From Bacteroidales bacterium (GTDB lineage: Bacteria; Bacteroidota; Bacteroidia; Bacteroidales; UBA932), in assembly GCA_024401695.1 (NCBI GenBank), contig JAKSKN010000002.1:124001-188000 (forward strand): DNA of 64,000 nucleotides, in the 5' to 3' direction. This document shows, one piece after another, positions 1-64,000 of the stretch; the stretch's first letter is position 1; each line of letters begins with the position of its first letter. Position numbers and translations under genes: made by a program. Under the pieces are notes generated by a model. It was not told the DNA's origin, searched no databases, and was given only the letters and a program-made list of their open reading frames with translations.

Positions 1-854
1 ACGATGAGGACATCGCTTGAGAGACGCTCGCTGAGGGCTATGCAGCGCTCCTTGTCCTTCTCGATGATTTTCACCCGCACCCCCTGGTGGTCGAGGGTCT
101 TGGCAAGCATCGAGGACATATCGTTGCCGCCGAGTATTATCACGCTGGATACGGCCGTGTTGGTCTTGCCGAAGCATTTATACAGTGATTCAATGCCTTC
201 GCGCTTTGAGATTGTGAATACGAGGTCGCCGTAGTGGAACTTTGTGTCAAGCTTCGGGATAATCGTCTTCTCCTCGCGGGAAATGGCTATCACACGGAAC
301 TGGAGCAGTTCTTCAGGTGTGAGCATCCTGATGAAATCGCCAAGCTTGAGGTCAACCATAGGGGAGTCCTCGTCGAGCTTGAACACGGCAATCTGAAGCT
401 TGCCGCGGGCGAAGTCCATCGTCTCTGCGGTTGAATTGTGCTTGAGGAAAGAAACTATCTCGTCGGCCGCACTCTTCTCGGGATAGAACATCAGTTCGAT
501 GCCCAGCTCCTTGAATATCAGCTTGTTCTCGGGTGAGAGGTAGGACTCGTCGTTGATTCGCGCTATGACCTTCGCAGCGCCGAGCTGCTTTGCGAGCAGG
601 GCGCCCACGATGTTGACCTCCTGCGTCGCGAACGGGTAGACCGCGATGAAAAGGTCAGCCGTCGGCACGCCCGCGGCTCTCAGTGTCTCAATGGCCGAAG
701 GGTTGCCTTCGAATGTCTCTACATCGGTGTATGCCGACAGTGATGCGAGCCTCTGTGCATCGTTGTCAATCACGGTCACGGCATTGGATTCTGCGCGAAG
801 CATTTTCGCGAGGTGTGAACCGACCTCACCGGCTCCTTCAATGACAATATTCAT
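1..854 (-). CDS. trkA: Trk potassium uptake protein TrkA (3' end cut by window edge)
   Basis: Cytosolic NAD(H)/ATP-binding regulatory subunit of the Trk potassium uptake system, working on a TrkH-type membrane channel that is not in this window. About 284 codons are present. The protein opens with a Rossmann glycine motif (GAGEVGSHLAK) and an acidic strand end (VTVIDND), followed by a TrkA-C-type domain and a second Rossmann unit starting around VSSVIILGGND, as in the usual two-repeat TrkA of about 450 residues; the last third lies outside the window. The ATG overlaps the stop of the upstream glycosyltransferase by four bases, so translation is probably coupled. Family call is firm; which ions or ligands it senses is not visible. 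Confidence 0.93.
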   Translation of the reverse strand, partial: MNIVIEGAGEVGSHLAKMLRAESNAVTVIDNDAQRLASLSAYTDVETFEGNPSAIETLRAAGVPTADLFIAVYPFATQEVNIVGALLAKQLGAAKVIARINDESYLSPENKLIFKELGIELMFYPEKSAADEIVSFLKHNSTAETMDFARGKLQIAVFKLDEDSPMVDLKLGDFIRMLTPEELLQFRVIAISREEKTIIPKLDTKFHYGDLVFTISKREGIESLYKCFGKTNTAVSSVIILGGNDMSSMLAKTLDHQGVRVKIIEKDKERCIALSERLSSDVLI

Positions 855-1798
855 ATCCCTTGCATTTGTTTGAATTCTTTGTGCGCTTCCTTGACGGCAT
901 CAAAAGCCGCCTTGCGGCCTGTCAGGAGGTATATGCAGGCTATCACTCCATCCAGAACCATACGGAAGAATATACGCCTTTCTGCAGATTCCGGGCCAAT
1001 CTCACCAGGGAGATTGTTTGCCAGCATCAGCAGAGAGTTGCGGAAGTTCAGCTTAAGTTTGAAAGGTGACCCCTGAGGGAGTGTCCCGCCGCCGAGGTGC
1101 CACACCGTCGAGGCGGGGATGCAGCTTACCTGCCATCCAAGCCTGCGGGCACGCCAGCAGTAGTCGATCTCCTCCATATGGGCGAAGAATCTGTCGTCGA
1201 GACCTCCCAGTTCGCGCCAGAGCGAACTTCTGGTCATCATACAAGCTCCTGTGATCCATTTTACATCCGCTGGCGCGCTGTCATACTGCCCCTTGTCAAC
1301 GGATGTGTGGCTGAGAATGCGGCCGCGGCAGTAAGGATAGCCGTGCCGCGTAAGCAGTCCTCCGGCGGCACCGGCATATTCGAAACGCTGCCCGCGGACG
1401 AACGTGCCGTCATCCGCCTGCTCAAGCTTGTGCAGTTTCGGTCCGCAGACGCCGCAGCGCGGATGCGTGTCCATATATTCTGTCAAAGGCTCAAGCCAGC
1501 CATCTTCAACCTCGATGTCGGAGTTGATCAGAACGACATATTCCGGAGCATCGGCCCCTTCTGTCACCTGTGCGATGGCACGGTTGTAACCGCCTGTGAA
1601 TCCATAATTTGCATCAAGCGGAATTATCCTCGTCTGAGGGAAATTCTCTCTGACGAAATCCACCGATCCGTCGGTGGAGGCGCTGTCGGCAACGAACACT
1701 GCGGCATCGGAGTGACCGCAGGAACTGACAAGTCCAGGCAACCAGCGGCGCAGGTAGTCCCTGGTGTTCCAGTTCAGTATGACGACAGCTGTTTTCAT
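851..1798 (-). CDS. Family 2 glycosyltransferase
   Basis: A 315-residue GT2 transferase of the rhamnosyltransferase-like type, expected to use a nucleotide sugar for a cell-envelope polysaccharide. The N-terminus has the GT-A start (VVILNWN), the nucleotide-binding DSASTDGS stretch and a metal-binding motif INSDIEVED near residue 95. Downstream are the WITGACMMTRSSLW and HMEEIDYCWRARRLGW blocks typical of the family. There is no signal peptide or clear membrane segment, so the enzyme is probably cytosolic or membrane-associated. It lies six bases after the FKBP gene and overlaps trkA, forming a three-gene unit whose members have no obvious shared role. Donor and acceptor cannot be predicted. 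Confidence 0.88.
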   Translation of the reverse strand: MKTAVVILNWNTRDYLRRWLPGLVSSCGHSDAAVFVADSASTDGSVDFVRENFPQTRIIPLDANYGFTGGYNRAIAQVTEGADAPEYVVLINSDIEVEDGWLEPLTEYMDTHPRCGVCGPKLHKLEQADDGTFVRGQRFEYAGAAGGLLTRHGYPYCRGRILSHTSVDKGQYDSAPADVKWITGACMMTRSSLWRELGGLDDRFFAHMEEIDYCWRARRLGWQVSCIPASTVWHLGGGTLPQGSPFKLKLNFRNSLLMLANNLPGEIGPESAERRIFFRMVLDGVIACIYLLTGRKAAFDAVKEAHKEFKQMQGI

Positions 1799-1804
1799 TG
1801 TCTG

Positions 1805-2422
1805 TTAATGGCAGTGGCCGCAGCCGCATTCACCGTCGTGGTGATGCTCGCCGTGGCATCCGCAGCCTCCGTCGTGCTCACTGTGGCAGTTGCATTCGCC
1901 TTCGCCGTGATGACAACCGCAGCTGCATTCTTCCTGTGGGAGGAATTCTCCGTGCAGTCCTTCGGCAAGCTCTTTCTCCGTAGCGGCGCGGACGGTCTCG
2001 ACCTTGCCGGTGAAATGGAGGGTCTTGCCGGCCATAGGGTGGTTGAAGTCCATAGTCACGCTGTCCTCGCCGATTGCAGCGATCGTGCCCTGGACGACCT
2101 GCCCCGCCGAGTTGAGCATAGGGATGAGGCGGCCGACTTCGAGAAGGTCCTCACGGACCTGCCCGTCAACTGCAAATGAGCTCTTCGGGATGTCGAATTT
2201 GTATTTCGGATTATATTCGCCATAGCCGTCTTCCGGGCTGAGGACGAAATCAAATGATTCGCCGGGTTCCTTGCCTTCGACCGCCGCCTCGAATTTCGGG
2301 AGGAGCATACCTGTCCCGTGGATGTATTCGAGCGGAGCTTCCGGGCGTGCCTTGTCCGCGATTTTACCTTCTACCTCAAGTTCGTAGCTGACACCTACGA
2401 CGTAATCCTGCTGTGCTTTCAT
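1805..2422 (-). CDS. slyD: SlyD-like FKBP peptidyl-prolyl isomerase with Cys/His-rich tail
   Basis: Cytosolic peptidyl-prolyl cis/trans isomerase and chaperone of the SlyD class, 205 residues. The N-terminal FKBP half (Y-E-L-E-V start, YIHGTGMLLPKFEAAVEG) is interrupted by an insert-in-flap segment (FDFVLSPEDGYGEYNP), and the second FKBP half carries MDFNHPMAGKTLHF, a typical SlyD signature. The last roughly 40 residues are almost only Cys, His, Gly, Glu and Asp, with about ten Cys and ten His, like the nickel-binding tail of Escherichia coli SlyD but longer and richer in CxC units. A role in metal storage or delivery is inferred from that tail. A -7 promoter box lies about 23 bases upstream. 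Confidence 0.92.
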   Translation of the reverse strand: MKAQQDYVVGVSYELEVEGKIADKARPEAPLEYIHGTGMLLPKFEAAVEGKEPGESFDFVLSPEDGYGEYNPKYKFDIPKSSFAVDGQVREDLLEVGRLIPMLNSAGQVVQGTIAAIGEDSVTMDFNHPMAGKTLHFTGKVETVRAATEKELAEGLHGEFLPQEECSCGCHHGEGECNCHSEHDGGCGCHGEHHHDGECGCGHCH

Positions 2423-2444
2423 ATTCTTAAATGTTATAATTCGG

Positions 2445-2452
2445 CAAAGTTA
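2445..2452 (-). promoter_or_regulatory. -7 promoter box of the FKBP-GT2-trkA unit
   Basis: TAACTTTG on the minus strand fits the Bacteroidota TAnnTTTG -7 consensus. It overlaps the stop codon of pmbA and would give a leader of about 17 bases before the FKBP start codon. No clear -33 element was recognised. Confidence 0.5.
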
Positions 2453-3784
2453 ACCAGAGAAGTCGACATTTTCAAACGCCAGGGTAGGAACGAGTTTCGA
2501 CATACACTGGCGGGCATCGGAGCCGGCGGCCTTGAATCCCTGCCACAATGTCAGGAAATTGCCTGTGACGAGCATCTCGCTGACGGGACGTACTATCCTG
2601 CCGTCCTTGAAAAGGAATCCTTCGATGCCGTAGGAGAAGTCTCCCGTGGCCGGATTGGAATTGCCTCCGTTGAAGTCGGTCACAAGGATGCCGTCGCCGC
2701 ACAGCTTCAGGATTGCGGCGCGGTCGAGGCCTTCCTGAGGGTATGGGAGTATGTGCGGACGTACGGGGTCCTCCACTGTGGGAACCATCCCCAGTTTGTT
2801 GCCTATGAATGTGTTGATGAAATATTCCTTCACCACGCCGCCTTCTATGATGGCGTGCGGAGCGGTGGCGGCTCCTTCGGAGTCGAAAAGTTTTGAGCAG
2901 ACATTCCCACGGATGTGAGGGTCGTCCAGGACGGTCAGTCCGTCCGGGAATATTTTCCTGCCTATGCTGTCCATCAGAAAGGAATTGTTCTGCTGTATCT
3001 GGTAGCCGCTCAGGGCACGCAGAACCGGGGAGATGGCCCGGGATGCGCATTCCCTGTCAATCACCATCGTGTATTTTCCGCTTTCGGCAGGTTCTGAACC
3101 GATCTGGGCGACAGCCTTTTCCAACGCGAGCCTGCCGCAGGCAGCGGAGTCCAGGTCGCCGGAATGTGACCAGGAGTCCCAGGCGTATCCGCTGTACTTT
3201 TCGCCCCCGGCTTCGATGGTGATCTCCACGCCGTAGTCGAAAGAAGTTTCCGTCTGACGGCAGAACAGCCCGTTGGTATCCATAAGGGCAACTTCATATA
3301 TGCTGTCGGAGTATTCGCCTTCTTCGGATACGATCTTGTATTCAGGGGGTGTAGGGGTTGAAAATACGGATGCATCCAGGGCGGCCTGACGGCGCATTTC
3401 CGGTGTTATGCCGGCCCGGACTGGATCAACTGCGCCAAGTTCGTCGCCCTTAAGCGCGGTCTTGCAGGTTCTGGAAGGGTCCGCAAGGTCTCTGCAAGGG
3501 TCTTCTGCAAGCATTCTGACAGTCTCGATGGCCTTGAGAATGAAGTCGCGCAGCGCATTCATCTCGAGCTTGTTGGTTGAAAAACTGCCGAATCGCCCGT
3601 CAACGAAGAGGCATAGGCTCAGTGAACGGTCCTGGCAGCGGGTTATGCGGTCAATGTCTCCGTTGAGGGTGGCCACCAGATCCTCGGAACTGGCCGAAAG
3701 CGTGGCGCTTGCCTTCTGGGCGCCGCTTTTCTTCGCGAAGTCAAGAGCTTCGCGGATGAGTTTCAGTTCAATGTCAGTTATCAT
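2450..3784 (-). CDS. pmbA: TldD/PmbA family metalloprotease, PmbA (TldE) subunit
   Basis: Non-catalytic partner of the TldD/TldE heterodimeric metalloprotease, which degrades unfolded peptides and matures some ribosomal peptides in characterised bacteria. The 444 residues cover the N-terminal PmbA/TldD domain (ATLNGDIDRITRCQDRSLSL), a central region and the C-terminal domain ending in a GEFSYGIEGFLF-like block (here GDFSYGIEGFLFKDG) and EMLVTGNFLTLW. It lacks the HExxxH zinc motif, as expected for this subunit. Its ATG overlaps the tldD stop by four bases, so the two subunits are translationally coupled and made together. Confidence 0.93.
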   Translation of the reverse strand: MITDIELKLIREALDFAKKSGAQKASATLSASSEDLVATLNGDIDRITRCQDRSLSLCLFVDGRFGSFSTNKLEMNALRDFILKAIETVRMLAEDPCRDLADPSRTCKTALKGDELGAVDPVRAGITPEMRRQAALDASVFSTPTPPEYKIVSEEGEYSDSIYEVALMDTNGLFCRQTETSFDYGVEITIEAGGEKYSGYAWDSWSHSGDLDSAACGRLALEKAVAQIGSEPAESGKYTMVIDRECASRAISPVLRALSGYQIQQNNSFLMDSIGRKIFPDGLTVLDDPHIRGNVCSKLFDSEGAATAPHAIIEGGVVKEYFINTFIGNKLGMVPTVEDPVRPHILPYPQEGLDRAAILKLCGDGILVTDFNGGNSNPATGDFSYGIEGFLFKDGRIVRPVSEMLVTGNFLTLWQGFKAAGSDARQCMSKLVPTLAFENVDFSG

Positions 3785-5226
3785 TCTCCGCCAACCGTTA
3801 AGTTCTTTATAAGTACCGAAGGTATGCCGCAGGATACTGCGACGCTCTGCTCCTTGCCGCAGGTCCAGGTGCTTTCGTCTATCTTGAGATCACCTGCCAC
3901 CGCTTCGATGTCCGCCAGAGCCTGCGGGCCGTTGCCTATGATGTTTATATCCTTGACGGGCATTGTGAGCCTGCCTTTCTCGATGAGCCAGCCGCTCTTG
4001 ACATAGAACGTGAAATCGCCTTCGCCGATCTTGACCTCACCGTTGGCGAACTGGTCAACGAAGATGCCTTTCCTGACGCTGCCGATGAGGTCGTCGAGGG
4101 TGCCGTCGTTACCGTTCTCCATATATGTCGCCCGCATTCGGGGGATAGGGTTGTAGCGGAATGACTCGCGCCGCCCGTTGCCTGTGGGTGCGACGCCGTA
4201 GCAGGCTGCGCTGATGCGGTCGTGGAGATAGGATGTGAGCACACCGTCGGTCACCATATACGTTTTCTGTCCTGGAATGCCTTCGTCGTCATAGTTGCAG
4301 GCCCCGCGGCTGAAAGGCACGGTGCCGTCATCCAATATGTTGATGCCTTTGCCGCATATCCTCTTGCCCATCTTGTCGGTGAAGATTGACTGTCCCTTCC
4401 GGTTGAAGTCAGCCTCGAAGGCGTGGCCCATCGCTTCGTGAAGCAGAATCCCGGATGCTCCCGCAGCCATCACGACCGGCATCTGCCCGCCTTTCGGCCG
4501 ACGGGCGGCAAAACGCTCGTCAATGCCTTTGACAGACCTGTCGATCAAGTCCTGGAGGACCTCGTCCGTGAGCATCTCGACACCCATCCGCAGGCTGCGG
4601 GAGACATTGCGGCTTTCAATCATTCCGCCCTGCTTGAACACTATGGGTACGGTAAGGCTGCCCAGAGGGCGACGGTCGCAGGTCAGCTCGCCGAACGAGT
4701 TGAACATTGCGACTTCGCTTATCGAATAGGAAAGCATTGCCGTGACTTTCTCAGCTCTGGAGTCCTTTGACTTGATGCCCTTTTCCAGGCGCTCAAGGAA
4801 AGGAATGAAGTTTTTTGCTTCCGCCTCGCGCCAGTCCTTTTCAACAGGATAGTGGTTCTTGACCGTAAACGTCCCGGAATCGGAACGGAAATGCCTGAAG
4901 GAATTGCCGCCGGCAGTCCCGGCTGATCCTGACGCTATGGCTCCAGCTGCACGGGCCGCAGATACCAGTTCTTGATAATCGGTGCTCTCTGCATATGCGT
5001 AACCGGTCTTCTCGCCTTTGAGCACGCGGATTCCGCAGCCATAATCGATATGGAATCCTCCGGTACCGACGCACCCGTCGCGAAGCATAAGGTCATAGTA
5101 TGATGTGTCCTCAAGGTATAGGTCGCACCAGTCACCGCCGCTGCGGAGCCCTTCGGACACCAGGATGCGGAGCTGGTCTTCTGTCAATCCGAATCTTTCA
5201 AGGTTATTCATCTCTCTGGATTGCAA
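3781..5226 (-). CDS. tldD: TldD family zinc metalloprotease, catalytic subunit
   Basis: Catalytic subunit of the TldD/PmbA protease pair, 481 residues from the first ATG. The zinc motif HEAMGHAFEAD (HExxxH) is intact and follows GASGILL, as in the family. The C-terminus has GNGRRESFRYNPIPRMR and GEGDFTFYVKSGWLIEKG, matching TldD proteins. The first ATG (5226) overlaps the zeta-kinase gene by 23 bases; a second in-frame ATG at 5211 (MNNLERFG) reduces that to eight and is equally plausible. It sits at the end of a string of overlapping genes starting with pepD, suggesting co-expression with dipeptide breakdown, although no direct link is shown. Confidence 0.93.
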   Translation of the reverse strand: MQSREMNNLERFGLTEDQLRILVSEGLRSGGDWCDLYLEDTSYYDLMLRDGCVGTGGFHIDYGCGIRVLKGEKTGYAYAESTDYQELVSAARAAGAIASGSAGTAGGNSFRHFRSDSGTFTVKNHYPVEKDWREAEAKNFIPFLERLEKGIKSKDSRAEKVTAMLSYSISEVAMFNSFGELTCDRRPLGSLTVPIVFKQGGMIESRNVSRSLRMGVEMLTDEVLQDLIDRSVKGIDERFAARRPKGGQMPVVMAAGASGILLHEAMGHAFEADFNRKGQSIFTDKMGKRICGKGINILDDGTVPFSRGACNYDDEGIPGQKTYMVTDGVLTSYLHDRISAACYGVAPTGNGRRESFRYNPIPRMRATYMENGNDGTLDDLIGSVRKGIFVDQFANGEVKIGEGDFTFYVKSGWLIEKGRLTMPVKDINIIGNGPQALADIEAVAGDLKIDESTWTCGKEQSVAVSCGIPSVLIKNLTVGGE

Positions 5227-5785
5227 TATTACTTATTTGAAGGAATTTTTCGGAATCTTTGATTTCGGAGGTGTTTTTTGTCCCCTGGGCAACAATGGTG
5301 AAAGGAGTATTCGAATTGTCGCCAATGATCCATTCGTCGCATATCTTCATATATGTGTCGAACAGGTATCGCAGTCCCATTTCGTATCGCCGCCGTACAA
5401 TCGAACTGTCGATATGGTGCCCGCCGGCCTTGACTCTGGCCTGTACCCTTTTGATTGCGAGTTCCGGGGAATTCAGCCAGAAATACAGAAGTGTCACGGA
5501 GTATCCGCGTTCCTTTGCACGCTGAATTATTCCCACAAGCGATCTTGTGGCAAGGGTTGTCTCAATGCTGAAGTCATCATAACGTTCGAGCAGGTAGTTG
5601 ATTTTCATCACCATATAACGGCTGGCCGTGATCGATGCCGCGGACGGGTCGAAAGGCGAAAGGCTCTTCGCGAATTCGTCGGAGTTCACGAATTCGCGGC
5701 AGTCGAGAATCTCGGGCAGCAGAGTGTATGATGCCGTTGTCTTCCCCGAACCGTTACAACCTGAGATGATGAATAGCTTAGGCAT
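5204..5785 (-). CDS. Zeta-toxin-like P-loop kinase
   Basis: A 193-residue P-loop protein of the zeta-toxin/AAA_33 type. Walker A is GCNGSGKTT at residues 9-17; an acidic residue pair follows at NSDEFAKSLSPF, and the lid region carries two arginines (SSIVRRRYEMGLRYLF). Zeta toxins phosphorylate UDP-N-acetylglucosamine, but chromosomal family members without an epsilon antitoxin are common and mostly uncharacterised. No antitoxin-like gene is adjacent: the neighbours are a TIGR02757 protein and tldD, overlapping on both sides. That argues for a housekeeping small-molecule kinase rather than a toxin-antitoxin module. Substrate unknown. Confidence 0.75.
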   Translation of the reverse strand: MPKLFIISGCNGSGKTTASYTLLPEILDCREFVNSDEFAKSLSPFDPSAASITASRYMVMKINYLLERYDDFSIETTLATRSLVGIIQRAKERGYSVTLLYFWLNSPELAIKRVQARVKAGGHHIDSSIVRRRYEMGLRYLFDTYMKICDEWIIGDNSNTPFTIVAQGTKNTSEIKDSEKFLQISNIAIQRDE

Positions 5786-6470
5786 TGTCCACTCCGTATC
5801 CGAATAGTGCGAAATCTCCTTTCAAAGGGTCTTCCGGCCAGATTTCACGGAAGGCGTCTGTGATCTCCAGGGCGGTCCTGATGTCTTTCGGCTTGCGTTT
5901 TGTGAGCCCGAGACTCACCGCTTCGTCGTATACGTGGACATCCAGCGGTACGATCAGATCCTTTGGAGAGGTCCTTTTCCAGAGGCCGAGATCCACTATC
6001 CCGTCATTGCGCACCATCCATCTGCGCATCATATTGATTTTCTTGTTGGCCGCGCGTGGGTCGGATTTCTGGCGGAAGATTGATGTGCGTATCTCATCCT
6101 GGGTCAGGCCTTCGAGAGTCTGGTGCCAGCTGTACCATTCGCGGAGCCTGTGGCAGATGCCTGCGACCTCCGACCATTTGACCGTGCGGTGAATACTGGT
6201 GCTGTCATTGCGCCAGTCACCGGCATTGACATAGGCAAACGGCTGCCAGTTCATCTCGTCAAAAAGCCTTTCCAGGTCGCGGACGATCATATCGCGACGG
6301 CCCCAGGCGAAATGTGCCGCAAAGACCGCTGCAATCTCGATGTCCTGCCGCGATGCCCCGCGACGGACGAATTCGCGCGGGAATGCTATCGGGTCAGTCT
6401 GGAAGTACTGAGGGTCATTGTATTTCTCAGCCCATTCTTCGAGCTGCTGTCTGATGGCTGACTTTATCAC
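5778..6470 (-). CDS. TIGR02757 family protein (GTG start)
   Basis: Conserved protein of the TIGR02757 family, widespread in Bacteroidota with no established function; distant similarity to helix-hairpin-helix DNA glycosylase folds has been proposed for such proteins, but I cannot test it here. Recognisable blocks are DPIAFPREFVRRG, EIAAVFAAHFAWGRRD, NMMRRWMVRND and VPLDVHVYDEAVSLGLTKRKP. The start is set at a GTG (6470) because this gives a four-base overlap (GTGA) with the upstream stop at 6467 and a 230-residue protein of normal family length. A longer in-frame ATG at 6596 would add 42 charged residues from inside the upstream gene and looks spurious. Confidence 0.82.
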   Translation of the reverse strand: MIKSAIRQQLEEWAEKYNDPQYFQTDPIAFPREFVRRGASRQDIEIAAVFAAHFAWGRRDMIVRDLERLFDEMNWQPFAYVNAGDWRNDSTSIHRTVKWSEVAGICHRLREWYSWHQTLEGLTQDEIRTSIFRQKSDPRAANKKINMMRRWMVRNDGIVDLGLWKRTSPKDLIVPLDVHVYDEAVSLGLTKRKPKDIRTALEITDAFREIWPEDPLKGDFALFGYGVDNA

Positions 6471-7426
6471 TTGCTGATTATTATTTTGTTCTTTCCGTCT
6501 GTGAGGGCTATCTCCTTGCCGTTCCAGCGGAAGATGCCTGTTATTCCGGAAGGAAGGTTGACTTCGGCGGTCAGATGTTTTTTCCGCATTATGCACTTGA
6601 CTTCAACGGCCCCGTGAGGGTGCTGGACGGATGACTCGTATCTGGTGATGCCCTCGGAAGACGGCTCTATCAGGACTTTGGTGAACCCTGCTTCCAGAGG
6701 TATTATGGCAACTTCTCCAGGTTCTGGGCCGAGACAGACGCGTCTGGCCTCCTTGAAGTAAGGGGAGAAATCTTCGGAGCATTGGAGTATGGTCTTGTCC
6801 TCCAGGATGCTGCCGAGAAGGGAAACGGCTTCTTCGCCTGAGATTATGCCTGCCAGGATGGCAAGAATGTTGACGTGCTGTGAAAAGCTCCCGCGGCCGG
6901 AATTGTCCGCAAACATTTTCCGGCCATTGTCCCAATACCATCCCCGGAATGTGAATCCTATCCTGTCGGCCGTCTGGCGCCAGGCCATTCCTATCCCCGG
7001 ATTGCCGAAATCGGATTCCATCTCGGCTGCTTTTTTCAGGGCCAGGATGTACATTATGTCCAGGAACGCATTGCGCCCCTGCGTGTCAACGGCAAGCACG
7101 GCGCTGTCCGCTTCACTCACGTGGAAGAAATTCTGCTCCGGAAGATTGTGGAGGCAGTTGTCCTCCTTGAGATACATCTCGAACCAGGACAGGATGTTCC
7201 TTTCGGTGGGAAGGAGTGTCTTCATATATTCCTTTTCGCCCCGGTACATCCAGAACTGGTGCGCTGCAAATATCCATTCAAGCGAGAATGCAGGCACATC
7301 AAGCCGGCCCTCTTCAAGGGTCTCTTTAAGCCTCTCGCCGTTATTTTCCGGAAGGTATATTTGAGCGTTAATCCTGGCGCACACTGTTGTCAGGATGCAC
7401 GCCAGGATGATTATTTTCTTGAACAT
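6467..7426 (-). CDS. Truncated GH78-like six-hairpin protein, probably inactive
   Basis: A secreted 319-residue protein (signal peptide MFKKIIILACILTTVCARINA) that resembles the middle and the C-terminal sandwich of family GH78 alpha-L-rhamnosidase-like proteins. The match begins at PAFSLEWIFAAHQFWMY, continues through NLPEQNFF and GSFSQHVNILAILAGI, and resumes at IPLEAGFTKVLIEPS and HPHGAVEV. Two parts usual for the family are absent: everything N-terminal of the hairpin domain, including the DCPQRER-type region with the general acid, and about 60-70 residues between SPYF and IPLEAGF that normally hold the second catalytic glutamate. I therefore call it a remnant or a non-enzymatic derivative. 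It sits two bases after pepD and overlaps the next gene, so it is still part of the operon. Confidence 0.6.
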   Translation of the reverse strand: MFKKIIILACILTTVCARINAQIYLPENNGERLKETLEEGRLDVPAFSLEWIFAAHQFWMYRGEKEYMKTLLPTERNILSWFEMYLKEDNCLHNLPEQNFFHVSEADSAVLAVDTQGRNAFLDIMYILALKKAAEMESDFGNPGIGMAWRQTADRIGFTFRGWYWDNGRKMFADNSGRGSFSQHVNILAILAGIISGEEAVSLLGSILEDKTILQCSEDFSPYFKEARRVCLGPEPGEVAIIPLEAGFTKVLIEPSSEGITRYESSVQHPHGAVEVKCIMRKKHLTAEVNLPSGITGIFRWNGKEIALTDGKNKIIISK

Positions 7427-7428
7427 TA

Positions 7429-8892
7429 TTATTTCTCAGGGATTGCTTCGAGAACCGCCTTGAGGAATTCCCAGGTCCTTTCGACTGAAGGGATGAAGGT
7501 CCTCTCATCAGGTGAGTGAGGGTACATTACGGTAGGTCCTATGGATACCATTTCCCAGTTAGGGTATTTGTCTCCGAGGAGGGCGCATTCGAGTCCGCCG
7601 TGGGTGGCGAGCACGTTCATTGGAGTGCCGAACATCTTCTTGTGTGTCTCATTGAGAAGGCTGTTGATGGCGAGGTCTGGTTTCGGAGTCCAGCCCGGGT
7701 AGCCGCCGAAGAACTTGATTTTGGCGCCGGCGAACTCGAATATGTACTTGACTCTGAGCGCGAGGTCTTCCTTGGACTCATTGATTGCGCTGCGGAGGAG
7801 GGATGCCACGGTGAGATGACCGCGGCTGCAGCGTACGACGGCGAGGTTGATCGATGTCTCGGTAAGTCCTGGCATGCTCTGGCTCATACGGATCACGTTG
7901 GACGGGCAGGCGGCTATGGCCTTCATAGCGTTCAGGGCGACTGCGTCTTCGATGTATCTTACAGGTTTTACCTGGCGCTCGATGGTGACGGACATGCCTG
8001 GATCGGTCTCCTTGTATTTCTTCTTGAGGTTGCTGAAAATCTTGCGGGCTGCCTTGAGGGCCGGGTTGACCTTCTCTGAAGGGATGAGTACGACTGCACT
8101 GGCCTCGAAAGGAATGGCGTTGCGGAGGCTGCCTCCGGTGAAGTCGGCCAGCTTGGCGCCGTATTTCTCAACGAGAGGGATGAGCGCCCTGACGAGGACC
8201 TTGTTGGCGTTGGCGCGGTAGAGCGAGATGTCCATACCTGAATGTCCGCCTGCAAGACCCTTGACGTCGAAGTTGAATGCCTTGTAGCCTGCCGGGCTCT
8301 TGAGGGACTTGTATTTGAAGTCGGCGACTGCATCGAGTCCGCCTGCGCAGCCTATGCAGAGCTCGAGTTCGTCTTCGGAGTCGAGATTGAGGAGTATGTC
8401 GCCCTTGAGTATGCCCGGTTTGAGAGCCTCTGCGCCGCTCATACCTGTCTCTTCATCATAGGTGACGAGAATCTCTACAGGTCCGTGCTTGACTGTCTTG
8501 TCTTCGGCGACTGACATTGCGAGAGCTACGCCGAGTCCGTTGTCGGCGCCGAGGGTGGTTCCATTTGCAGTGAGCCATTCGCCTTCGACCACGGTCTCGA
8601 TAGGATCCTTGAGGAAGTCGTGCTTTGTGTCGGCTGTCTTCTGAGGGACCATATCCATATGCCCCTGGAGGATGACACCCTTGCGGTTCTCGTATCCCTT
8701 GGTTGCGGGAACGCGCATTATGACGTTGCCGGTCTCGTCTGCGAAGGCTTCGACCTTGTGCTCTTTTGCCCAGTCAAGAAGGTGCTTGCGTACGATTTCC
8801 TCGTGCTTTGACGGGCGCGGACAGCGTGTGAGTCCGTAGAAATTATTCCAGACGATTGCCGGTTTCAGATCTTTGATAGTCATATTCATCAA
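7429..8892 (-). CDS. pepD: Aminoacyl-histidine dipeptidase (PepD, M20 family)
   Basis: Cytosolic M20C dipeptidase of 487 residues that hydrolyses Xaa-His and other dipeptides. Metal-ligand motifs are complete: GHMDMVPQK, TLGADNGLG and TYDEETGMSGA, followed by LNLDSEDE, a second GGHSGMDI block in the lid domain and ATHGGLECALLG near the C-terminus. Two further in-frame ATG codons follow the first within ten residues; any could be the true start. It is the first gene of the minus-strand operon running down to pmbA, and its -7 promoter box lies back to back with that of the divergent peptide transporter, a sensible pairing of peptide uptake and hydrolysis. Confidence 0.95.
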   Translation of the reverse strand: MMNMTIKDLKPAIVWNNFYGLTRCPRPSKHEEIVRKHLLDWAKEHKVEAFADETGNVIMRVPATKGYENRKGVILQGHMDMVPQKTADTKHDFLKDPIETVVEGEWLTANGTTLGADNGLGVALAMSVAEDKTVKHGPVEILVTYDEETGMSGAEALKPGILKGDILLNLDSEDELELCIGCAGGLDAVADFKYKSLKSPAGYKAFNFDVKGLAGGHSGMDISLYRANANKVLVRALIPLVEKYGAKLADFTGGSLRNAIPFEASAVVLIPSEKVNPALKAARKIFSNLKKKYKETDPGMSVTIERQVKPVRYIEDAVALNAMKAIAACPSNVIRMSQSMPGLTETSINLAVVRCSRGHLTVASLLRSAINESKEDLALRVKYIFEFAGAKIKFFGGYPGWTPKPDLAINSLLNETHKKMFGTPMNVLATHGGLECALLGDKYPNWEMVSIGPTVMYPHSPDERTFIPSVERTWEFLKAVLEAIPEK

Positions 8893-8929
8893 TGTTTAGT
8901 GGTTATTCTCTTTGAAAGTATCGTATTTA

Positions 8930-8937
8930 CAAATATA
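8930..8937 (-). promoter_or_regulatory. -7 promoter box for the pepD operon
   Basis: TATATTTG on the minus strand, a perfect TAnnTTTG match, 38 bases before the pepD start codon. It lies only 11 bases from the opposing box of the transporter gene, so the two polymerases would compete for the same short region. Confidence 0.65.
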
Positions 8938-8948
8938 CCATTTTTTCT

Positions 8949-8956
8949 TATCTTTG
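8949..8956 (+). promoter_or_regulatory. -7 promoter box for the POT transporter
   Basis: TATCTTTG, a perfect TAnnTTTG match, giving a leader of about 40 bases before the transporter ATG. It shares the intergenic region with the divergent pepD promoter. Confidence 0.65.
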
Positions 8957-9001
8957 CGAATGCACCACGTGCACTAAAGCAATTAATTATCCACTAATAA
9001 T

Positions 9002-10705
9002 ATGTTCAAAGGTCAACCTAAAGGTTTGTTCGCCCTTGCACTCGCCAATACGGGCGAACGTTTCGGCTACTACACTATGCTCGCCATCTTCATGCTTTTC
9101 CTTCAGGCCAAGTTCGGCTGGGAGCAGGCTACGGCGAGCCAGGTGTATTCCATTTTCCTAGCTGCAGTTTATTTCATGCCTGTCGTAGGCGGTCTGCTTG
9201 CCGACCGGATCGGTTATGGCAAGTGCGTTGTCACCGGCGTCTGTGTGATGTTCCTTGGATATGCCGCTCTGGCTGTCCCTACGGCTGCCAACGGCCTCGG
9301 CGTAGGCCTGATGCTTGGCGCACTTCTGCTCATCGCAGTCGGTACCGGTCTCTTCAAAGGCAACCTCCAGGTGCTTGTAGGCAATCTTTATGACGATCCA
9401 AAGTATTCCGCGAAGCGCGACTCCGCCTTCAGTCTGTTCTATATGGCAATCAACATCGGAGCAATGTTCGCTCCTTCCGCCGCCACCGCCATCACCAACG
9501 GATTCCTCGGAAAGGCCGGCCTCATCTACAAGGCTGATGTTCCGGCACTCGCCCATCAGTTCCTCAATGGCTCGATCACAGATGCAAATGCGGCGAAACT
9601 CGCCGATCTTCAGGCTGTCATGCCGGCGGCTGATGTCCAGGCTATGGTTCCGGCAGACTTCTGCTCATACTACATCGAGCACCTGTCTTCGGCATACAAT
9701 ATGGGATTTGCAGTGGCTTGTGTGTCACTCATAATATCCATCGCAATCTATTTCGCCTGCCGCAGCTGGTTCAAGCACGCTGACGTCAATGTCGCCCAGG
9801 CGAAGAAGCAGTCCGCTGAATCAGGGGTTCAGGCCGCCGAGCTTACCCCGAAGCAGACCCACGACCGTATCGTCGCCCTCTGCCTTGTCTTTGCAGTGGT
9901 GATTTTCTTCTGGATGGCGTTCCACCAGAATGGTCAGAGCCTTACCTGGTTCGCCCGTGACTACACTACAGCCACTACATTCGGCGCAACCCGTCTCGGA
10001 TTCAATATCTGGATACTTGCATTGATAGCGGTGTCCATCTACACGCTTTTCGGTGTCTTCCAGTCTGAGACTTCAAAAGGAAAGATCGCCTGCGGTGCTT
10101 TCACTGCCCTTCTCTGGGGCGGCGCATATTGGATCTACAGCGGAATGCCTGAGGTGCTCGACATCTACCCGCAGCTCTTCCAGCAGTTCAACCCGTTCTT
10201 CGTGGTATTCCTCACTCCTATCTCGATGGCCATCTTCTCAGCCCTTGCAGCGAAGAAGTCTGACAGGCATCCTAAGGGAATGGAGCCTTCCGCCCCGAAG
10301 AAGATCGGTATCGGTATGTTCGTCGCCGCACTCGGCTATCTCATAATGATCATGGCTTCTCTCGGCCAGCAGTCACCAGCCGAACTTAACGGAACCGTCT
10401 CTCCAGACCCGGTGGTGCCTATGTACCTTATCAGTACATATCTGGTTCTCACATTTGCGGAGCTCCTCCTCAGCCCTATGGGCATCTCTTTCGTCTCGAA
10501 AGTCGCTCCTCCGAAACTCAAGGGCCTTATGATGGGTCTCTGGTTTGCCGCCACCGCGGTCGGCAACTATCTCAGCTCCATCCCGGGCCTTCTCTGGATG
10601 AACGTGCCTCTGTGGGCCAACTGGGCAATCCTTATGGCTCTCTGCGTCATTGCCGGCGGCATAATGTTCGCAATGCTCAAGAAGATCGAGGCCGCCACGG
10701 AATAA
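9002..10705 (+). CDS. Proton-dependent oligopeptide transporter (POT/PTR2 family)
   Basis: Inner-membrane proton-coupled di/tripeptide symporter of 567 residues. The start FKGQPKGLFALALANTGERFGYY contains the family ExxERFxYY-type motif (here TGERFGYYTM), and GNLYDDPKYSAKRDSAFSLFYMAIN style PTR2 signature segments follow near residue 125-150. The usual 12 or more hydrophobic helices are visible, with a long polar stretch around residues 180-215. It stands alone on the plus strand, divergent from pepD, and is followed by a strong hairpin terminator. Peptide specificity cannot be read from the sequence. Confidence 0.92.
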   Translation: MFKGQPKGLFALALANTGERFGYYTMLAIFMLFLQAKFGWEQATASQVYSIFLAAVYFMPVVGGLLADRIGYGKCVVTGVCVMFLGYAALAVPTAANGLGVGLMLGALLLIAVGTGLFKGNLQVLVGNLYDDPKYSAKRDSAFSLFYMAINIGAMFAPSAATAITNGFLGKAGLIYKADVPALAHQFLNGSITDANAAKLADLQAVMPAADVQAMVPADFCSYYIEHLSSAYNMGFAVACVSLIISIAIYFACRSWFKHADVNVAQAKKQSAESGVQAAELTPKQTHDRIVALCLVFAVVIFFWMAFHQNGQSLTWFARDYTTATTFGATRLGFNIWILALIAVSIYTLFGVFQSETSKGKIACGAFTALLWGGAYWIYSGMPEVLDIYPQLFQQFNPFFVVFLTPISMAIFSALAAKKSDRHPKGMEPSAPKKIGIGMFVAALGYLIMIMASLGQQSPAELNGTVSPDPVVPMYLISTYLVLTFAELLLSPMGISFVSKVAPPKLKGLMMGLWFAATAVGNYLSSIPGLLWMNVPLWANWAILMALCVIAGGIMFAMLKKIEAATE

Positions 10706-10730
10706 GCGCAGCCTCTGATTCCCATAACTG

Positions 10731-10850
10731 AAAGACCTGCTGGAAAAACCATCTTCCAGCAGGCTTTTCTTTTCCAGGTGCCACTTTTTTACCCCTACCT
10801 GGCAAAAGAAACCTCATTCAGGCCACGATTTTTCCGCAGGTCAAAATGTT
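10731..10850. repeat. 120-bp inverted repeat, left copy
   Basis: Reverse complement matches 14411-14530 over 120 bases without gaps and with eight mismatches by my hand alignment. It contains two hairpins: the CCTGCTGGAA/TTCCAGCAGG stem that terminates the transporter gene, and CCAGGTG/TACCTGG. The inner edge runs into the GH2 gene and supplies its stop codon and last codons. Together with the right copy it brackets a GH2 gene and a RAYT-like transposase gene. Confidence 0.85.
10736..10770 (+). terminator. Intrinsic terminator of the POT transporter
   Basis: Ten-base stem CCTGCTGGAA / TTCCAGCAGG with an eight-base loop, followed by a T-rich stretch (CTTTTCTTTT). It is part of the left 120-bp inverted repeat. 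Confidence 0.8.
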
Positions 10851-13234
10851 AAGCAATGATCGTTGAGAGAAACCTTTATCGGCCCGTCGGCCCCGGCTAT
10901 TGAACGAACGATGACCTGGGCCCTGCCGCTGAAAGTGCGTATGGTCAGGGAACCGGAACCATCTGCGGGGCGTTCGATATGCTTGAATCCCGGATCGCCG
11001 TTACCCCAGCCGAGGAATTGTGCGCCTGACACCGATACCGTAATCGGATAATCCGCATCAGGAACGAAACGGCCCTTTGCATCGCGGGCTTCAATGTCAA
11101 TGATGACCACATCCTGACCGTCACGCTCAAGATTATCCTTGCTCTTTGCAAAGACGATATCTGTCGCAGGCCCGGTGGTTTCGCAAACGGCCTTCACGGA
11201 CTTGCCGTTCCTAACGCCGCGAGCCTCTATCCGGCCCGGCTTGTACGGCACATCGTCCCAACTGGCGAAGCCGTCGGTTTCGACTGTGCGCGTGCCCATA
11301 TTCTTCCCGTTGACATACAGCGTAACCTTGTCGCAATTCGTATATGCCCATACAGAAATCGGGGAGCCCTCGGGGACCGGATGATTCCAATGAGGGCTTA
11401 GATAAAGCACGGTTTCATCCGTCCATACAGACTTGAGATAGAAGGCTTCGTCTTTCGGGAATCCACAGTAATCAAGAATGCCGAACTGGGACCCCGTGGC
11501 GGGCCATACCATAGGATTTGATTCTCCACGATAGTCGAATCCCGTCCAGTAGAACAAGCCTCCAAGTTCAGGATGCTGATGATAATACTTCCAGCCGCGC
11601 TCAATTACGTTGAGCACCCTGCCGTCTTGAGTCATCGGCATTTTCATAGTGCCTTCAGCACCATCCGACGAGCAGACATAGCTGCCGATGCCAGCCATAT
11701 GGGCATTCATTACGCCTTCGCGGTTGAATGAGAGCATTGCGCCGGTTTTAGGGTCGGTGGCATATTTGCCACGGGTGCCGCAGCCGGATGTCTCTTCCGT
11801 TCCCACGCCCGTATGAGACGGAAGTTCGGCGAGAAGCCCGGATATATTATTCTGAATCACATAGTTGAAACCAAATACATCAACACCGCGGTTCGGGTCC
11901 GGACCACTGCTGGAACCATAGGTTGTAGGTCTGGTCGGATCGATTGAGTGGGCATATTCTGTCAAGGAAGCGGCTATGCGTGTACCGAAAACGTTCCATT
12001 CGGCAGCCCATTCCTCATTGCCCACGCTCCATAGAATTACACAAGGATGATTCCTGTCGCGTTCTATCATATTGCGGAACTGGGATTTCTGTTCCTCGTT
12101 CGAACCGAACTGGCGTTGCTCGTCAATCACTGCAAACCCCATTTCGTCACATAGGTCAAGCATCGCCGGCGAAGCGGGATTATGAGAGCTGCGGATTGCA
12201 TTGAAACCATATTTGCGGAGCTGCTGCAGACGGTAGCGCCAGATTTCATCCGTCACGGCCACGCCCACACCGGCATGATCAAGATGCAGGTCGGCGCCCT
12301 TCAGCTGGACCCTCCTGCCATTAAGCAGGAATCCCTGCTCCGGAGAGAACTCTATATCACGCACTCCGAAGCGCTGGGAATAACTTGCAGACAGCGCCCC
12401 GTCGTAATATAGGTCAAGCTTCAGCGTGTAGAGATATGGATCATCAAGACTCCACGGATGGTCAGCCTTTGCAACCTTGTTGCCATCGGCATCAAGGATG
12501 GTTTCGACTGCAGACACTTTTGACGGATCGACGGAAGCGTCTTTATAGACATATTCACAAGAAACCACCCTCCCCTTGTCAACGAAGAACGAATACGGCT
12601 TTATCGCAACCGGCCCAGCTGTGTGCAGATATACATTGCGATAAATACCGGCGCCCTCATAGAACCATCCCTCCTCCGTAGAGGCATCACAGCGGACGCA
12701 GATGACATTGTCGCCGCCATAGTTCAGATAGTCGGTGAGATCGTATACGTCGGACGAATAGCCGCTGACCTGATGCCCCAGATAAAAACCGTTGCAGAAC
12801 ACCTGCGAATTGCGGAAAATCCCCTCGAATTCTATGAAAATCTGCTTGCCCTCCTCTTCGGCCGGCACATTCAGATGTTTTCTATACCAGCCGACCGAAT
12901 TCTCCGGATACTTCCATCCAATGCACTTGTAACCGTGGCTGTGGCTTGCACCGCCATCGTAAGGCAGGCCAACGACCCAGTCGTGAGGCAAGGATACTTT
13001 CTGCCAGCCCGAATCGTCGAATTCCGGCATTATCGGAGCCTTGCTATCGTTGTTGCTTCTGACCTTTGTGTAATAGGTGAAGTATTCGGTGCCGTGAGTG
13101 AAATCCTTCATCATATCACCGGCATTGCCCAGTGCAAATGTCCAGTCATTGTTGATGAGGACCTTCTCAGGACAATTGGCTGATAGAATGGAGCTGACGC
13201 AGAGCGCAGCAAATAGCAATACTGATTTTCTCAT
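10841..13234 (-). CDS. Secreted GH2 glycoside hydrolase (beta-galactosidase-like)
   Basis: Exported family GH2 enzyme, probably a beta-galactosidase or related exo-beta-glycosidase. The start is placed at 13234 because it begins a clean signal peptide (MRKSVLLFAALCVSSILSA); upstream in-frame ATGs would prefix it with polar residues. The domain order is a jelly-roll sugar-binding domain, a short Ig-like domain, the TIM barrel with acid/base motif WSVGNEEW and probable nucleophile region TEETSG, then two C-terminal beta domains. The Ig-like domain between the sugar-binding domain and HPWSLDDPYLYTL is about 30 residues shorter than usual. The gene ends inside the left inverted repeat and lies beside a RAYT-like transposase, so it may have been moved or rearranged with it. 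A role on galactomannan side chains is possible but unproven. Confidence 0.85.
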   Translation of the reverse strand: MRKSVLLFAALCVSSILSANCPEKVLINNDWTFALGNAGDMMKDFTHGTEYFTYYTKVRSNNDSKAPIMPEFDDSGWQKVSLPHDWVVGLPYDGGASHSHGYKCIGWKYPENSVGWYRKHLNVPAEEEGKQIFIEFEGIFRNSQVFCNGFYLGHQVSGYSSDVYDLTDYLNYGGDNVICVRCDASTEEGWFYEGAGIYRNVYLHTAGPVAIKPYSFFVDKGRVVSCEYVYKDASVDPSKVSAVETILDADGNKVAKADHPWSLDDPYLYTLKLDLYYDGALSASYSQRFGVRDIEFSPEQGFLLNGRRVQLKGADLHLDHAGVGVAVTDEIWRYRLQQLRKYGFNAIRSSHNPASPAMLDLCDEMGFAVIDEQRQFGSNEEQKSQFRNMIERDRNHPCVILWSVGNEEWAAEWNVFGTRIAASLTEYAHSIDPTRPTTYGSSSGPDPNRGVDVFGFNYVIQNNISGLLAELPSHTGVGTEETSGCGTRGKYATDPKTGAMLSFNREGVMNAHMAGIGSYVCSSDGAEGTMKMPMTQDGRVLNVIERGWKYYHQHPELGGLFYWTGFDYRGESNPMVWPATGSQFGILDYCGFPKDEAFYLKSVWTDETVLYLSPHWNHPVPEGSPISVWAYTNCDKVTLYVNGKNMGTRTVETDGFASWDDVPYKPGRIEARGVRNGKSVKAVCETTGPATDIVFAKSKDNLERDGQDVVIIDIEARDAKGRFVPDADYPITVSVSGAQFLGWGNGDPGFKHIERPADGSGSLTIRTFSGRAQVIVRSIAGADGPIKVSLNDHCLTF

Positions 13235-13360
13235 ATCAAAGTCATTGAAATCCATACGCAAGTTATGAAAAATCAACGCCGTATTTCAATACTTTTTTTA
13301 CCACTTGGCATACTTTCTTCCCACAGGAAAAGAATCATTATTTATTAATCGGCAAAATAA

Positions 13361-13393
13361 GACCTGCCGGAGAACATCTTCACCCAGCAGGTC
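13361..13393 (-). terminator. GACCTGC hairpin downstream of RAYT gene 1
   Basis: GACCTGCCGG and its near-complement CCCAGCAGGTC form a stem with one mismatch; on the minus strand it is followed by TTATTTTG, so it can end transcription of the transposase gene. The stem is the same GACCTGCYGG sequence found in both copies of the 120-bp inverted repeat, making this a third, degenerate member of that palindrome family. Confidence 0.6.
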
Positions 13394-13395
13394 TT

Positions 13396-14295
13396 TCATT
13401 TGACGTATTTCCGTATTTCTTCTTCAGGGAGATGGACGCGCCGGGAAATCTGTGATAAACCTATCCGATACCTCTTTCTCATTTCTCTGGCCAATTGAAT
13501 TCTCTGCTCAACGTTTAGCATTCTGGTGTTTGAATAATCGGATAATTCTTTGCACAAAGATTCGCATACTCTTCTTGCTTCATCTTCTTCCAGCTCGATT
13601 CCTCTTTCTCTTGCCATCGTATCAAGGATTGCCCTGTCTTTATCCTTACCGGTAGCCGCAAAACATCTGTATCTGTTATGAGTACGTACGATTGATTCAT
13701 ACCGCTCCACGTCAACATAGTTTTGGGGCAATAGGATTCCGTTACACATAAGCCAGTCTTCCGGCACTGTCAAATTCCTTGTTTTTAAGATGGTCTCAAT
13801 CTTATATCTGGGAATGTCTCCAACCCGTGTTGGCTTTCTGATAGAGCCGGAATTATCAATGTACCAGGGCAGAATAACCTTATCCCCTCTGAAATATAAA
13901 GGTCCCGAACCCCAGACATAATCGAAGTACATTATCTTTTTCCCATCTTTTGTCGGTTGCGTGACGACATATAAGGATACATTGAGCAGATATTCAGAAT
14001 CCGTTATTTCATAAAGCGTCATGTTCAATGTGGCATCATTGCGGTCTTCTCTTTTCGCGATATGCATCATTGACAGTTTGTGAAATAGTTTCTTGAATCT
14101 CTCACATTCCTCGAATGTCCCATAGAGTAACACGTGCAAGTGTGTGTCTTCAATGTCAAAAGCTACGATTACGCATTTGCAATTGGCTGCGCAAACGCCA
14201 ATTCTGTTCAGCGCGGCGATGTAGTCGCTTCTTCCAATGATGAAATCTTTTGCATCATTTCCGTTTGAACACAGGTGGTAATATTTCTTTTCCAT
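13396..14295 (-). CDS. RAYT-like HUH/Y1 transposase 1
   Basis: REP-associated tyrosine transposase-like protein of about 300 residues. The HUH motif is DTHLHVLLYG near residue 50 and the probable catalytic tyrosine lies in LLNVSLYVVTQPTKDG, the counterpart of the family's Y..NP...G segment. The C-terminal part is basic and has a helix-turn-helix-like stretch (ISRRVHLPEEEIRKYV). The start at 14295 (MEKKYYHLC) is preferred over the ATG at 14310 because the second RAYT gene of this window begins MRKTYHLC. Codon use is visibly more AT-rich than the neighbours. Such proteins mobilise short palindromes rather than themselves; the flanking repeats with the GACCTGCTGG stem are the likely substrate. 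Confidence 0.75.
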   Translation of the reverse strand: MEKKYYHLCSNGNDAKDFIIGRSDYIAALNRIGVCAANCKCVIVAFDIEDTHLHVLLYGTFEECERFKKLFHKLSMMHIAKREDRNDATLNMTLYEITDSEYLLNVSLYVVTQPTKDGKKIMYFDYVWGSGPLYFRGDKVILPWYIDNSGSIRKPTRVGDIPRYKIETILKTRNLTVPEDWLMCNGILLPQNYVDVERYESIVRTHNRYRCFAATGKDKDRAILDTMARERGIELEEDEARRVCESLCKELSDYSNTRMLNVEQRIQLAREMRKRYRIGLSQISRRVHLPEEEIRKYVK

Positions 14296-14410
14296 ACCTT
14301 GAATCTGCACAAAATTTCCACCGGTGATACAGCTTCGGAAAAGAAATGTATGATTCTTAATAATGTTTTGATGATTCTTAAAGTTTTAACACTTTTTTTC
14401 ATCACACCTT

Positions 14411-14530
14411 AATATTTTGACCTGCGGAAAAATCGTGGCCTGAATGAGGTCTCTTTAGCTAGGTAGGGGTAAAAAAGTGGTACCTGGAAAAGAAAGACCT
14501 GCTGGAAGATGGATTTTCCAGCAGGTCTTT
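14411..14530. repeat. 120-bp inverted repeat, right copy
   Basis: Partner of the repeat at 10731-10850 in opposite orientation (112 of 120 positions identical by hand count). It holds the hairpin GACCTGCTGGAA/TTCCAGCAGGTC and a second AGGTA/TACCT pairing. It sits between the 5' side of the transposase gene and the 3' end of the GH36 gene. Confidence 0.85.
14496..14527 (-). terminator. Terminator of the GPH-GH5-GH94-GH36 operon
   Basis: Twelve-base perfect stem GACCTGCTGGAA/TTCCAGCAGGTC with an eight-base loop, followed on the minus strand by TTTCTTTTCC. It lies 33 bases after the GH36 stop. It belongs to the right 120-bp repeat, so a mobile palindrome appears to serve as this operon's terminator. 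Confidence 0.75.
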
Positions 14531-14559
14531 TATTAAGGGCAGAAGGGAGATCTACCGAT

Positions 14560-16764
14560 TTATTCGGCTTCCAGGAGGAGTACGCGTGAAGACCAGTCGG
14601 AATTCATCTCAGGATACCTCATATTGTTGGTCATAGGTATGCTGAGACCGTTCTCCATAAGGAACTTGCCGGAGAAGGACCTGCCCTCGAAGAAGAGGGG
14701 ACGGACGTCAACTCTGTCGAGCTCGGTGATCTTGTACATCTTGTCCGGGTCGAGACCGGCGAACTTGGCAAGGCTGAAGTGCTCGTCCTGGAAGTTCTTG
14801 ATCTTCCACCAGTAGAAGACTGCTGCAGACTTGTCGGCTGCGACGTGCATCATTGAAGCGTAGCCCTTGTCGTCGTATGGAGAAACGAGGCGGTAGATGT
14901 CACCGAACTGGACGATAGGACGGATGCGCTTGTACTCGGCGATAGCCTTGCGGCATACTTCCTTCTCGTTGTCGGTCATATTCTTCGGCTGTATTTCCAT
15001 ACCCAGGCGGCCGCTCATTGCAACGTCGATGCGGTATTTGATCGATGTGGTCCTGTGTACGGTGTGGTTAGGAGTCGCGCTGATATGCGAAGCCATAGCT
15101 ATTGCAGGGAAGAAGTATGACGTACCCCACTGCATATAGACGCGCTGGAGGGCGTCCGTGTTGTCGGATACCCAGAATTCGTCGAACCAAGGCAGGACGC
15201 CCCAGTTGGCACGGCCGCCACCGGAGGCGCAGGCCTGGATGGTAAGGTCGGGATAGGCGGCGCGGATGCGGTTGCAGACTTTCTCAAAGCCTCTCCAATA
15301 CTCGATGAGAAGATGGCTCTGGCGCTTGAGATATTGAGAACCGTAGGCGGAAACATTCATATTTGAGTCCCACTTGATGTAGTCGAGGTCCGGAATCTCT
15401 TTCTTTAAGCCGTCAACGATACTGAAGATATAGTCCTGGACGGCAGGGTTGCTGAGGTCAAGGACCAGCTGGGTGCCGCCGCGGCCGTAGACATTGTCGC
15501 GCTTAGGAGCCCTGAGAACCCAGTCCGGGTGTGCATCATAAAGTTCACTAGGGTTGTTGGTCATCTCGGGTTCGATCCAGATGCCGAACTTGATGCCGTG
15601 CTTGTCGGCGGTCTTGACGAGCCAGCCGAGGCCGTTAGGCAACTTGTTCTTGTCAACCTTCCAGTCGCCGAGGGCGCAGTTGTCGGTCAGACGTGGATAT
15701 TTCTCGCCGAACCAGCCGTCGTCCATAACGAAGAGTTCGCCGCCCATAGAGGCGATGTCGCCCATCATCTGGTCCATTCCCGGCTCGTTGATGTCGAAAT
15801 AGACGCCTTCCCAGGAGTTGAGAAGGATCTTGCGCTCCACGTCACCGTGGGCGAGGCGGTATTTGCGGCCCCAGTGGTGGAAGTTGCGTGACGCTCCGCT
15901 CAGACCTTCGTCAGAGAAAGTGTAGGCGAGGGCAGGGGTCTTGAAGGTCTCTCCAGCCTCAAGGTAGTACTCGGCGTTCTCAGGGCTTACGCCTGCAAGG
16001 AAATGGTGATAGTCGGAGTCGTTGGTCTGGACACGGAGCTCGTAGTTGCTGCCCCACTCGAGAGCTGCACCGATCACGCGGCCACTGTTCTCCTGAGGTT
16101 TGCCGTCAAGCGAGAACATAACCTCGCCGTGGCTTGTATGGGAGTTGCGTGTGCCGTCGATGTTCTTGATGACCTTGAATCCGCGGGTGAGAGGCTCTGT
16201 CGTGAGACCTCCTTCATTGGCCCAGCTGCCGTAGAGGGAGCACATCCACACGTCACCGACGTGAATCGGCAGGCAGCCGGAATCATAGCGGCGAAGGACA
16301 ATGGTCTGAGGATTCTTCTTGCTTGCCTTGGCTGTATTCGTGATTTCAGCCCAGGTCTCTATCATATCCTGGTCATAGAATGACTTGTAGACGTTCTTGA
16401 CAATGACCGGGTATATTGGGTCGGCCGATGTTACGGTGATGGTCTCTCCGCCGTCCCAGCTCGTGCGCTCCACGCCTGTGACCTTCAGGTCAAGGGTCAT
16501 GCTCCCGTCGGCCTGCGTCACTGCAATCGCGCATTCCGTGGTGCCCTTCAGGCCGAATGCAGGATATGCCCCTTCTGGACGGAGGCCGGAGAACCGGATC
16601 TGTCCCAGATCGGCATCCACGAGGCGGGCGCCGTAATAACTGATTCCAAGTTCGCGCCCGTTCTGGGTGTCAAGCACGAGAGTCGTTTTGCTGGTGTTGA
16701 GCGCTGTCTGTGCGGAAGCTAGCTGCCAGGCTGCCATCAACAGGATGAATAGTGTCTTTTTCAT
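14560..16764 (-). CDS. GH36 alpha-galactosidase, exported
   Basis: Family GH36 enzyme of 734 residues that removes alpha-1,6-galactose, here most likely from galactomannan oligosaccharides. A signal peptide (MKKTLFILLMAAWQLASA) places it in the periplasm. After the N-terminal beta-supersandwich domain the catalytic barrel shows VMDDGWFGEKYP near residue 347, GIWIEPEM near 394, the nucleophile motif DYIKWDSN with Asp466, ACASGGGRANWG near 511 and the SDNTD motif at 533-537 carrying the acid/base. The length is normal. It is the last gene of a four-gene operon, three bases after the GH94 gene, and is followed by a hairpin terminator. Confidence 0.95.
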   Translation of the reverse strand: MKKTLFILLMAAWQLASAQTALNTSKTTLVLDTQNGRELGISYYGARLVDADLGQIRFSGLRPEGAYPAFGLKGTTECAIAVTQADGSMTLDLKVTGVERTSWDGGETITVTSADPIYPVIVKNVYKSFYDQDMIETWAEITNTAKASKKNPQTIVLRRYDSGCLPIHVGDVWMCSLYGSWANEGGLTTEPLTRGFKVIKNIDGTRNSHTSHGEVMFSLDGKPQENSGRVIGAALEWGSNYELRVQTNDSDYHHFLAGVSPENAEYYLEAGETFKTPALAYTFSDEGLSGASRNFHHWGRKYRLAHGDVERKILLNSWEGVYFDINEPGMDQMMGDIASMGGELFVMDDGWFGEKYPRLTDNCALGDWKVDKNKLPNGLGWLVKTADKHGIKFGIWIEPEMTNNPSELYDAHPDWVLRAPKRDNVYGRGGTQLVLDLSNPAVQDYIFSIVDGLKKEIPDLDYIKWDSNMNVSAYGSQYLKRQSHLLIEYWRGFEKVCNRIRAAYPDLTIQACASGGGRANWGVLPWFDEFWVSDNTDALQRVYMQWGTSYFFPAIAMASHISATPNHTVHRTTSIKYRIDVAMSGRLGMEIQPKNMTDNEKEVCRKAIAEYKRIRPIVQFGDIYRLVSPYDDKGYASMMHVAADKSAAVFYWWKIKNFQDEHFSLAKFAGLDPDKMYKITELDRVDVRPLFFEGRSFSGKFLMENGLSIPMTNNMRYPEMNSDWSSRVLLLEAE

Positions 16765-16767
16765 TGG

Positions 16768-19179
16768 CTATATGGTAATGTCTAGTTTATGTTCTCCCGG
16801 CTCATAGGGGATGAATCTGCTGCCACCCTTGCCGGTATTGTGGATGGTGATGTCATACACGGCATCGCGGAAGGCGCGGTGCACCTTGTATGTGCCGAAC
16901 TTGTCGGCCGGCAGGCAAGGCTCTATCAGAAGCCCGTCATAGTCCGGCTTGACGCCGAGCAGCCATTCCGTGATTGTGTACCAGTTCCAGGCGGCAGTAC
17001 CCGTGAGCCAGCTGTTCTTGCCCTCTCCCGGACGGGCCGCATCCTTGCCTGCCACCATCTGGCAGTAGACATATGGCTCGACTTTGTGGAGGTTCTGGTC
17101 CTTGATGTATGAAGGGCATATCTTGCGGTAATGCTCCCAGGCGTCCTGTGCACGGCCTGCGACGGCTTCTCCTATGATCACCCACGGATTGTTGTGGCAG
17201 AAGATGCCGGCGTTCTCCTTGTATCCCTGCGGATATGAGGATATCTCGCCGTATTCGATGTAGTATTTTGTGTATGCGGGGTTGTTGAGGACTATGCCGT
17301 GTTCGCAGTCCATCATCTCCTTCACGCTGTCAAGCGCCTTTGCGCACATACCCTTGCCGGCGCCTACACCGGCCATTGTGCACCAGCCCTGGCTTTCGAT
17401 GAAAATCTTTCCTTCCTCGCACTCGTCGGAGCCTATCTTGCGTCCGTAGTAGTCGTATGCGCGGAGGAACCACCTTCCATCCCATCCGTATTTCTCGATG
17501 GCGGATTCCATATCGGCAATCTGCTTTTTGACAGAACTGCTGTCAAGCTTGCAGTGATCGAGAAGGTCGGCATACTGCTTACCGCAGAAGACGAACTGCC
17601 CGGCAATCATCAGGGATTCGGCCTTTGAGCCTTCCGACTTGTTTTCGGTGGTCTGGAATGATTCGTTAGGATCGTTCGAGAAGCAGTTGAGGTTGAGGCA
17701 GTCGTTCCAGTCGGCGCGGCCGATGAGCGGCAGTCCGTGAGGACCGAGGTTGTTCACGACGTGCTCGAAACTGATTCTGAGGTGTTCCATCAGCGATACC
17801 TCGGTGCCGGGCACGTTGTCGAATGGCACCTTCTCGTTGAGGATGCTGAAGTCCCCCGTCTCCTTGATGTATGCAACGGTACCGAAGATCAGCCAGAGCG
17901 GGTCGTCGTTGAAGCCGCCGCCGATGCCGTTGTTCCCGCGCTTGGTGAGAGGCTGGTACTGATGGTAGCAGCCGCCGTCGGCAAACTGGGTCGAGGCAAT
18001 GTCGATGATCCTTTCACGGGCGCGCTCCGGAATCTGATGCACGAAGCCCACGAGGTCCTGGTTGGAGTCGCGGAAGCCCATCCCGCGTCCGATGCCGCTC
18101 TCGAAGAAAGAAGCACTGCGCGAGAAGTTGAACGTGACCATACATTGATACTGGTTCCATATGTTGACCATTCGGTCGACGCCTTCTTCTGAAGTCTCGA
18201 CGCTGAATCGGCCGAGAAGTTCATCCCAGTAGCGGCCGAGATGGGTGAATGCCTCGTCAACCTTTGCGGAGGTGTCGAACGCGTCCAGGATTTCCTTGGC
18301 GCGCTTTTTATTCACGAGCGCGGAGCAGCTGTTGAGCACCTTCGGGTCAGCCGGGGCGAATTTCTCGTCCTGCGGATTCTCGACATAGCCGAGAACGAAT
18401 ACCAGCTCGCGCGTTTCTCCGGGAGCGAGCGACATCTCGAAAAAGTGTGACGCAATCGGACTCCAGCCGTGGGCCACGCTGTTTGTCGCCTTGCCGGAAA
18501 CGACGTTCTGAGGGGCGTCGAATCCGTTGTACAGGCCGATGAAGCTTTCGCGGTCGGTGTCGAATCCGTCCACCGGCGCGTTGACGCCGTAGAAGGCGTA
18601 GTGGTCGCGGCGCTCGCGGTATTCAGTCTTGTGATAAATGACGGAACCGTCAATCTCAACCTCTCCCGTAGAGAAATTCCTTTGGAAATTCTCCATATCG
18701 GTCTCGGCGTTCCAGAGGCACCATTCCACGAAGGAGAAGAGCTTGAACGCCTTTTTGCTGTCGCCTGTGTTCTTCAGGGTGAGCTTGTGGATCTCGCAGC
18801 GGCGGCCGAGCGGAACGAAGAAAAGCTCGCTGACCTCAAGGCCGCGGAGGGAACCCGTGATGCGGGTGTAGCCCATTCCGTGCCTGCATTCGTAGCTGTC
18901 CAGCCTGGTTTTGCAAGGCTTGAATCCCGGACTCCAGATGCCTTCACCGTCATTTATGTAGAAATAACGGCCACCGTTGTCCATAGGCACTCCGTTGTAG
19001 CGGTAACGTGTTATGCGGCGGAACTTCGCGTCCTTGCAGAAGCAGTAGCCGCCGGCCGTGTTTGAGACGAGACCGAAGAAATCCTCTGTTCCAAGATAGT
19101 TGATCCAGGGCCACGGAGTGGCCGGATCGGTAATGACGAATTCGCGTGCGGCGTCGTCAAAATAACCGTATTGTTTCAT
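16768..19179 (-). CDS. GH94 phosphorylase, probably cellobiose phosphorylase
   Basis: Family GH94 inverting phosphorylase of 803 residues without signal peptide, so cytosolic. The start [19 protein letters not shown] is typical for cellobiose phosphorylase, as are the WPWINYLG segment, [19 protein letters not shown] and the general-acid motif [28 protein letters not shown] and [11 protein letters not shown] follow in the catalytic barrel. Cellobiose phosphorylases turn cellobiose and phosphate into glucose 1-phosphate and glucose; other beta-glucosyl disaccharides cannot be ruled out by sequence. In the context of mannan genes it would handle the glucose-glucose units of glucomannan. Spacing to its neighbours is three bases on each side. 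Confidence 0.88.
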
Positions 19180-19182
19180 ATG

Positions 19183-20217
19183 TCAGAATTTCCATTTCAG
19201 GCCGGCTTTTGGCCAGGCTGTTACGACATCTTCAGCCCACGGGCCATCTGAACTTGCCTCGGGGGTGAAGAAAGAGCAGGTCTCGTGCTTGTCTCCGACA
19301 CTCCAGATCATCCACGAGATATTGTTGGCGTCACTCCAGCTGCACCATTCGTTCCAGGACTCGATATCCATCTCACCGTCGCCGGAGGCGTCGCAGGATG
19401 CGCATTCGGAGAGGAAGATAGGCGTACCCTTGGCGAGGGCCGCGTCGCAGGCATCGCGAAGCTCTTTCTTGTGGGTGCCGGCGTAGAAGTGGACAGTGTA
19501 CATCACGTTGTCGTATGAAGTGATCGGGTCTTCGGCTGGCAGGTCGATCCTCTGATCCCAGGACGGACAGCCCACGAGAATAAGTGGATGGACGTTGGAA
19601 AGGGATGTAATGGTAGCGATGAGGTCTTCGGAATATGCCTTGAGATGCTGCCAATAGGCCTTCATGGCTTCAGGATCGCCAAGGTCGGCATAGCTGCGGT
19701 TCTCTTCGAATGAGAAGCATACGGGCTCGTTGAAGAGCTCATAAATTATGTTCGGGCAGTCGGCATACTTTGTGGCCACGTAGGTGAAAAATTCTTTTGC
19801 GGCTTCGGGGTGGGTGATGTGTGAGTGCCAGTCGGCAATCAGGTATGCATCGTTTTCGATGGCCGACTTTGCGAGGGCGTCGAAGCATTTGACAGCAAGG
19901 TCCTTGTCATCAAGATAGCCGTGGTCGCAGCCCGGGTTCCACTCGAGGGCGAAGTCATCGGAGCCGATGGCGGCACGGTAAATGGTGACGCCTGTCTGGG
20001 CCTTCAGGCTTTTCAGGCTGCTTTCGTTGTAGAATCTTGGCCAGAGGTTGTGCCAGCCGTAGCTGATGCCGTGAAATACCACTGCTTCGTCAGACCCTTC
20101 CATCTTCAAGGTTGTGCCGTCCACCTGAAGCCTGGCGACATTGGCTTTTTCCTGCTTGCAGCCGGCGAGGGCCATTGCCGCTGCGGCGAGTGCCGCAAAT
20201 ATGATGATCTTTTTCAT
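19183..20217 (-). CDS. GH5 endo-beta-glucanase-like lipoprotein
   Basis: Exported GH5 enzyme of the cellulase-like type (subfamily 2 by appearance), about 344 residues. The start at 20217 is chosen because it gives a clean lipoprotein signal, MKKIIIFAALAAAAMALAGC, with the lipobox cysteine at position 20. Catalytic motifs are YELFNEP (acid/base Glu164) and FLSECAS (nucleophile Glu271); ADWHSH, VGCPSW and TVHFYAGTH match the family's substrate-binding strands. It probably cuts beta-1,4-glucosyl links in glucomannan or cello-oligosaccharides, providing cellobiose for the neighbouring GH94 enzyme. It lies four bases after the transporter gene. Mannanase activity is possible but less likely. Confidence 0.87.
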   Translation of the reverse strand: MKKIIIFAALAAAAMALAGCKQEKANVARLQVDGTTLKMEGSDEAVVFHGISYGWHNLWPRFYNESSLKSLKAQTGVTIYRAAIGSDDFALEWNPGCDHGYLDDKDLAVKCFDALAKSAIENDAYLIADWHSHITHPEAAKEFFTYVATKYADCPNIIYELFNEPVCFSFEENRSYADLGDPEAMKAYWQHLKAYSEDLIATITSLSNVHPLILVGCPSWDQRIDLPAEDPITSYDNVMYTVHFYAGTHKKELRDACDAALAKGTPIFLSECASCDASGDGEMDIESWNEWCSWSDANNISWMIWSVGDKHETCSFFTPEASSDGPWAEDVVTAWPKAGLKWKF

Positions 20218-20221
20218 TGTG

Positions 20222-21577
20222 TTATTTTTTGATAGGGAACTTGAATGCAAGCCAGCCCATTATGAGGGCGATTCCGGCCGGAATCAGCGAGAACAGGGAC
20301 CAGACCATTGTGCGTACGGAATCCGTTACGGTTGCCGGATCAATGATAAGATTGCCAACATCATTACGAATCATCTCTGCGCCTGCAAGACCGAGGAAAA
20401 GAGCGATGAGGGAACCTGAAATGGCACCGCCGAGTTTCTGGGCCATAGTGCCTGAGGAGAAGATGAGGCCGGTTGAGGATGTGCCGAATTTTTCAGTCGC
20501 ATAGTCGGCTACGTCGGCATACATCGACCAGAGGAGCGGTGAGTAGATGCCTACGCCGACTGACGTGAGAACCACCAGGGCAATCATCAGCCAGATGTAT
20601 TTCGGACTCATCGGGACAAAGAAGAATGCCACAGAGAACACAACGCATATTGCTGATGCGATGATGAATGCAAGTCTCTTTGATCCCACGCGCTTGGTGA
20701 AGGCAGGGGAGAGGGCACCGAATATCATACAGGTGACTTCTCCGAAAGCCATAAACACGCTGAAGTTGATGATGAAGCTTCCGAGTGTCACATTCCCTCC
20801 AAGGCAGTAGCTGAATATATAGCCTGCAACGGCATAGCGGAATCCGTTGAAGAAATTCGTGCAGAGCCCGGCGAGTGTGAGGTAAACCCAAGGTCTGTTC
20901 TTGAACAGGTTCACAAACTGGCTGAACGAATATTTTTCAGCGCGCTTCGGCTTGATGCGCTCTTTGGTGAAGAGTCCGCAGAGCAGGGTCATCACTGCGG
21001 CGAGTGAGCCGAAAATGATTCCTATGATGGTGTATTGATGAGCATCTGTGCCTCCGATGAGCTTCTGAATGTATGGAAGTGAAAGCAGGGTGATGAATCC
21101 CATTGCGTATGCGCCTACCATACGGAATGATGAGAACTGGTTCTTTTCGTTGTCGTCATCAGTCATCACGCCGAGAAGCGAACCGTACGGCACGTTGACG
21201 GCGGTGTAAATGGCCATCATCAGCAGATAGAGGGTGTATGTATAGATGCGCTTCCCGACAGGCCCCAGGTCCGGGGTGTGCAGCAGAAGCGCGAATATGA
21301 GGCCGAACGGGATGGCGCCGAAAATCAGCCACGGACGATAGGTGCCCCAGCGTGACTGTGTGCGGTCCGCGAGGCTGCCCATAATTGGATCGGTGACAAC
21401 GTCAAACAAACGCGCCAGCAGCATCAGAGCTGCTGCGTCTGCGAAAGAAAGCCCGAATACGTCGGTGAAGAACAGGGGGAATGCGATGGACATTATCTTC
21501 CAGGTGATTCCGCCTGCAGCCGCATCGCCGAGAGCATATGCGATTTTTTCTTTAAGAGAACATTTTGTGGTGGCCAT
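20222..21577 (-). CDS. GPH-family sugar:cation symporter (MFS)
   Basis: Inner-membrane glycoside-pentoside-hexuronide type symporter of 451 residues with about 12 hydrophobic helices. The N-terminus (EKIAYALGDAAAGGITWKI), the DVVTDPIMGSLADRTQSRWGTYRPW loop, here split by DPIMGSLADRT and SRWGTYRPWL, and YGSLLGVMTDD are standard for the family. In mannan loci of Bacteroidota such symporters import mannobiose or related disaccharides. It is the first gene of the operon leading to GH36 and has a plausible -7 box directly upstream. Confidence 0.9.
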   Translation of the reverse strand: MATTKCSLKEKIAYALGDAAAGGITWKIMSIAFPLFFTDVFGLSFADAAALMLLARLFDVVTDPIMGSLADRTQSRWGTYRPWLIFGAIPFGLIFALLLHTPDLGPVGKRIYTYTLYLLMMAIYTAVNVPYGSLLGVMTDDDNEKNQFSSFRMVGAYAMGFITLLSLPYIQKLIGGTDAHQYTIIGIIFGSLAAVMTLLCGLFTKERIKPKRAEKYSFSQFVNLFKNRPWVYLTLAGLCTNFFNGFRYAVAGYIFSYCLGGNVTLGSFIINFSVFMAFGEVTCMIFGALSPAFTKRVGSKRLAFIIASAICVVFSVAFFFVPMSPKYIWLMIALVVLTSVGVGIYSPLLWSMYADVADYATEKFGTSSTGLIFSSGTMAQKLGGAISGSLIALFLGLAGAEMIRNDVGNLIIDPATVTDSVRTMVWSLFSLIPAGIALIMGWLAFKFPIKK

Positions 21578-21601
21578 TGTACGATGTGTTATTTGATTTT
21601 A

Positions 21602-21609
21602 TAAAGATA
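21602..21609 (-). promoter_or_regulatory. Probable -7 box of the GPH-GH5-GH94-GH36 operon
   Basis: TATCTTTA on the minus strand, one base off TAnnTTTG, 25 bases before the transporter ATG. It sits between the gene and a large palindrome. Confidence 0.45.
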
Positions 21610-21637
21610 CTCTTTTTCAGTCATTCTTAGTCATTCT

Positions 21638-21776
21638 TAAAAAATAACTTGGTAATCTTTATGGTTCTTGTTTTGTCTTTTGAACATGTCATTCAGTCAC
21701 GTAGCACGGCTACGCTCCTTCATTCCATATCCAAAATACATAAACAATCCCTCATAAATCTTTACCAACTTATTTT
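21638..21776. repeat. 139-base imperfect palindrome in the 318-base gap between two mannan operons
   Basis: The gap 21578-21895 has no gene. Most of it is one large imperfect inverted repeat centred near 21707, where CGTAGC-acg-GCTACG forms the tip. The outer arms start AAAAAATAACTTGGTAATC and end with the near-complement TTACCAACTTATTTTTT. Between them TTTTG/CAAAA and ATTCA-type stretches also pair with mismatches. It could be a MITE/REPIN-like element or a long RNA hairpin. It is followed by the separate terminator at 21801-21845. Confidence 0.65.
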
Positions 21777-21800
21777 TTCATCATTCCTTAAAATAAAAAA

Positions 21801-21845
21801 CGGGTGGTAAATGCCAAACAAGCGCCAAATTGCATTTACCACCCG
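21801..21845 (-). terminator. Terminator of the GH26-GH130 operon
   Basis: Perfect 14-base stem CGGGTGGTAAATGC/GCATTTACCACCCG with a 17-base loop; on the minus strand it is followed by TTTTTTATTTT. It lies about 50 bases after the GH130 stop codon. Confidence 0.88.
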
Positions 21846-21895
21846 CTTCCCGAAAATCACCATTATTTTACCTAATAAATATTCCCTGGCGCTTG

Positions 21896-23053
21896 CTACC
21901 TATTTTCATTCAAATCGATAAGTCTGTTCAATCGTTTTACGGTCTCACCCGTGGCAAGTCCGTCCGGGAGAGTGTTCATGCAATAGTCCACGAGTCTGTC
22001 GACCGTTGATGTCGCAACGTGGAGCCTGGTGTCGGAAGATGCGTAGTAGATGAATACCTTGCCGTCTTCGTCTGCGATCCAGCCATTGGAGAAAAGGACA
22101 TTGAGAACGTCACCGACATATTCCCCGCCTTCCGGGGCCATGAAGAATCCAGCTGGCTGTGCGATGACCTTCGTCGGGTCTTCCAGCGCTGTCATATACA
22201 TATACAGCACATATCTGAGGCCGGAAGCGCAGTATCGCACTCCGTGGGCGAGATGGAGCCAGCCTTTCTCCGTCCTGATAGGTTGAGGGCCTTCTCCGTT
22301 CTTTGCCTCAGTGATGGTATGATAATGCCGCGGGCTGATGATGATCTGCTCCTTGACCTCGGCATCCGTTATGTCATCGACCAGCGCCCATCCTATGCCG
22401 CCGCCGCTGCCTGTCTCGATGAAGCAGTCCTGTGGCCGTGTGTACAGCGCGTACTTGCCGTTCACGAATTCAGGATGCAGGACAACATTGCGCTGCTGGT
22501 TCTTGCATCTGAGATCCGGCAGCCTTTCCCAATTGACGAGATCCTTCGTGCGGGCTATGCCGCATGAGGCTGTCGCCGCGGAGATGTCCTGCTCTGCATC
22601 GTGGTCCTTGCGCTCCACGCAGAACAAACCGTATATCCAGCCGTCCTCGTGACGCGTGAGTCTCATATCATATATGTTGGTGGCCGGCTCTCCATATTCC
22701 GGCATTGTGACGGGACGCGGCCAGAAAGTGAAGTTATCTATGCCGTTCGGGCTTTCGGCTACGGCGAAGAACGACTTCCGGTCAGCCGCCTCTGTCCTTG
22801 CCACAATCACATATTTGTCACCCCATTTTATGGCGCCGCCGTTGAATGTCGCGTGGACCGCGAAGCGCTCCATCAGGTATGGGTTGCGTTCCTTGTTGAA
22901 ATCGTACCGCCACTCCAACGGTGCGTGGCCGCCCGTCAGGACAGGGTGGATATATCTTTCGTACACGCCATTGCCCTCTATCGGCTCGTTGCGCCGCTCT
23001 ATGAGGGCCTTGTGCCGGTTTCTCAATAATTTCTCTCTCTCTTCAAAAGTCAT
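21896..23053 (-). CDS. GH130 mannosyl-glucose phosphorylase
   Basis: Family GH130 phosphorylase of 385 residues, most like subfamily 1 4-O-beta-D-mannosyl-D-glucose phosphorylase, which yields mannose 1-phosphate and glucose. There is no signal peptide, so it is cytosolic. The probable catalytic aspartate is Asp129 in [54 protein letters not shown] and [18 protein letters not shown] are family blocks, the GSGGGIGW loop being typical of the mannosyl-glucose subgroup. It follows the GH26 gene by one base and pairs functionally with the 2-epimerase at 43244-44422, which would supply its substrate. Subfamily assignment is from memory of motifs. Confidence 0.92.
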
Positions 23054-23054
23054 A

Positions 23055-24182
23055 TCAGTTCAGGAATAAGGTTTTTTCGCTTTCCGCAAAAGTTTTGAAA
23101 TCCGCTTCTGAGCGACTGCCCGGGAATGGGGCGTAGTAATGAACGTCGCGGCGGCCTTCCTCGCTGGTGTTGCGCCAAGTGAGAACGTATGATACCGGGA
23201 ATCCGTCGAGTGCCGGCATCAGTACCTCGGTCCACCAGTTTTCGTACTGGAGACTCTCGAAGCCGGTTTCTGTAACGGCAAGTATCTTGTTATGTTCTTC
23301 TGCGATCTCAGTCATACAGCCCAGCAGCTCTCTCATCTGTGCTATGAATGCGGCATTGGTGGCCTCAATGTTCTCCATCCCGGGATGTGACGGCTCATAC
23401 TGGTCGAGGCCGATGATGTCGACATAATCGTCGCCAGGATACCTTTCCATCCATTTTTCGAAGTCCTTCTGCAGGCCGTTCGGTGATATGGCCCACACAA
23501 GGTTGTCCAGGCCGCGGTCCTTGACGAGGTAGTCGTATGTCATCACCCAGAGAGCGTTGTATTCCTCTGCCGAGCAGAGTCCCGCACCCCACCAGAACCA
23601 GCCTCCGGTGTGTTCGTGCCAAGGACGGAATATGACGGGGATTTCCTTTATCTGCTCAAGATAGTCTCCCACCTTGCCCAGCCAGCCCATGAACAAATCG
23701 TGACGCCCTCCGCCCGGAAGGATGGATTTGACGACAGTCGTGTCGCTCACATCCCAGGCGTCGCCGCCGGTAAGCGGATTCCGCAGATGCCAGCTCATAG
23801 TGACTATGCCGCCGCGTGCGTGATGTTTTTTTGCCGCTTCCAGCATTATGTCGAATTTGTTGCCGTCGAGATTCTTGCCTGCACCGTACGGGCTGTCCTC
23901 GTCAAGCTCGATCCCTCCAAGGTCAAGACCGAGGACCATAGGGTATGCACCGGCTGTGCTGAGGACATCGGAACGTTCCAGTGTGTAGTCGTTGTCTTCA
24001 TTGGCGTTCCAGTAGTGGCCGTACATAAGGTCGTCCTGGTGACCGTACATATATTTCCCGTCAATTACAGCCTGCTTCAGTGCAGATATTGTATTATTAT
24101 CCTTTCCGGCAGGGGCCTGCCCGCAAGAGGCGGCAAGTATGCAAATGGCAAGCGTCAGGGGTAGGTTAGGTTTATGCGACAT
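23055..24182 (-). CDS. GH26 endo-beta-1,4-mannanase lipoprotein
   Basis: Endo-mannanase of family GH26, 375 residues, exported as a lipoprotein ([10 protein letters not shown], cysteine 20). Catalytic residues are visible: acid/base Glu190 in [16 protein letters not shown] and nucleophile Glu305 in [18 protein letters not shown]-type opening (here [14 protein letters not shown]) and [10 protein letters not shown] are standard GH26 blocks. It would cleave beta-mannan, glucomannan or galactomannan to oligosaccharides or mannobiose at the outer membrane or in the periplasm. It is the first gene of a two-gene operon with GH130 and has a good upstream promoter. Confidence 0.95.
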
Positions 24183-24216
24183 TTATATAATAGATGGGTA
24201 TTGTTAGTTTGTATTG

Positions 24217-24248
24217 CAAAAATATATAGTTGTGTCAGAACAAACAAA
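24217..24248 (-). promoter_or_regulatory. Promoter of the GH26-GH130 operon
   Basis: Minus-strand TATTTTTG at 24217-24224 fits TAnnTTTG, with TTTG at 24245-24248 spaced 20 bases upstream, the usual -33/-7 arrangement of the Bacteroidota primary sigma factor. Leader length would be about 29 bases. Confidence 0.65.
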
Positions 24249-24271
24249 TATGTAATTATCTAAATGTGATA

Positions 24272-25600
24272 TTATTTTGATGAAATGATTCCGAGGTCCG
24301 GAATGTTATATGATTTCAGTGTTTTTTCATAAAGATGAGAGTCTTTCTGAGGAAGGATGAAAGGACTCGTAACGTTCCCATCTTCATCGATATGGCAGAA
24401 GTAGGGCCTTCCGTACTGGCCGTCTCCCCGCTTGCTGGCAAATACGATCCAGCGGGAGTTGGAGGACCAGCTGTGATAAGTATCAGAACGGTCGGAATTG
24501 ACGGCGTCCATCGGCATCGCCGTGCCTGTGCGGAGATCTATCAGCGCAAGGTCGCATTCCTGGTGCCAGATAGGGAAAGTCCCATAATCCGCGACTGTGA
24601 AGAGCAGCCATTTTCCGTTGGGGGACGCCTTGGGATGGCAGGCCGATGCATCGTGCTTTGATGCATCCCAGACGATGACGGGCTCGCCGGTGCTGCCGTC
24701 TGTGGAATCAAAGGAAACTTTGAAAAGGGAATACTTGAGCTTCTCGATATCCTGTGGAAGCAGGACGCTGTCAGCGGCGCAATAGTAGATGTATGTGCCG
24801 TCGCCACTGAAACACGGGAATGTTTCAAGGACATCGGCGCGTGCCAGATTTCCGGGTGTCAGGATGTTCCCGCTGTCGAAGTCGGTGATGCAGACGTCGG
24901 ATTCCGTATCGTACACTTCAAGCCTGCGGTCGGCAAGAGTGTGGAATCCGGGAATGATTATGTTTGAGGAGAATACGCCCCAGCGGCCGTCGGGATGAAG
25001 GTCACCGTACACGGTGCCTGAAACCATCCCGTCCCGCCTGAGCTGATGCCTTGTGATATTTCCGTCACGGTTCAAGACCGCAGCGCCTTTCGGCCCCCGG
25101 ATATAATACATCGAATTGCGTCCCTTGTGGATATGGCAGTTGACACAGGAATTCCCGGTGTCCTCCCAGGAGATGATGGATTCTTCTTCAAAGGAGGAAA
25201 GGTCGCGTTCGCGGATTTCCACGCGGTCCCACACTTCATAGCCGGGTTCGATAAGGCGGTATGTAAGGTACCTGTCGATGCTGTCACGGCTCACGTATAT
25301 GGCCCAGTCTCCAAGCAGGCTGCTGCTGACGCTGATGGTGTCGGCGAGTTTCAGCTTCTCCCATTCTTCGGCGGGGATGTTGACTTCCCGGCCGCGGATG
25401 CGGAGGCTCCGGTCTCCGGCACTGAAAGTCGTGACAGCCTTGCCTGACCCCGCCCCGAGGTAATGGAAGTTCAGCGGTGCGATGTTGCATGGAACTGTTG
25501 CGCCGCTGTAGTCCGGGAACATCGAAATGTCTCCGGACGAGCTGGTGCAGGCCGTCAGTATCAGTGAAAGCAGGATTGCCGGCAGAAGTCTATTTTTCAT
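24272..25600 (-). CDS. CxxCH beta-propeller (TolB/PD40-like) lipoprotein 1
   Basis: Exported lipoprotein of about 442 residues (MKNRLLPAILLSLILTAC, cysteine 18); the start at 25600 gives this signal and an 11-base overlap with the upstream gene. Residues 152-156 form CVNCH, a haem-c attachment motif, just before a propeller region with WD40/PD40-like repeats such as GDLHPDGRWGVFSSN, ETFPCFSGDGTYIYYC, HPKASPNGKWLLFTVADYG and YHSWSSNSRWIVFASKRGDG. Two paralogues in this window share MAPLNF/IAPLNF, the CxxCH and the same repeat order. Function unknown; haem binding or thioether chemistry is inferred from the motif only. Not part of the Tol-Pal system despite the propeller. Confidence 0.8.
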   Translation of the reverse strand: MKNRLLPAILLSLILTACTSSSGDISMFPDYSGATVPCNIAPLNFHYLGAGSGKAVTTFSAGDRSLRIRGREVNIPAEEWEKLKLADTISVSSSLLGDWAIYVSRDSIDRYLTYRLIEPGYEVWDRVEIRERDLSSFEEESIISWEDTGNSCVNCHIHKGRNSMYYIRGPKGAAVLNRDGNITRHQLRRDGMVSGTVYGDLHPDGRWGVFSSNIIIPGFHTLADRRLEVYDTESDVCITDFDSGNILTPGNLARADVLETFPCFSGDGTYIYYCAADSVLLPQDIEKLKYSLFKVSFDSTDGSTGEPVIVWDASKHDASACHPKASPNGKWLLFTVADYGTFPIWHQECDLALIDLRTGTAMPMDAVNSDRSDTYHSWSSNSRWIVFASKRGDGQYGRPYFCHIDEDGNVTSPFILPQKDSHLYEKTLKSYNIPDLGIISSK

Positions 25601-26561
25601 TTCTCTGTGCAAATTTGTAATAGAACCAGTAGCTGTCGCCGAACGATTTCTGGAGATTATCCAGCGTTTCCCCTCTGTCGAATGCTTCGGAGAATGACGT
25701 GAACTCAAGGTAGGTGTCGTAGTTCACACTGAAATGGTCAATCCATTCCTCGCCGGTATTCCCCGACGATGCCATATAGATCAGGGCTGCTTCCTCGAAC
25801 AGACGGCTGGACTTTTTTCCGGGCACGAAATCCCGGACGAATGCTGCTATGTCCTTGGTCAGCAAGTCGTAGCACAGCAGGTATTCATATGCCATCAGGT
25901 TGGCCGGGTTGGCTTCAAGAAGCATCAGAAGGGGCGTGCGGACGTCTGTTGCGGAATGAAGTACATCGGTCTTCGGGGCCAGGGGAGCGCGGCTGCGCCA
26001 GTAGTCTCCGACCGGTCCGTCCAGAAGGCGGATGTATTTCTCCGCGGCCCTGGTGTCTCCCTTCGCGAGATTGATCTCAGCCAGTCGGCGGATATACCTT
26101 TCTCCGCTTTGGCTGGGCGAGAATATCATTCCGAGAATGGTGTGGTGCTCGGCCATCGTCAGTTCTCCGAGCTGCCACCAGACCTCGCCGGCCTGGGCCA
26201 TCACAAAGCGTGATTCTTTCTCTCCCATAGGAAGGAAAAGTCCTCGTTCAAATGGCTGATAATAGTGCATCAGGCTGTCTGCAAGGCATCCGTGCATCGC
26301 ATTGGCAAGGTTGTGGTAGTAGGTCCCGATCTCCGATTTGCGGTCGGAGGCTGTAAGTTCCGCGACTTTCTCCCAATTGCCGCGGTCGGCCTCCACTGCG
26401 AGGGAAAACAGCCATTCGGTATATTCGTCAGGCTCGCCGAATGCTGCCACCCCCTGTTCCTCTGAAATGTCAGAAGAACGGAAATATGCATCCCGATAGC
26501 TTGTGGCGGGAGCGCAGGACGCGAGAAGCGCTGCAATTGCCAATGATATGAAAACTCTCAT
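25590..26561 (-). CDS. TPR-like lipoprotein related to the DUF6057 C-terminal domain
   Basis: A lipoprotein of about 323 residues (MRVFISLAIAALLASC, cysteine 16). It consists of helical repeats and has no membrane segments. Its middle (VWWQLGELTMAEHHTILGMIF, LAEINLAKGDTRAAEKYIRLL) and its tail (FGDSYWFYYKF) correspond to the soluble C-terminal half of the two DUF6057-type membrane proteins nearby (LAETNIVNGDYEVARKYIGAL and YGKTYWFYYFY in the first), so it looks like a membrane-free version of that half. It is followed, with overlap, by propeller lipoprotein 1, just as the membrane versions are followed by propellers 2 and 3. It is divergent from the second pair. Function unknown. Confidence 0.72.
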   Translation of the reverse strand: MRVFISLAIAALLASCAPATSYRDAYFRSSDISEEQGVAAFGEPDEYTEWLFSLAVEADRGNWEKVAELTASDRKSEIGTYYHNLANAMHGCLADSLMHYYQPFERGLFLPMGEKESRFVMAQAGEVWWQLGELTMAEHHTILGMIFSPSQSGERYIRRLAEINLAKGDTRAAEKYIRLLDGPVGDYWRSRAPLAPKTDVLHSATDVRTPLLMLLEANPANLMAYEYLLCYDLLTKDIAAFVRDFVPGKKSSRLFEEAALIYMASSGNTGEEWIDHFSVNYDTYLEFTSFSEAFDRGETLDNLQKSFGDSYWFYYKFAQRNEK

Positions 26562-26582
26562 AGAGTTGTCTGCATGTATTTT

Positions 26583-26614
26583 GTAAAGATATGAATTCTT
26601 TTTGATATCTTTAC
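26583..26614. promoter_or_regulatory. Symmetrical divergent promoter/operator
   Basis: GTAAAGATAT and ATATCTTTAC, two exact ten-base inverted arms 12 bases apart. Each contains TATCTTTA, one base off the TAnnTTTG -7 box, facing its own gene (leaders of about 17 and 19 bases). A second small palindrome, ACGTGT...ACACGT, follows at 26613-26628. The arrangement suits joint control of the two divergent units by one dimeric regulator, but no regulator is known. Confidence 0.5.
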
Positions 26615-26637
26615 GTGTTAATACACGTAATGTGCTG

Positions 26638-28347
26638 ATGAAAATCAAACAGAATCATACCCGTGCAGCTGTGTCGGTTCTTGGCTTTCTGGCGGCTCTC
26701 CTGTTCTTCCGCTTCGAATATGCCTACCACCTGCACTTTCAAGAGCAATATCAGCTGTTTGAATGGACCTGGGCGTACTTTCTGGATGTCGTGCGCGCTC
26801 CCGGAGGGCTGGCTGACTGGCTCGGCCGCTGCCTTACCCAGTTCTTTTATTATCCGACGGCCGGAGCTGTCATCATTGCGGCCTGTCTGACCGGTATCCA
26901 TCTTCTGACCTTTGCAGTATGTCCGAAGAAAAGCGGTCTGTCGTTTGCCCTGAGCTTTGCTCCCGCCGTTGCAATGTGGGTGGCAATGTGCGATGAAAAC
27001 ATCCTTATGGGATCGCCTGTGGCGGTCTTGATGTCGCTTGCCGTCGTCCCGGCAGTGTCCGCCGTCAGCAGTGCCGGTGTGCGCAATGCTGTCGAATTGA
27101 TGTCTGTTCCGCTGCTGTACTGGTTTGCCGGTCCGGTCGCTCTGATATCCGTGTGCATTCTCGCGGCACGCGAAAGGAAAGCAGCTTTGACGCTTGCTGC
27201 TGCGGTGTTGTTCCTGCTGTCCGTTTTCGTGTCGCAATATCTTTGCGCATATTCAATCGAGCGCCTCGTGATCGGAGTCCATTATCATCGGTTCCGTGCA
27301 ATTCCGGCCTGGCCGGTGTATGTGTCGGCCCTGCTCTGCGCGGCTGTCGTGCTTTTGTCGGCGCTCAAACTCTCAGACCGCCCGCACCCTGCCGTCGTGG
27401 CGGCCGCTTCCATTGCCATCGCTGCGTCTGCGGTATTCCTGGTGATACGCTCGGATGACAGGGCGAAGGAGGAACAGATGCATTTCGATTTCATGCTGCG
27501 TATGCGGATGTGGAACAGAATGATGATGTATGCCGACAGGCATATGCCGGTGACGCCATTCAATGTCACCTGCAACAATATAGCACTGGCCCATTCTGAC
27601 AGAATGGCCGACAGTATGTTCGAATATTATCAGAATGGCGTCGATGGCCTGCTGCCTCAGTTCGAGCGTGAATATGTGGGGCCGCTCGCCACGGCGGAGG
27701 CGTATTGGGAAATGGGTATGGTGAATACTGCGCAGAGGTTCATCTTTGAGGCGCAGGAAGCTATCCCGGACTATCAGAAGAGCGCCCGTTGCTACAAGCG
27801 TCTGGCCGAAACCAATATCGTGAACGGCGATTATGAGGTCGCGCGCAAATATATCGGCGCATTGAAGAACACAATCTATTACAGGAAGTGGGCTTCTGAT
27901 GCGGAAAAGCTTCTCGGCGATGAGGATGCGATAATGAATGTTCCGGAGTATGCACTCAAACGTGCCCAGCGTTTCCGTTCACGTGATTTCTTCTTCTCGT
28001 ATGACGAGATGGACTCGATGCTTGGACTGCTGTTCCTTGAGAACAGGCAGAACAGGGTCGCCTTCGATTACCTGCTGGCGTGGGCTCTGCTGAACAAGGA
28101 CATCGAGAGGTTTGTTGAGTGCCTCGGTCTCGTCCAGTATTCCATTATGCCCAAGGGGTATCAGGAAGCCCTGGCGATGCAATGGGCTATGACGCACGAT
28201 GATGCATCGGGTATCCCATCGGCTGTGGAGCCCAGGACCGTCGCGCGTCTGAATCAGTTCATCGCTGACTCCAGGACCGGCATCGGCGCTGACAAGATGG
28301 AGGAACGTTATGGAAAGACGTATTGGTTCTATTATTTCTACAGATAG
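26638..28347 (+). CDS. DUF6057-type membrane/TPR protein A
   Basis: Large membrane protein of about 569 residues, apparently of the DUF6057 family seen in Bacteroidota. The N-terminal half has about eight hydrophobic helices, starting at residue 9; between the first two is the conserved block HFQEQYQLFEWTW...GGLADWLGRCLTQFFYYP. From about residue 285 it is soluble and helical with TPR-like units (AEAYWEMGMVNTAQRFIFEAQE, LAETNIVNGDYEVARKYI), ending YGKTYWFYYFYR. The start at 26638 (MKIKQN) gives a normal first helix. The following propeller lipoprotein starts one base after its stop codon region, so the two form an operon. I know of no experimentally defined role. Confidence 0.75.
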   Translation: MKIKQNHTRAAVSVLGFLAALLFFRFEYAYHLHFQEQYQLFEWTWAYFLDVVRAPGGLADWLGRCLTQFFYYPTAGAVIIAACLTGIHLLTFAVCPKKSGLSFALSFAPAVAMWVAMCDENILMGSPVAVLMSLAVVPAVSAVSSAGVRNAVELMSVPLLYWFAGPVALISVCILAARERKAALTLAAAVLFLLSVFVSQYLCAYSIERLVIGVHYHRFRAIPAWPVYVSALLCAAVVLLSALKLSDRPHPAVVAAASIAIAASAVFLVIRSDDRAKEEQMHFDFMLRMRMWNRMMMYADRHMPVTPFNVTCNNIALAHSDRMADSMFEYYQNGVDGLLPQFEREYVGPLATAEAYWEMGMVNTAQRFIFEAQEAIPDYQKSARCYKRLAETNIVNGDYEVARKYIGALKNTIYYRKWASDAEKLLGDEDAIMNVPEYALKRAQRFRSRDFFFSYDEMDSMLGLLFLENRQNRVAFDYLLAWALLNKDIERFVECLGLVQYSIMPKGYQEALAMQWAMTHDDASGIPSAVEPRTVARLNQFIADSRTGIGADKMEERYGKTYWFYYFYR

Positions 28348-28348
28348 G

Positions 28349-29779
28349 ATGAGAAGGATATACATATTTTCGGTCGCTATGCTTCTTGCCGCATGCTCAC
28401 GTTATGACGGGCCGGCGCCTGAGGCATTCGATGGCATTATCTACCCCGATTATGTCGGTGTCACGGTACCCGCTGACATAGCTCCGCTCAATTTTGACTA
28501 TACCTCGAAAGAGTCTTCGGACGCAGTCACGACCTTTATCGTCGGCGATATGACGGTAAGCTTCCGCGGAGGCAGGGTAAGGTGGAAGGAAGGGAAGTGG
28601 AAGAGGATGCTTGCTGCCGCCGCCGGCAGTGACATCGCTGTCCGCAGCACGGTTCCTGACACTTCCTGGGTGATCCACGTGAGTACGGATCCCATCGACG
28701 ATGCCGTCGCATACAGGCTTATCGAGCCGGGCTATGAGGTCTGGAGCAAGATGGGCATCTATGAACGTGAGCTGAGTTCCTTCAAGGAGCGCGCGCTGAT
28801 AGAAAACACCGAATTTGAGGGATGTGTCAACTGCCACGAGTTCAACAGGGGAGCGCCGGACAATTTCAGCCTCCATATCCGCGGAACCCACGGCGCCACT
28901 CTGATTCAGAATAATGGCGTGATAGCGGCATACGATACCAAAACCGACAGTACTCTGGGCTTCTGTGTATATCCGTACTGGCACCCTTCAGGGAAATATA
29001 TCATTTACTCGACCAACAGCACCCGCCAGAGTTTCCATATGCAGGTGGACAAGCTGATCGAGGTGTTCGATTCTGCGTCCGACCTTCAAGTTTACGAGCC
29101 GGACTCCGGAGAGCTGTTCACGGCTCCGCAGGTGAAGACAGATGAGTATTGGGAGACGTTCCCGTCTTTCAGCCCCGACGGCAGGACCGTCTATTTCTGC
29201 CGTGCCGCGGGTCAGCCTATACCGGAAGGTCTGACAGAGACGAGATACAATCTGTGCAAAGTCTCCTTCAATCCTGATACCGGAGAGTTCGGAGATGACG
29301 TCGAGGTGATCCTGGATGCGGCTTCAGAGGGGAAGAGTGTCTCGTTCCCGAAGCCATCATATGATGGAAGATACCTGATGTACACTCTGTCCGACTACGG
29401 ACAGTTTTCTATCTGGCACCACGAGGCCGACCTCTGGCTTCTTGACCTTGAGACCGGTGAAACAAGAAGAATCGATGAGGTCAACAGCCCGGACACCGAG
29501 AGTTTTCACAACTGGTCCTCGAATTCCAGATGGTTCCTCTTTGCCAGCCGCAGGGATGACGGCCTTTTCACAAGGATATATTTCGCTCATATAGGAGAGG
29601 ACGGAACCATAGGCAAGCCATTCATGCTGCCGCAGAAAGAACCGCTTTCATTCTATCGCCAGCTTTTCCGCTCATACAATGTCCCAACTTTCGTCACGGG
29701 ACCGGTCTCTCTGGATAAAGTTAACGCCCGGAAGATCATCAATTCTTCCGAGCGTGTACCTTTCAGATTCAGGAAATAA
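28349..29779 (+). CDS. CxxCH beta-propeller lipoprotein 2
   Basis: Lipoprotein of about 476 residues (MRRIYIFSVAMLLAAC, cysteine 16), paralogous to the propeller proteins at 24272-25600 and 30334-31794. CVNCH at residues 159-163 is followed by the propeller, with YPYWHPSGKYIIYSTNS, ETFPSFSPDGRTVYFCRA, FPKPSYDGRYLMYTLSDYG and FHNWSSNSRWFLFASRRDDG. The N-terminal block YPDYVGVTVPADIAPLNF is shared by all three. The start is placed at 28349, one base after the DUF6057-type stop, because it gives a proper lipobox. Expected in the periplasm or at the outer membrane. Function unknown. Confidence 0.8.
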   Translation: MRRIYIFSVAMLLAACSRYDGPAPEAFDGIIYPDYVGVTVPADIAPLNFDYTSKESSDAVTTFIVGDMTVSFRGGRVRWKEGKWKRMLAAAAGSDIAVRSTVPDTSWVIHVSTDPIDDAVAYRLIEPGYEVWSKMGIYERELSSFKERALIENTEFEGCVNCHEFNRGAPDNFSLHIRGTHGATLIQNNGVIAAYDTKTDSTLGFCVYPYWHPSGKYIIYSTNSTRQSFHMQVDKLIEVFDSASDLQVYEPDSGELFTAPQVKTDEYWETFPSFSPDGRTVYFCRAAGQPIPEGLTETRYNLCKVSFNPDTGEFGDDVEVILDAASEGKSVSFPKPSYDGRYLMYTLSDYGQFSIWHHEADLWLLDLETGETRRIDEVNSPDTESFHNWSSNSRWFLFASRRDDGLFTRIYFAHIGEDGTIGKPFMLPQKEPLSFYRQLFRSYNVPTFVTGPVSLDKVNARKIINSSERVPFRFRK

Positions 29780-29791
29780 ACCGGGCCGGCC

Positions 29792-30337
29792 TTATTTCTT
29801 GTCAGGATAAAGACTCAGCAGGAATTTCCCCAGGGTGCTGCCGTCGCCAAGGGCGTGGGCCATATTCTGCGAACGGGACTTATAGGCCGCGTGGGTGGAA
29901 TCCGCCTCTTCTTTGCAGCCTGACTGCAGCATGGCAACCGTGAGGCTGCGGGTGCTTTCCGTCAGGTTCTTCCACACTTCCAGCGAGTCGTTTTGTCTGG
30001 TGCCGTAGCCGGAACTCTTTTCACCGATGGTTACATAGATGTCTCCGGGTTCGGTGACGACCAGAAGGTTCTGTGTGCCTATGCGTCTCATCGCTTCGAT
30101 GCGCAGGTCTCCCAGCCTTTCGACCTCTCCCTTGAATTCGAATTTCTGATCCTTGATGAACGTGGAGTCAAGGTTGTCCTTTGAAGGAAGGTTCACGGGC
30201 TCAGTTGCCGGAACAAGAAAGATGCAGGCTCCTTCAAGATCGGGATTTGAAACATACCCGTGGATGCGGAACTGATTTTTCGGAGCGCAGGATGCCAGCA
30301 GTATGGCAATCACCGCAAAACTGAATATCCTTTTCAT
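29792..30337 (-). CDS. DUF4369-like lipoprotein
   Basis: Lipoprotein of 181 residues (MKRIFSFAVIAILLASC, cysteine 17). The first 100 residues form a beta-rich domain resembling the DUF4369 domain often found N-terminal of thioredoxin-like proteins in Bacteroidota (FRIHGYVSN...IFLVPA, STFIKDQKFEFKGEV, NLLVVTEPGDIYVTIG); the C-terminal part is helical. No thioredoxin CxxC follows. It is the last gene of the DUF6057B-propeller 3 operon and overlaps the propeller stop by four bases. The DUF4369 call is by pattern and could be wrong. Confidence 0.6.
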   Translation of the reverse strand: MKRIFSFAVIAILLASCAPKNQFRIHGYVSNPDLEGACIFLVPATEPVNLPSKDNLDSTFIKDQKFEFKGEVERLGDLRIEAMRRIGTQNLLVVTEPGDIYVTIGEKSSGYGTRQNDSLEVWKNLTESTRSLTVAMLQSGCKEEADSTHAAYKSRSQNMAHALGDGSTLGKFLLSLYPDKK

Positions 30338-31794
30338 TTTTTAATTGTTACGTTTTTCCTTTCATCTGAGAATGCCTCCCTGTATGCGGCGGTGACGTTG
30401 AATTTCACTTTAGTCCTGGTGAAGTCGGGCACATTGAAGGTGAACAGGGTGCCGTGGTAGAATTCTTCCGGATTGCGCTGCGGCAGGACGAACGCCTTGG
30501 TCGTATTGCCGTCTTCGTCAATTGAGGAGAAATAGATCTGCGAATACAGAGAGTCGTCGCGCCGGCTGGCAAAGAGGAACCAGTGGGAATCAGAAGACCA
30601 GTTGTGGAAGCTTTCATCGTAGTTCGAGTTCGCCTTTGCTGCAGGGAAAGTGCGGCCGTCGGCGAGGTTCATTATCCACAGGTCTGACTCCTTGTGATTG
30701 ATTGGGAAGTTGCCGAAATCGGCATATGAGTATAACAGCCAGCGGCCATCGTATGACGGACGCGGGAAGGTGACGCTTTTCCCCGCGCTGACAGCGTCGA
30801 TGAGCGTGGTGACTTCATCCCCGAAGCATCCTTCTTCTGCGTCGAAGCCGATGGAACACAGGTCGTAATGGACGTCTTCGCAATGTGCCGGCACTTCAAC
30901 GTATGGCGCGCGGCAGAAATAGAGAGTCCTGCCGTCACTGGAGAATGCGGGATAGGTTTCGAAAGCATCCGTCATCAGAAGGGGGCTGAGAATGTATTCG
31001 TCGGTGCGCACATCGTGTACGATGACATCAGAGGCATCGTCATAAACTTCGATATAGCGTTCGTTGCGTCCGGTCCAGAACAACTGGTGGATATGGTTGT
31101 TGGAATGTGCGACGAAATCTCCCGAAGGGTGCCAGTAGGAATAGACGGCATTGCTGATGGTGCTGTCGGTTTTTGTGTTCATCCATTTGCGGTCACCATC
31201 GATTTGGACCACCGTTGCACCGTGCTTTCCGCGCACGTGGAAAAGGAAACGGGATGGGTCGGTGGCGTTTGCCGTATGGCAACCGACGCATTGCCCCGGT
31301 ATGGCATTGCCTTCGATGATGGGCTCCTCGTCGAAGTTGTGGATGTTGCGCTGATAGATGCCGATTTTGCTGTATGTCTCGTAACCCGGTGCGAACCGGC
31401 GGTATGTGACTCCATAGTCCGTCAGCGGGTACGGGCTGACCATCATCTTGAAGTTGACGAACTGGAACCACTTGCCGTCCTTGTGGCCAAGCACCGTGAA
31501 TGTGAGGGTGTCGCCGATATTCTGCGAAGCCAGTTTCTGCCATTTCCTGACATTAAAGCCGGCATATCTGCCAGAAGCGGTAAGTTCGCCGCCCTTTCCC
31601 CCTTTCACTTTGACAAAGACCTTGTCATAGCCTCCCCGGAGATTGAAATTCAGTGGAGCCATTTCTGCAGGGAAGGTGACACCGATGTAGTCGGGATAGA
31701 TGTCGGGAAGACGCGGCTCGGGGACCGTCTGCCCAGTCGAGCAGGCGATCAGCAGCAGCGGGGCCGAAAGCAGGGCAAGAAGTAATTTTTTCAT
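30334..31794 (-). CDS. CxxCH beta-propeller lipoprotein 3
   Basis: Lipoprotein of 486 residues (MKKLLLALLSAPLLLIAC, cysteine 18), the third paralogue. CVGCH lies at residues 169-173, preceded by the block IYPDYIGVTFPAEMAPLNF and followed by propeller repeats YSYWHPSGDFVAHSNN, ETYPAFSSDGRTLYFCRA, FPRPSYDGRWLLYSYADFG and FHNWSSDSHWFLFASRRDDS. It overlaps the upstream DUF6057-type gene and the downstream DUF4369-like gene by four bases each, so all three should be made together. The conserved CxxCH, single per protein, suggests covalent haem c, but no cytochrome c maturation genes are in the window. Confidence 0.8.
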   Translation of the reverse strand: MKKLLLALLSAPLLLIACSTGQTVPEPRLPDIYPDYIGVTFPAEMAPLNFNLRGGYDKVFVKVKGGKGGELTASGRYAGFNVRKWQKLASQNIGDTLTFTVLGHKDGKWFQFVNFKMMVSPYPLTDYGVTYRRFAPGYETYSKIGIYQRNIHNFDEEPIIEGNAIPGQCVGCHTANATDPSRFLFHVRGKHGATVVQIDGDRKWMNTKTDSTISNAVYSYWHPSGDFVAHSNNHIHQLFWTGRNERYIEVYDDASDVIVHDVRTDEYILSPLLMTDAFETYPAFSSDGRTLYFCRAPYVEVPAHCEDVHYDLCSIGFDAEEGCFGDEVTTLIDAVSAGKSVTFPRPSYDGRWLLYSYADFGNFPINHKESDLWIMNLADGRTFPAAKANSNYDESFHNWSSDSHWFLFASRRDDSLYSQIYFSSIDEDGNTTKAFVLPQRNPEEFYHGTLFTFNVPDFTRTKVKFNVTAAYREAFSDERKNVTIKK

Positions 31795-33248
31795 TTCTTC
31801 ACCTCCATCTGTTCAAGCTGTTTCCAAGCCATGAAATAGTATCCGGCCATATAGTTGTTCTTGTTCTGGCTATAGAGGATTCCGAGCATCTTGTCCATCT
31901 CGGGATAGTAGTACAGGAAGTCTTTCTCGAACCTGACCTGCCTGAGATAGGCGTATACCGGATCCGTTTCAACTGCAGTCTCATCCATTATGAAGCGCTC
32001 GTGCTCTTCCGCCCAATTTCTGTAGAAGAGGCTCTGCTTCAGGATGTCAAGGTATTTCCCTGCGACCTTGTAGCGTCCATTGACGATCTGGCATTCCGCC
32101 ATCCGTTTCATGAACCTGCCGCTTTTGCGCAGGTTGCCTATGGATTCCTGCGAATCGAATGAATATCTGAGCGCGGAATTGACCATACCCAGTCTCCAGA
32201 AGGCTTCGGCCGTGGATGTGTTGGACAGATAGTCGCGTACGTTTGGCATCAGCAACCCCTCTGTACCGCACTGATAGAATTCGAACATCCGCTCGAGATT
32301 GCCTGTCATGAAGAGGGCCAGGTTGAGGCTGACGCAGGAGACGTTGCTGTGCGGCTGGTATTTTTCGGCGCGGGCGACAAGCTCGTCCCATTTCTCATTG
32401 CGGACCAGCTGATCGTATGCGATGACTTCATAGGTGTCACGGTCGTAGGACCTTGAGACCCAGAATGCCGTGCCGCAGAGGATAATTGCATACACTGCGA
32501 TGCAAGTGGCAAGGGGCTTTCTGAATGACGGCAGGATGCTGATGATGGCAGGAACGGCGACGGACGAAAGTATTGTCACCGTCTCAAGGACGGGATGTAC
32601 AAGTGGTGAGCGGAAATAGTCGAATCCGAGAAGGATCTGCTTCCAGGGATATTGCTGGAGGAGCGTGAAGCGGGCGGTGACTACGAGCGCGGCGGAATAG
32701 GCAAGCCACAGGAGCGATCTGGCGCTGCGTTTTCTGACGATGACGTAGATGACGAACACCCAGGCCGCAGGCCCCGCCAGCCAAAGTCCCGCCGGGATGC
32801 CGATGGCAGCAACTGCGGCGTTGTCGCCGGCCTTCTTGTATAGCAGACACAGGAGAAGCGACAGAATGACCGCCATCCCGAGGCAAGGCAAGACATCGTG
32901 GTCGCCCATATGGACGAGCAGCAGTGCGGATGGGATGAAACTCAGCGGATACCAGGAGATGTCACGCGTGTCGCCGGTGCTCCAGGTCATCCTCTGGATG
33001 GCAACGGATACAAGGGCGAGCAGAAGCGCTCCGAGCCACGGGATGCAGTTGAACTGGGTGATGAACTCGCCCAGCCAGTCGGCCAGCCCCCCGGCCATGC
33101 CCAGGCGTTCGGCCGCATAGCTTCCGGACCAGAGGAACAGCTGATTCTGCTCCTGCAGGCCGAGCGCCTGCGGAAAGGCAAGCAGCCAGAACAGGAATAT
33201 TCCCGCTCCGAACAGCGCAGACAGAGTGTTTTTGGTGAGTCGCTCCAT
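31791..33248 (-). CDS. DUF6057-type membrane/TPR protein B (shorter)
   Basis: Paralogue of the membrane protein at 26638-28347, about 485 residues. It shares LQEQNQLFLW...GGLADWLGEFITQF between the first two membrane helices and the TPR-like C-terminal half (AEAFWRLGMVNSALRYSFDSQE, MAECQIVNGRYKVAGKYL, MDKMLGILYSQN), but stops about 70 residues earlier and lacks the YWFYY tail. The start at 33248 (MERLTKN) is favoured because a perfect -7 box ends seven bases upstream, which excludes the longer in-frame start at 33317. First gene of a three-gene operon with propeller 3 and the DUF4369-like lipoprotein. Confidence 0.73.
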   Translation of the reverse strand: MERLTKNTLSALFGAGIFLFWLLAFPQALGLQEQNQLFLWSGSYAAERLGMAGGLADWLGEFITQFNCIPWLGALLLALVSVAIQRMTWSTGDTRDISWYPLSFIPSALLLVHMGDHDVLPCLGMAVILSLLLCLLYKKAGDNAAVAAIGIPAGLWLAGPAAWVFVIYVIVRKRSARSLLWLAYSAALVVTARFTLLQQYPWKQILLGFDYFRSPLVHPVLETVTILSSVAVPAIISILPSFRKPLATCIAVYAIILCGTAFWVSRSYDRDTYEVIAYDQLVRNEKWDELVARAEKYQPHSNVSCVSLNLALFMTGNLERMFEFYQCGTEGLLMPNVRDYLSNTSTAEAFWRLGMVNSALRYSFDSQESIGNLRKSGRFMKRMAECQIVNGRYKVAGKYLDILKQSLFYRNWAEEHERFIMDETAVETDPVYAYLRQVRFEKDFLYYYPEMDKMLGILYSQNKNNYMAGYYFMAWKQLEQMEVKK

Positions 33249-33254
33249 TTGTAC

Positions 33255-33262
33255 CAAATGTA
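33255..33262 (-). promoter_or_regulatory. -7 box of the DUF6057B operon, nearly leaderless
   Basis: TACATTTG on the minus strand fits TAnnTTTG exactly. Its last base is seven bases from the A of the start codon, so the transcript should begin at or within a base or two of the ATG. Confidence 0.6.
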
Positions 33263-33284
33263 CGAAAATTTGCAGTGAAAAAAA

Positions 33285-33310
33285 AGCCGCGGGGGGAAAG
33301 CCCCGCGGCT
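33285..33310 (-). terminator. Terminator of the susC-susD-SGBP operon
   Basis: Perfect ten-base GC-rich stem AGCCGCGGGG/CCCCGCGGCT with a six-base loop, followed on the minus strand by a run of eight Ts. It lies 22 bases after the stop of the glycan-binding lipoprotein gene. Confidence 0.92.
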
Positions 33311-33332
33311 CAATCATATGATTCCCGAAGGA

Positions 33333-34811
33333 TTATTCGTTGATGGCCTTGAACTGCCAGAAGGTGATTTCACCCCAGCTGCCTGCGCCGTTGCCCTTGG
33401 TGTAAACGAGAGACATATGGTCTGCATCGATGTACATAAGGTCGAACTCGGTCACAGCCTTTCCGCCTTCGTTGATTGAGAATGGGAAGAGGATGGCCGG
33501 GTCCTTGGTGACAAGCTTGCCGAGCTGCCAGTTGCCGCTGGCCTTGCGGGTTGCGTCATAGTCCTTCACTTCGTATGTGCTGGCCTTGATGACAGAACCG
33601 TCTCCTGCGTATGAGGTGATGTCACCGCCTGCGGTGAATTCCATATAGGCATCGCTGCTCTCTGCTCCGGTGGCTGCGCCGCCCGGTGCATGGCTGAGCT
33701 GATCCATAAGTCCTTCCGGAGTGTCAACTCCCCACCACTTGCCGTCGATGACACCAGGGCCGAATGCTGCGCCTGCGCCTGAGTTGCCGGCGTTGCCCCA
33801 GCAGGTGTTCTCGCCGTCCCAGGTCCACTTGCGCTTGTCGTTTGCGTTGAGCGCACCTACGTAGTCGTCGCCGTTCTTGAACATCCAGAAGGTGATTTCA
33901 CCCCAGCTGCCTGCGCCGTTGCCCTTGGTGTAAACGAGGGTCATATAGTTAGGGTCGAGATACATGATGTCGAATGTGTCGACAGCCTTTCCACCTTCGT
34001 TGATTGAGAATGGGAAGAGGATGCTGAGAGGCTCGCTGACCTTGAGGGTGCCGACAGACCATCCGTCAGGACGTGATGGGTTGTAGTCCTTGATGTCGAA
34101 GGAACCGCTCTTGATGAGAGCTCCGTCGGCTGTGTAGGCTGCAACATCGCCGGCATCGGAGAATATCATATATGCTCCGTTGCTCTCTGCTCCGGTGGCT
34201 GCGCCGCCCGGTGCGTGGCTGAGCTGATCCATAAGTCCGTCAGGAGTGTCAGGACCCCACCACTTGCCGTCAACGTTGTTCCAGGTGAAGGCTGAGCCTG
34301 CGCCTGAGTTGCCGGCGTTGCCCCAGCAGGTGGCACCGTTGTCATAATGCCACATCCACTTTTTCGAACCGTTGTCGCCGGCGATGTTGAGGATTTCAGG
34401 AGCAAGGTCTGAAGGAACCTTCACGGTAACCTGTTTTGAAGTCTCGACGAATGAGCCGTCGATGTTGTAAGCGCGGAACCAGAGGGTCTGATTAGGATCT
34501 GAACCTCTTCTAGGAAGGAACTTGAAGAAACCGGCGTTGCCCTGGCTGTACACTTTCTCGGTGCCGTCGGCAGCTCGTGTGAAAGCCAAACCTGAATAGC
34601 CCTTCATATTGTATGAAATATAGTTGCCGTCAGGTGAAGGAACATACTCCTTGTTCTCGTTCAAGTCGTACTGCGCGATCTGGAGATCCTGGGCAAGCTG
34701 TGCCTCGCTGAGGGCGGCCATAGGTGCAGGATTCTCAATCAGAGTCGGATTGCAGGAAGCAAAAGCTGCAAGTACTGCAATGGACAATGCTACATATAAT
34801 GTTCTTTTCAT
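33333..34811 (-). CDS. Surface glycan-binding lipoprotein with duplicated domain
   Basis: Lipoprotein of 492 residues (MKRTLYVALSIAVLAAFASC, cysteine 20) encoded directly after susD, the usual place of the surface glycan-binding protein of a SusCD system. After an N-terminal Ig-like part (YISYNMKGYSGLAF, LWFRAYNIDGSF) come two tandem copies of a domain of about 176 residues, roughly 145-318 and 320-492. Each has TCWGNAGNSGAG, DGKWWG.DTP.GLMDQLSHAP, GAATGAES, LFPFSINEGGKAV and LVYTKGNGAGSWGEITFW. The copies are close to identical over long stretches, including at DNA level. Mannan binding is inferred from context; aromatic residues (W in GKWWG, GSWGE) could form the sugar platform. Confidence 0.8.
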   Translation of the reverse strand: MKRTLYVALSIAVLAAFASCNPTLIENPAPMAALSEAQLAQDLQIAQYDLNENKEYVPSPDGNYISYNMKGYSGLAFTRAADGTEKVYSQGNAGFFKFLPRRGSDPNQTLWFRAYNIDGSFVETSKQVTVKVPSDLAPEILNIAGDNGSKKWMWHYDNGATCWGNAGNSGAGSAFTWNNVDGKWWGPDTPDGLMDQLSHAPGGAATGAESNGAYMIFSDAGDVAAYTADGALIKSGSFDIKDYNPSRPDGWSVGTLKVSEPLSILFPFSINEGGKAVDTFDIMYLDPNYMTLVYTKGNGAGSWGEITFWMFKNGDDYVGALNANDKRKWTWDGENTCWGNAGNSGAGAAFGPGVIDGKWWGVDTPEGLMDQLSHAPGGAATGAESSDAYMEFTAGGDITSYAGDGSVIKASTYEVKDYDATRKASGNWQLGKLVTKDPAILFPFSINEGGKAVTEFDLMYIDADHMSLVYTKGNGAGSWGEITFWQFKAINE

Positions 34812-34825
34812 AATCTTAGCGGATA

Positions 34826-36595
34826 TTAGTCAGTCCAACCTGCGAAGTCTGATGCTGAAGTGCCCCAGCCTTCGTTCTGAACATACTTGTACTCTTCACC
34901 AGCTGAAGCTGAGAGAGAAATCTGAGATGAAGGGATCGAGATGAAACCCTTTGTAGCGGCGTAGCGATTGCCATAACCTCCGTTGAATTTGGCTGCGTGG
35001 TTCGTGCCTTCTACGCCGTTGTTATAGCAATGTACTCCTTCCTGTGCGTCGAGGGCCTTCTTGGCATATTCCTCGCCGTAGCGGCGGAGGTCGCCGAAGC
35101 GTACGCCTTCGAATGCAAGCTCCCAGCGGCGCTCGTTGCGGAGGTTCTCTTCAGTGAGTGGCTTCGGATCAAGTCCGGCGCGGCTGCGCACTGCATCGAA
35201 TGAAGCCTGGCTGTTGTTGAGCTCGGCATCCATAAGGAGAACTTCGGCAAAACGGATCATGATCATATCGTCAATGAGGTTGAGCTGGAAGTTGTTGTTG
35301 TCATCGTTGTACCAGGACAGGCCAGGGTACATTTCGTTGACGTATGAATACCAGAAGTCGCCTGAACCGTCGCTCTTGCGTCCCATAATAGGCATATTCT
35401 TGATCTGATAGTATCCGGTTTCCTGGATGTTGCTGTCAGAACCGTACTTGTAGCCGTTGAACTTGCTGACACTCACGAGCGATGCGTCCATACGAGGGTC
35501 GTTAGGCTCTGCCTTCTGCCAGTCAGCCACGAGCTGCGGAGATACAGGGCACATACCCCAGCCCTGACCGAACGGGAATGACTTGCCGCCGTCAGTGTTG
35601 GATGCATTGCGGATACCCATAAAGAGGCAGGTCTGGTTGGAATAACCGATGGTAGTGCCCCAGGATGGCTGGGTGTTGAACTTGATTACGAACATAGCTT
35701 CAGGGTTGACGCCTGCGTCGTCGCATACGTACTTGTAACCATTGCCCTTGAAGAGAGAGAGCTCATCTTCAACGCAGATGCGGTTGGTGTAGGCCCAGAG
35801 GTTGTGATAATCGTCAACGAGTCTGTAGCCTGAATTGTTGACGCAGTCTGAGATGGCTGCGGCGACATCTGCCTTGGAAAGAGTCTCTCCGTTAGGGAGC
35901 GTCACGTTCTCGGAACCATAGAATCCGGAATAGAACAGATATACGCGTCCGAGGAGAGCCTCTGCGCAGTATTTGTCAACGTGACCGTTGCCGCGGTCGC
36001 TGACGGTTGCAGGCATGATCTTGCTGGCCTCGAGGCAGTCCTGAAGGATCTGTCCCCAGAGAGCCTCGCCGCTAACCTGAGGCTGGGTTGCATCGGCAGC
36101 GGTTGAGACAGGACAAGGGATGTTGCCGAACATTGAGGCAAGTTCATAGTAGTACCAGGCGCGGAGGAAGAGAGCCTCGCCCTTGTACTGATTGAGAGTG
36201 GCGTCGTCAAGACCGCATCTGTCAAAGGTCTCAAGAGCGGTGTTTGCACGGGCGATGCCCTTGTAGCGGTCGCAATAGAAGCCGTTGTACATATCGGCGC
36301 CGAAGTTCATCAGAAGATCTTCCGCCTGCATAGCCTGGTCGTTGTTGCCGCCGCCGCCGAGACAGTCGTCAGATGACGCCAGAGACCACAGGAAGTGGTT
36401 GAAATGGACATTGTTGCCGATGGAAACGTTGAGGTTGTTGTAGATACCGGTAAGCATCTGGGCAGCCTCTTCGGCGTTTGCCGGGAAGTCTTGTGCGGTC
36501 TTTGACCAATAGTTGGTCGAGTCAAGATATTTCTCGCAAGAAGCAAAACTCAAAGCAATGAATGCGACTGCAATAAATCTGAATATATTTTTCAT
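34826..36595 (-). CDS. SusD/RagB family nutrient-binding lipoprotein
   Basis: SusD-like outer-membrane lid protein, about 589 residues, that delivers glycans to its SusC channel. The start is placed at ATG 36595 (MKNIFRFIAVAFIALSFASC, cysteine 20); an upstream GTG at 36604 adds only three residues. TPR-like helices carry ANTALETFDRCGLDDATLNQYKGEA in part, seen as LNQYKGEALFLRAWYYYELASMFG, shown here as GEALFLRAWYYYELASMFG. The C-terminal RagB block has NERRWELAFEGVRFGDLRRYG. It starts 12 bases after susC and precedes the glycan-binding lipoprotein, in one operon. Confidence 0.95.
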   Translation of the reverse strand: MKNIFRFIAVAFIALSFASCEKYLDSTNYWSKTAQDFPANAEEAAQMLTGIYNNLNVSIGNNVHFNHFLWSLASSDDCLGGGGNNDQAMQAEDLLMNFGADMYNGFYCDRYKGIARANTALETFDRCGLDDATLNQYKGEALFLRAWYYYELASMFGNIPCPVSTAADATQPQVSGEALWGQILQDCLEASKIMPATVSDRGNGHVDKYCAEALLGRVYLFYSGFYGSENVTLPNGETLSKADVAAAISDCVNNSGYRLVDDYHNLWAYTNRICVEDELSLFKGNGYKYVCDDAGVNPEAMFVIKFNTQPSWGTTIGYSNQTCLFMGIRNASNTDGGKSFPFGQGWGMCPVSPQLVADWQKAEPNDPRMDASLVSVSKFNGYKYGSDSNIQETGYYQIKNMPIMGRKSDGSGDFWYSYVNEMYPGLSWYNDDNNNFQLNLIDDMIMIRFAEVLLMDAELNNSQASFDAVRSRAGLDPKPLTEENLRNERRWELAFEGVRFGDLRRYGEEYAKKALDAQEGVHCYNNGVEGTNHAAKFNGGYGNRYAATKGFISIPSSQISLSASAGEEYKYVQNEGWGTSASDFAGWTD

Positions 36596-36607
36596 ATCAG
36601 TCACGTT

Positions 36608-39600
36608 TTAGAAATTAAGATTAAGACCTACGAGAATGGTTCTGGCCTGTGGATAGAAACCGAGGTCGATGCCCTTGGTCCAACTGTCGAAGCCTGATGA
36701 AGAACCGACTTCAGGATCCATTCCTTTGTACTTCGTGAAGCAGAACGGGTTCTGAGCCTGTACGTAGAGACGGCACTTCTCGAACGGTGCATTCTTCCAG
36801 AGACGCTTGAAGTCGTAGCCGAGAGTCAATGTCTGGATGCGGAAGAAGCTTGCATCCTCGATGAAGATGTCGGAGTTGTTCATATAGTTGTAGTTCGTTC
36901 CCGGAACGAGGCGAGGAAGCTTGTTTGAAGTTCCTTCACCGTGCCAGTAGCTGTAAACCTCGGTGGTGTAGTTGTTCCACATGCTGTCTGAATAGCGGCG
37001 CCATGCGCGGAAAACCTGCTGGCCGAACTGACCGTAGCCGCTGAGAGCGAAGTCGAAGCCCTTGAAGTAGACGGAGATGTTGAGACCTGCGGTGAAATCC
37101 GGGTTCGGATCGCCAGTCATGGTCTTGTCCTTGTCGTCAAGGAGGTGGTCACCGTTGAGGTCGACGAACTTGACGTCGCCAGGTACCGGGATTTCTGCCA
37201 TCGTCGGCTTGCCTTCCGCCTTCCAGGCGTCGATTTCGGCCTGGTTCTGGAAGATGCCGTCGGTAGCGTATGTCCAGAAGTAACCGATAGGATAACCTAC
37301 CTGTGCACGATACATCTCGGCAATACCCTGAACTACATTGCCCTGGCCGTGGATGATGCCTTCTTCGTTGGCGATGCGGGTGACTTTGTTCTTGTTGTAT
37401 GCTCCGTTGATGCCTATGCTGTATGAGAAGTCCTTGCTGACTGCGTCATTCCAGTTGATGGCGAGCTCGATACCTGAGTTACGGACCTCACCGCCATTGA
37501 TATAAGGGGCGTTGGCTCCGAAGTGACCCATTACAGGTGCATTTACAAGCCAGTCCTTGGTATCTTTCTGGTACCAGTCGAAAGCTGCGGTCAGGCGGTC
37601 GTTGAAGAAGCGTGCATCGAAACCGAAGTCAAGCTGCTGTGAAGTCTCCCACGAGATGTCCTCGTTGGAAAGCTTGTCGGCGTAAGAACCGACCTGCCAC
37701 TGCTGGATGGCGCCGTGACCGAAGGCGTATCCGCCGTTGTCAGGGCCGATGGCTACGGTAGCAAGGTACTGGAAGTTGTCGACAGCGCAGTTACCGTTCT
37801 GGCCCCAGCTTCCACGGATCTTGAAGAAGTTGACGGCTGATGACTGCCACCAGTCTTCGTTGGACATTACCCAACCTGCAGAAACTGAAGGGAAGGTTCC
37901 CCAGCGGTGACCCTTCATGAAGTTGGATGAACCATCACGACGGATGATGAGTGAAAGAAGATATCTTTCCTTGTAGTCGTAGTTGACACGACCGAAGAAG
38001 GAAACGAGACCGCTGTCGCCCCAAGGTGAGCCGGTGATGTTGCTTGATGTGATGTCACCGGTCATGTTGCTGACATATGCGTGTGTAGGGTCGTTCGGCC
38101 AGGCGCCGGTAGCGCGGGCTGCGCCGACACTTTCACCATAACCGGAATGCTCGATGGATGTACCGGCGAGGATATCGAAGTTGTGGTCCTGTGCAACGTT
38201 GAACTTGTAGTTGATGGTGTTCTCCCAGCTCCAGTTCCAGCCGGCGGATGCACTCTGTGATACGGAGTCGCTGTTCCTCATGTTGTTGCCGTTGCCGGCC
38301 TTGAAGATCATATCGTACTGACGGAAGGTGCTTGAGCTCTGCTTGAAGTTGAACTGGCTCCTCCATACGAGGTTCTTGATAGGCTGGACGCGAAGGTTGA
38401 CGGACATATTGAGACCGTAGTTGTTGCTCCAGTTGTTGCCTCTTGAAGAAGTGGTCATCATATAGATAGGGTTGGCAACGGTGTTGTCGAGATTCCAGAG
38501 GCCGGTAGCTTCGTATTCGTCATATGCGGCATAGCCTCCGTCACCGTTATACATAGGAGCGATAGGGTTGGCTACGAGCATATTGTAGATGTCATTCCAA
38601 TAGTGGTTGCCGATACCGATACCACTCTTCTTGCTGTAGGTGAATGTGAAGTTCTCGCCGAATGAGATTATGTCGAGACCATCCTTCTGCCAGAGAACGT
38701 GATCAGAGTTGAGACGCACGGTGGTGCGGTCGTACTTTGATGCGGCAGGCTTGCCGAAGATACCTTCCTGGCCGGTGTAGGAAACGCCGAAGGAGAACTT
38801 TGACCTTTCTGAACCGCCGCTGATGTTGATGGCGTGGTTGGTGATAGGCGCATCGTCGTTGTGGATGGCCCTGAGCCAGTCGGTTCCGGTGTAGGTGCCG
38901 TTAGCAATGCTGTTGTAGAGATCCGGGCTCAAAACGTTCGCCCAGTCGATCATAGCTTCGCCATTGTTGAGCTTGACCATGTTCTGTACCTCCATATACT
39001 GCTTGGCATCGAGGAGGTCAGGAAGTTTCGGTGAGTTCTGCCAGCCGTAGAAGCCGTCATATGAAACGGAATACTTGCCGGACTTGCCCTGCTTGGTGGT
39101 TACGAGGATGACGCCGTTCGCACCGCGGGCACCGTAGATTGCAGATGATGCGGCATCCTTGAGGACGTCGATGCTCTCGATGTCTGAAGGGTTGAGGGCG
39201 TTGATGTCACCGCCCGGAACACCATCGATCACATATAGCGGCTGGTAAGAGCCGGTCGTACCCATACCACGGATGTTCACATTGTAACCTTCACCAGGCT
39301 GACCTGATGAATTGCTGATCTGAACACCAGGGGTGGAAGATTGCATTGCGCCGAGGGCGCTGGTGCTGTTGATCTTTGCGAGCTCGTCGCCTTTGACCTG
39401 AACAGTCGAACCTGTCACGAGTTTCTTCTTCTGGACGCCATAGCCGACTACGACGACCTCGTCAAGAAGCTCGTTGTCTTCTTCGATGAGGATTGTGAAC
39501 TGGCGCTGGTCGCCAACCACAATGACCTGATCCTTGTAACCGATGGATGAAACGACGATAGTCGCACCGTTCCTCACGTTGAGTGAGAACTTGCCATCCA

Positions 39601-39757
39601 GGTCTGTAATGGTACCGTTGGTGGTACCCTGCTCCATAACGCTTACTCCGGCCGCTGGTCCGATGTTGTCGGAGACGACACCGGTAATCGTATTCTGTGC
39701 GAATGCGGTTACACCCAGGAACAAAGCCAGAAGAGAAGCAAACAGTTTACTTTTCAT
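36608..39757 (-). CDS. SusC/RagA family TonB-dependent outer-membrane transporter
   Basis: TonB-dependent glycan importer of 1049 residues. In order: signal peptide (MKSKLFASLLALFLGVTAFA), carboxypeptidase-regulatory-like domain (ITGVVSDNIGPAAGVSV, TDLDGKFSLNV), the SusC-specific DEVVVVGYGVQKK TonB-box region near residue 100, plug domain (VNIRGMGTTG, YVIDGVPGGDINALNP, DAASSAIYGARGANGVILVTTK) and a 22-strand barrel ending in an aromatic residue (LNLNF). Normal length and no frameshift. With the downstream SusD protein it forms the import complex of the mannan locus. Probable regulator-binding direct repeats lie upstream. Confidence 0.97.
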   Translation of the reverse strand: MKSKLFASLLALFLGVTAFAQNTITGVVSDNIGPAAGVSVMEQGTTNGTITDLDGKFSLNVRNGATIVVSSIGYKDQVIVVGDQRQFTILIEEDNELLDEVVVVGYGVQKKKLVTGSTVQVKGDELAKINSTSALGAMQSSTPGVQISNSSGQPGEGYNVNIRGMGTTGSYQPLYVIDGVPGGDINALNPSDIESIDVLKDAASSAIYGARGANGVILVTTKQGKSGKYSVSYDGFYGWQNSPKLPDLLDAKQYMEVQNMVKLNNGEAMIDWANVLSPDLYNSIANGTYTGTDWLRAIHNDDAPITNHAINISGGSERSKFSFGVSYTGQEGIFGKPAASKYDRTTVRLNSDHVLWQKDGLDIISFGENFTFTYSKKSGIGIGNHYWNDIYNMLVANPIAPMYNGDGGYAAYDEYEATGLWNLDNTVANPIYMMTTSSRGNNWSNNYGLNMSVNLRVQPIKNLVWRSQFNFKQSSSTFRQYDMIFKAGNGNNMRNSDSVSQSASAGWNWSWENTINYKFNVAQDHNFDILAGTSIEHSGYGESVGAARATGAWPNDPTHAYVSNMTGDITSSNITGSPWGDSGLVSFFGRVNYDYKERYLLSLIIRRDGSSNFMKGHRWGTFPSVSAGWVMSNEDWWQSSAVNFFKIRGSWGQNGNCAVDNFQYLATVAIGPDNGGYAFGHGAIQQWQVGSYADKLSNEDISWETSQQLDFGFDARFFNDRLTAAFDWYQKDTKDWLVNAPVMGHFGANAPYINGGEVRNSGIELAINWNDAVSKDFSYSIGINGAYNKNKVTRIANEEGIIHGQGNVVQGIAEMYRAQVGYPIGYFWTYATDGIFQNQAEIDAWKAEGKPTMAEIPVPGDVKFVDLNGDHLLDDKDKTMTGDPNPDFTAGLNISVYFKGFDFALSGYGQFGQQVFRAWRRYSDSMWNNYTTEVYSYWHGEGTSNKLPRLVPGTNYNYMNNSDIFIEDASFFRIQTLTLGYDFKRLWKNAPFEKCRLYVQAQNPFCFTKYKGMDPEVGSSSGFDSWTKGIDLGFYPQARTILVGLNLNF

Positions 39758-39809
39758 GGATTTTAAGGGGTTAGAATTTGAATGAGTTGTTGAAAATATG
39801 TTGTGTTAT

Positions 39810-39875
39810 AACAAATAATACTATTTCACCAATGCAAAATTGGCGAATAGCAACAGCTCAAACAAATACTATTTT
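39810..39875. promoter_or_regulatory. Direct repeats upstream of susC, possible AraC-type operator
   Basis: AACAAATAATACTATTT (39810-39826) and AACAAATACTATTTT (39861-39875) are near-identical direct repeats whose starts are 51 bases apart, about five helical turns. Between them is a small palindrome, CCAAT-gcaaa-ATTGG. The region separates susC from the AraC-type regulator gene. The assignment as its binding site is inference. Confidence 0.45.
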
Positions 39876-39896
39876 GCTGAAATATGCGCGGATTTT

Positions 39897-40772
39897 TCAG
39901 ATCACAACTTTGTTCTTTTTGTAAAGCTGTCTGAATTGTTTCGGGGTGGTGCCGCGGCGTGCCTTGAAGACACGGTTGAAGTTGGAGAGATTGTTGAATC
40001 CGCAGTTGTAGCCTATCTGCGATATGTTGTTGGCCGTGTCGATGAGCTCGCGGGCGGCGTGCCCGAGGCGGACGTCGGTGATGTAGCTTGTGAGTGTCCT
40101 GCTTGTGTGCAGCTTGAAAAAACGGCTGAAAGCACTCGGACTCATCCCGACCTTCCCGGCGATTTCGACAAGGGTGATGTCTTCGGCGTAATGATTGTCG
40201 ATATATTCCTTGATCAGCTTTATCCTGGTGCTTCCATTGTCTTCCATCGTGCTGGCAAAAGAGCTGCTGGCCAATACTTTATAGTTGTGCCTCGAGAGAT
40301 CGTTCAGAACCATGAGCATACTCAGGAACTGGTTGAAGCTGTCTTGCTGCAAGGCTATCGTGTCCAGTATATTGTAAACTTTCATTATCGCTTCCATAGG
40401 GAATGATATGCCGTGCTTGGCGTCTGAAAGCATCTTTCTGATACTTGAGAACTGGTTTTTGGAGAGCAGATGGTCGTCGAGGAGACTTCCGGAAAACTGA
40501 ATGGTGATTTCGCGTATGTCTGGTGATGTGCACGTGCCCTGCTCCCAGGCGTGCTCGAGGTTCTCGCCGGCGATGAGCACCAGGTCGAAGTCTCCGATCG
40601 TCTCGATGCTGTCGCCTATCACACGCTGGACACCGGCTCCGCCCTGGACGAAATTCAGTTCGAATTCGACGTGCTTGTGAATTGGGTAGGTGAAAACGTT
40701 TTTATGCCTTTCTACTATGTAGAAGCAGTCTTTTTGTGCGAGACCGGTTATTTCTGCGAGAATCTCACTCAT
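39897..40772 (-). CDS. AraC-family transcriptional regulator
   Basis: Regulator of 291 residues with an N-terminal cupin-like sensing domain (YPIHKHVEFELNFVQGG with paired histidines near residue 31, VLIAGENLEHAWEQG) and a C-terminal double helix-turn-helix (ITLVEIAGKVGMSPSAFSRFFK, ISQIGYNCGFNNLSNFNRVFK, ending RRGTTPKQFRQLYKK). It lies between the SusCD operon and the GH5-CE7 gene, all on the minus strand, so it is the best candidate regulator of the mannan genes. Many Bacteroidota loci use hybrid two-component regulators instead; none is present here. Effector unknown, possibly a mannose- or cellobiose-type sugar. Confidence 0.92.
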   Translation of the reverse strand: MSEILAEITGLAQKDCFYIVERHKNVFTYPIHKHVEFELNFVQGGAGVQRVIGDSIETIGDFDLVLIAGENLEHAWEQGTCTSPDIREITIQFSGSLLDDHLLSKNQFSSIRKMLSDAKHGISFPMEAIMKVYNILDTIALQQDSFNQFLSMLMVLNDLSRHNYKVLASSSFASTMEDNGSTRIKLIKEYIDNHYAEDITLVEIAGKVGMSPSAFSRFFKLHTSRTLTSYITDVRLGHAARELIDTANNISQIGYNCGFNNLSNFNRVFKARRGTTPKQFRQLYKKNKVVI

Positions 40773-40843
40773 AGTTATGTTCTCAGCTTATTTGTAAATA
40801 ATGGTAAATTTTCTTCAAAGTATGATACTTTTTTGCGGCAGGG

Positions 40844-43237
40844 TTAAAATTTGTCCAGAAACTCTTTTCTGATGCCTTCCCCCCAGCTTTTCTCCATCCA
40901 CATTGCGTGTCCGCAGGTAGGGACGCAATAGTAATGCTTTTCGGATCTGACCTGGTTGTAGCCGGCGAAATTGGTGTGCGGAGGGCAGGTCGGGTCCTGG
41001 AGACCGAATGCCATATATACCGGGCAGCCCACTCTGTCGGTGAAGTTCTTTATGTCGAAATATGACAGGGTGGTCAATGCGTCCTCCCTGGATATGCCTT
41101 TCTCGGCCCAGGCCCTGAATGCTTCTCCTACCGGCCAGTCCACAATCTTCCCATAATGAGGATAGTCTGAAAGGAACGGTACTGCCGGTGCGGCTGCGGC
41201 CAGCCGGGAGTCGAGCGCTGCCGCTATCCAGGTGAATGCTCCGCCCTGGCTTTCGCCTCTGGCGACAATGCGTGCAGGGTCTGTCTGCCCGAGCGATGCC
41301 ACGAAGTCTATGGCGCGTACCACGTCGCAGAAGGCCCCGCGATAGTAGTAGGTCTCCTTGCTCTCGATCCCTCTCTGGAACCAGTCGCGCGGCTCGTCGC
41401 GGAAGATGCCCTGGTTGCGGGCGCAGGCAAGGAATTCGATGCATTCCGGCTCTCCTGACGGGTCGTACCAGTAAGGGTCGGCGCCGTAGCCCATATAGTC
41501 GATGTATGCTTTGTATCTGCCTTCCTTTGCCGGCATGCAGAGTATTCCGCCGATCGTCTCGCCGCCCAGCGACTTCATTGTCACGCGGTAGGTCTTCCTG
41601 ATGTCGTTGGAATGCTCAGGTATATATTCCATCTGGTAATCTGGTTCGACGGCTGCTAGTTCGGCGAGTGTCCGGCTCCAGAATTCGTCGAAGTCGGGCT
41701 GCTTGTCCTGCGGACTCTCTATGAGCTCGGGCTGGATGCCTATGAAGAAGGAAGCGCCTGCAGGGAAGGTGTGCATACCGTCCGGGTGAGGCTTGCTGAT
41801 GGAGAATTCTGCCTTGTAGAAGCCGGGGTCGACATCCTTGAGGTTGAAGGAGATGTTCTCGGTGCCCGTGAAATCGAATCCGTGATCGAATCTGTGCGCG
41901 GTGACGGTTTCGCCTGTGGCTATGCCGATGTCATTGATGAGGCTCATCTCGACCGTGCCCTCGGCGTGGTCGGGACAGGAGAGAGTTACGTTCAGCTCGT
42001 ATGGCTTTTCGCCATCGAAGAGCCAGTTGTCCGGCGACGTGATTATGCTGATGCATTTGTTGAGCTTGTCGGTGTACCTGCTGATGACACCGATGGTGCT
42101 GCTGTCTGAAAGATATACGCCGTTGAGACCCTGTGCTTCCTGGAACGGGTCGCCGCAGAGGTCGTCGCCTTCCTGCCAGAACTGGTGGCCGGGAGTCTGC
42201 ACGGCAAAGCCGCTCCAGGCCCAGAAGTTGCATCCTGCGAGTCTGCCCCCGGCCTTTGCGGATTCCAGCACGTTGTCGAAAATGAAGGCGAAATATTTGT
42301 CCCGCGCCGTGACGGGTGCGTCGTTGACGTATTCGAACCCGTCGCGCGGATAACCGAATTCTTCAATGACCACAGGCTTGTTCAGGTAGTATGCTTTTTC
42401 GAGGTGGCTGCTGATGTACCGGCCGGTGCTTGAAATGGCATCGTCGATGCCTTCCACCACATTGCCTTCGCGTACCCAGCTCCAGTTGTATGGCCAGATG
42501 TGTATCGTAAGGTAGTCGATCTCCGGGCAATCGTGGGCGCGCACGAAGAGGTCGATGTCGCCCTCGCAGCCCATCGATCCTTCGTTGCCGGTGCTGACCA
42601 TATGGTTCCTGTCGATGGACTTGATGAGCTTTGCGGTGCCCTGTATGTAGTCTATGTATTCTTTCTGGGCGTCCGGGTCGCTGGTGAACGGGCGAGGTTC
42701 GTTGCAGATCTGCCAGCTGAATACCGCCGGCTCATCCTTGTAACGGGAGACCACGCGCTTCACGTGTTCCTGGTACAGTTCCACTGCTTTTGGGGTGGAT
42801 GCGAACTTCCACATAGCGGACATATATGCGCCATATCCGTCTGTGGCCGGGTGAGGCTGTTTGCCCGCACCGGCCCTTTCGAGCCAACTGATGTAGCAGT
42901 CGTCCGTCCATTCCCAGGCATTGTTCAGATAAAGGACGGCGCTCATCCCGCGCCCGCGCATCTCCTTGAAGACTATGTCGAGACCTTCGAAATTCTCGTC
43001 GGTGGCAAGTATCCTGAGGTTGGTCATCCCCAATCCCTTCAGGGTGTCCAGTTCGGCGGCGAGCCTTTCCGGGTCTTCCAGCGCGAGCCTTGAGGCGTAC
43101 CATACGTTCGTGCCGATATAATACTGCGGCTGGCCCTTGTAGACGATGCGGCAGTCTTCGACGTGGTAGAATTCCTGATTTGTGCACGCTGCTGCAATGA
43201 GAAGCAGCGCCGCGGCGAACAATTTAAGAGTCTTCAT
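40844..43237 (-). CDS. Bifunctional GH5 mannanase - CE7 acetyl esterase lipoprotein
   Basis: A 797-residue exported lipoprotein (MKTLKLFAAALLLIAAAC, cysteine 18) with two enzymes in one chain. Residues about 35-395 are a GH5 subfamily 7-like mannanase: acid/base Glu180 in FSWQICNEPRPF and nucleophile Glu293 in VVIEEFGYPR. A beta domain at about 400-500 follows. Residues about 505-797 are a CE7 acetyl-xylan-esterase-like domain, with PDFDEFW, the nucleophile Ser663 in ARGESQGGAF, Asp748 in GLQDPTCPP and His777 in TCGHAMW. It should cut and deacetylate O-acetylated mannan at the cell surface. It lies six bases after the 2-epimerase gene. Both active sites look complete; the exact GH5 subfamily is by motif only. 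Confidence 0.9.
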   Translation of the reverse strand: MKTLKLFAAALLLIAAACTNQEFYHVEDCRIVYKGQPQYYIGTNVWYASRLALEDPERLAAELDTLKGLGMTNLRILATDENFEGLDIVFKEMRGRGMSAVLYLNNAWEWTDDCYISWLERAGAGKQPHPATDGYGAYMSAMWKFASTPKAVELYQEHVKRVVSRYKDEPAVFSWQICNEPRPFTSDPDAQKEYIDYIQGTAKLIKSIDRNHMVSTGNEGSMGCEGDIDLFVRAHDCPEIDYLTIHIWPYNWSWVREGNVVEGIDDAISSTGRYISSHLEKAYYLNKPVVIEEFGYPRDGFEYVNDAPVTARDKYFAFIFDNVLESAKAGGRLAGCNFWAWSGFAVQTPGHQFWQEGDDLCGDPFQEAQGLNGVYLSDSSTIGVISRYTDKLNKCISIITSPDNWLFDGEKPYELNVTLSCPDHAEGTVEMSLINDIGIATGETVTAHRFDHGFDFTGTENISFNLKDVDPGFYKAEFSISKPHPDGMHTFPAGASFFIGIQPELIESPQDKQPDFDEFWSRTLAELAAVEPDYQMEYIPEHSNDIRKTYRVTMKSLGGETIGGILCMPAKEGRYKAYIDYMGYGADPYWYDPSGEPECIEFLACARNQGIFRDEPRDWFQRGIESKETYYYRGAFCDVVRAIDFVASLGQTDPARIVARGESQGGAFTWIAAALDSRLAAAAPAVPFLSDYPHYGKIVDWPVGEAFRAWAEKGISREDALTTLSYFDIKNFTDRVGCPVYMAFGLQDPTCPPHTNFAGYNQVRSEKHYYCVPTCGHAMWMEKSWGEGIRKEFLDKF

Positions 43238-43243
43238 ATGTGA

Positions 43244-44422
43244 TTATCCTATCAATTCAATCAATTCCAGGCACATCCGTCCATTGTGGTACGGGCATTT
43301 CCAGAAGCCGGCGCGGTCGTCGGCGGTATTCACGCTGCCATCGGCAAGCAGGCCCCAGTACCATTCGCCGTCCGGGGCGATGATGTGCTTCTTGATGAAG
43401 TCCCATTCGGATTCGGCGGCGTCCAGCCACTTCCTGTCGCCGGTCAGCTGCCATTGATAGAAGCAGCCGACAACGGTTTCCGCCTGTACCCACCAGTCGC
43501 GGTTGAGATGCTTCTCACCTGCGGTGATATTCCATTCGTAAATCATACCGCCCTCCGGTGTGAATCCTTCCATCCCGGCTTCTGCAATACGGGAGCAGAC
43601 GGGACGTACCCGTTGCTTGAGGGCATCGTCACCCAGGACGCAGACCGCCTCCCAGAGCAGCCAGGAACATTCAATGTCATGCCCGAAACTCTGGATGTGG
43701 CCGTTGAGCTGCCATTTCTCATCAAAGAAAAGCTGTAGATGTCCGTCGGGGCCGGCTATCCTGTTGGCGAACAGGACGATCAGATTGCGGAGTTTCTCCT
43801 CGAGCCCGCTGTCTTTCCATACTCTGAAAAGGCAGGTGTATGCTTCCAGTATGTGGAGATGGGTGTTCATCGTCTTTGCATCGTTCTGGTCCTTGTCGGA
43901 CAGACGCATGTCTTCAATCGGCCGCCAGTCTCTTGTGCTCGCCTCGAGATATCCGTTGAAATCGTTGTCGAAACTATGGTCTTCTATACAGTGGTATAGT
44001 GCGACAGCGGTGTCCAGGGATTCCTTGTCCCGTGTTGCACGGCTGTATTCGGCAAGGCCGTATATGGCGAATGCTATTGCGTAGAACTGCTTTTTCGTAT
44101 CGAGTGCGCAGCCGTTGGGGTCGAGGCTCCAGAACGCCCCTCCGAATTCCTTGTCAATAAAGTGCTCCAGTATGTAATTCTTGGCCCTGGTGGCTGTGGA
44201 AAGGTATTTTTCGTTGTGAAAAATTCTATAGGATGCAGAAAATGTCCATAGAATTCTTGCATTGAGGATAAGCCCTTTCGGAGCGTCGGAAATCAATGTG
44301 TTGTTACCGTCGCGCCTGCCAAAAAAGCCGCCACGAGGGTCTGACATAAGGTTTTCCCAGAAGGGAAGGATGTTGTCGGTCAGTTCCCGGCTTACTTCTG
44401 ATTTAAATTGTTCTGATGTCAT
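43244..44422 (-). CDS. AGE-family 2-epimerase (mannobiose/cellobiose 2-epimerase)
   Basis: Cytosolic N-acylglucosamine 2-epimerase superfamily enzyme of about 392 residues. Key blocks of cellobiose 2-epimerases are present: LNARILWTFSASYR, YGLAEYSRAT, KTMNTHLHILEAYT, GHDIECSWLLWEA and NRDWWVQAETVVGCF, with the histidines in NTHLH and FGHDIE as likely catalytic bases. In mannan loci this enzyme converts mannobiose to mannosyl-glucose, the substrate of the GH130 phosphorylase encoded at 21896-23053. The start at 44422 (MTSEQFKSEV) is preferred; a longer in-frame start would add a hydrophobic stretch unlikely for a cytosolic enzyme and would lie upstream of the promoter box. Confidence 0.92.
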   Translation of the reverse strand: MTSEQFKSEVSRELTDNILPFWENLMSDPRGGFFGRRDGNNTLISDAPKGLILNARILWTFSASYRIFHNEKYLSTATRAKNYILEHFIDKEFGGAFWSLDPNGCALDTKKQFYAIAFAIYGLAEYSRATRDKESLDTAVALYHCIEDHSFDNDFNGYLEASTRDWRPIEDMRLSDKDQNDAKTMNTHLHILEAYTCLFRVWKDSGLEEKLRNLIVLFANRIAGPDGHLQLFFDEKWQLNGHIQSFGHDIECSWLLWEAVCVLGDDALKQRVRPVCSRIAEAGMEGFTPEGGMIYEWNITAGEKHLNRDWWVQAETVVGCFYQWQLTGDRKWLDAAESEWDFIKKHIIAPDGEWYWGLLADGSVNTADDRAGFWKCPYHNGRMCLELIELIG

Positions 44423-44433
44423 AATTTGTTGGA

Positions 44434-44441
44434 CAAAGATA
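44434..44441 (-). promoter_or_regulatory. -7 box of the 2-epimerase operon
   Basis: TATCTTTG on the minus strand, exact TAnnTTTG. Only 11 bases separate it from the start codon, so the leader would be about six bases. It faces away from the box of the Rid-family gene. Confidence 0.6.
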
Positions 44442-44452
44442 ATAATTAGTAT

Positions 44453-44460
44453 TATATTTG
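44453..44460 (+). promoter_or_regulatory. -7 box of the Rid-family gene, probably leaderless
   Basis: TATATTTG, exact TAnnTTTG, ending four bases before the ATG at 44465. Transcription would begin at or inside the first codon, so either the message is leaderless or the next ATG (44474) is used. Confidence 0.55.
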
Positions 44461-44464
44461 CAAT

Positions 44465-45448
44465 ATGAAAGAGATGCACCGCATAATTAAATGCAAGACC
44501 ATTGAAGAATTGATTGAAGTTACAGGGACTGTCCCGGGCGAGGTCGTTTTCAAGAAATATTTCCTTTCCTCGGCCGTTCAGGCGAAGTCGCTTCCGTCAG
44601 AGGAAGGTGCTGTCTCGGCTATCGTCCAAGCTCCGCTGGATGGGAATTCCATTGCTGCCTGGATATGGTCTGTCGAGGATTTCGACAGTATCCTGCGCAA
44701 GCCTGGAATGACCATTGTCCGCGACAGATGCGGTTGCGAGCACATCTGGTCCGCCGGGATGACCTCCTTTGCATCCGGCTCGGAAGCCCAGACGACAGAA
44801 ATCCTCGAATCATACGAAAACGGACTCGAAAGTCTTGGAATGAACCTTCCTGACCATTGCATCCGCACGTGGATTTATGTGCACGACATTGACAACAATT
44901 ATGCGGGTATGGTAAAGGGAAGGAGGGAGAATTTCGAAAAGATCGGGCTTACCCCAAGGACACATTACATCTCCAGCACCGGCATCTGCGGCAGCCCCGC
45001 AAACGGTGCGCTGGTGCAGATGGATGCATATGCAGTGAAAGGCGATGTCTCCCAGCGCTATCTTCATGCGCCGACACACCTGAATCCGACATACGAATAT
45101 GGCGTTACGTTCGAGCGCGGGACGCGTCTGGACTGCGGTGACAGCCGCCGAGTATTCATCTCTGGTACGGCCTCCATAAATAACAGGGGAGAGGTTGTCC
45201 ACGTGGGGGACGTCACTGCCCAGGCTGAACGGATGGTCGAGAATGTCGGAGTCCTTCTGGCAGAAGGTGGCGCATCATTTGCCGATGTCAGGGAAGTGTC
45301 CGTCTATCTGCGCAATGCCGCCGACTATCCGAAGGTTGCAGGGATGATTGAAGAACTTTGCTCCGATATCCCGTATGTGGTGGTGCTTGCGCCGGTCTGC
45401 CGTCCCGACTGGCTGATCGAGATGGAGTGTATCGCAGAGATTCGATAA
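44465..45448 (+). CDS. Rid (YjgF/YER057c/UK114) superfamily protein with N-terminal extension
   Basis: A 327-residue cytosolic protein. The C-terminal part resembles RidA-type enamine/imine deaminases (VFISGTASINNRGEVVHVGDVTAQAERMVENV in pieces VFISGTASIN and AQAERMVENVGVLLAEGGA, then DVREVSVYLRN). The N-terminal 170 residues, with TWIYVHDIDNNYAGMV, RRENFEKIGLTPRTHYI and SSTGICGSPANGA, recall the chorismatase FkbO/Hyg5 group, which also has two Rid-like folds. I cannot decide between an imine deaminase and a chorismatase-type enzyme. It stands divergent from the mannan epimerase and shares a 42-base intergenic region with it. Confidence 0.68.
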   Translation: MKEMHRIIKCKTIEELIEVTGTVPGEVVFKKYFLSSAVQAKSLPSEEGAVSAIVQAPLDGNSIAAWIWSVEDFDSILRKPGMTIVRDRCGCEHIWSAGMTSFASGSEAQTTEILESYENGLESLGMNLPDHCIRTWIYVHDIDNNYAGMVKGRRENFEKIGLTPRTHYISSTGICGSPANGALVQMDAYAVKGDVSQRYLHAPTHLNPTYEYGVTFERGTRLDCGDSRRVFISGTASINNRGEVVHVGDVTAQAERMVENVGVLLAEGGASFADVREVSVYLRNAADYPKVAGMIEELCSDIPYVVVLAPVCRPDWLIEMECIAEIR

Positions 45449-45456
45449 AAATTCGG

Positions 45457-45464
45457 TATATTTG
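45457..45464 (+). promoter_or_regulatory. -7 box of the small membrane protein gene
   Basis: TATATTTG, exact TAnnTTTG match, about 13 bases of leader before the ATG at 45483. Confidence 0.55.
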
Positions 45465-45482
45465 CAGCCTGTTTATTGAATT

Positions 45483-45884
45483 ATGAGCACAAAGCGCAGA
45501 AATATTGCGATAGTATACTCAATTCTGCTTGCCGTTGGGGTTTTTCTGGTTTCATTCAAAACCGGAAGGCCGATTGCCGCGTCAATGCTGATTGTGGGCG
45601 CCGTGCTGCTTGATATGATGATCACCCGTGTCTTCCTCAGCAGGAAATCACTTATCTCCTTTGCCCTTTGCGTCATCCCCGCAATCTTCGTGTGGATGTT
45701 CTTCTGCAATATGAAGTACCTGTGGCTGATTCTTTCGATCGTCTGTTCCGTCGGCTTGTGCTACATATACAGCGGCCGGCTTCCGGACACGCGGCCTACG
45801 ACGGATACCTGGATCGGATCGTTGATCCTGACGGTCATCCTCTGCATTACGCCGTTCATCATCTCAGCCCTCTTGAACCTTTGA
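45483..45884 (+). CDS. Small membrane protein of unknown function
   Basis: A 133-residue, strongly hydrophobic protein with about five predicted membrane helices and a basic N-terminus (MSTKRRN), so the N-terminus is probably cytosolic. No family was recognised. It has its own promoter box and its 3' end overlaps the convergent gene at 45859 by 26 bases. Confidence 0.65.
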   Translation: MSTKRRNIAIVYSILLAVGVFLVSFKTGRPIAASMLIVGAVLLDMMITRVFLSRKSLISFALCVIPAIFVWMFFCNMKYLWLILSIVCSVGLCYIYSGRLPDTRPTTDTWIGSLILTVILCITPFIISALLNL

Positions 45885-46305
45885 ATTTGGCGAAGATCCT
45901 GCTCGCGCTGTAATCAGGCCATTGTATGAGGATGTTGACGGTCTGCTTTTTATAGTCTTCGATAATCTGGAGTATCACGTTGCCGTCATTCTCCAGAAGC
46001 GTGGCATTTGTGCTGGTGAGGCTGGAGTTTTCGAAATTCTCGATTTTGAGGGCGCTGTCCTTGTATCGTATGGTTCTGTCCTTGAAGGATATGGTCTTGG
46101 TCTTCGAGTTGAAGGTGATCTTTCCGCTGATCTGGCCCGTGGTGTAGCCGACCACGACGTCGCCGGCCATTTTTGCAGCTCCGCCGAGAGACTCGGATTT
46201 TTCAATGGTATATTCGGTCAGCTGGGAACCGCTGAATACGCTTTGGGCGTTGAGGGAAACTGCAGCGAGGAGGGATGCCGCGAGAAGGACAATCAATTTC
46301 TTCAT
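45859..46305 (-). CDS. Exported protein of unknown function
   Basis: A 148-residue protein with a signal peptide (MKKLIVLLAASLLAAVSLNAQ). The mature part looks beta-rich, with short strands such as GQISGKITFNSKTKTISFKD and ILIQWPDYSASRIFAKFKG. No family recognised. The start at 46305 begins a clean signal peptide; an ATG four codons upstream (46317) is possible. A -7 box lies upstream and the gene is convergent with the small membrane protein gene. Confidence 0.62.
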   Translation of the reverse strand: MKKLIVLLAASLLAAVSLNAQSVFSGSQLTEYTIEKSESLGGAAKMAGDVVVGYTTGQISGKITFNSKTKTISFKDRTIRYKDSALKIENFENSSLTSTNATLLENDGNVILQIIEDYKKQTVNILIQWPDYSASRIFAKFKGSRGLR

Positions 46306-46325
46306 GGATAGTGTCATTTGGTCCC

Positions 46326-46333
46326 CAAATTTA
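46326..46333 (-). promoter_or_regulatory. -7 box of the exported unknown protein
   Basis: TAAATTTG on the minus strand, exact TAnnTTTG match, about 14 bases of leader before ATG 46305. It lies directly after the ribosomal operon terminator. Confidence 0.5.
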
Positions 46334-46342
46334 CAAAAAAAT

Positions 46343-46366
46343 CAGGTCCACGGAACCGCGGACCTG
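46343..46366 (-). terminator. Terminator of the rpsF-rpsR-rplI operon
   Basis: Stem CAGGTCC/GGACCTG with a ten-base loop; on the minus strand it is followed by ATTTTTTTG. It lies 30 bases after the rplI stop. Confidence 0.82.
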
Positions 46367-46395
46367 AAAATATTCATTGATAATTGATAAAGCAA

Positions 46396-46839
46396 TTATT
46401 CTGCTGCTGCGACGTTGACCTTGACATTGGCGAAAACGCCCTTGTAGCACTTTACCTTTGCCTCGAACTCGCCGAGTTCCTTGATTTCAGGAACGGTGAC
46501 GTTCTTCTTGTCAACCTCAATGCCTGCGGCTGCGAGAGCCTCGGCAACCTGAGCTGCGGTAACGGCGCCATAGAGCTTGCCGGCCTCGCCGACCTTGGCA
46601 GCGATCTTGACCTCAACAGCCTCGATCTTTGCTGCAGCAGCCTGAGCGTCTGCAACGAGCTTGGCCTCTTTGTGTGCTCTCTGACGGAGAGTCTCCTCGT
46701 GCTGCTTGAGAGCAGATGGGGTAGCTACGGTAGCGAAACCCTGAGGAACGAGATAATTGCGAGCGTAACCGGTCTTTACTTCTACCACATCACCGGCCTC
46801 GCCGAGATAGGCAACTTCTTTCTTGAGAATGATCTTCAT
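46396..46839 (-). CDS. rplI: 50S ribosomal protein L9
   Basis: Large-subunit protein L9, 147 residues. The N-terminal RNA-binding domain is diagnostic (MKIILKKEVAYLGEAGDVVEVKTGYARNYLVPQG, seen in blocks EAGDVVEVKTGYARNYLVP), followed by a long charged helix and the C-terminal domain with GKLYGAVTAAQVAEAL. It is the last gene of the rpsF-rpsR-rplI operon, ten bases after rpsR, and is followed by a hairpin terminator. Confidence 0.97.
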   Translation of the reverse strand: MKIILKKEVAYLGEAGDVVEVKTGYARNYLVPQGFATVATPSALKQHEETLRQRAHKEAKLVADAQAAAAKIEAVEVKIAAKVGEAGKLYGAVTAAQVAEALAAAGIEVDKKNVTVPEIKELGEFEAKVKCYKGVFANVKVNVAAAE

Positions 46840-46849
46840 AACGCTTCAA

Positions 46850-47122
46850 TTATTTAAGGAGGTCAGTTACATACGGGAGAAGAGCGAGTGAGCGTGCGCG
46901 CTTCACTGCCTGAGCCACTTTGCGCTGGAACTTGAGGGAAGTACCGGTGATGCGGCGAGGGAGGATCTTACCCTGCTCGTTGAGGAACTTCTTGAGGAAT
47001 TCAGCGTCCTTGTAATCTACATACTTGATGCCTGCCTTCTTGAAACGGCAGTATTTCTTCTTGCGAACCTCTACGGTTGGAGGGTTCAGATAACGGATTT
47101 CGTTATTCTCGATGTTTGCCAT
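46850..47122 (-). CDS. rpsR: 30S ribosomal protein S18
   Basis: Small-subunit protein S18, 90 residues, with the typical core [36 protein letters not shown] and [12 protein letters not shown]. It lies two bases after rpsF. S18 forms a heterodimer with S6 on the 30S platform; its first cysteine-type zinc motif is reduced to a single cysteine. Confidence 0.97.
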
Positions 47123-47124
47123 AA

Positions 47125-47517
47125 TTAAGCCTCCTCTTCTGCTTTAGGTTCTACATTGGCCTCTGCTGCAGGCTCTGCAGCCTTGGCGGCCTTCTTGTCG
47201 CGGCGATGCTGTGCGTATGCAACGGCGTTCTTGTCCATAGCCACGGTGAGGAAGCGAAGGATGCGTTCGTCACGGTGATACTGGGTCTCAAGAGTTGCAA
47301 CGAACTGAGGATCAGCCTTGAACTCGATCAGGTAATAGAATCCTGATGTCTTGTGCTGGATTGGGTACGCGAGCTGCTTGAGCCCCCAATCCTCTTCGTA
47401 CACTACCTCACCATTGTTTTCCTTGATGAGGCCAACGTACTTGGCAACCGCTTCCTTCATCTGGGAATCAGACAAAACGGGAGTTGCAATGAAAACGGTT
47501 TCGTACTGTTTGATCAT
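47125..47517 (-). CDS. rpsF: 30S ribosomal protein S6
   Basis: Small-subunit protein S6, 130 residues. The core [40 protein letters not shown] and [12 protein letters not shown] is standard; the tail is an Ala/Glu/Lys-rich extension of about 25 residues. First gene of the operon; a GC-rich hairpin sits in its short leader and could take part in S6:S18 autoregulation. Confidence 0.97.
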
Positions 47518-47539
47518 AATGTTGTTGATTAATAAATTA

Positions 47540-47568
47540 GGCCCCGATAATTCGGGGCCGCAAATATA
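47540..47568 (-). promoter_or_regulatory. Promoter and leader hairpin of the rpsF operon
   Basis: On the minus strand a -7 box TATATTTG (47561-47568) is followed almost at once by the perfect hairpin GGCCCCGA-attA-TCGGGGCC type sequence at 47540-47559 (eight-base stem, four-base loop). The hairpin would be at the very 5' end of the mRNA, where S6:S18 leaders of other bacteria have a regulatory structure. A match to that motif was not established. Confidence 0.55.
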
Positions 47569-47594
47569 GGAATAACTTGTGAAAAAAACAAATG

Positions 47595-48158
47595 TTATTC
47601 AGCTGTGTAGTGCTCTGGATGAAGGGCTGTCAGGTCGAGTGACTTGTAGAACTGCTGGATGCGGTCGGTGTCGGCTCTCGCATCATCGGAAAGCTCGAAT
47701 GATGGGCCGTGGGCGAAGATTTTCTTCTTGTAGTCGTAGTATCCGGCGTAGACGGGAACTCCGGTGTGCCGCGCAATGGAATGATAGCCGGTCTTCCATT
47801 TGTGCACAGCCTTGCGGGTCCCTTCCGGGCACATACAAAGATAGAAGGTGTCGGATCTCTCCATCTCGTGCATTACGCCCATCAGCACCTTCTGCGGATG
47901 GGACCTGTCGATCGGGAAGCCTCCAAGGGCCCGGAGCAGTAGGCTGAACGGGAAGAAGAAGGCTTCCTTCTTGATCATCACCTTGAATTTCACGCCGACG
48001 CTGCGGGCGTACATATAGCCGATGACGAAGTCCCAGATGCTGGTGTGGGGCGCTGCGAGGAAGATGGCTTTCTTCTCGGGGATGACGCTGTCGCTTTCGT
48101 TGGCGTAACGCCATCCGAACACCTTGAACATCAGAAATCTGGCGAATTTAGGACTCAT
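47595..48158 (-). CDS. Lysophospholipid acyltransferase family protein
   Basis: A 187-residue protein of the PlsC-like acyltransferase superfamily, membrane-associated. The catalytic HX4D motif is HTSIWD and the substrate motif is CPEGTRK; FPIDRSHPQKVL and TGVPVYAGYYDYKKK are also family-typical. It is shorter than PlsC and resembles the 1-acyl-glycerol-3-phosphate acyltransferase-like proteins of unknown acceptor. The start at 48158 (MSPKFARFLM) overlaps the ABC exporter stop by 11 bases, consistent with coupling; together they may act on membrane lipids. A longer in-frame start inside the ABC gene lacks family similarity. Confidence 0.85.
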   Translation of the reverse strand: MSPKFARFLMFKVFGWRYANESDSVIPEKKAIFLAAPHTSIWDFVIGYMYARSVGVKFKVMIKKEAFFFPFSLLLRALGGFPIDRSHPQKVLMGVMHEMERSDTFYLCMCPEGTRKAVHKWKTGYHSIARHTGVPVYAGYYDYKKKIFAHGPSFELSDDARADTDRIQQFYKSLDLTALHPEHYTAE

Positions 48159-49974
48159 TGCAGTCAAAGAATTTGCCGTCACCGTCGGCATCGATGGTGT
48201 GGGCGAGCTTTTCAATGTTGAGTGAACGGGCGCTGGCATCGACGATGTCCTTGTAGATGCCGCCCTGCTTATAGACTTCATCAGGGTCGCCGCTCTGTTC
48301 GATACGTCCCTGGCGGAGGGCGTAGATGATGTCGGAGTCGATGATCTGTGAAATCGAATGCGAGATGATGATGACGGTGCGGCCCTTCTTGATCTCGTCT
48401 ATGCTGGCCTTGATCTGTTCGGTGGCGATGGCATCGAGGGAGGCGGTAGGCTCGTCAAGGAAGATGATAGGCGGGTTCTTCAGGAACATCCTGGCGATTG
48501 CTATGCGCTGCTGCTGGCCGCCGGAAAGCTGGGTCGCCTGCGACTTGAATCCGTTAGGGAGGCCGACGATCTGGTCGTAGATGTACGCCTTGCGGGCTGC
48601 GTCCTCGATTTCCTCCAGGGTGGCGTCAGGTTTGCCGTAGCGGATGTTGTCCTCGATGGTGCCGTCGAAAATGTGGTTTTTCTGCAGTACGAGGCCTATG
48701 TTGTCACGCAGGAAGTGCGTGTCATAATCCTTGAGGTCCACACCGTCGAGCGTGATGCTTCCGCAGTCAGGGCTGTAGAACTTGTCCAGAAGGTTGACGA
48801 CGGTCGATTTGCCGGCTCCGCTCAGACCCACCAGCGCGGTGATCTTGCCGCTGTCGATATGCATATTGATGTTATACAGGGCCTTGGTGCCGTTAGGGTA
48901 GGTGAAGTCGACACCGCTGATGACGAAGTTGCCCTTGACTTTCTCCGGGCGGTAGTTTCCGGACGGTTCTATCTCGGAGTCGGAGTTGAGGATGTCGAAA
49001 TAGCCCTCGGCATAGATGAGGGCGTCGTTCATATCGTCGAAGATGCGCTGGAGCTGGGTGATAGGGGCGACCACGTTGCTGAACAGCATGACGTGGTACA
49101 TTATCTTACCTATGGACATCCCCGGGTATCCGATGAGGACGAGGTAGGCCGTGAGGATGATGATGAGCACCGTGCCCACCTGCTTCACGAAGGTCTTGAG
49201 TCCGTTGTAGTAGAAGGAGGTCTGGCGGACGCGCATCTGGTCGTCGGTGAACTTTGTCTGGAGGTCCCACTGCTTGTCGCTTTCGATTTTCTCACGGTTG
49301 AAGCTCTTGATGACGTTGATGCTCTCGATGATGCTCATTATGCCGTGGCTCTTGACTTCGCGCAGGGTCCTCATATTGCGGCGCCAGCCGTTGAGCTTCC
49401 TGGCCTGGCGGACGGTGATCCAGAAATAGATCGGGACGATGAAGAGGGCCGTGAGTCCGACGTATATGTTGGCGACGAAGATGAGTACGAGTGCAAGGAT
49501 TGCGCTCGTGAACAGCGGCAGCAGGTCTATGAAGAAATTCTGCACCGTGCGGCTGAGGCTGCTGACACCCTGGTCAATCCTGGTCTGGAGCTGGCCGGTG
49601 GCATTTTCCTGACGGGAGAAGAATGCCATACGGAAGGAGAGTATCTTGTCCACTACGGACTGGCTCATATCCTTGCTGACGAAGATGCGCATACGCTCAC
49701 CATAATAGCTCTGGGCGTATGTGATGCCTACTGAAATGAGTTCCTTGCCGAGGAGGACGGCAGAAATGATGGTCAGGATGCGTGCGGCTTCCGCCCAGTC
49801 GAAGTTGCCCTTGCCTACAAGTGCGTTGACCTTGTCGACCGTCCAGTCCAGGACTACTGCGTTGACCTGTGCCAGAAGGGACCCGATGAGGGTCAGGATC
49901 AAGGTCAAGATCACCAGCCATCTGTAAGGCTTCACAAACGGCTTGATGTTCTTGAAAAGTTGGAATATGTTCAT
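48148..49974 (-). CDS. ABC exporter, fused permease and ATPase (MsbA-like)
   Basis: Half-size ABC exporter of 608 residues acting as a homodimer in the inner membrane. The N-terminal six-helix domain (residues about 1-320) is followed by the ATPase with Walker A GLSGAGKST, signature LSGGQQQR, Walker B IIFLDEPTA and H-loop IISHSIS. The extreme C-terminus ends in an acidic DADGDGKFFD stretch that resembles a calcium-binding loop but is not a complete EF-hand. Substrate unknown; lipid or peptide export is typical. It lies one base after parE and before the acyltransferase gene. Confidence 0.9.
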   Translation of the reverse strand: MNIFQLFKNIKPFVKPYRWLVILTLILTLIGSLLAQVNAVVLDWTVDKVNALVGKGNFDWAEAARILTIISAVLLGKELISVGITYAQSYYGERMRIFVSKDMSQSVVDKILSFRMAFFSRQENATGQLQTRIDQGVSSLSRTVQNFFIDLLPLFTSAILALVLIFVANIYVGLTALFIVPIYFWITVRQARKLNGWRRNMRTLREVKSHGIMSIIESINVIKSFNREKIESDKQWDLQTKFTDDQMRVRQTSFYYNGLKTFVKQVGTVLIIILTAYLVLIGYPGMSIGKIMYHVMLFSNVVAPITQLQRIFDDMNDALIYAEGYFDILNSDSEIEPSGNYRPEKVKGNFVISGVDFTYPNGTKALYNINMHIDSGKITALVGLSGAGKSTVVNLLDKFYSPDCGSITLDGVDLKDYDTHFLRDNIGLVLQKNHIFDGTIEDNIRYGKPDATLEEIEDAARKAYIYDQIVGLPNGFKSQATQLSGGQQQRIAIARMFLKNPPIIFLDEPTASLDAIATEQIKASIDEIKKGRTVIIISHSISQIIDSDIIYALRQGRIEQSGDPDEVYKQGGIYKDIVDASARSLNIEKLAHTIDADGDGKFFDCNES

Positions 49975-49975
49975 G

Positions 49976-51856
49976 TTATATGTTTACGTCTTCGAGCTCC
50001 TCTTCGCTGCGCAGGTTGCGGCGTATGAAGTTCTGGCGCTCGATTGTGTTGTCCCCCATATAGAATTCCATGATTTCGGCTATGGATTCCTCCTCGGCGA
50101 GCTTGACCAGGTCAAGACGCATGTTCTCTCCGATGAAGTCTGCGAATTCGCTGGAACTTATTTCTCCCAGACCTTTGAATCTGGTGATCTCAACGCCAGT
50201 CTTGAGGGCGGCGATAGCCTTTTCCTTCTCCTCCGGAGAATAGCAATAGCGGTTCTCCTTCTTGTTGCGGACGCGGAAAAGAGGGGTCTGGAGTATGTGG
50301 ACGTGGCCTCGGCGGATCAGGTCCGGGTAGTATTTCATAAAGAAGGTGAGGACCAGCATACGGATATGCATTCCGTCGTCATCGGCATCAGTGGCGACCA
50401 CGATGTTGTTATAGCGGAGGTTCTCGAGGTCATCCTCAACGCCGAGGGCGGAGATGAGCAGGTTGAGCTCCTCGTTCTCAGCCACTTTCTTGCGGCTCTC
50501 CTTGTAGCAGTTGATAGGCTTGCCTCGAAGGGAGAACACTGCCTGATAGTTCGCATTACGCGCCTTGGTGATGGTTCCGCTCGCGGAATCTCCCTCCGTG
50601 ATGAAGATGGAGGAACGCTCGATGTCGTCCTGGGTCTTGTCTGTGACCTTGTCGTTGTAGTGGAAGCGGCAGTCGCGGAGCTTTTTGTTGTAGACGTTCG
50701 CCTTCTTGTTGTGCTCGCGGGTCTTTTTCTGTATGCCGGAGATCTCTTCACGTTCCTTCTGGCTCTGCTTGATCTTATCCTCGATCACGGGGATGAGGTC
50801 GGTGTGCATATGGAGGTAGTTGTCGAGATTCTTTGCGACGAAGTCGTTCACGAACGAACGTATGGTCTGGCCGTGCTCGCCCTTGTCGGGCTTCTCCCAC
50901 ATATAGGTGGACCCGAGCTTCACCTTGGTCTGGGCCTCGAAGGTCGGCTCCTGGATCTGGATGCTGATGGCACCGACGACGCCCTGCCGGCAGTCCTGAG
51001 GCTCGTAGTTCTTCTTGAAGAAGTCCTTGAGCGTCTTCGCGATAGCCTCGCGGTATGCGGCGAGGTGCGTGCCTCCGTCGGAGGTGTACTGGCCGTTGAC
51101 GAATGACTTGATGTTCTCGCCGATGGCGTCGCCGTGGGTGAGGACTATCTCGATGTCTTCGCCTTCAAGATGGATCGGAGGATAGAGAGGCTCTTCTCCT
51201 AGACTCTCGTTCACGAGGTCGAGGAGGCCGTTTTCGGATTTGTAGGGTACTCCGTTGAGGACGAGCGTGAGGCCCTTCTTCAGGTAGGAGTAGTTCTTTA
51301 TCATCGTCTCGACAAAGTCGAGGTTGTAGTTGAAGTCCTTGAAGAGGGCTGCGTCGGGGAAGAACTCCACGAGGGTGCCGTTCTTTTCTTTGGTGGAGCC
51401 TGTGCCTTCCTCCTTGAGTTCGCCGCTTTCGAAGCGGGCCCAGGAGCACTCGCCGTCGCGGTGTGAGCAGACGTAGAAATTCTTGGAAAGGGCGTTGACG
51501 GCCTTCGTGCCGACGCCGTTGAGGCCTACTGATTTCTTGAAGGCCTTGTCGTCGAACTTGCCTCCGGTGTTGAGGATGCTGACAGCCTTGACGACGGAGC
51601 CCAGAGGGATGCCCCGGCCGAAATCGCGCACGCGCACGTGGTTGTCCTCGATGTCTATCTGGATCTGCTTGCCGAAGCCCATCGCGAACTCGTCTATGGA
51701 GTTGTCGATGATCTCCTTGAGCAGAACATAGATGCCGTCATTGGGATTGCGCCCGTCACCGAGACGGCCGATGTACATACCCGGCCTCATCCGGATATGC
51801 ATCACGCCTTCCAGGGTACGTATGTTGTCGTCTGTGTAATTGCTATTTTGCTGCAT
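49976..51856 (-). CDS. parE: DNA topoisomerase IV subunit B (ParE)
   Basis: ATPase subunit of the type IIA topoisomerase that unlinks daughter chromosomes, 626 residues. GHKL ATPase motifs are EIIDNSIDEF, DFGRGIPLG and VGLNGVGTKAVNALS; the TOPRIM part has ITEGDSASG and VATDADDDGMHIRML. The length and the short C-terminus fit ParE rather than GyrB. The partner subunit gene (parC) is not in the window; instead the next gene is an ABC exporter. The start overlaps DUF1573 by 14 bases. Confidence 0.93.
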   Translation of the reverse strand: MQQNSNYTDDNIRTLEGVMHIRMRPGMYIGRLGDGRNPNDGIYVLLKEIIDNSIDEFAMGFGKQIQIDIEDNHVRVRDFGRGIPLGSVVKAVSILNTGGKFDDKAFKKSVGLNGVGTKAVNALSKNFYVCSHRDGECSWARFESGELKEEGTGSTKEKNGTLVEFFPDAALFKDFNYNLDFVETMIKNYSYLKKGLTLVLNGVPYKSENGLLDLVNESLGEEPLYPPIHLEGEDIEIVLTHGDAIGENIKSFVNGQYTSDGGTHLAAYREAIAKTLKDFFKKNYEPQDCRQGVVGAISIQIQEPTFEAQTKVKLGSTYMWEKPDKGEHGQTIRSFVNDFVAKNLDNYLHMHTDLIPVIEDKIKQSQKEREEISGIQKKTREHNKKANVYNKKLRDCRFHYNDKVTDKTQDDIERSSIFITEGDSASGTITKARNANYQAVFSLRGKPINCYKESRKKVAENEELNLLISALGVEDDLENLRYNNIVVATDADDDGMHIRMLVLTFFMKYYPDLIRRGHVHILQTPLFRVRNKKENRYCYSPEEKEKAIAALKTGVEITRFKGLGEISSSEFADFIGENMRLDLVKLAEEESIAEIMEFYMGDNTIERQNFIRRNLRSEEELEDVNI

Positions 51857-52205
51857 TTCTCTTCACTACTCCCTTCAGGTGGAGGATAACCGGCTTCTTC
51901 TGGTTGGAAAGATAAACTGTAAGTGTCTTGTCAAACGGGAACGGGCCGTCCTCGTTCGAATATGTGGCGGTCACCGTGCCACTCTGGCCGGGTGCGAGCT
52001 TGGTGCGTGTCCAGTCAACCTCTGTGCAGCCGCAGGAGCTGACCACGGCAAGGATCAGGACATCCTCTTCGGTTTCGTTGGTGTAAGTGAATGTACAGGT
52101 CTGTGGGCCGTCCTTGAGGCTTACGGTGCCGAAATCGTGGACAGTCTGATCGAAATCCGGGCTGGTGAACAGCAGTGTGGCCAATATCAGAAAAAGACTT
52201 TTCAT
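51843..52205 (-). CDS. DUF1573 exported protein
   Basis: A 120-residue protein with a weak signal peptide (MKSLFLILATLLFTS) and one DUF1573 domain: TVHDFGTVSLKDGPQTCTF, FTYTNETEEDVLILAVVSSCGCTEVDW in pieces VSSCGCTEVDW and LAPGQSGTVTATYSN. The paired cysteines in SSCGC are the family hallmark. Function unknown; ubiquitous in Bacteroidota. It leads the parE-ABC-acyltransferase unit and has a promoter box so close that the message should be leaderless. Confidence 0.9.
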   Translation of the reverse strand: MKSLFLILATLLFTSPDFDQTVHDFGTVSLKDGPQTCTFTYTNETEEDVLILAVVSSCGCTEVDWTRTKLAPGQSGTVTATYSNEDGPFPFDKTLTVYLSNQKKPVILHLKGVVKRNAAK

Positions 52206-52212
52206 ATCTTTG

Positions 52213-52220
52213 CAAAGTTA
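52213..52220 (-). promoter_or_regulatory. -7 box of the DUF1573-parE unit, nearly leaderless
   Basis: TAACTTTG on the minus strand, exact TAnnTTTG, ending eight bases before the start codon at 52205, which predicts a leader of about one or two bases. Confidence 0.6.
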
Positions 52221-52232
52221 CGATAAAAATAT

Positions 52233-52240
52233 TACTTTTG
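52233..52240 (+). promoter_or_regulatory. -7 box of the ferredoxin gene
   Basis: TACTTTTG, exact TAnnTTTG, about 35 bases of leader before ATG 52282. Divergent from the DUF1573 box 13 bases away. Confidence 0.55.
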
Positions 52241-52281
52241 TGAGTCGAAAAACAGTAACTTATTAACAATCTCATAACATT

Positions 52282-52452
52282 ATGGCATATATTATTTCTC
52301 CAGACACCTGTGTAGCTTGTGGTACCTGCCAGTCCGAGTGCCCGAAAGGCGCTATCAAGGAAGGTGACGTTTATTCTATTGATCCTGAAATCTGTATCGA
52401 GTGCGGTACCTGCGCTGATGCCTGCCCGATGGGCGCCATCTCACAGGGTTAG
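52282..52452 (+). CDS. 2[4Fe-4S] ferredoxin
   Basis: Small cytosolic electron carrier of 56 residues with two complete cluster motifs, CVACGTCQSECP and CIECGTCADACP, spaced as in clostridial-type ferredoxins. It is monocistronic with its own promoter and a strong terminator. A natural partner is the pyruvate:ferredoxin oxidoreductase encoded at 59986-63510, but the genes are not adjacent. Confidence 0.96.
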   Translation: MAYIISPDTCVACGTCQSECPKGAIKEGDVYSIDPEICIECGTCADACPMGAISQG

Positions 52453-52473
52453 TGACCGGCACTTGCCAAAGAT

Positions 52474-52515
52474 AAAGATGACCTCAAAGTCTGTCTGGAC
52501 TTTGAGGTCATCTTT
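52474..52515. terminator. Bidirectional terminator between ferredoxin and HAD genes
   Basis: Perfect 18-base stem AAAGATGACCTCAAAGTC/GACTTTGAGGTCATCTTT with a six-base loop. T-rich sequence follows on the plus strand; on the minus strand the A-rich stem end supplies Us, so it can serve both convergent genes. Confidence 0.9.
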
Positions 52516-52521
52516 CTTTCA

Positions 52522-53160
52522 TCATAATGCTTCCCTGATCTCGGGGAAGGAGTCGACTATGAAGTCGGGCGAAGCGGTGGCAAGGGTCGTTCTGCCGTGG
52601 TTGCCGTAGGTGACGCCGCAGGTGCGGCAGCCGGCTCCGGACCCCATCAGTATGTCGAAGGTGGTGTCGCCGACCACGAGGGCTTCGGCGGCGCTGGCGC
52701 CCATACGCTGCAGGAGTTTCAGGACCATATCCGGCGAGGGCTTCGGCTCATAGTGGTCGGAGCTGGTGGCGACCTCGTCGAAGATGCCGTCTATCCCGTA
52801 GTTCTGCAGGATGGTATGAAGGGAATTTGAGCCGCGTGAAGTGGCGATTGCCAGTTTCAGACCGGCGTCGTGAAGCCCAAGCAGGGTTTCTTTCACTCCT
52901 GGAAAGAGTTTGATGTGCCCGGTAGCGACAGCAAAAAAGTTGTCACGATATATCTGGACGCCCTCGTCCACGCGGTCTTCGGGTACGAGCCCGCCTATGC
53001 GGATGGTCTCGCTGAGCGGAAGTCCGATCGTGGCCCTGATCTGCCCGCGCGGCTGCGGAGGCAGCCCCATTATCTCCAAGGTGGTACAGACTGTATTGAT
53101 AATACCCTCGCTGGTGTCAGCGAGGGTACCATCAAAATCAAATATGACGTATCTTGTCAT
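52522..53160 (-). CDS. HAD-superfamily hydrolase, phosphoglycolate phosphatase-like
   Basis: Cytosolic HAD phosphatase of 212 residues. Motif I is FDFDGTLADTSEGI, motif II/III lie around IATSRGSN and KPSPDMVLKLLQRM, motif IV around VVGDTTFDILMGSGAGC. A helical cap follows motif I, as in Gph/PGMB-type enzymes. Substrate is uncertain; phosphoglycolate, pyrophosphate or a sugar phosphate are possible. Its ATG shares one base with the stop of the M16 peptidase gene. Confidence 0.88.
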   Translation of the reverse strand: MTRYVIFDFDGTLADTSEGIINTVCTTLEIMGLPPQPRGQIRATIGLPLSETIRIGGLVPEDRVDEGVQIYRDNFFAVATGHIKLFPGVKETLLGLHDAGLKLAIATSRGSNSLHTILQNYGIDGIFDEVATSSDHYEPKPSPDMVLKLLQRMGASAAEALVVGDTTFDILMGSGAGCRTCGVTYGNHGRTTLATASPDFIVDSFPEIREAL

Positions 53161-55964
53161 TATTCAAGAGGACGCATCACAAGCTCTACGGAGTTGCCGG
53201 CGAGGAATCTGGCTGCAAATTCCTTGATGGCATCCGGGGTGAGGGCCTTGACGGCAGCCTCATATTCGGTCATATGGTCCATATCGTAGAATACGTTCTT
53301 GAAGATCTCGCTCTTCCAATAATTGTTGCGGAGCTTTGCTTCAGGGATGTTCTTCTCGAGGTTCTTGACGGTCTTGTCGAACTGCTCTGCGGTAGGGCCG
53401 TTGGCAGCCATATCAACAAGGGTGTTCTGAGCGATCTCGCGGAGTTTGTCGGCCTGGTCGACATTGGTGTCGAAATCTACCTGAAGGATATAGCATCCTT
53501 CCTCAGGAATACCCTTTGTGTTTGTGCTTGCGCCATAGGTGCCGCCTTCCTGCTCGCGGAGGGTCTCGACGTATGCCATGTCAAGGATATAGCTGAGCGC
53601 ATCTGCGGCGACGTCGTTTGCGCCGGTGTAAGGAGTCTCGGTCCTGTACAGCTTGACGCAGGTTACCTTAGGGGTCTGCATCTTGGCCTTGAAGTCGTCC
53701 ACGAGAGTGCTTGCGGTATAGCGGTCGTTGCGGTTGATTACGGCAGTGGCCTTCTTGCCCTTGGCTATTGAACCGAGGTACTTCTGTATGAGAGGGAGGG
53801 CCTCGTCGATCTTGAAGTCGCCGACGATGACTGCTGTCGCGCCTGCAGCGTCAGCGAAGAGTCTGCGCATGCAGTTTTCGAATACCTTGAGGTCGGCGCC
53901 GGCGAGGGTGGCCTCGTCGATCATACGGGTGCGGTCGCCTTCGTAGACCTTGTCGTACATCTCCTTCTGGAGCTTATAGTTCGACTGCTCCATAAGTGCA
54001 GGGAGGACGGTCTTGACCTGATCGACGCCCTTGTTCCACTCTGCCTCGTCGAAGCGAGGGTCCGCGAAGCTGAGGTATGCGAGCTGGAGAGCGGTTTCGA
54101 AGTCCTTGACTGTCGATGTGCCTGATATTCCGTGTGTGTATCTCTCTATGAATGGATAGACGCTGACCTGCTTGCCGGAGAGCATCTTGCTGACGATACT
54201 GTTGGAGAACTGTGAGATGCCGGTATTGTTGGCGTAGAGCTGGACGAGGTTCTCATCCATCGCGTTGAGTTCGCTGTCTTCGATGAGGGTGCGTCCGCCG
54301 CGCTTGCTGACCGTGAAGATAATCTTGTCCTTTTCGTAGTCGGTAGGGAGAAGGATGACCTTCATTCCGTTTGCAAGAACATATTCGTTGGAACCATAGA
54401 TGCCGGCCTTGGTCTTCTTGACCTTGCTGCCCTTGAGAGCCGACGGATCAAGGAAGGCTTCAGGGATATCTTCGCCTGCAGGGGCGGCGATCTCTGCGTT
54501 CTTGACCTTTGTGATGACTGCCTGGATTTCTTCAGCGGTAGGGACTGCTATGCCTTCGCCCTCTTTGCCGAAGTAAAGGACTGCCATATTCTCCTCGGTG
54601 ATGAGGGACTGTGCGGCCTGGTTGATGATTGCAGGCTGGAGCTGAGGCATAAGGGCCTGGACGAGCTGGAGCTCGACTGCAGGGTCCATATAAGAGTAGT
54701 TCTTGTAGAAGTGGTTGATGAGAGGGTTCACGAGCTCGCTGTTCTTGCGGGTTGAGGCCTGGTTTGCAGCACGCTCGTACAGGGAGATGATTTCAGTCTT
54801 TGCGCGCTCGATCTCGCTGTCGGTAAAGCCGTAGCGGTGCATCCTTTCGAACTCGATGAGAGCCGCCTCGAAAGCTTCGAGGTCGCGGCCGTCCTTGCCG
54901 ACGGTTCCAGTCTGGACTGCGTCAACGCCCTTGATAAGATTGCCGATACCGAAGCTGGCCTGAATGAACGGGCAGGCAGGGTCTGATGCGACCTCCTGGA
55001 GGCGTTCGTTCATGATGCGGCTTGTGATGTCCTGGACAAGGTCGGTCATGAGTCCTACAGGGGTGCTGTTGAACATCGTCGGGCGCTCCTCGCTCTTCCA
55101 CATTACCTGGAATGAATTGTTGGTGTTCTCAGGATCGGTGATGACGGCGATGATAGGTTCTGCGTTTACAGGGATTACGATGTTCTCCTTCTGTGCCGGG
55201 TTCTCTTCTGCAGGGATGTCGGCGAAGATCTTCTGGATTTTTGCTTCAACCTCGTCGACATTGATGTCGCCGACCACGATGAGGGCCTGGTTGTTAGGGG
55301 TGTACCACTTGTGATAGAAGCTGGTGAGGTCCTCTGGCTTGAAGTTCCTGAGATTCTCCTCGCTGCCGATGAGCATGCGCAGGCCGTCGGCGTACTTGGT
55401 GCCCTTGAAGAGGGCGTCGAAGTACTTCTCGTTGTTGCGCCAGCTTGCGGTATTGCGGGTGCGCTTCTCCTCGATGATGACGCCGCGCTCGGCATCGATC
55501 TCTTCAGGCTCGCAGAGGACGAAGTGTGAGTAGTCGTGCATTATGAGGATGCAGGAATCGACTACGGTGTCGTTTACGAGAGGGATGTTGTTGAGGAGGT
55601 AGATTGTCTGTTCCACTCCGGTTGAGGCATTGACATTGCCGCCGAAGCTTGCGCCGATGCTCTCAAGGTAGTTGAGGATGCCCTTGCCGGGGAAGTTCTT
55701 TGTGCCGTTGAAGCACATATGTTCAAGGAAGTGGGCGAGACCGTCCTGGTTAGGGAGCTCTTCCTGGATGGCGCCTGCGTCTGTGCAGAGCCAGAATTCC
55801 GCACGCTGTGCAGGGAGTTCGTTGTGACGGATATAATAGGTAAGGCCGTTGTCGAGCTTACCGGTCCTTACAGCCGGATCGTTCGGGAGCTGCTGGAGCT
55901 GCTGCGCCTGGCTCAAGGATGCTGCGCATACAAGCGCGAAGATTGAAACAATAAACTTTTTCAT
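53160..55964 (-). CDS. Exported M16-family zinc metalloprotease, two-domain
   Basis: A 934-residue insulinase-type peptidase with signal peptide (MKKFIVSIFALVCAASLSQA), so periplasmic. The N-terminal catalytic half has HFLEHMCFNGT (inverted HxxEH zinc motif) and the distal glutamate in AERGVIIEEKR. The C-terminal half is the non-catalytic M16-C repeat pair (YGASTNTKGIPEEG region). Full-length for the family. It shares a one-base overlap with the HAD gene and has a -7 box at 56015. Substrates are unknown peptides. Confidence 0.93.
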   Translation of the reverse strand: MKKFIVSIFALVCAASLSQAQQLQQLPNDPAVRTGKLDNGLTYYIRHNELPAQRAEFWLCTDAGAIQEELPNQDGLAHFLEHMCFNGTKNFPGKGILNYLESIGASFGGNVNASTGVEQTIYLLNNIPLVNDTVVDSCILIMHDYSHFVLCEPEEIDAERGVIIEEKRTRNTASWRNNEKYFDALFKGTKYADGLRMLIGSEENLRNFKPEDLTSFYHKWYTPNNQALIVVGDINVDEVEAKIQKIFADIPAEENPAQKENIVIPVNAEPIIAVITDPENTNNSFQVMWKSEERPTMFNSTPVGLMTDLVQDITSRIMNERLQEVASDPACPFIQASFGIGNLIKGVDAVQTGTVGKDGRDLEAFEAALIEFERMHRYGFTDSEIERAKTEIISLYERAANQASTRKNSELVNPLINHFYKNYSYMDPAVELQLVQALMPQLQPAIINQAAQSLITEENMAVLYFGKEGEGIAVPTAEEIQAVITKVKNAEIAAPAGEDIPEAFLDPSALKGSKVKKTKAGIYGSNEYVLANGMKVILLPTDYEKDKIIFTVSKRGGRTLIEDSELNAMDENLVQLYANNTGISQFSNSIVSKMLSGKQVSVYPFIERYTHGISGTSTVKDFETALQLAYLSFADPRFDEAEWNKGVDQVKTVLPALMEQSNYKLQKEMYDKVYEGDRTRMIDEATLAGADLKVFENCMRRLFADAAGATAVIVGDFKIDEALPLIQKYLGSIAKGKKATAVINRNDRYTASTLVDDFKAKMQTPKVTCVKLYRTETPYTGANDVAADALSYILDMAYVETLREQEGGTYGASTNTKGIPEEGCYILQVDFDTNVDQADKLREIAQNTLVDMAANGPTAEQFDKTVKNLEKNIPEAKLRNNYWKSEIFKNVFYDMDHMTEYEAAVKALTPDAIKEFAARFLAGNSVELVMRPLE

Positions 55965-56014
55965 TAATAAATAATATAGTTACTTTTTGTGTGTATTACA
56001 ATACTAATACACTG

Positions 56015-56022
56015 CAAATATA
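56015..56022 (-). promoter_or_regulatory. -7 box of the M16 peptidase gene
   Basis: TATATTTG on the minus strand, exact TAnnTTTG, about 45 bases of leader. The remaining gap to 56154 is AT-rich without other recognised elements apart from the next promoter. Confidence 0.55.
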
Positions 56023-56116
56023 CATTGAAAATCTGTTCCTGCAAGTGTTTTTCTTGTTTTTCGTCATTTAGACGTAAATATTCCGAAAAGACTACTGACA
56101 AATATAAGTTTTTTTA

Positions 56117-56124
56117 TAATTTTG
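56117..56124 (+). promoter_or_regulatory. -7 box of the LysR-deaminase gene
   Basis: TAATTTTG, exact TAnnTTTG, about 24 bases of leader before ATG 56154. Confidence 0.5.
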
Positions 56125-56153
56125 CACTATAAGAAATATTTATAATAGCCAAT

Positions 56154-57578
56154 ATGTTCGAAGACTTTAAGATCAATGTTTTCCTTCAGGTTGCAGAGTG
56201 TGGAAGTTTCACTGCCGCGGCCAGGGAATTGGGGGTGAGCCAACCGGCAATCAGTCAGAATATTGCCGAAATCGAGCGCTCTGTCGGTGCAAAACTGTTC
56301 AATCGTTCGCGTGGCAACGCTGTGCTTACGGAGAAGGGGGAACTGTTTATGAAGCACGCACTTCAGATTCGCAATTCATATCGTATGGCTGCTGAGACAT
56401 TTGCGAGTCCAAAATCTCTGCTTATAAGAAACGTCGTCCATAACGGCAGAAAGTGCAATATCCTGGTCAAGGATGGTCGTTTTGCCGACCTTCAGGCATC
56501 TTCGGAGGCTTCGGTTGACAGGATCATCGAGGCCGAGGGGCTTGCCATCCTGCCGGCAATGTACAATACCCACACCCACGCGGCGATGAGCCTCCTCCGC
56601 GGCTATGCCGACGATATGCCTCTGCAGAAATGGCTCACGGAGTACATCTGGCCGTATGAAGACAAGCTTACGCCGGCGGACATCGCAGAAGGCAGCCGGT
56701 ATGCGGTAAGTGAGATGATAGATTCCGGAACCGTATTCTTCAATGATATGTATTTCGAGGTGGACCAGACCATCGACGTGGTCAAGGAAGCAGGAATACG
56801 CGCCGCGATAGGCATCACCGTAATGGATATGCACTCCAAGGCGATGACTGAGGCCAAGAACAAGTTCATCAAGGAATTCGTCGATCCGACCGGCGGACTT
56901 GTGAACCTCGTGATGGCACCTCACGCCATCTACACCGTATGCAAGGAGAACCTCATCAAGCGCGCCGCATTTGCCCGCGACCACGGAATGAAACTGCACA
57001 TACATCTGTCCGAGACTGCCACAGAAGTCGCAGACTGCGTACGCGACCACGGTATGACTCCGGTCCGCTACCTCGACTCCATAGGCTTCCTCGGGCCGGA
57101 TGTGATAGCCGCCCACTGCGTGCACGTCGACAAGGAGGAGTGGGACATCCTCGCGAAGCGCGGCGTCACCGTCAGCCACTGTCCTTGCTCCAATATGAAA
57201 CTCGGCAGCGGCCGATTCCCTTATGAACTGGCCATTCCGTCCGGTGTCCGCATCACCCTCGGCACCGACGGCTGCTCGTCCAACAACAATCTCGACCTGC
57301 GCGAAGAGATGAAATTCGCAGCCCTTCTTGCAAAGGTGAACGGAGACCCGACGCTCCTTCCAGCGGAAGAAGTGTTCAAATGGGCGACCCGCAACGGCGC
57401 GGAGGCCTTCGGCATCAACGCCGGCGAAATCGCCCTCGGACGCGATGCCGATGCCTTGCTCATAAACCTTTCCGACCCGCGGATGGTGCCTTGCCACAAT
57501 CTCATCTCGAATTTTGTCTATTCCGCCGACTCCTCCTGCATACGTCACGTCCTCTGCGCAGGCAGGGTGGTGAAATAA
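56154..57578 (+). CDS. LysR-type HTH fused to MTA/SAH-deaminase-like amidohydrolase
   Basis: A 474-residue fusion. Residues 1-62 are a LysR helix-turn-helix (VAECGSFTAAARELGVSQPAISQNIAEIE, quoted as GSFTAAARELGVSQPAIS) without the usual effector domain. From about residue 90 follows a complete amidohydrolase most like 5-methylthioadenosine/S-adenosylhomocysteine deaminases: NTHTHAAMSLLRG with His140 and His142, LHIHLSETATE, AAHCVHVD and ITLGTDGCSSNNNLD. There is no stop or frameshift between the parts and the reading frame is continuous, so the fusion is real in this sequence. It may be an enzyme that also binds DNA, or a regulator sensing methylthioadenosine-type nucleosides. Linker and metal ligands look intact. 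Confidence 0.88.
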   Translation: MFEDFKINVFLQVAECGSFTAAARELGVSQPAISQNIAEIERSVGAKLFNRSRGNAVLTEKGELFMKHALQIRNSYRMAAETFASPKSLLIRNVVHNGRKCNILVKDGRFADLQASSEASVDRIIEAEGLAILPAMYNTHTHAAMSLLRGYADDMPLQKWLTEYIWPYEDKLTPADIAEGSRYAVSEMIDSGTVFFNDMYFEVDQTIDVVKEAGIRAAIGITVMDMHSKAMTEAKNKFIKEFVDPTGGLVNLVMAPHAIYTVCKENLIKRAAFARDHGMKLHIHLSETATEVADCVRDHGMTPVRYLDSIGFLGPDVIAAHCVHVDKEEWDILAKRGVTVSHCPCSNMKLGSGRFPYELAIPSGVRITLGTDGCSSNNNLDLREEMKFAALLAKVNGDPTLLPAEEVFKWATRNGAEAFGINAGEIALGRDADALLINLSDPRMVPCHNLISNFVYSADSSCIRHVLCAGRVVK

Positions 57579-57589
57579 GACACGTCGAT

Positions 57590-57682
57590 AAATATCTCTA
57601 GCAATTTTCTGCGTCGTGGAAGCATTTCGGACAATAGATTCCGATTCGCTGCCACGACGCGAAAATTTACTGGGAGATATTT
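57590..57682. repeat. REPIN-like 93-base palindrome upstream of RAYT gene 2
   Basis: Two inverted arms of about 30 bases, AAATATCTCTAGCAATTTTC...GCGTCGTGG (57590-57619) and CCACGACGCGAAAATTTACT...AGATATTT (57652-57682), pair with few mismatches around a centre that has its own TCGG/CCGA hairpin. The shared core is CCACGACGC. It fills most of the 227-base gap 57579-57805; the rest of that gap shows no further feature. Confidence 0.75.
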
Positions 57683-57805
57683 GATTTGTGGAATATCAAT
57701 TATTATTTTGCGACATCTTTAATGCATTTCGACGGGGAGAGTGTTCGTGTCGAAAGAAATTGAAGGGAAGAACAGAAGTTGAATGTTTAAAAATGAAATG
57801 CATCA

Positions 57806-58789
57806 ATGCGAAAAACGTATCATTTATGCCTCTCTTCTCACGATGAGGTGCTATTCCGTTCCAAGGAAGATTTTATCAGAGGATTCAATTGCTTTGCAGA
57901 AGCAATATTTCAAACAGAATCCAGGGCTCTGGCAGATGGAGAGATGACAACCCATCTGCATTTTGGTATCCAGACAGACAATTACAAACAGGTGATGTAT
58001 TTGTCGAGATTCGCATACTCCAGATATTTCAATAACAAGTACTGCAGGAAAGGCCGGTTTGGAGAGAAACAATATTTTTGTCTGGAGGTCAATGGGGTGC
58101 GGCATATGACAGCATGTGTCAGCTATATTATGCGACAAGGACTGCATCACGGTTTGTCGGAAACGCCGTTCGGATATGAGTATTGTTCAAGTAACGTGAT
58201 TTTTCAAAAGCAATTGGGTAAGTCCCCGGAGACAGACCTTTTGCCCGATAAATCCAAATACAAGTTTTTAAGCGGCAATGCCAATTCAAAGGATTATTCC
58301 GGATATAGGATGAGTTCAAGTGGCCTGCTTCTCAGGGAGGATGTTATAGATACCTCATATGTGGAAGAAATATATCTGACTCCAAAGAATTTCCTTTACA
58401 ATATGACAAGACAGTCTGATGAGAAATGGGTGCAGGAGCAGAAGGAAGAGAATCCGAAAGTAGCTCCTGTTACTTTGGATATCATTGAAAACGGAGTGCC
58501 TGATTCTGAAATCAATCATCTTAAATCAAATGAAAGAGGCCGGGTGGATTATACCCCTATCAGAGATCTTGAATTATGTTCGATGATTGATAATCAATAC
58601 TTGCCTTCATATTTCAAAGAAGGAGAAGAACGGTCAATCTATCTTTTGCCAGTAGCAAAGCGGGCCGAAATCGGGAATTCAATCTGGACTGCAACGAGAT
58701 CCGGTCGCAGCTGGTCAACAGAAACTAATGGCAGAGTGACCGTTCCGCAAATTCGTCGGTGTTTGGCACTGGACCACGACAGTAAATAA
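57806..58789 (+). CDS. RAYT-like HUH/Y1 transposase 2
   Basis: REP-associated tyrosine transposase-like protein of 327 residues. The HUH motif is TTHLHFGIQT near residue 52 and the catalytic tyrosine probably lies in CVSYIMRQGLHHGLSE, followed by FGYEYCSSN, the counterpart of the Y-W-SSY block. The C-terminus has a short recognition-like helix (TVPQIRRCLAL). Codon use is AT-rich compared with the flanking genes. It is homologous to the protein at 13396-14295 (both begin with K-Y-HLC and share spacing of HUH and Tyr) but clearly divergent. Palindromes with the CCACGACGC core lie on both sides, one overlapping its 3' end; these are the likely target elements. Confidence 0.75.
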   Translation: MRKTYHLCLSSHDEVLFRSKEDFIRGFNCFAEAIFQTESRALADGEMTTHLHFGIQTDNYKQVMYLSRFAYSRYFNNKYCRKGRFGEKQYFCLEVNGVRHMTACVSYIMRQGLHHGLSETPFGYEYCSSNVIFQKQLGKSPETDLLPDKSKYKFLSGNANSKDYSGYRMSSSGLLLREDVIDTSYVEEIYLTPKNFLYNMTRQSDEKWVQEQKEENPKVAPVTLDIIENGVPDSEINHLKSNERGRVDYTPIRDLELCSMIDNQYLPSYFKEGEERSIYLLPVAKRAEIGNSIWTATRSGRSWSTETNGRVTVPQIRRCLALDHDSK

Positions 58790-58813
58790 TAACATTGCTT
58801 TTCATTGTCGTGG
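58774..58813. repeat. REP-like hairpin at the 3' end of RAYT gene 2
   Basis: CCACGACA and TGTCGTGG, eight-base perfect arms 24 bases apart, overlapping the last codons of the transposase gene. Same core as the upstream REPIN-like element. Confidence 0.65.
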
Positions 58814-58845
58814 TGGTATAATATCTCTATGTGATGGATTTGCTG

Positions 58846-58885
58846 CCTCGACAATGAATTTCTGCATTAAACTTATGCGTCGTGG
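58846..58885. repeat. Second REP-like inverted pair downstream of RAYT gene 2
   Basis: CCTCGAC (58846-58852) and GTCGTGG (58879-58885), preceded by AATATCTCTA at 58820-58829, identical to ten bases at 57591-57600 in the upstream element. Degenerate member of the CCACGACGC family, abutting the next promoter. Confidence 0.55.
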
Positions 58886-58898
58886 TTGGAATTTGTTG

Positions 58899-58906
58899 TA
58901 GCTTTG
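58899..58906 (+). promoter_or_regulatory. -7 box of the EamA transporter gene, probably leaderless
   Basis: TAGCTTTG, exact TAnnTTTG, ending six bases before ATG 58913. This position also rules out the TTG at 58886 as a start. The palindrome at 58846-58885 lies just upstream, so the mobile element may have altered the -33 region. Confidence 0.6.
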
Positions 58907-58912
58907 CGCGAT

Positions 58913-59869
58913 ATGACTGGTAACGGAAAAGACACATTGATAGGAAACCTTGCCTGCGCAGGAGCCTATGCCATATTCGGACTGAATCTGGTTGCTTGCA
59001 AGAATATAGCTAACTGCGGACTGATAAGCCCGATGGCACTGTTCTGCCTGCGCGCGCTCGGGGCACTGATCCTTTTCTGGATAGCTTCCGCTTTTCTGCC
59101 AAAAGCGGAGAAGGCTGAGAAGGCGGAGAAGGTGGAGCGCCGCGATATGTTAAAAATCGCGGCGGCATCATTCCTCGGCCTCTTCCTCACCCAGATTTCC
59201 TTCCTGAAGGCGATTACCATGACTACGCCCGTGGATGCATCACTGATAAGCCTGCTCAGTCCGATTGCTGCAATGATAGTAGCTGCAATTGTTCTCAAAG
59301 ACAAGATAACGAAGCACGGAGTCGTCGGGCTGGCAATCAGTTTCGCCGGCGTGGTCTTCATTGTCCTGAACAGCGTGAGCATACGCTCAGGGGCGTCGGA
59401 GACATCGATATTGGGCATTGTACTGATGGTTGTGAACGTACTGAGCTTTGCGACATACGTAGGAATCTTCAAGCCGCTGATCAAGAAGTACCGTGTGGTG
59501 ACCTTTATGAAATGGATGTTCATGTTCGCCACGTTGTATTCCCTTCCTTTCGGCATCAGAGACCTGGCCACAATACCGTACGCGCAGATTCCGGCAAACA
59601 TCGTACTGCAGATTCTTTTCGTGGTGGTCTTTGCCACCTTCATCGCATACTTCCTTATCCCTATTGGCCAGAAACGCATCAGCCCTATGATTGTCTGCAT
59701 GTACACCTATCTCCAGCCGGTAATCGCAATGTCCATAAGCTTTGCTCTGGGCCTGGACACGATGACCTGGCCCAAAGCGATCGCAACAGCCTTTATATTA
59801 ATAGGAGTAAGCATCTGCAACTTCTCACCGAGGGAAATCGTCAGGAAACCGCACCCGCAGGCGAATTGA
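58913..59869 (+). CDS. EamA/DMT-family transporter
   Basis: Ten-helix drug/metabolite exporter of 318 residues with two EamA repeats; the first starts at NLACAGAYAIFGLNLV and the second at ILGIVLMVVNVLSFATYVG. A charged loop near residue 75 contains three KAEKAEK-type repeats. Conserved prolines are in LISLLSPIAAMIVA and YTYLQPVIAM. Substrate unknown. A terminator follows. Confidence 0.9.
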   Translation: MTGNGKDTLIGNLACAGAYAIFGLNLVACKNIANCGLISPMALFCLRALGALILFWIASAFLPKAEKAEKAEKVERRDMLKIAAASFLGLFLTQISFLKAITMTTPVDASLISLLSPIAAMIVAAIVLKDKITKHGVVGLAISFAGVVFIVLNSVSIRSGASETSILGIVLMVVNVLSFATYVGIFKPLIKKYRVVTFMKWMFMFATLYSLPFGIRDLATIPYAQIPANIVLQILFVVVFATFIAYFLIPIGQKRISPMIVCMYTYLQPVIAMSISFALGLDTMTWPKAIATAFILIGVSICNFSPREIVRKPHPQAN

Positions 59870-59883
59870 TATAGAAACAAAAG

Positions 59884-59911
59884 CTGCCGCAGATTGTTGC
59901 ATCTGTGGCAG
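59884..59911 (+). terminator. Terminator of the EamA transporter gene
   Basis: CTGCCGCAGAT/ATCTGTGGCAG, eleven-base stem with one G-T pair and a six-base loop, followed by TTATTGTTG. Confidence 0.65.
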
Positions 59912-59939
59912 TTATTGTTGAATATCGCTTACTTTATGC

Positions 59940-59977
59940 TACGGATGCAATGGCGGAATTCCATCATTGCATCCGTA
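59940..59977 (-). terminator. Hairpin downstream of nifJ
   Basis: TACGGATGCAATG/CATTGCATCCGTA, 13-base perfect stem nine bases after the nifJ stop. The T-tract on the minus strand is weak, so it may be a terminator or an mRNA-stabilising hairpin. Confidence 0.55.
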
Positions 59978-59985
59978 CATAAGCA

Positions 59986-62900
59986 TTACTGATTCGCAAG
60001 CTTCTTGTAGGTCTCGAGACGGATCTTCGCGAACTCTTCGGTCTTTGCGAGAAGCTCTCCTGCAGTTTCAGGGAAGAGCTTCTGAAGAGAAGCGAAACGG
60101 ACCTCGCCCTTGAGGAAGTCCTGGAACCTGGTCCAGTCAGGCTCCTTGGAATCGAGAGTGAACGGATTCTTGCCGGTGCCTTCGAGAGCTGGATTGTAGC
60201 GGTAGAGATGCCAGTATCCGCATTCGACGGCGAGCTTCTCCTCCTTCTGGCTCAGGCCCATACCTGCCTTGAGTCCGTGGTTGATACAAGGAGCGTATGC
60301 GATGATGAGTGACGGACCGTCATATGCCTCAGCTTCCTTGATTGCGTTCATATACTGAACAGGGCTTGCACCCATTGCAACCTGGGCAACATAAACATAG
60401 CCGTAGCTCATAGCCATCATACCGAGATCCTTCTTGCGGATCTTCTTGCCTGAAGCGGCGAACTTGGCGATCGCGCCGGCAGGTGTAGCCTTGGAAGACT
60501 GGCCGCCTGTGTTGGAGTAAACCTCGGTGTCGAGAACGAGGATGTTGACGTTTTCGCCTGAAGCGAGGACGTGGTCGAGTCCGCCGTAACCGATATCGTA
60601 TGATGCACCGTCACCGCCGAAGATCCACTGGCTGCGTGCAGGGATGAACTGCTTGAGGTTGAGGAGGCTCTTGCAGGTGTCGCAACCGCAGGCTTCCATC
60701 ATAGGCACGAGGGCGTCGCATACCTCGCGGGTGGCAGCATAGTCGTTCTTGTTGTCAAGCCACTTCTGGAAAAGAGCCTTCATATCGTCGGAGCACTTCT
60801 CGCACTCGAGGCCCTTTGCCATCAATGCCGCTACAGTCTCGCGGACGCGGTCTGAACCGAGGTGCATACCGAGACCGAATTCGCAGAAGTCCTCGAAGAG
60901 GGAGTTCTGCCAGGCCGGACCGTGGCCGTTTGCGTTGGTGCAATATGGAGAAGCAGGGAAGGAGGCGCCGTAGATTGAAGAGCATCCGGTTGCATTGGCA
61001 ATCATCATATGGTCGCCGAAGAGCTGGGTGATGTTCTTGATGTACGGAGTCTCGCCGCAACCTGCGCAGGCTCCTGAGAATTCGAAGAGAGGCTGTGAGA
61101 ACTGGGCGTTCTTCATATTTGACTTAGGGTCGAACGGAGTCTTGTAGCCGACCTTTGAGTTGAGGTAGTCGAAGTTGGCCTGCTCTGCGGTGTTCTCGAG
61201 GTAATCTGCCATTACGAGGGCCTTTTCCTTCGCAAGACATACGTCAACGCAGTTGCCGCAACCGGTACAGTCTGCGACTGAAACTGCGAGAGCGTATTTG
61301 TATTCCTTGAGGTTGGCCTTGCCGTCTGCCATCTTGACGCTCTTTGGAGCTGCGGCAGCCTCGTCGGCCGTAAGAAGGAACGGACGGATGGCTGCGTGAG
61401 GGCAGACGAATGCACAACTGTTGCACTGGATACATTTCTCAACATCCCATACAGGTACGCTGACTGCAACGCCGCGCTTCTCATAAGCTGCGGTGCCTGC
61501 AGGCATTGTGCCGTCCTGATATGGAAGGAATGCGCTGACAGGAAGGGTGTCGCCGCACTGTGCATTGACGATGTCGGCAACGTCCTTGACGAATGGCGTG
61601 GCGAGACGGCCTGCGTTCGGGTTGACGAACTTGGCGTTGATCTTCGCCCAGGAAGCAGGGACTGCAACTTCGGTGAATTCGCCGCCGCGGTCGATGGCTG
61701 CGTAGTTCATATTGACTACGTTCTCGCCCTTCTTGCCGTAGCTCTTGAGGGCTGCGTCCTTCATATATTTGACTGCGTCCTCGTAAGGAATGATGCCTGA
61801 AATCTTGAAGAATGCGCTCTGGAGGATGGTGTTGGTCCTTCCGCCGAGGCCGATTTCAGCGGCGATCTTGGTGGCGTTGATTATATAAAGCTTGATGTGC
61901 TTGCGACCGATGGTGGCCTTTGCGTGGTCAGGGATGCGCTTGAGTGTCTCTTCCTCGTTCCAGAGAGAGTTGAGGAGGAGGCTGCCGCCATCCTTGATGC
62001 CCTTGAGGACATCGTATTTCTCAAGATATGAAGGCACGTGGCAGGCAACGAAATCAGGGGTGGAGACAAGGTATGGGGCCTTGATAGGGTTGTCACCGAA
62101 ACGGAGGTGAGAGCAGGTGTAGCCGCCTGACTTCTTGGAATCGTAGTCGAAGTATGCCTGGCAGTATTTGTCGGTGTGTGTACCGATGATCTTGATGGTG
62201 TTCTTGTTGGCGCCGACGGTGCCGTCTGAGCCGAGTCCGTAGAACTTGCACTCTGTGGTGCCCTTCTTCACGATGGAGATCTCACCCTTGACAGGGAGGC
62301 TCTTGAAGGTGACGTCATCGACGATGCCGATGGTGAAGTCTGACTTAGGGGACTTGCGCTCGAGGTTGTCGAATACGGCGATGATCTGTGCAGGAGATGT
62401 GTCCTTTGAGCTGAGACCATAGCGGCCGCCTACGATGAGAGGTGCGTTGTCCTTGCCCTGGAAGAGCGCCTTGACGTCGAGGAAGAGAGGCTCTCCGAGA
62501 GCGCCCGGCTCCTTGGTGCGGTCGAGGACGGCAATCTTCTTGACGCTTTTAGGAAGCACCTTGAGGAAATATTTCTCTGAGAACGGACGATAGAGGTGGA
62601 CGGTGACGAGACCGTACTTGCGTCCGTGCTCTGAAAGATAGTCGATGGTCTCCTTGATGGTTTCGGTTACGGAACCCATTGCGACGATCACGCACTCGGC
62701 GTTTTTCGCGCCGTAGTATTCGAATGGACGGTATACGCGTCCGGTGAGCTCGCTGATCTCGCCCATATAGCGTGCAACGATGTCCGGAACTGCTTCGTAT
62801 ACCTGGTTGCGTGATTCTACTGCCTGGAAATAAACGTCACCGTTCTGTGCGGTACCGCGGGTGACTGGTGCCTCAGGGTTGAGGGCTCTCTTGCGGAATG

Positions 62901-63510
62901 ACTCGAGAGCCTTGTCGCTTACCATTGCCTTGAGGTCAGCCTCGTCGATGGTCTCGATCTTCTGGATTTCGTGTGATGTGCGGAAACCGTCGAAGAAGTG
63001 GAGGAAAGGCACTGAAGCCTTGATGGCTGAAAGATGTGCTACGGCGGCGAGGTCCTGGGCCTCCTGGACTGAACCTGATGCGAGCATCGCGAAGCCGGTC
63101 TGGCGGCAGGCCATCACGTCCTGATGGTCTCCGAAGATTGAGAGGGCGTGTGATGCGAGCGCGCGGGCGGACACGTGGAAAACGGCCGGGAGCATTTCAC
63201 CTGCAATCTTGTACATATTAGGGATCATCAGAAGAAGACCCTGGGAAGCGGTGTAGGTGGTGGTGAGAGCGCCGGCCTGGAGAGAGCCGTGAACTGCACC
63301 GGCTGCGCCGGCTTCGCTCTGCATTTCAGTAACCTTTACGGTCTCGCCCCAGAGGTTCTTCTTTCCGTGGGCGGCCCACTCGTCTACATTCTCCGCCATT
63401 GTAGAAGACGGTGTGATAGGGTAGATGGCCGCGTGCTCGCTGAACAGATAAGCGATGTTCGACGCGGCCTGATTACCATCACAGGTGATGAATTTCTTTT
63501 CTTTAGCCAT
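59986..63510 (-). CDS. nifJ: Pyruvate:ferredoxin (flavodoxin) oxidoreductase, single chain
   Basis: Cytosolic enzyme of 1174 residues converting pyruvate and CoA to acetyl-CoA, CO2 and reduced ferredoxin, typical of anaerobes. Domains I-II open with CDGNQAASNIAYLFSEHAAIYPITPSSTMAE (YPITPSSTMAE is the pyruvate-binding block). Two ferredoxin-type clusters are CIQCNSCAFVCP and CTGCGNCVDVC, the third cluster involves CAGCGETPY. The TPP motif is GGDGASYDIGYGGLDHVLASGENVN, here GGDGASYDIGYGGLDHVL, and YSNTGGQSSKATP. Full length. It has its own promoter after the fabD terminator. The ferredoxin at 52282 is a candidate electron acceptor. Confidence 0.97.
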   Translation of the reverse strand: MAKEKKFITCDGNQAASNIAYLFSEHAAIYPITPSSTMAENVDEWAAHGKKNLWGETVKVTEMQSEAGAAGAVHGSLQAGALTTTYTASQGLLLMIPNMYKIAGEMLPAVFHVSARALASHALSIFGDHQDVMACRQTGFAMLASGSVQEAQDLAAVAHLSAIKASVPFLHFFDGFRTSHEIQKIETIDEADLKAMVSDKALESFRKRALNPEAPVTRGTAQNGDVYFQAVESRNQVYEAVPDIVARYMGEISELTGRVYRPFEYYGAKNAECVIVAMGSVTETIKETIDYLSEHGRKYGLVTVHLYRPFSEKYFLKVLPKSVKKIAVLDRTKEPGALGEPLFLDVKALFQGKDNAPLIVGGRYGLSSKDTSPAQIIAVFDNLERKSPKSDFTIGIVDDVTFKSLPVKGEISIVKKGTTECKFYGLGSDGTVGANKNTIKIIGTHTDKYCQAYFDYDSKKSGGYTCSHLRFGDNPIKAPYLVSTPDFVACHVPSYLEKYDVLKGIKDGGSLLLNSLWNEEETLKRIPDHAKATIGRKHIKLYIINATKIAAEIGLGGRTNTILQSAFFKISGIIPYEDAVKYMKDAALKSYGKKGENVVNMNYAAIDRGGEFTEVAVPASWAKINAKFVNPNAGRLATPFVKDVADIVNAQCGDTLPVSAFLPYQDGTMPAGTAAYEKRGVAVSVPVWDVEKCIQCNSCAFVCPHAAIRPFLLTADEAAAAPKSVKMADGKANLKEYKYALAVSVADCTGCGNCVDVCLAKEKALVMADYLENTAEQANFDYLNSKVGYKTPFDPKSNMKNAQFSQPLFEFSGACAGCGETPYIKNITQLFGDHMMIANATGCSSIYGASFPASPYCTNANGHGPAWQNSLFEDFCEFGLGMHLGSDRVRETVAALMAKGLECEKCSDDMKALFQKWLDNKNDYAATREVCDALVPMMEACGCDTCKSLLNLKQFIPARSQWIFGGDGASYDIGYGGLDHVLASGENVNILVLDTEVYSNTGGQSSKATPAGAIAKFAASGKKIRKKDLGMMAMSYGYVYVAQVAMGASPVQYMNAIKEAEAYDGPSLIIAYAPCINHGLKAGMGLSQKEEKLAVECGYWHLYRYNPALEGTGKNPFTLDSKEPDWTRFQDFLKGEVRFASLQKLFPETAGELLAKTEEFAKIRLETYKKLANQ

Positions 63511-63571
63511 AATATTCGAGATATAATTTTGATTAGTTTTGAGTCATTCGGGACGCTTCTGCGCGAACATA

Positions 63572-63579
63572 CAAATATA
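63572..63579 (-). promoter_or_regulatory. -7 box of nifJ
   Basis: TATATTTG on the minus strand, exact TAnnTTTG, with a leader of about 56 bases before the start codon at 63510. Confidence 0.55.
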
Positions 63580-63590
63580 CGAATAAAAAA

Positions 63591-63615
63591 CCGGAATTCT
63601 GTCATTGAATCCCGG
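63591..63615 (-). terminator. Terminator overlapping the end of fabD
   Basis: CCGG-ATTC/GAAT-CCGG type stem (one bulge) with the fabD stop codon in the loop region, followed on the minus strand by TTTTTTATT. Confidence 0.75.
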
Positions 63616-64000
63616 TGATATTCACTTCTTTTTGTTCGGCTGCCGCAATTCGCTTCACTAGCCCCTGCAGAACGGTCCCCGGACCTATCTCCAGAAAGTC
63701 TGAAGCGCCGTCGGCAAGCATTGCCTTGACGCTCTGCGTCCACCTCACAGGCGAGGTCAGCTGCTTCAGAAGGTTCTCCTTGATGCGTGCGGGGTCCGTT
63801 TCCGCACAGGCGGAGACATTCTGATATACGGGGAACTTAGGCGCGCGCACCTCTGTGGCCCTGATGGCTTCGGCAAGTTCGGTGCGGGCGGGTTCCATAA
63901 GAGGGGAATGGAATGCTCCTCCGACGCCGAGCGGCAGAGCCCGTTTCGCTCCTGCGGCCTTGAGCGCTTCGCAGGCCGCGGCGACAGCCTCGACGGTTCC
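63602..64000 (-). CDS. fabD: Malonyl-CoA:ACP transacylase (5' end cut by window edge)
   Basis: C-terminal part, about 132 codons, of FabD, which loads malonyl groups onto acyl carrier protein for fatty acid synthesis. The catalytic histidine lies in GAFHSPLM; VYQNVSA, LTSPVRWTQSV and FLEIGPGTVLQGLVKR are standard FabD blocks. The nucleophilic serine (GHSLG) lies outside the window. The coding frame continues to the window edge, upstream of the internal Met at 63898. The gene ends inside a terminator hairpin. Confidence 0.95.
   Translation of the reverse strand, partial: GTVEAVAAACEALKAAGAKRALPLGVGGAFHSPLMEPARTELAEAIRATEVRAPKFPVYQNVSACAETDPARIKENLLKQLTSPVRWTQSVKAMLADGASDFLEIGPGTVLQGLVKRIAAAEQKEVNITGIQ

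Follow-up and report, generated by a model that had tools for sequence, protein, structure and literature searches.

The window, the whole 64,000-nucleotide stretch of Bacteroidales DNA that was analysed, contains three pairs of genes each encoding a DUF6057 protein (T) and a propeller lipoprotein with a CxxCH motif (P), a two-gene unit which we designate T-P. The positions (24272-33248) and junctions of the three pairs had been given correctly in the first-pass annotation. P1 (24272..25600, minus strand; CVNCH at residue 152) overlaps the end of T1 (25590..26561, minus strand) by 11 bases, P2 (28349..29779, plus strand; CVNCH at residue 159) follows T2 (26638..28347, plus strand) after a 1-base gap, and P3 (30334..31794, minus strand; CVGCH at residue 169) overlaps T3 (31791..33248, minus strand) by 4 bases. 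P1, P2 and P3 each have a lipoprotein-type N-terminus and exactly one CxxCH. T2 is a full, polytopic DUF6057 protein with eight hydrophobic segments followed by a soluble domain, T3 is likewise polytopic, and T1 is a short lipoprotein form that comprises the C-terminal part of DUF6057 and lacks the multi-span membrane region.

All three pairs lie within a gene cluster arranged like a beta-mannan utilization locus. On the minus strand were found genes for a GH94 family protein (16768..19179), a GH5 (19183..20217), an MFS_2 sugar transporter (20222..21577), a GH130 of the mannooligosaccharide phosphorylase family (21896..23053), a GH26 (23055..24182), SusD (34826..36604), a TonB-dependent SusC with a CarboxypepD_reg-like N-terminal domain (36608..39757) and an AGE epimerase (43244..44422), for which cellobiose 2-epimerase was the nearest NCBIfam model, at 349 bits against a cut-off of 800. 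Between T3 and SusD a further lipoprotein without a Pfam match (33333..34811, minus strand) appears to stand where such loci usually encode a surface glycan-binding protein; it had relatives in 17 of 81 loci, the window included (here and below, the window plus the best 80 of at least 554 relatives). The first-pass annotation had missed this glycan utilization locus and, with it, the mostly SusC/SusD company of T-P. Also absent from that account were a DUF4369 lipoprotein (29792..30337, minus strand) which shares 4 bases with the end of P3 and had relatives in 11 of the 81 loci, window included, and a fourth T-P pair in the same genome (approximately G000:C1:312983-315825) adjoining SusD/SusC.

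An Rfam scan of positions 20000-42000 gave no match. A mobile or phage element was rejected, as T2 had no phage match, no PADLOC match was obtained and the window held no tRNA; for anti-phage defence, PADLOC models matched none of the six T and P proteins at E up to 0.01.

T-P as a unit and its company in the genome

The label 'TPR/DUF6057-type' originally given to T was borne out for DUF6057 (PF19529), which matched T1, T2 and T3 with E values of 4e-71, 3e-158 and 3e-117 (241, 529 and 394 bits against a curated cut-off of 29.8), and is unconfirmed for TPR, since no TPR family model matched T1-T3 at E up to 1, the nearest match being RPN7 at E 0.15. A PDB sequence search with T returned one insignificant match (E 0.5). 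Three distant P relatives keep CxNCH and have TPRs fused at the C-terminus; this fusion was not accepted as proof about T, because T has no TPR match and hhalign comparison of its soluble domain with the fused TPRs gave a probability of 0.4% and no alignment.

In the 81 loci, which share ancestry and whose genes were predicted with a simple longest-ORF rule, T was immediately upstream of P in 168 of 176 cases, with four more P at contig ends. That T and P would also adjoin outside the source genome was confirmed in a sample of 149 genomes of the family, where 87 of 91 P matches (29 genomes) adjoined T, seven of these in reversed order, and in two genomes outside the class. DUF6057 was found in 28 of these 29 genomes and the 29th holds a P fragment; a strong P was defined here as E < 1e-30, so that 6 of 35 genomes with weak matches were counted as without P. 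Among 395 genomes sampled across the phylum six exceeded the DUF6057 cut-off, including all five with a strong P, and three weaker genomes (85-99 bits, the TPR fusions) had P-like proteins and no DUF6057 match.

A T could be assigned to 136 of 156 P in the window and the top 80 of at least 554 relatives, and over these 136 pairs the T and P distance matrices correlated at 0.987, compared to a mean of 0.23 after partners were swapped within loci. Paralogous T-P pairs did not exchange partners, although this signal is no proof that T binds P because joint inheritance of linked genes predicts the same. Recent local tandem duplication was rejected as the source of the three window pairs, as no direct repeat reached 30 bases and a tree of 60 P placed P1-P3 in three separate groups with relatives elsewhere.

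SusC/SusD genes for glycan uptake are the usual company of T-P. Within 6 kb of the unit, SusD was present in 69 of the 81 loci (best 80 of at least 554 relatives plus the window) and SusC as well in 56, these being raw counts without normalisation by each genome's SusD density, with SusC/SusD in relatives assigned by clustering and by profiles built in this analysis rather than by Pfam. In 11 loci neither was found within 6 kb, and in five of these the available sequence fell short of 6 kb on either side. A single SusCD system often has two different T-P types beside it, and two of the eight PF07980 matches in the source genome abut its two T-P clusters. In the window, T-P is encoded with SusC, SusD and glycoside hydrolases in the manner of a component of a Sus-like polysaccharide utilization locus. 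A survey of 89 of 264 neighbours of at least 220 aa (90 random draws, one omitted for size) accompanied this comparison, and the glycoside hydrolase sets beside T-P varied between loci (GH26/GH130, GH10, GH5, GH97).

T-P might instead be a general envelope tether or maintenance pair of Tol-Pal or PorE-like type which lies near SusCD by happenstance. The propeller is of TolB type, PorE of the T9SS is described in PMC12204202 as a CpoB-TolB-carboxypeptidase-Pal fusion, and T-P occurs without SusCD in loci L160 and L161 and in one Parabacteroides distasonis pair adjoining pfkA. We consider this reading improbable in view of the frequency of SusD near T-P, the absence of an OmpA domain from the Pfam matches of T and P, and a patchy distribution (P in 29 of 149 family genomes, strong P in 5 of 395 phylum-sample genomes) that does not fit a housekeeping role.

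The CxxCH motif of P and cytochrome c synthetase genes

PD40 (PF07676) was the sole Pfam family above cut-off in P1, P2 and P3 (E 5e-11, 3e-11 and 9e-10). Identity to P2 is 41% for P1, 42% for P3 and 38% for the fourth copy in the genome, and all four share a PDY...T.P...APLNF block, in agreement with the first-pass description of three homologous propellers with a common block and one CxxCH each. A PDB sequence search with P returned one uncharacterised protein, 2ojh (E 6e-5), followed by weaker TolB-like or peptidase propellers.

The motif proved to be conserved across the family, as the first-pass interpretation required. A single CxxCH, located between the N-terminal domain and the propeller, was kept in 173 of 175 P ORFs from the 81 loci (the window and the top 80 of at least 554 relatives); a further P ORF at a contig edge, which had no motif, was left out of this count, and one full-length P, that of L095, lacked it. 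Only 3 of 850 other genes in the same loci contained CxxCH, two of them T proteins, indicating that its presence in P is not due to chance. H163 was kept in 166 of 167 aligned P, H212 in 163, and R123 and R140 in all 167, the three distant fusions included. A lipobox pattern was found in 140 of 156 P, so that P combines a conserved CxxCH with the features of an exported protein, as c-type cytochromes do.

Several polar propeller residues (H212, H357, Q429) are also conserved, and with glycoside hydrolase genes of several families nearby P could be seen as a glycan-acting propeller enzyme, such as a quinohaemoprotein-like dehydrogenase or a PL22-like lyase, with haem as electron relay and T as anchor. 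However, no enzyme family scored above cut-off in P (Pfam and NCBIfam-type models), the three residues are changed in the distant fusions, and T-P stands beside differing hydrolase sets, unlike a substrate-specific enzyme, which makes an enzymatic P distinctly improbable. A surface-exposed glycan binder was also rejected as the default reading of P, given the weak acidic signal after the lipid cysteine (positions +2 to +6 hold a mean of 0.8 to 1.0 acidic residues across P classes, compared to 2.2 for SusD), which speaks for a periplasmic location.

Covalent haem on P gains indirect support from the co-occurrence of CcsA-type genes. PF01578, a proxy for the cytochrome c synthetase which is also common without P, matched in 26 of the 29 family genomes with P and 57 of the 120 others (p 2e-5, Fisher test on related and hence not independent genomes). 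The corresponding counts were 18/20 and 43/106 among genomes without NrfA, and 15/16 and 34/92 among those lacking both NrfA and PF00034 (p 2e-5, with the same dependence). P genomes without PF01578 were G081, G125 and G128 (81, 90 and 82% complete), and the P of G081 is a fragment. The match was present in 7/7 distant genomes checked. The source genome has ResB-CcsA, as expected where a c-type cytochrome is made, and no match to NrfA or PF00034, the sole other cytochrome families looked for, so that it may encode further haem proteins. A search with its own CcsBA revealed no copy beside T-P in the loci tested, and a genome-wide CxxCH DNA pattern (257 occurrences compared to 173 for the reversed pattern) was too noisy for listing other cytochromes.

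The two cysteines and one histidine, perhaps together with the conserved H212, could alternatively bind zinc, or the motif could form a structural disulfide. No PF00034-type cytochrome c domain was found among the Pfam matches of P1-P3 at E up to 1, and H212 is nearly invariant, both of which would suit such a site. However, H212 is replaced by Ser in all three fusions that keep CxNCH, a common haem-c motif, and the co-occurrence with PF01578 would be left unexplained. We regard a zinc or disulfide site as unlikely; P probably bears covalent haem.

Proposed role and relation to known systems

The first-pass interpretation, in which each pair forms a membrane-anchored complex with a covalent haem or redox-sensitive lipoprotein, is supported in part. 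The reading which we favour, with slightly better than even confidence, is that T-P is a two-protein envelope unit accessory to SusCD glycan import, in which a mono-haem-c TolB-type propeller is held by its own T. After export as a lipoprotein, P would have a single haem c joined covalently to its CxNCH by the ResB/CcsA-type synthetase that the genome encodes, and its TolB-like propeller would face the periplasm. The dedicated partner that holds P would be T, a DUF6057 protein which has a conserved soluble domain and is anchored in the membrane as a polytopic protein or, like T1, as a lipoprotein. Speculatively, T-P may act like a CpoB/TolB-type adaptor under the outer membrane that docks to SusCD or to the energy coupling of this importer, and the haem might make this contact, or a local electron transfer, redox-dependent. 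A bolder proposal, which we put forward tentatively and think rather doubtful, is that the TonB-dependent SusCD importers through which gut and rumen Bacteroidales take up glycans possess a haem-c redox subunit of their own, with paired T-P under the importer sensing or passing electrons and gating uptake by iron or redox state, such that glycan import is redox-controlled.

Polysaccharide utilization loci are among the best studied gut-bacterial systems, and no c-type haem protein has, to our knowledge, been attributed to them. Gut and rumen bacteria that take up plant-fibre sugars encode T-P beside many of their sugar importers, and the unit, once confirmed at the bench, would connect the chemistry of iron and redox with the uptake of glycans. 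A strictly conserved haem motif in a unit that is mostly found alongside SusC/SusD would make fibre use depend on haem supply and redox state, and might also explain the retention of cytochrome c synthetase genes by some bacteria that lack the nitrite reductase NrfA. T-P can be tested now because it is present in named species, some of them culturable (Parabacteroides distasonis, Bacteroides fragilis, Phocaeicola massiliensis, Prevotella aff. ruminicola Tc2-24). P. distasonis has a GH26 locus with two T-P pairs, and in records of this species T is named 'DUF6057' and P 'PD40 domain-containing protein', names which carry no function. No described function of T-P was found in the literature searched, and the T-P unit in glycan loci is, as far as we know, undescribed.

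Like TolB with CpoB/YbgF of the Tol-Pal system, as outlined in PMC12204202, T-P places a PD40 propeller beside a putative periplasmic adaptor protein. P differs in that it has no TolB N-terminal domain in Pfam, scores 20.5, 34.1 and 11.2 bits (P1, P2, P3) with the TolB model TIGR02800 compared to a cut-off of 343, has a haem motif, is a lipoprotein and sits in a SusCD context. PorE is also a Bacteroidota lipoprotein, joining a propeller with TPR; with its model, NF052230, P1 and P2 reached 11.1 and 13.2 bits and P3 gave no match (cut-off 600), P has CxxCH and no OmpA domain, and its partner T is separate, multi-span and without a TPR match. Mono-haem c-type cytochromes resemble P as exported CxxCH proteins in genomes with ResB/CcsA, but P matches no cytochrome c domain and has its motif ahead of a propeller. 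SusE/SusF-type proteins are surface glycan-binding lipoproteins, and P is similarly a lipoprotein encoded after SusD in the same loci; unlike them it lacks the acidic stretch seen in SusD, carries a CxxCH propeller and is nearly always accompanied by its own T.

T-P pairs in the window and their glycan utilization setting

The window contains, as described in the first-pass annotation, three gene pairs, each encoding a DUF6057 (PF19529) protein (T) together with a propeller lipoprotein that has a CxxCH motif (P): T1-P1 (26561 to 24272, minus strand), T2-P2 (26638 to 29779, plus strand) and T3-P3 (33248 to 30334, minus strand), the last followed by an overlapping DUF4369 lipoprotein gene. In a Pfam search PD40 was the sole family above cut-off for P1-P3, while T1-T3 matched DUF6057, the T1 match being limited to the C-terminal part; the TPR label originally given to T was supported by no model. 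A strong terminator-like hairpin (33284-33311, minus strand) was observed between T3 and the SusD-side gene 33333-34811; T3-P3 may thus be transcribed separately or with attenuation. The same genome encodes a fourth pair at about G000:C1:312983-315825, immediately after SusC and SusD, and a fifth, weak and divergent DUF6057 protein directly after glyA (L170:3113-4366, contig G000:C65), which had no P partner beside it in the stretch read and probably represents a separate subfamily.

The three window pairs are flanked by GH26 (23055-24182) and SusD/SusC (34826-39757), and the locus also contains GH94, GH5, MFS_2, GH130 and an AGE epimerase (43244-44422), for which cellobiose 2-epimerase is the closest model. 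Judging from these gene families, the locus appears to be laid out for beta-mannan utilization. A similar set was found in P. distasonis (DUF4369, T, P, T, P, GH26, "glycosidase", MFS transporter, AGE epimerase), where T and P were called by profile, GH26 by Pfam and the remainder from record annotations. The window's own genome has eight PF07980 (SusD) matches in 2.65 Mb, and each of its two T-P clusters abuts one. The lipoprotein at 33333-34811 had no match in Pfam or NCBIfam, and its relatives occur in 17 of 81 loci (the window locus and the best 80 of at least 554 P relatives); by eye it consists of two similar tandem parts, and it occupies the usual position of a surface glycan-binding protein. 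The window also encodes a RidA-fold protein (44465-45448) that resembles FkbO/Hyg5 chorismatases but scores under the cut-off of that model. Such a protein is present in 6 of the 81 loci, window included. Other examples are L037:15861-16979, L033:4673-5713 and, in a genome outside the class, L160:12373-13563, which stands directly before T.

Gene neighbourhoods of the relatives

At least 554 P relatives were detected in a genome-contig scan, and the best 80, which were retained, carried record titles of Bacteroidia taxa, chiefly Bacteroidales and Prevotella. Clustering of the neighbours in the resulting 81 loci gave SusD-type (63 loci) and SusC-type (58 loci) proteins as the most frequent. In 69 of the 81 loci SusD was encoded no more than 6 kb from the T-P cluster; 56 had both SusC and SusD at that distance, and 11 had neither. 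The order SusC, SusD, second SusD-cluster gene, T, P, T, P was found repeatedly; two consecutive SusD-cluster genes precede T-P in many Prevotella-type loci (L032-L095, e.g. L050). Recurrent neighbour clusters across the 81 loci included GH5 with BACON (13 loci), GH10 (10), GH3 (10) and GH97 (5), and when 89 of the 264 neighbours were surveyed at random, they included GH5 (5), GH31 (3), GH130 (3), GH94 (2) and GH43 (2) together with unremarkable genes, among them repair helicases (2). Since the GH families differ between T-P loci, the unit tracks the importer and not any single glycan.

Individual loci illustrate this range. The B. fragilis plasmid Q1F2-p1 carries, in this order, genes for a sigma factor, FecR, SusC (split into three ORFs in the record, L178:1449-4764), SusD, T and P, and then a partial GH3 gene. 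Phocaeicola massiliensis has one locus with SusC, SusD, T, P and another with GH123, T, P, GH35, GH2. Away from SusCD, a P. distasonis pair adjoins pfkA, and at two loci from outside the class (L160, L161) no SusCD accompanies T-P, the neighbours there being GH3 together with a CBM9-like protein, or GH31.

Inheritance of the pair, the CxxCH motif and haem synthetase

In the 81 loci (window and best 80 of at least 554 relatives) 168 of 176 P have a T gene immediately upstream; four of the remainder are cut by contig ends and four are exceptions. A sample of 149 genomes from the window's family contained 91 P matches: T was upstream of 79, downstream of 8 and absent within 400 bases of 4. For one of the eight (G001) the coordinates place a T on either side, giving 80 upstream and 7 reversed. 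A DUF6057 match was found in 28 of the 29 family genomes with strong P (E below 1e-30), and five more had a weak DUF6057 match only and no strong P. In a phylum sample of 395 genomes strong P occurred in 5, and DUF6057 was above cut-off in the same 5 plus one weaker case. The distance matrices of T and P correlated at 0.987 over 136 pairs; when partners were swapped inside a locus (56 loci had at least two pairs; 500 swaps), the correlation had a mean of 0.23 and a maximum of 0.37, indicating that pairs are inherited and duplicated whole and that partners are not exchanged. Cutting the trees into two or into four classes gave a one-to-one match between T and P, and cutting into three or five did not. 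Whole-pair inheritance fits a T-P complex but is no proof of one. P1-P3 fell in three groups of a 60-member P tree, each with relatives elsewhere, and repeated DNA stretches of at least 30 bases were absent; the window copies are therefore old.

Exactly one CxxCH is present in 173 of 175 P ORFs from the same loci, the two others being a 118-residue fragment and the P of L095, from which a short motif-bearing stretch is absent in frame. Only 3 of 850 other genes in these loci contain the motif, and two of the three are T proteins. In an alignment of 167 P, which takes in three distant fusion proteins, H163 is kept in 166, R123, R140, Y300 and W395 in all 167, and W84 and N444 in 99%; H212 and H357 are common, yet not conserved in the three fusions. 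These fusions (L162:2608-4716, L163:8736-10847, L164:8675-10882), of about 700 residues and from distant Bacteroidota, align along most of P with CxNCH in register and carry TPRs after the PD40 propeller. They lend support to P acting with a helical adaptor, a reading to be taken with reserve because no alignment was obtained between T and the TPRs of the fusions.

PF01578, a CcsA-type family serving as a proxy for cytochrome c synthetase, was present in 26 of 29 strong-P genomes versus 57 of 120 others in the family sample, the genomes being phylogenetically non-independent. Among genomes without NrfA (nitrite reductase) the counts were 18 of 20 with P versus 43 of 106, and among those without NrfA and PF00034, 15 of 16 versus 34 of 92. 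The strong-P genomes lacking PF01578 were G081 (81% complete, P a fragment), G125 (90%) and G128 (82%); since G125 has NrfA, its assembly has probably lost a synthetase gene. The window's own genome has no NrfA and no PF00034 match, and its only PF01578 match is a 375-residue ResB-CcsA fusion (L098:5255-6382) with no nrf genes beside it. All seven distant genomes checked had PF01578; with the own genome's CcsBA as query, none was found beside T-P in the loci tested.

Predicted topology and comparison with known systems

Averaged over 54 long T, eight hydrophobic segments come ahead of a conserved soluble part, which contains all of the nearly invariant columns. The predicted lipoprotein form of T1 places this soluble part outside the cytoplasm. 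Counted at +2 to +6 after the lipid cysteine, acidic residues averaged 0.8 to 1.0 in the P classes versus 2.2 in SusD, and because P lacks the SusD-like acidic stretch we infer that it faces the periplasm; the weight of this signal derives from studies of how Bacteroidetes export lipoproteins.

The best supported reading is that T-P would be a predicted haem-c propeller on a dedicated anchor, an accessory of SusCD import. SusC requires periplasmic energy coupling. Our first choice of mechanism is that T-P might act as a redox-dependent adaptor for SusCD, with an electron relay as second choice. When P was compared with the TolB, PorE and class I cytochrome families it was a member of none of the three, and no description of the unit was found in the literature searched, subscription papers being mostly outside that search. 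TolB with CpoB forms an envelope propeller-adaptor set at the outer membrane. PorE is described as a CpoB-TolB-CP-Pal fusion (PMC12204202). It is to these two outer-membrane propeller-adaptor sets that T-P, as a proposed SusCD adaptor, may be likened.
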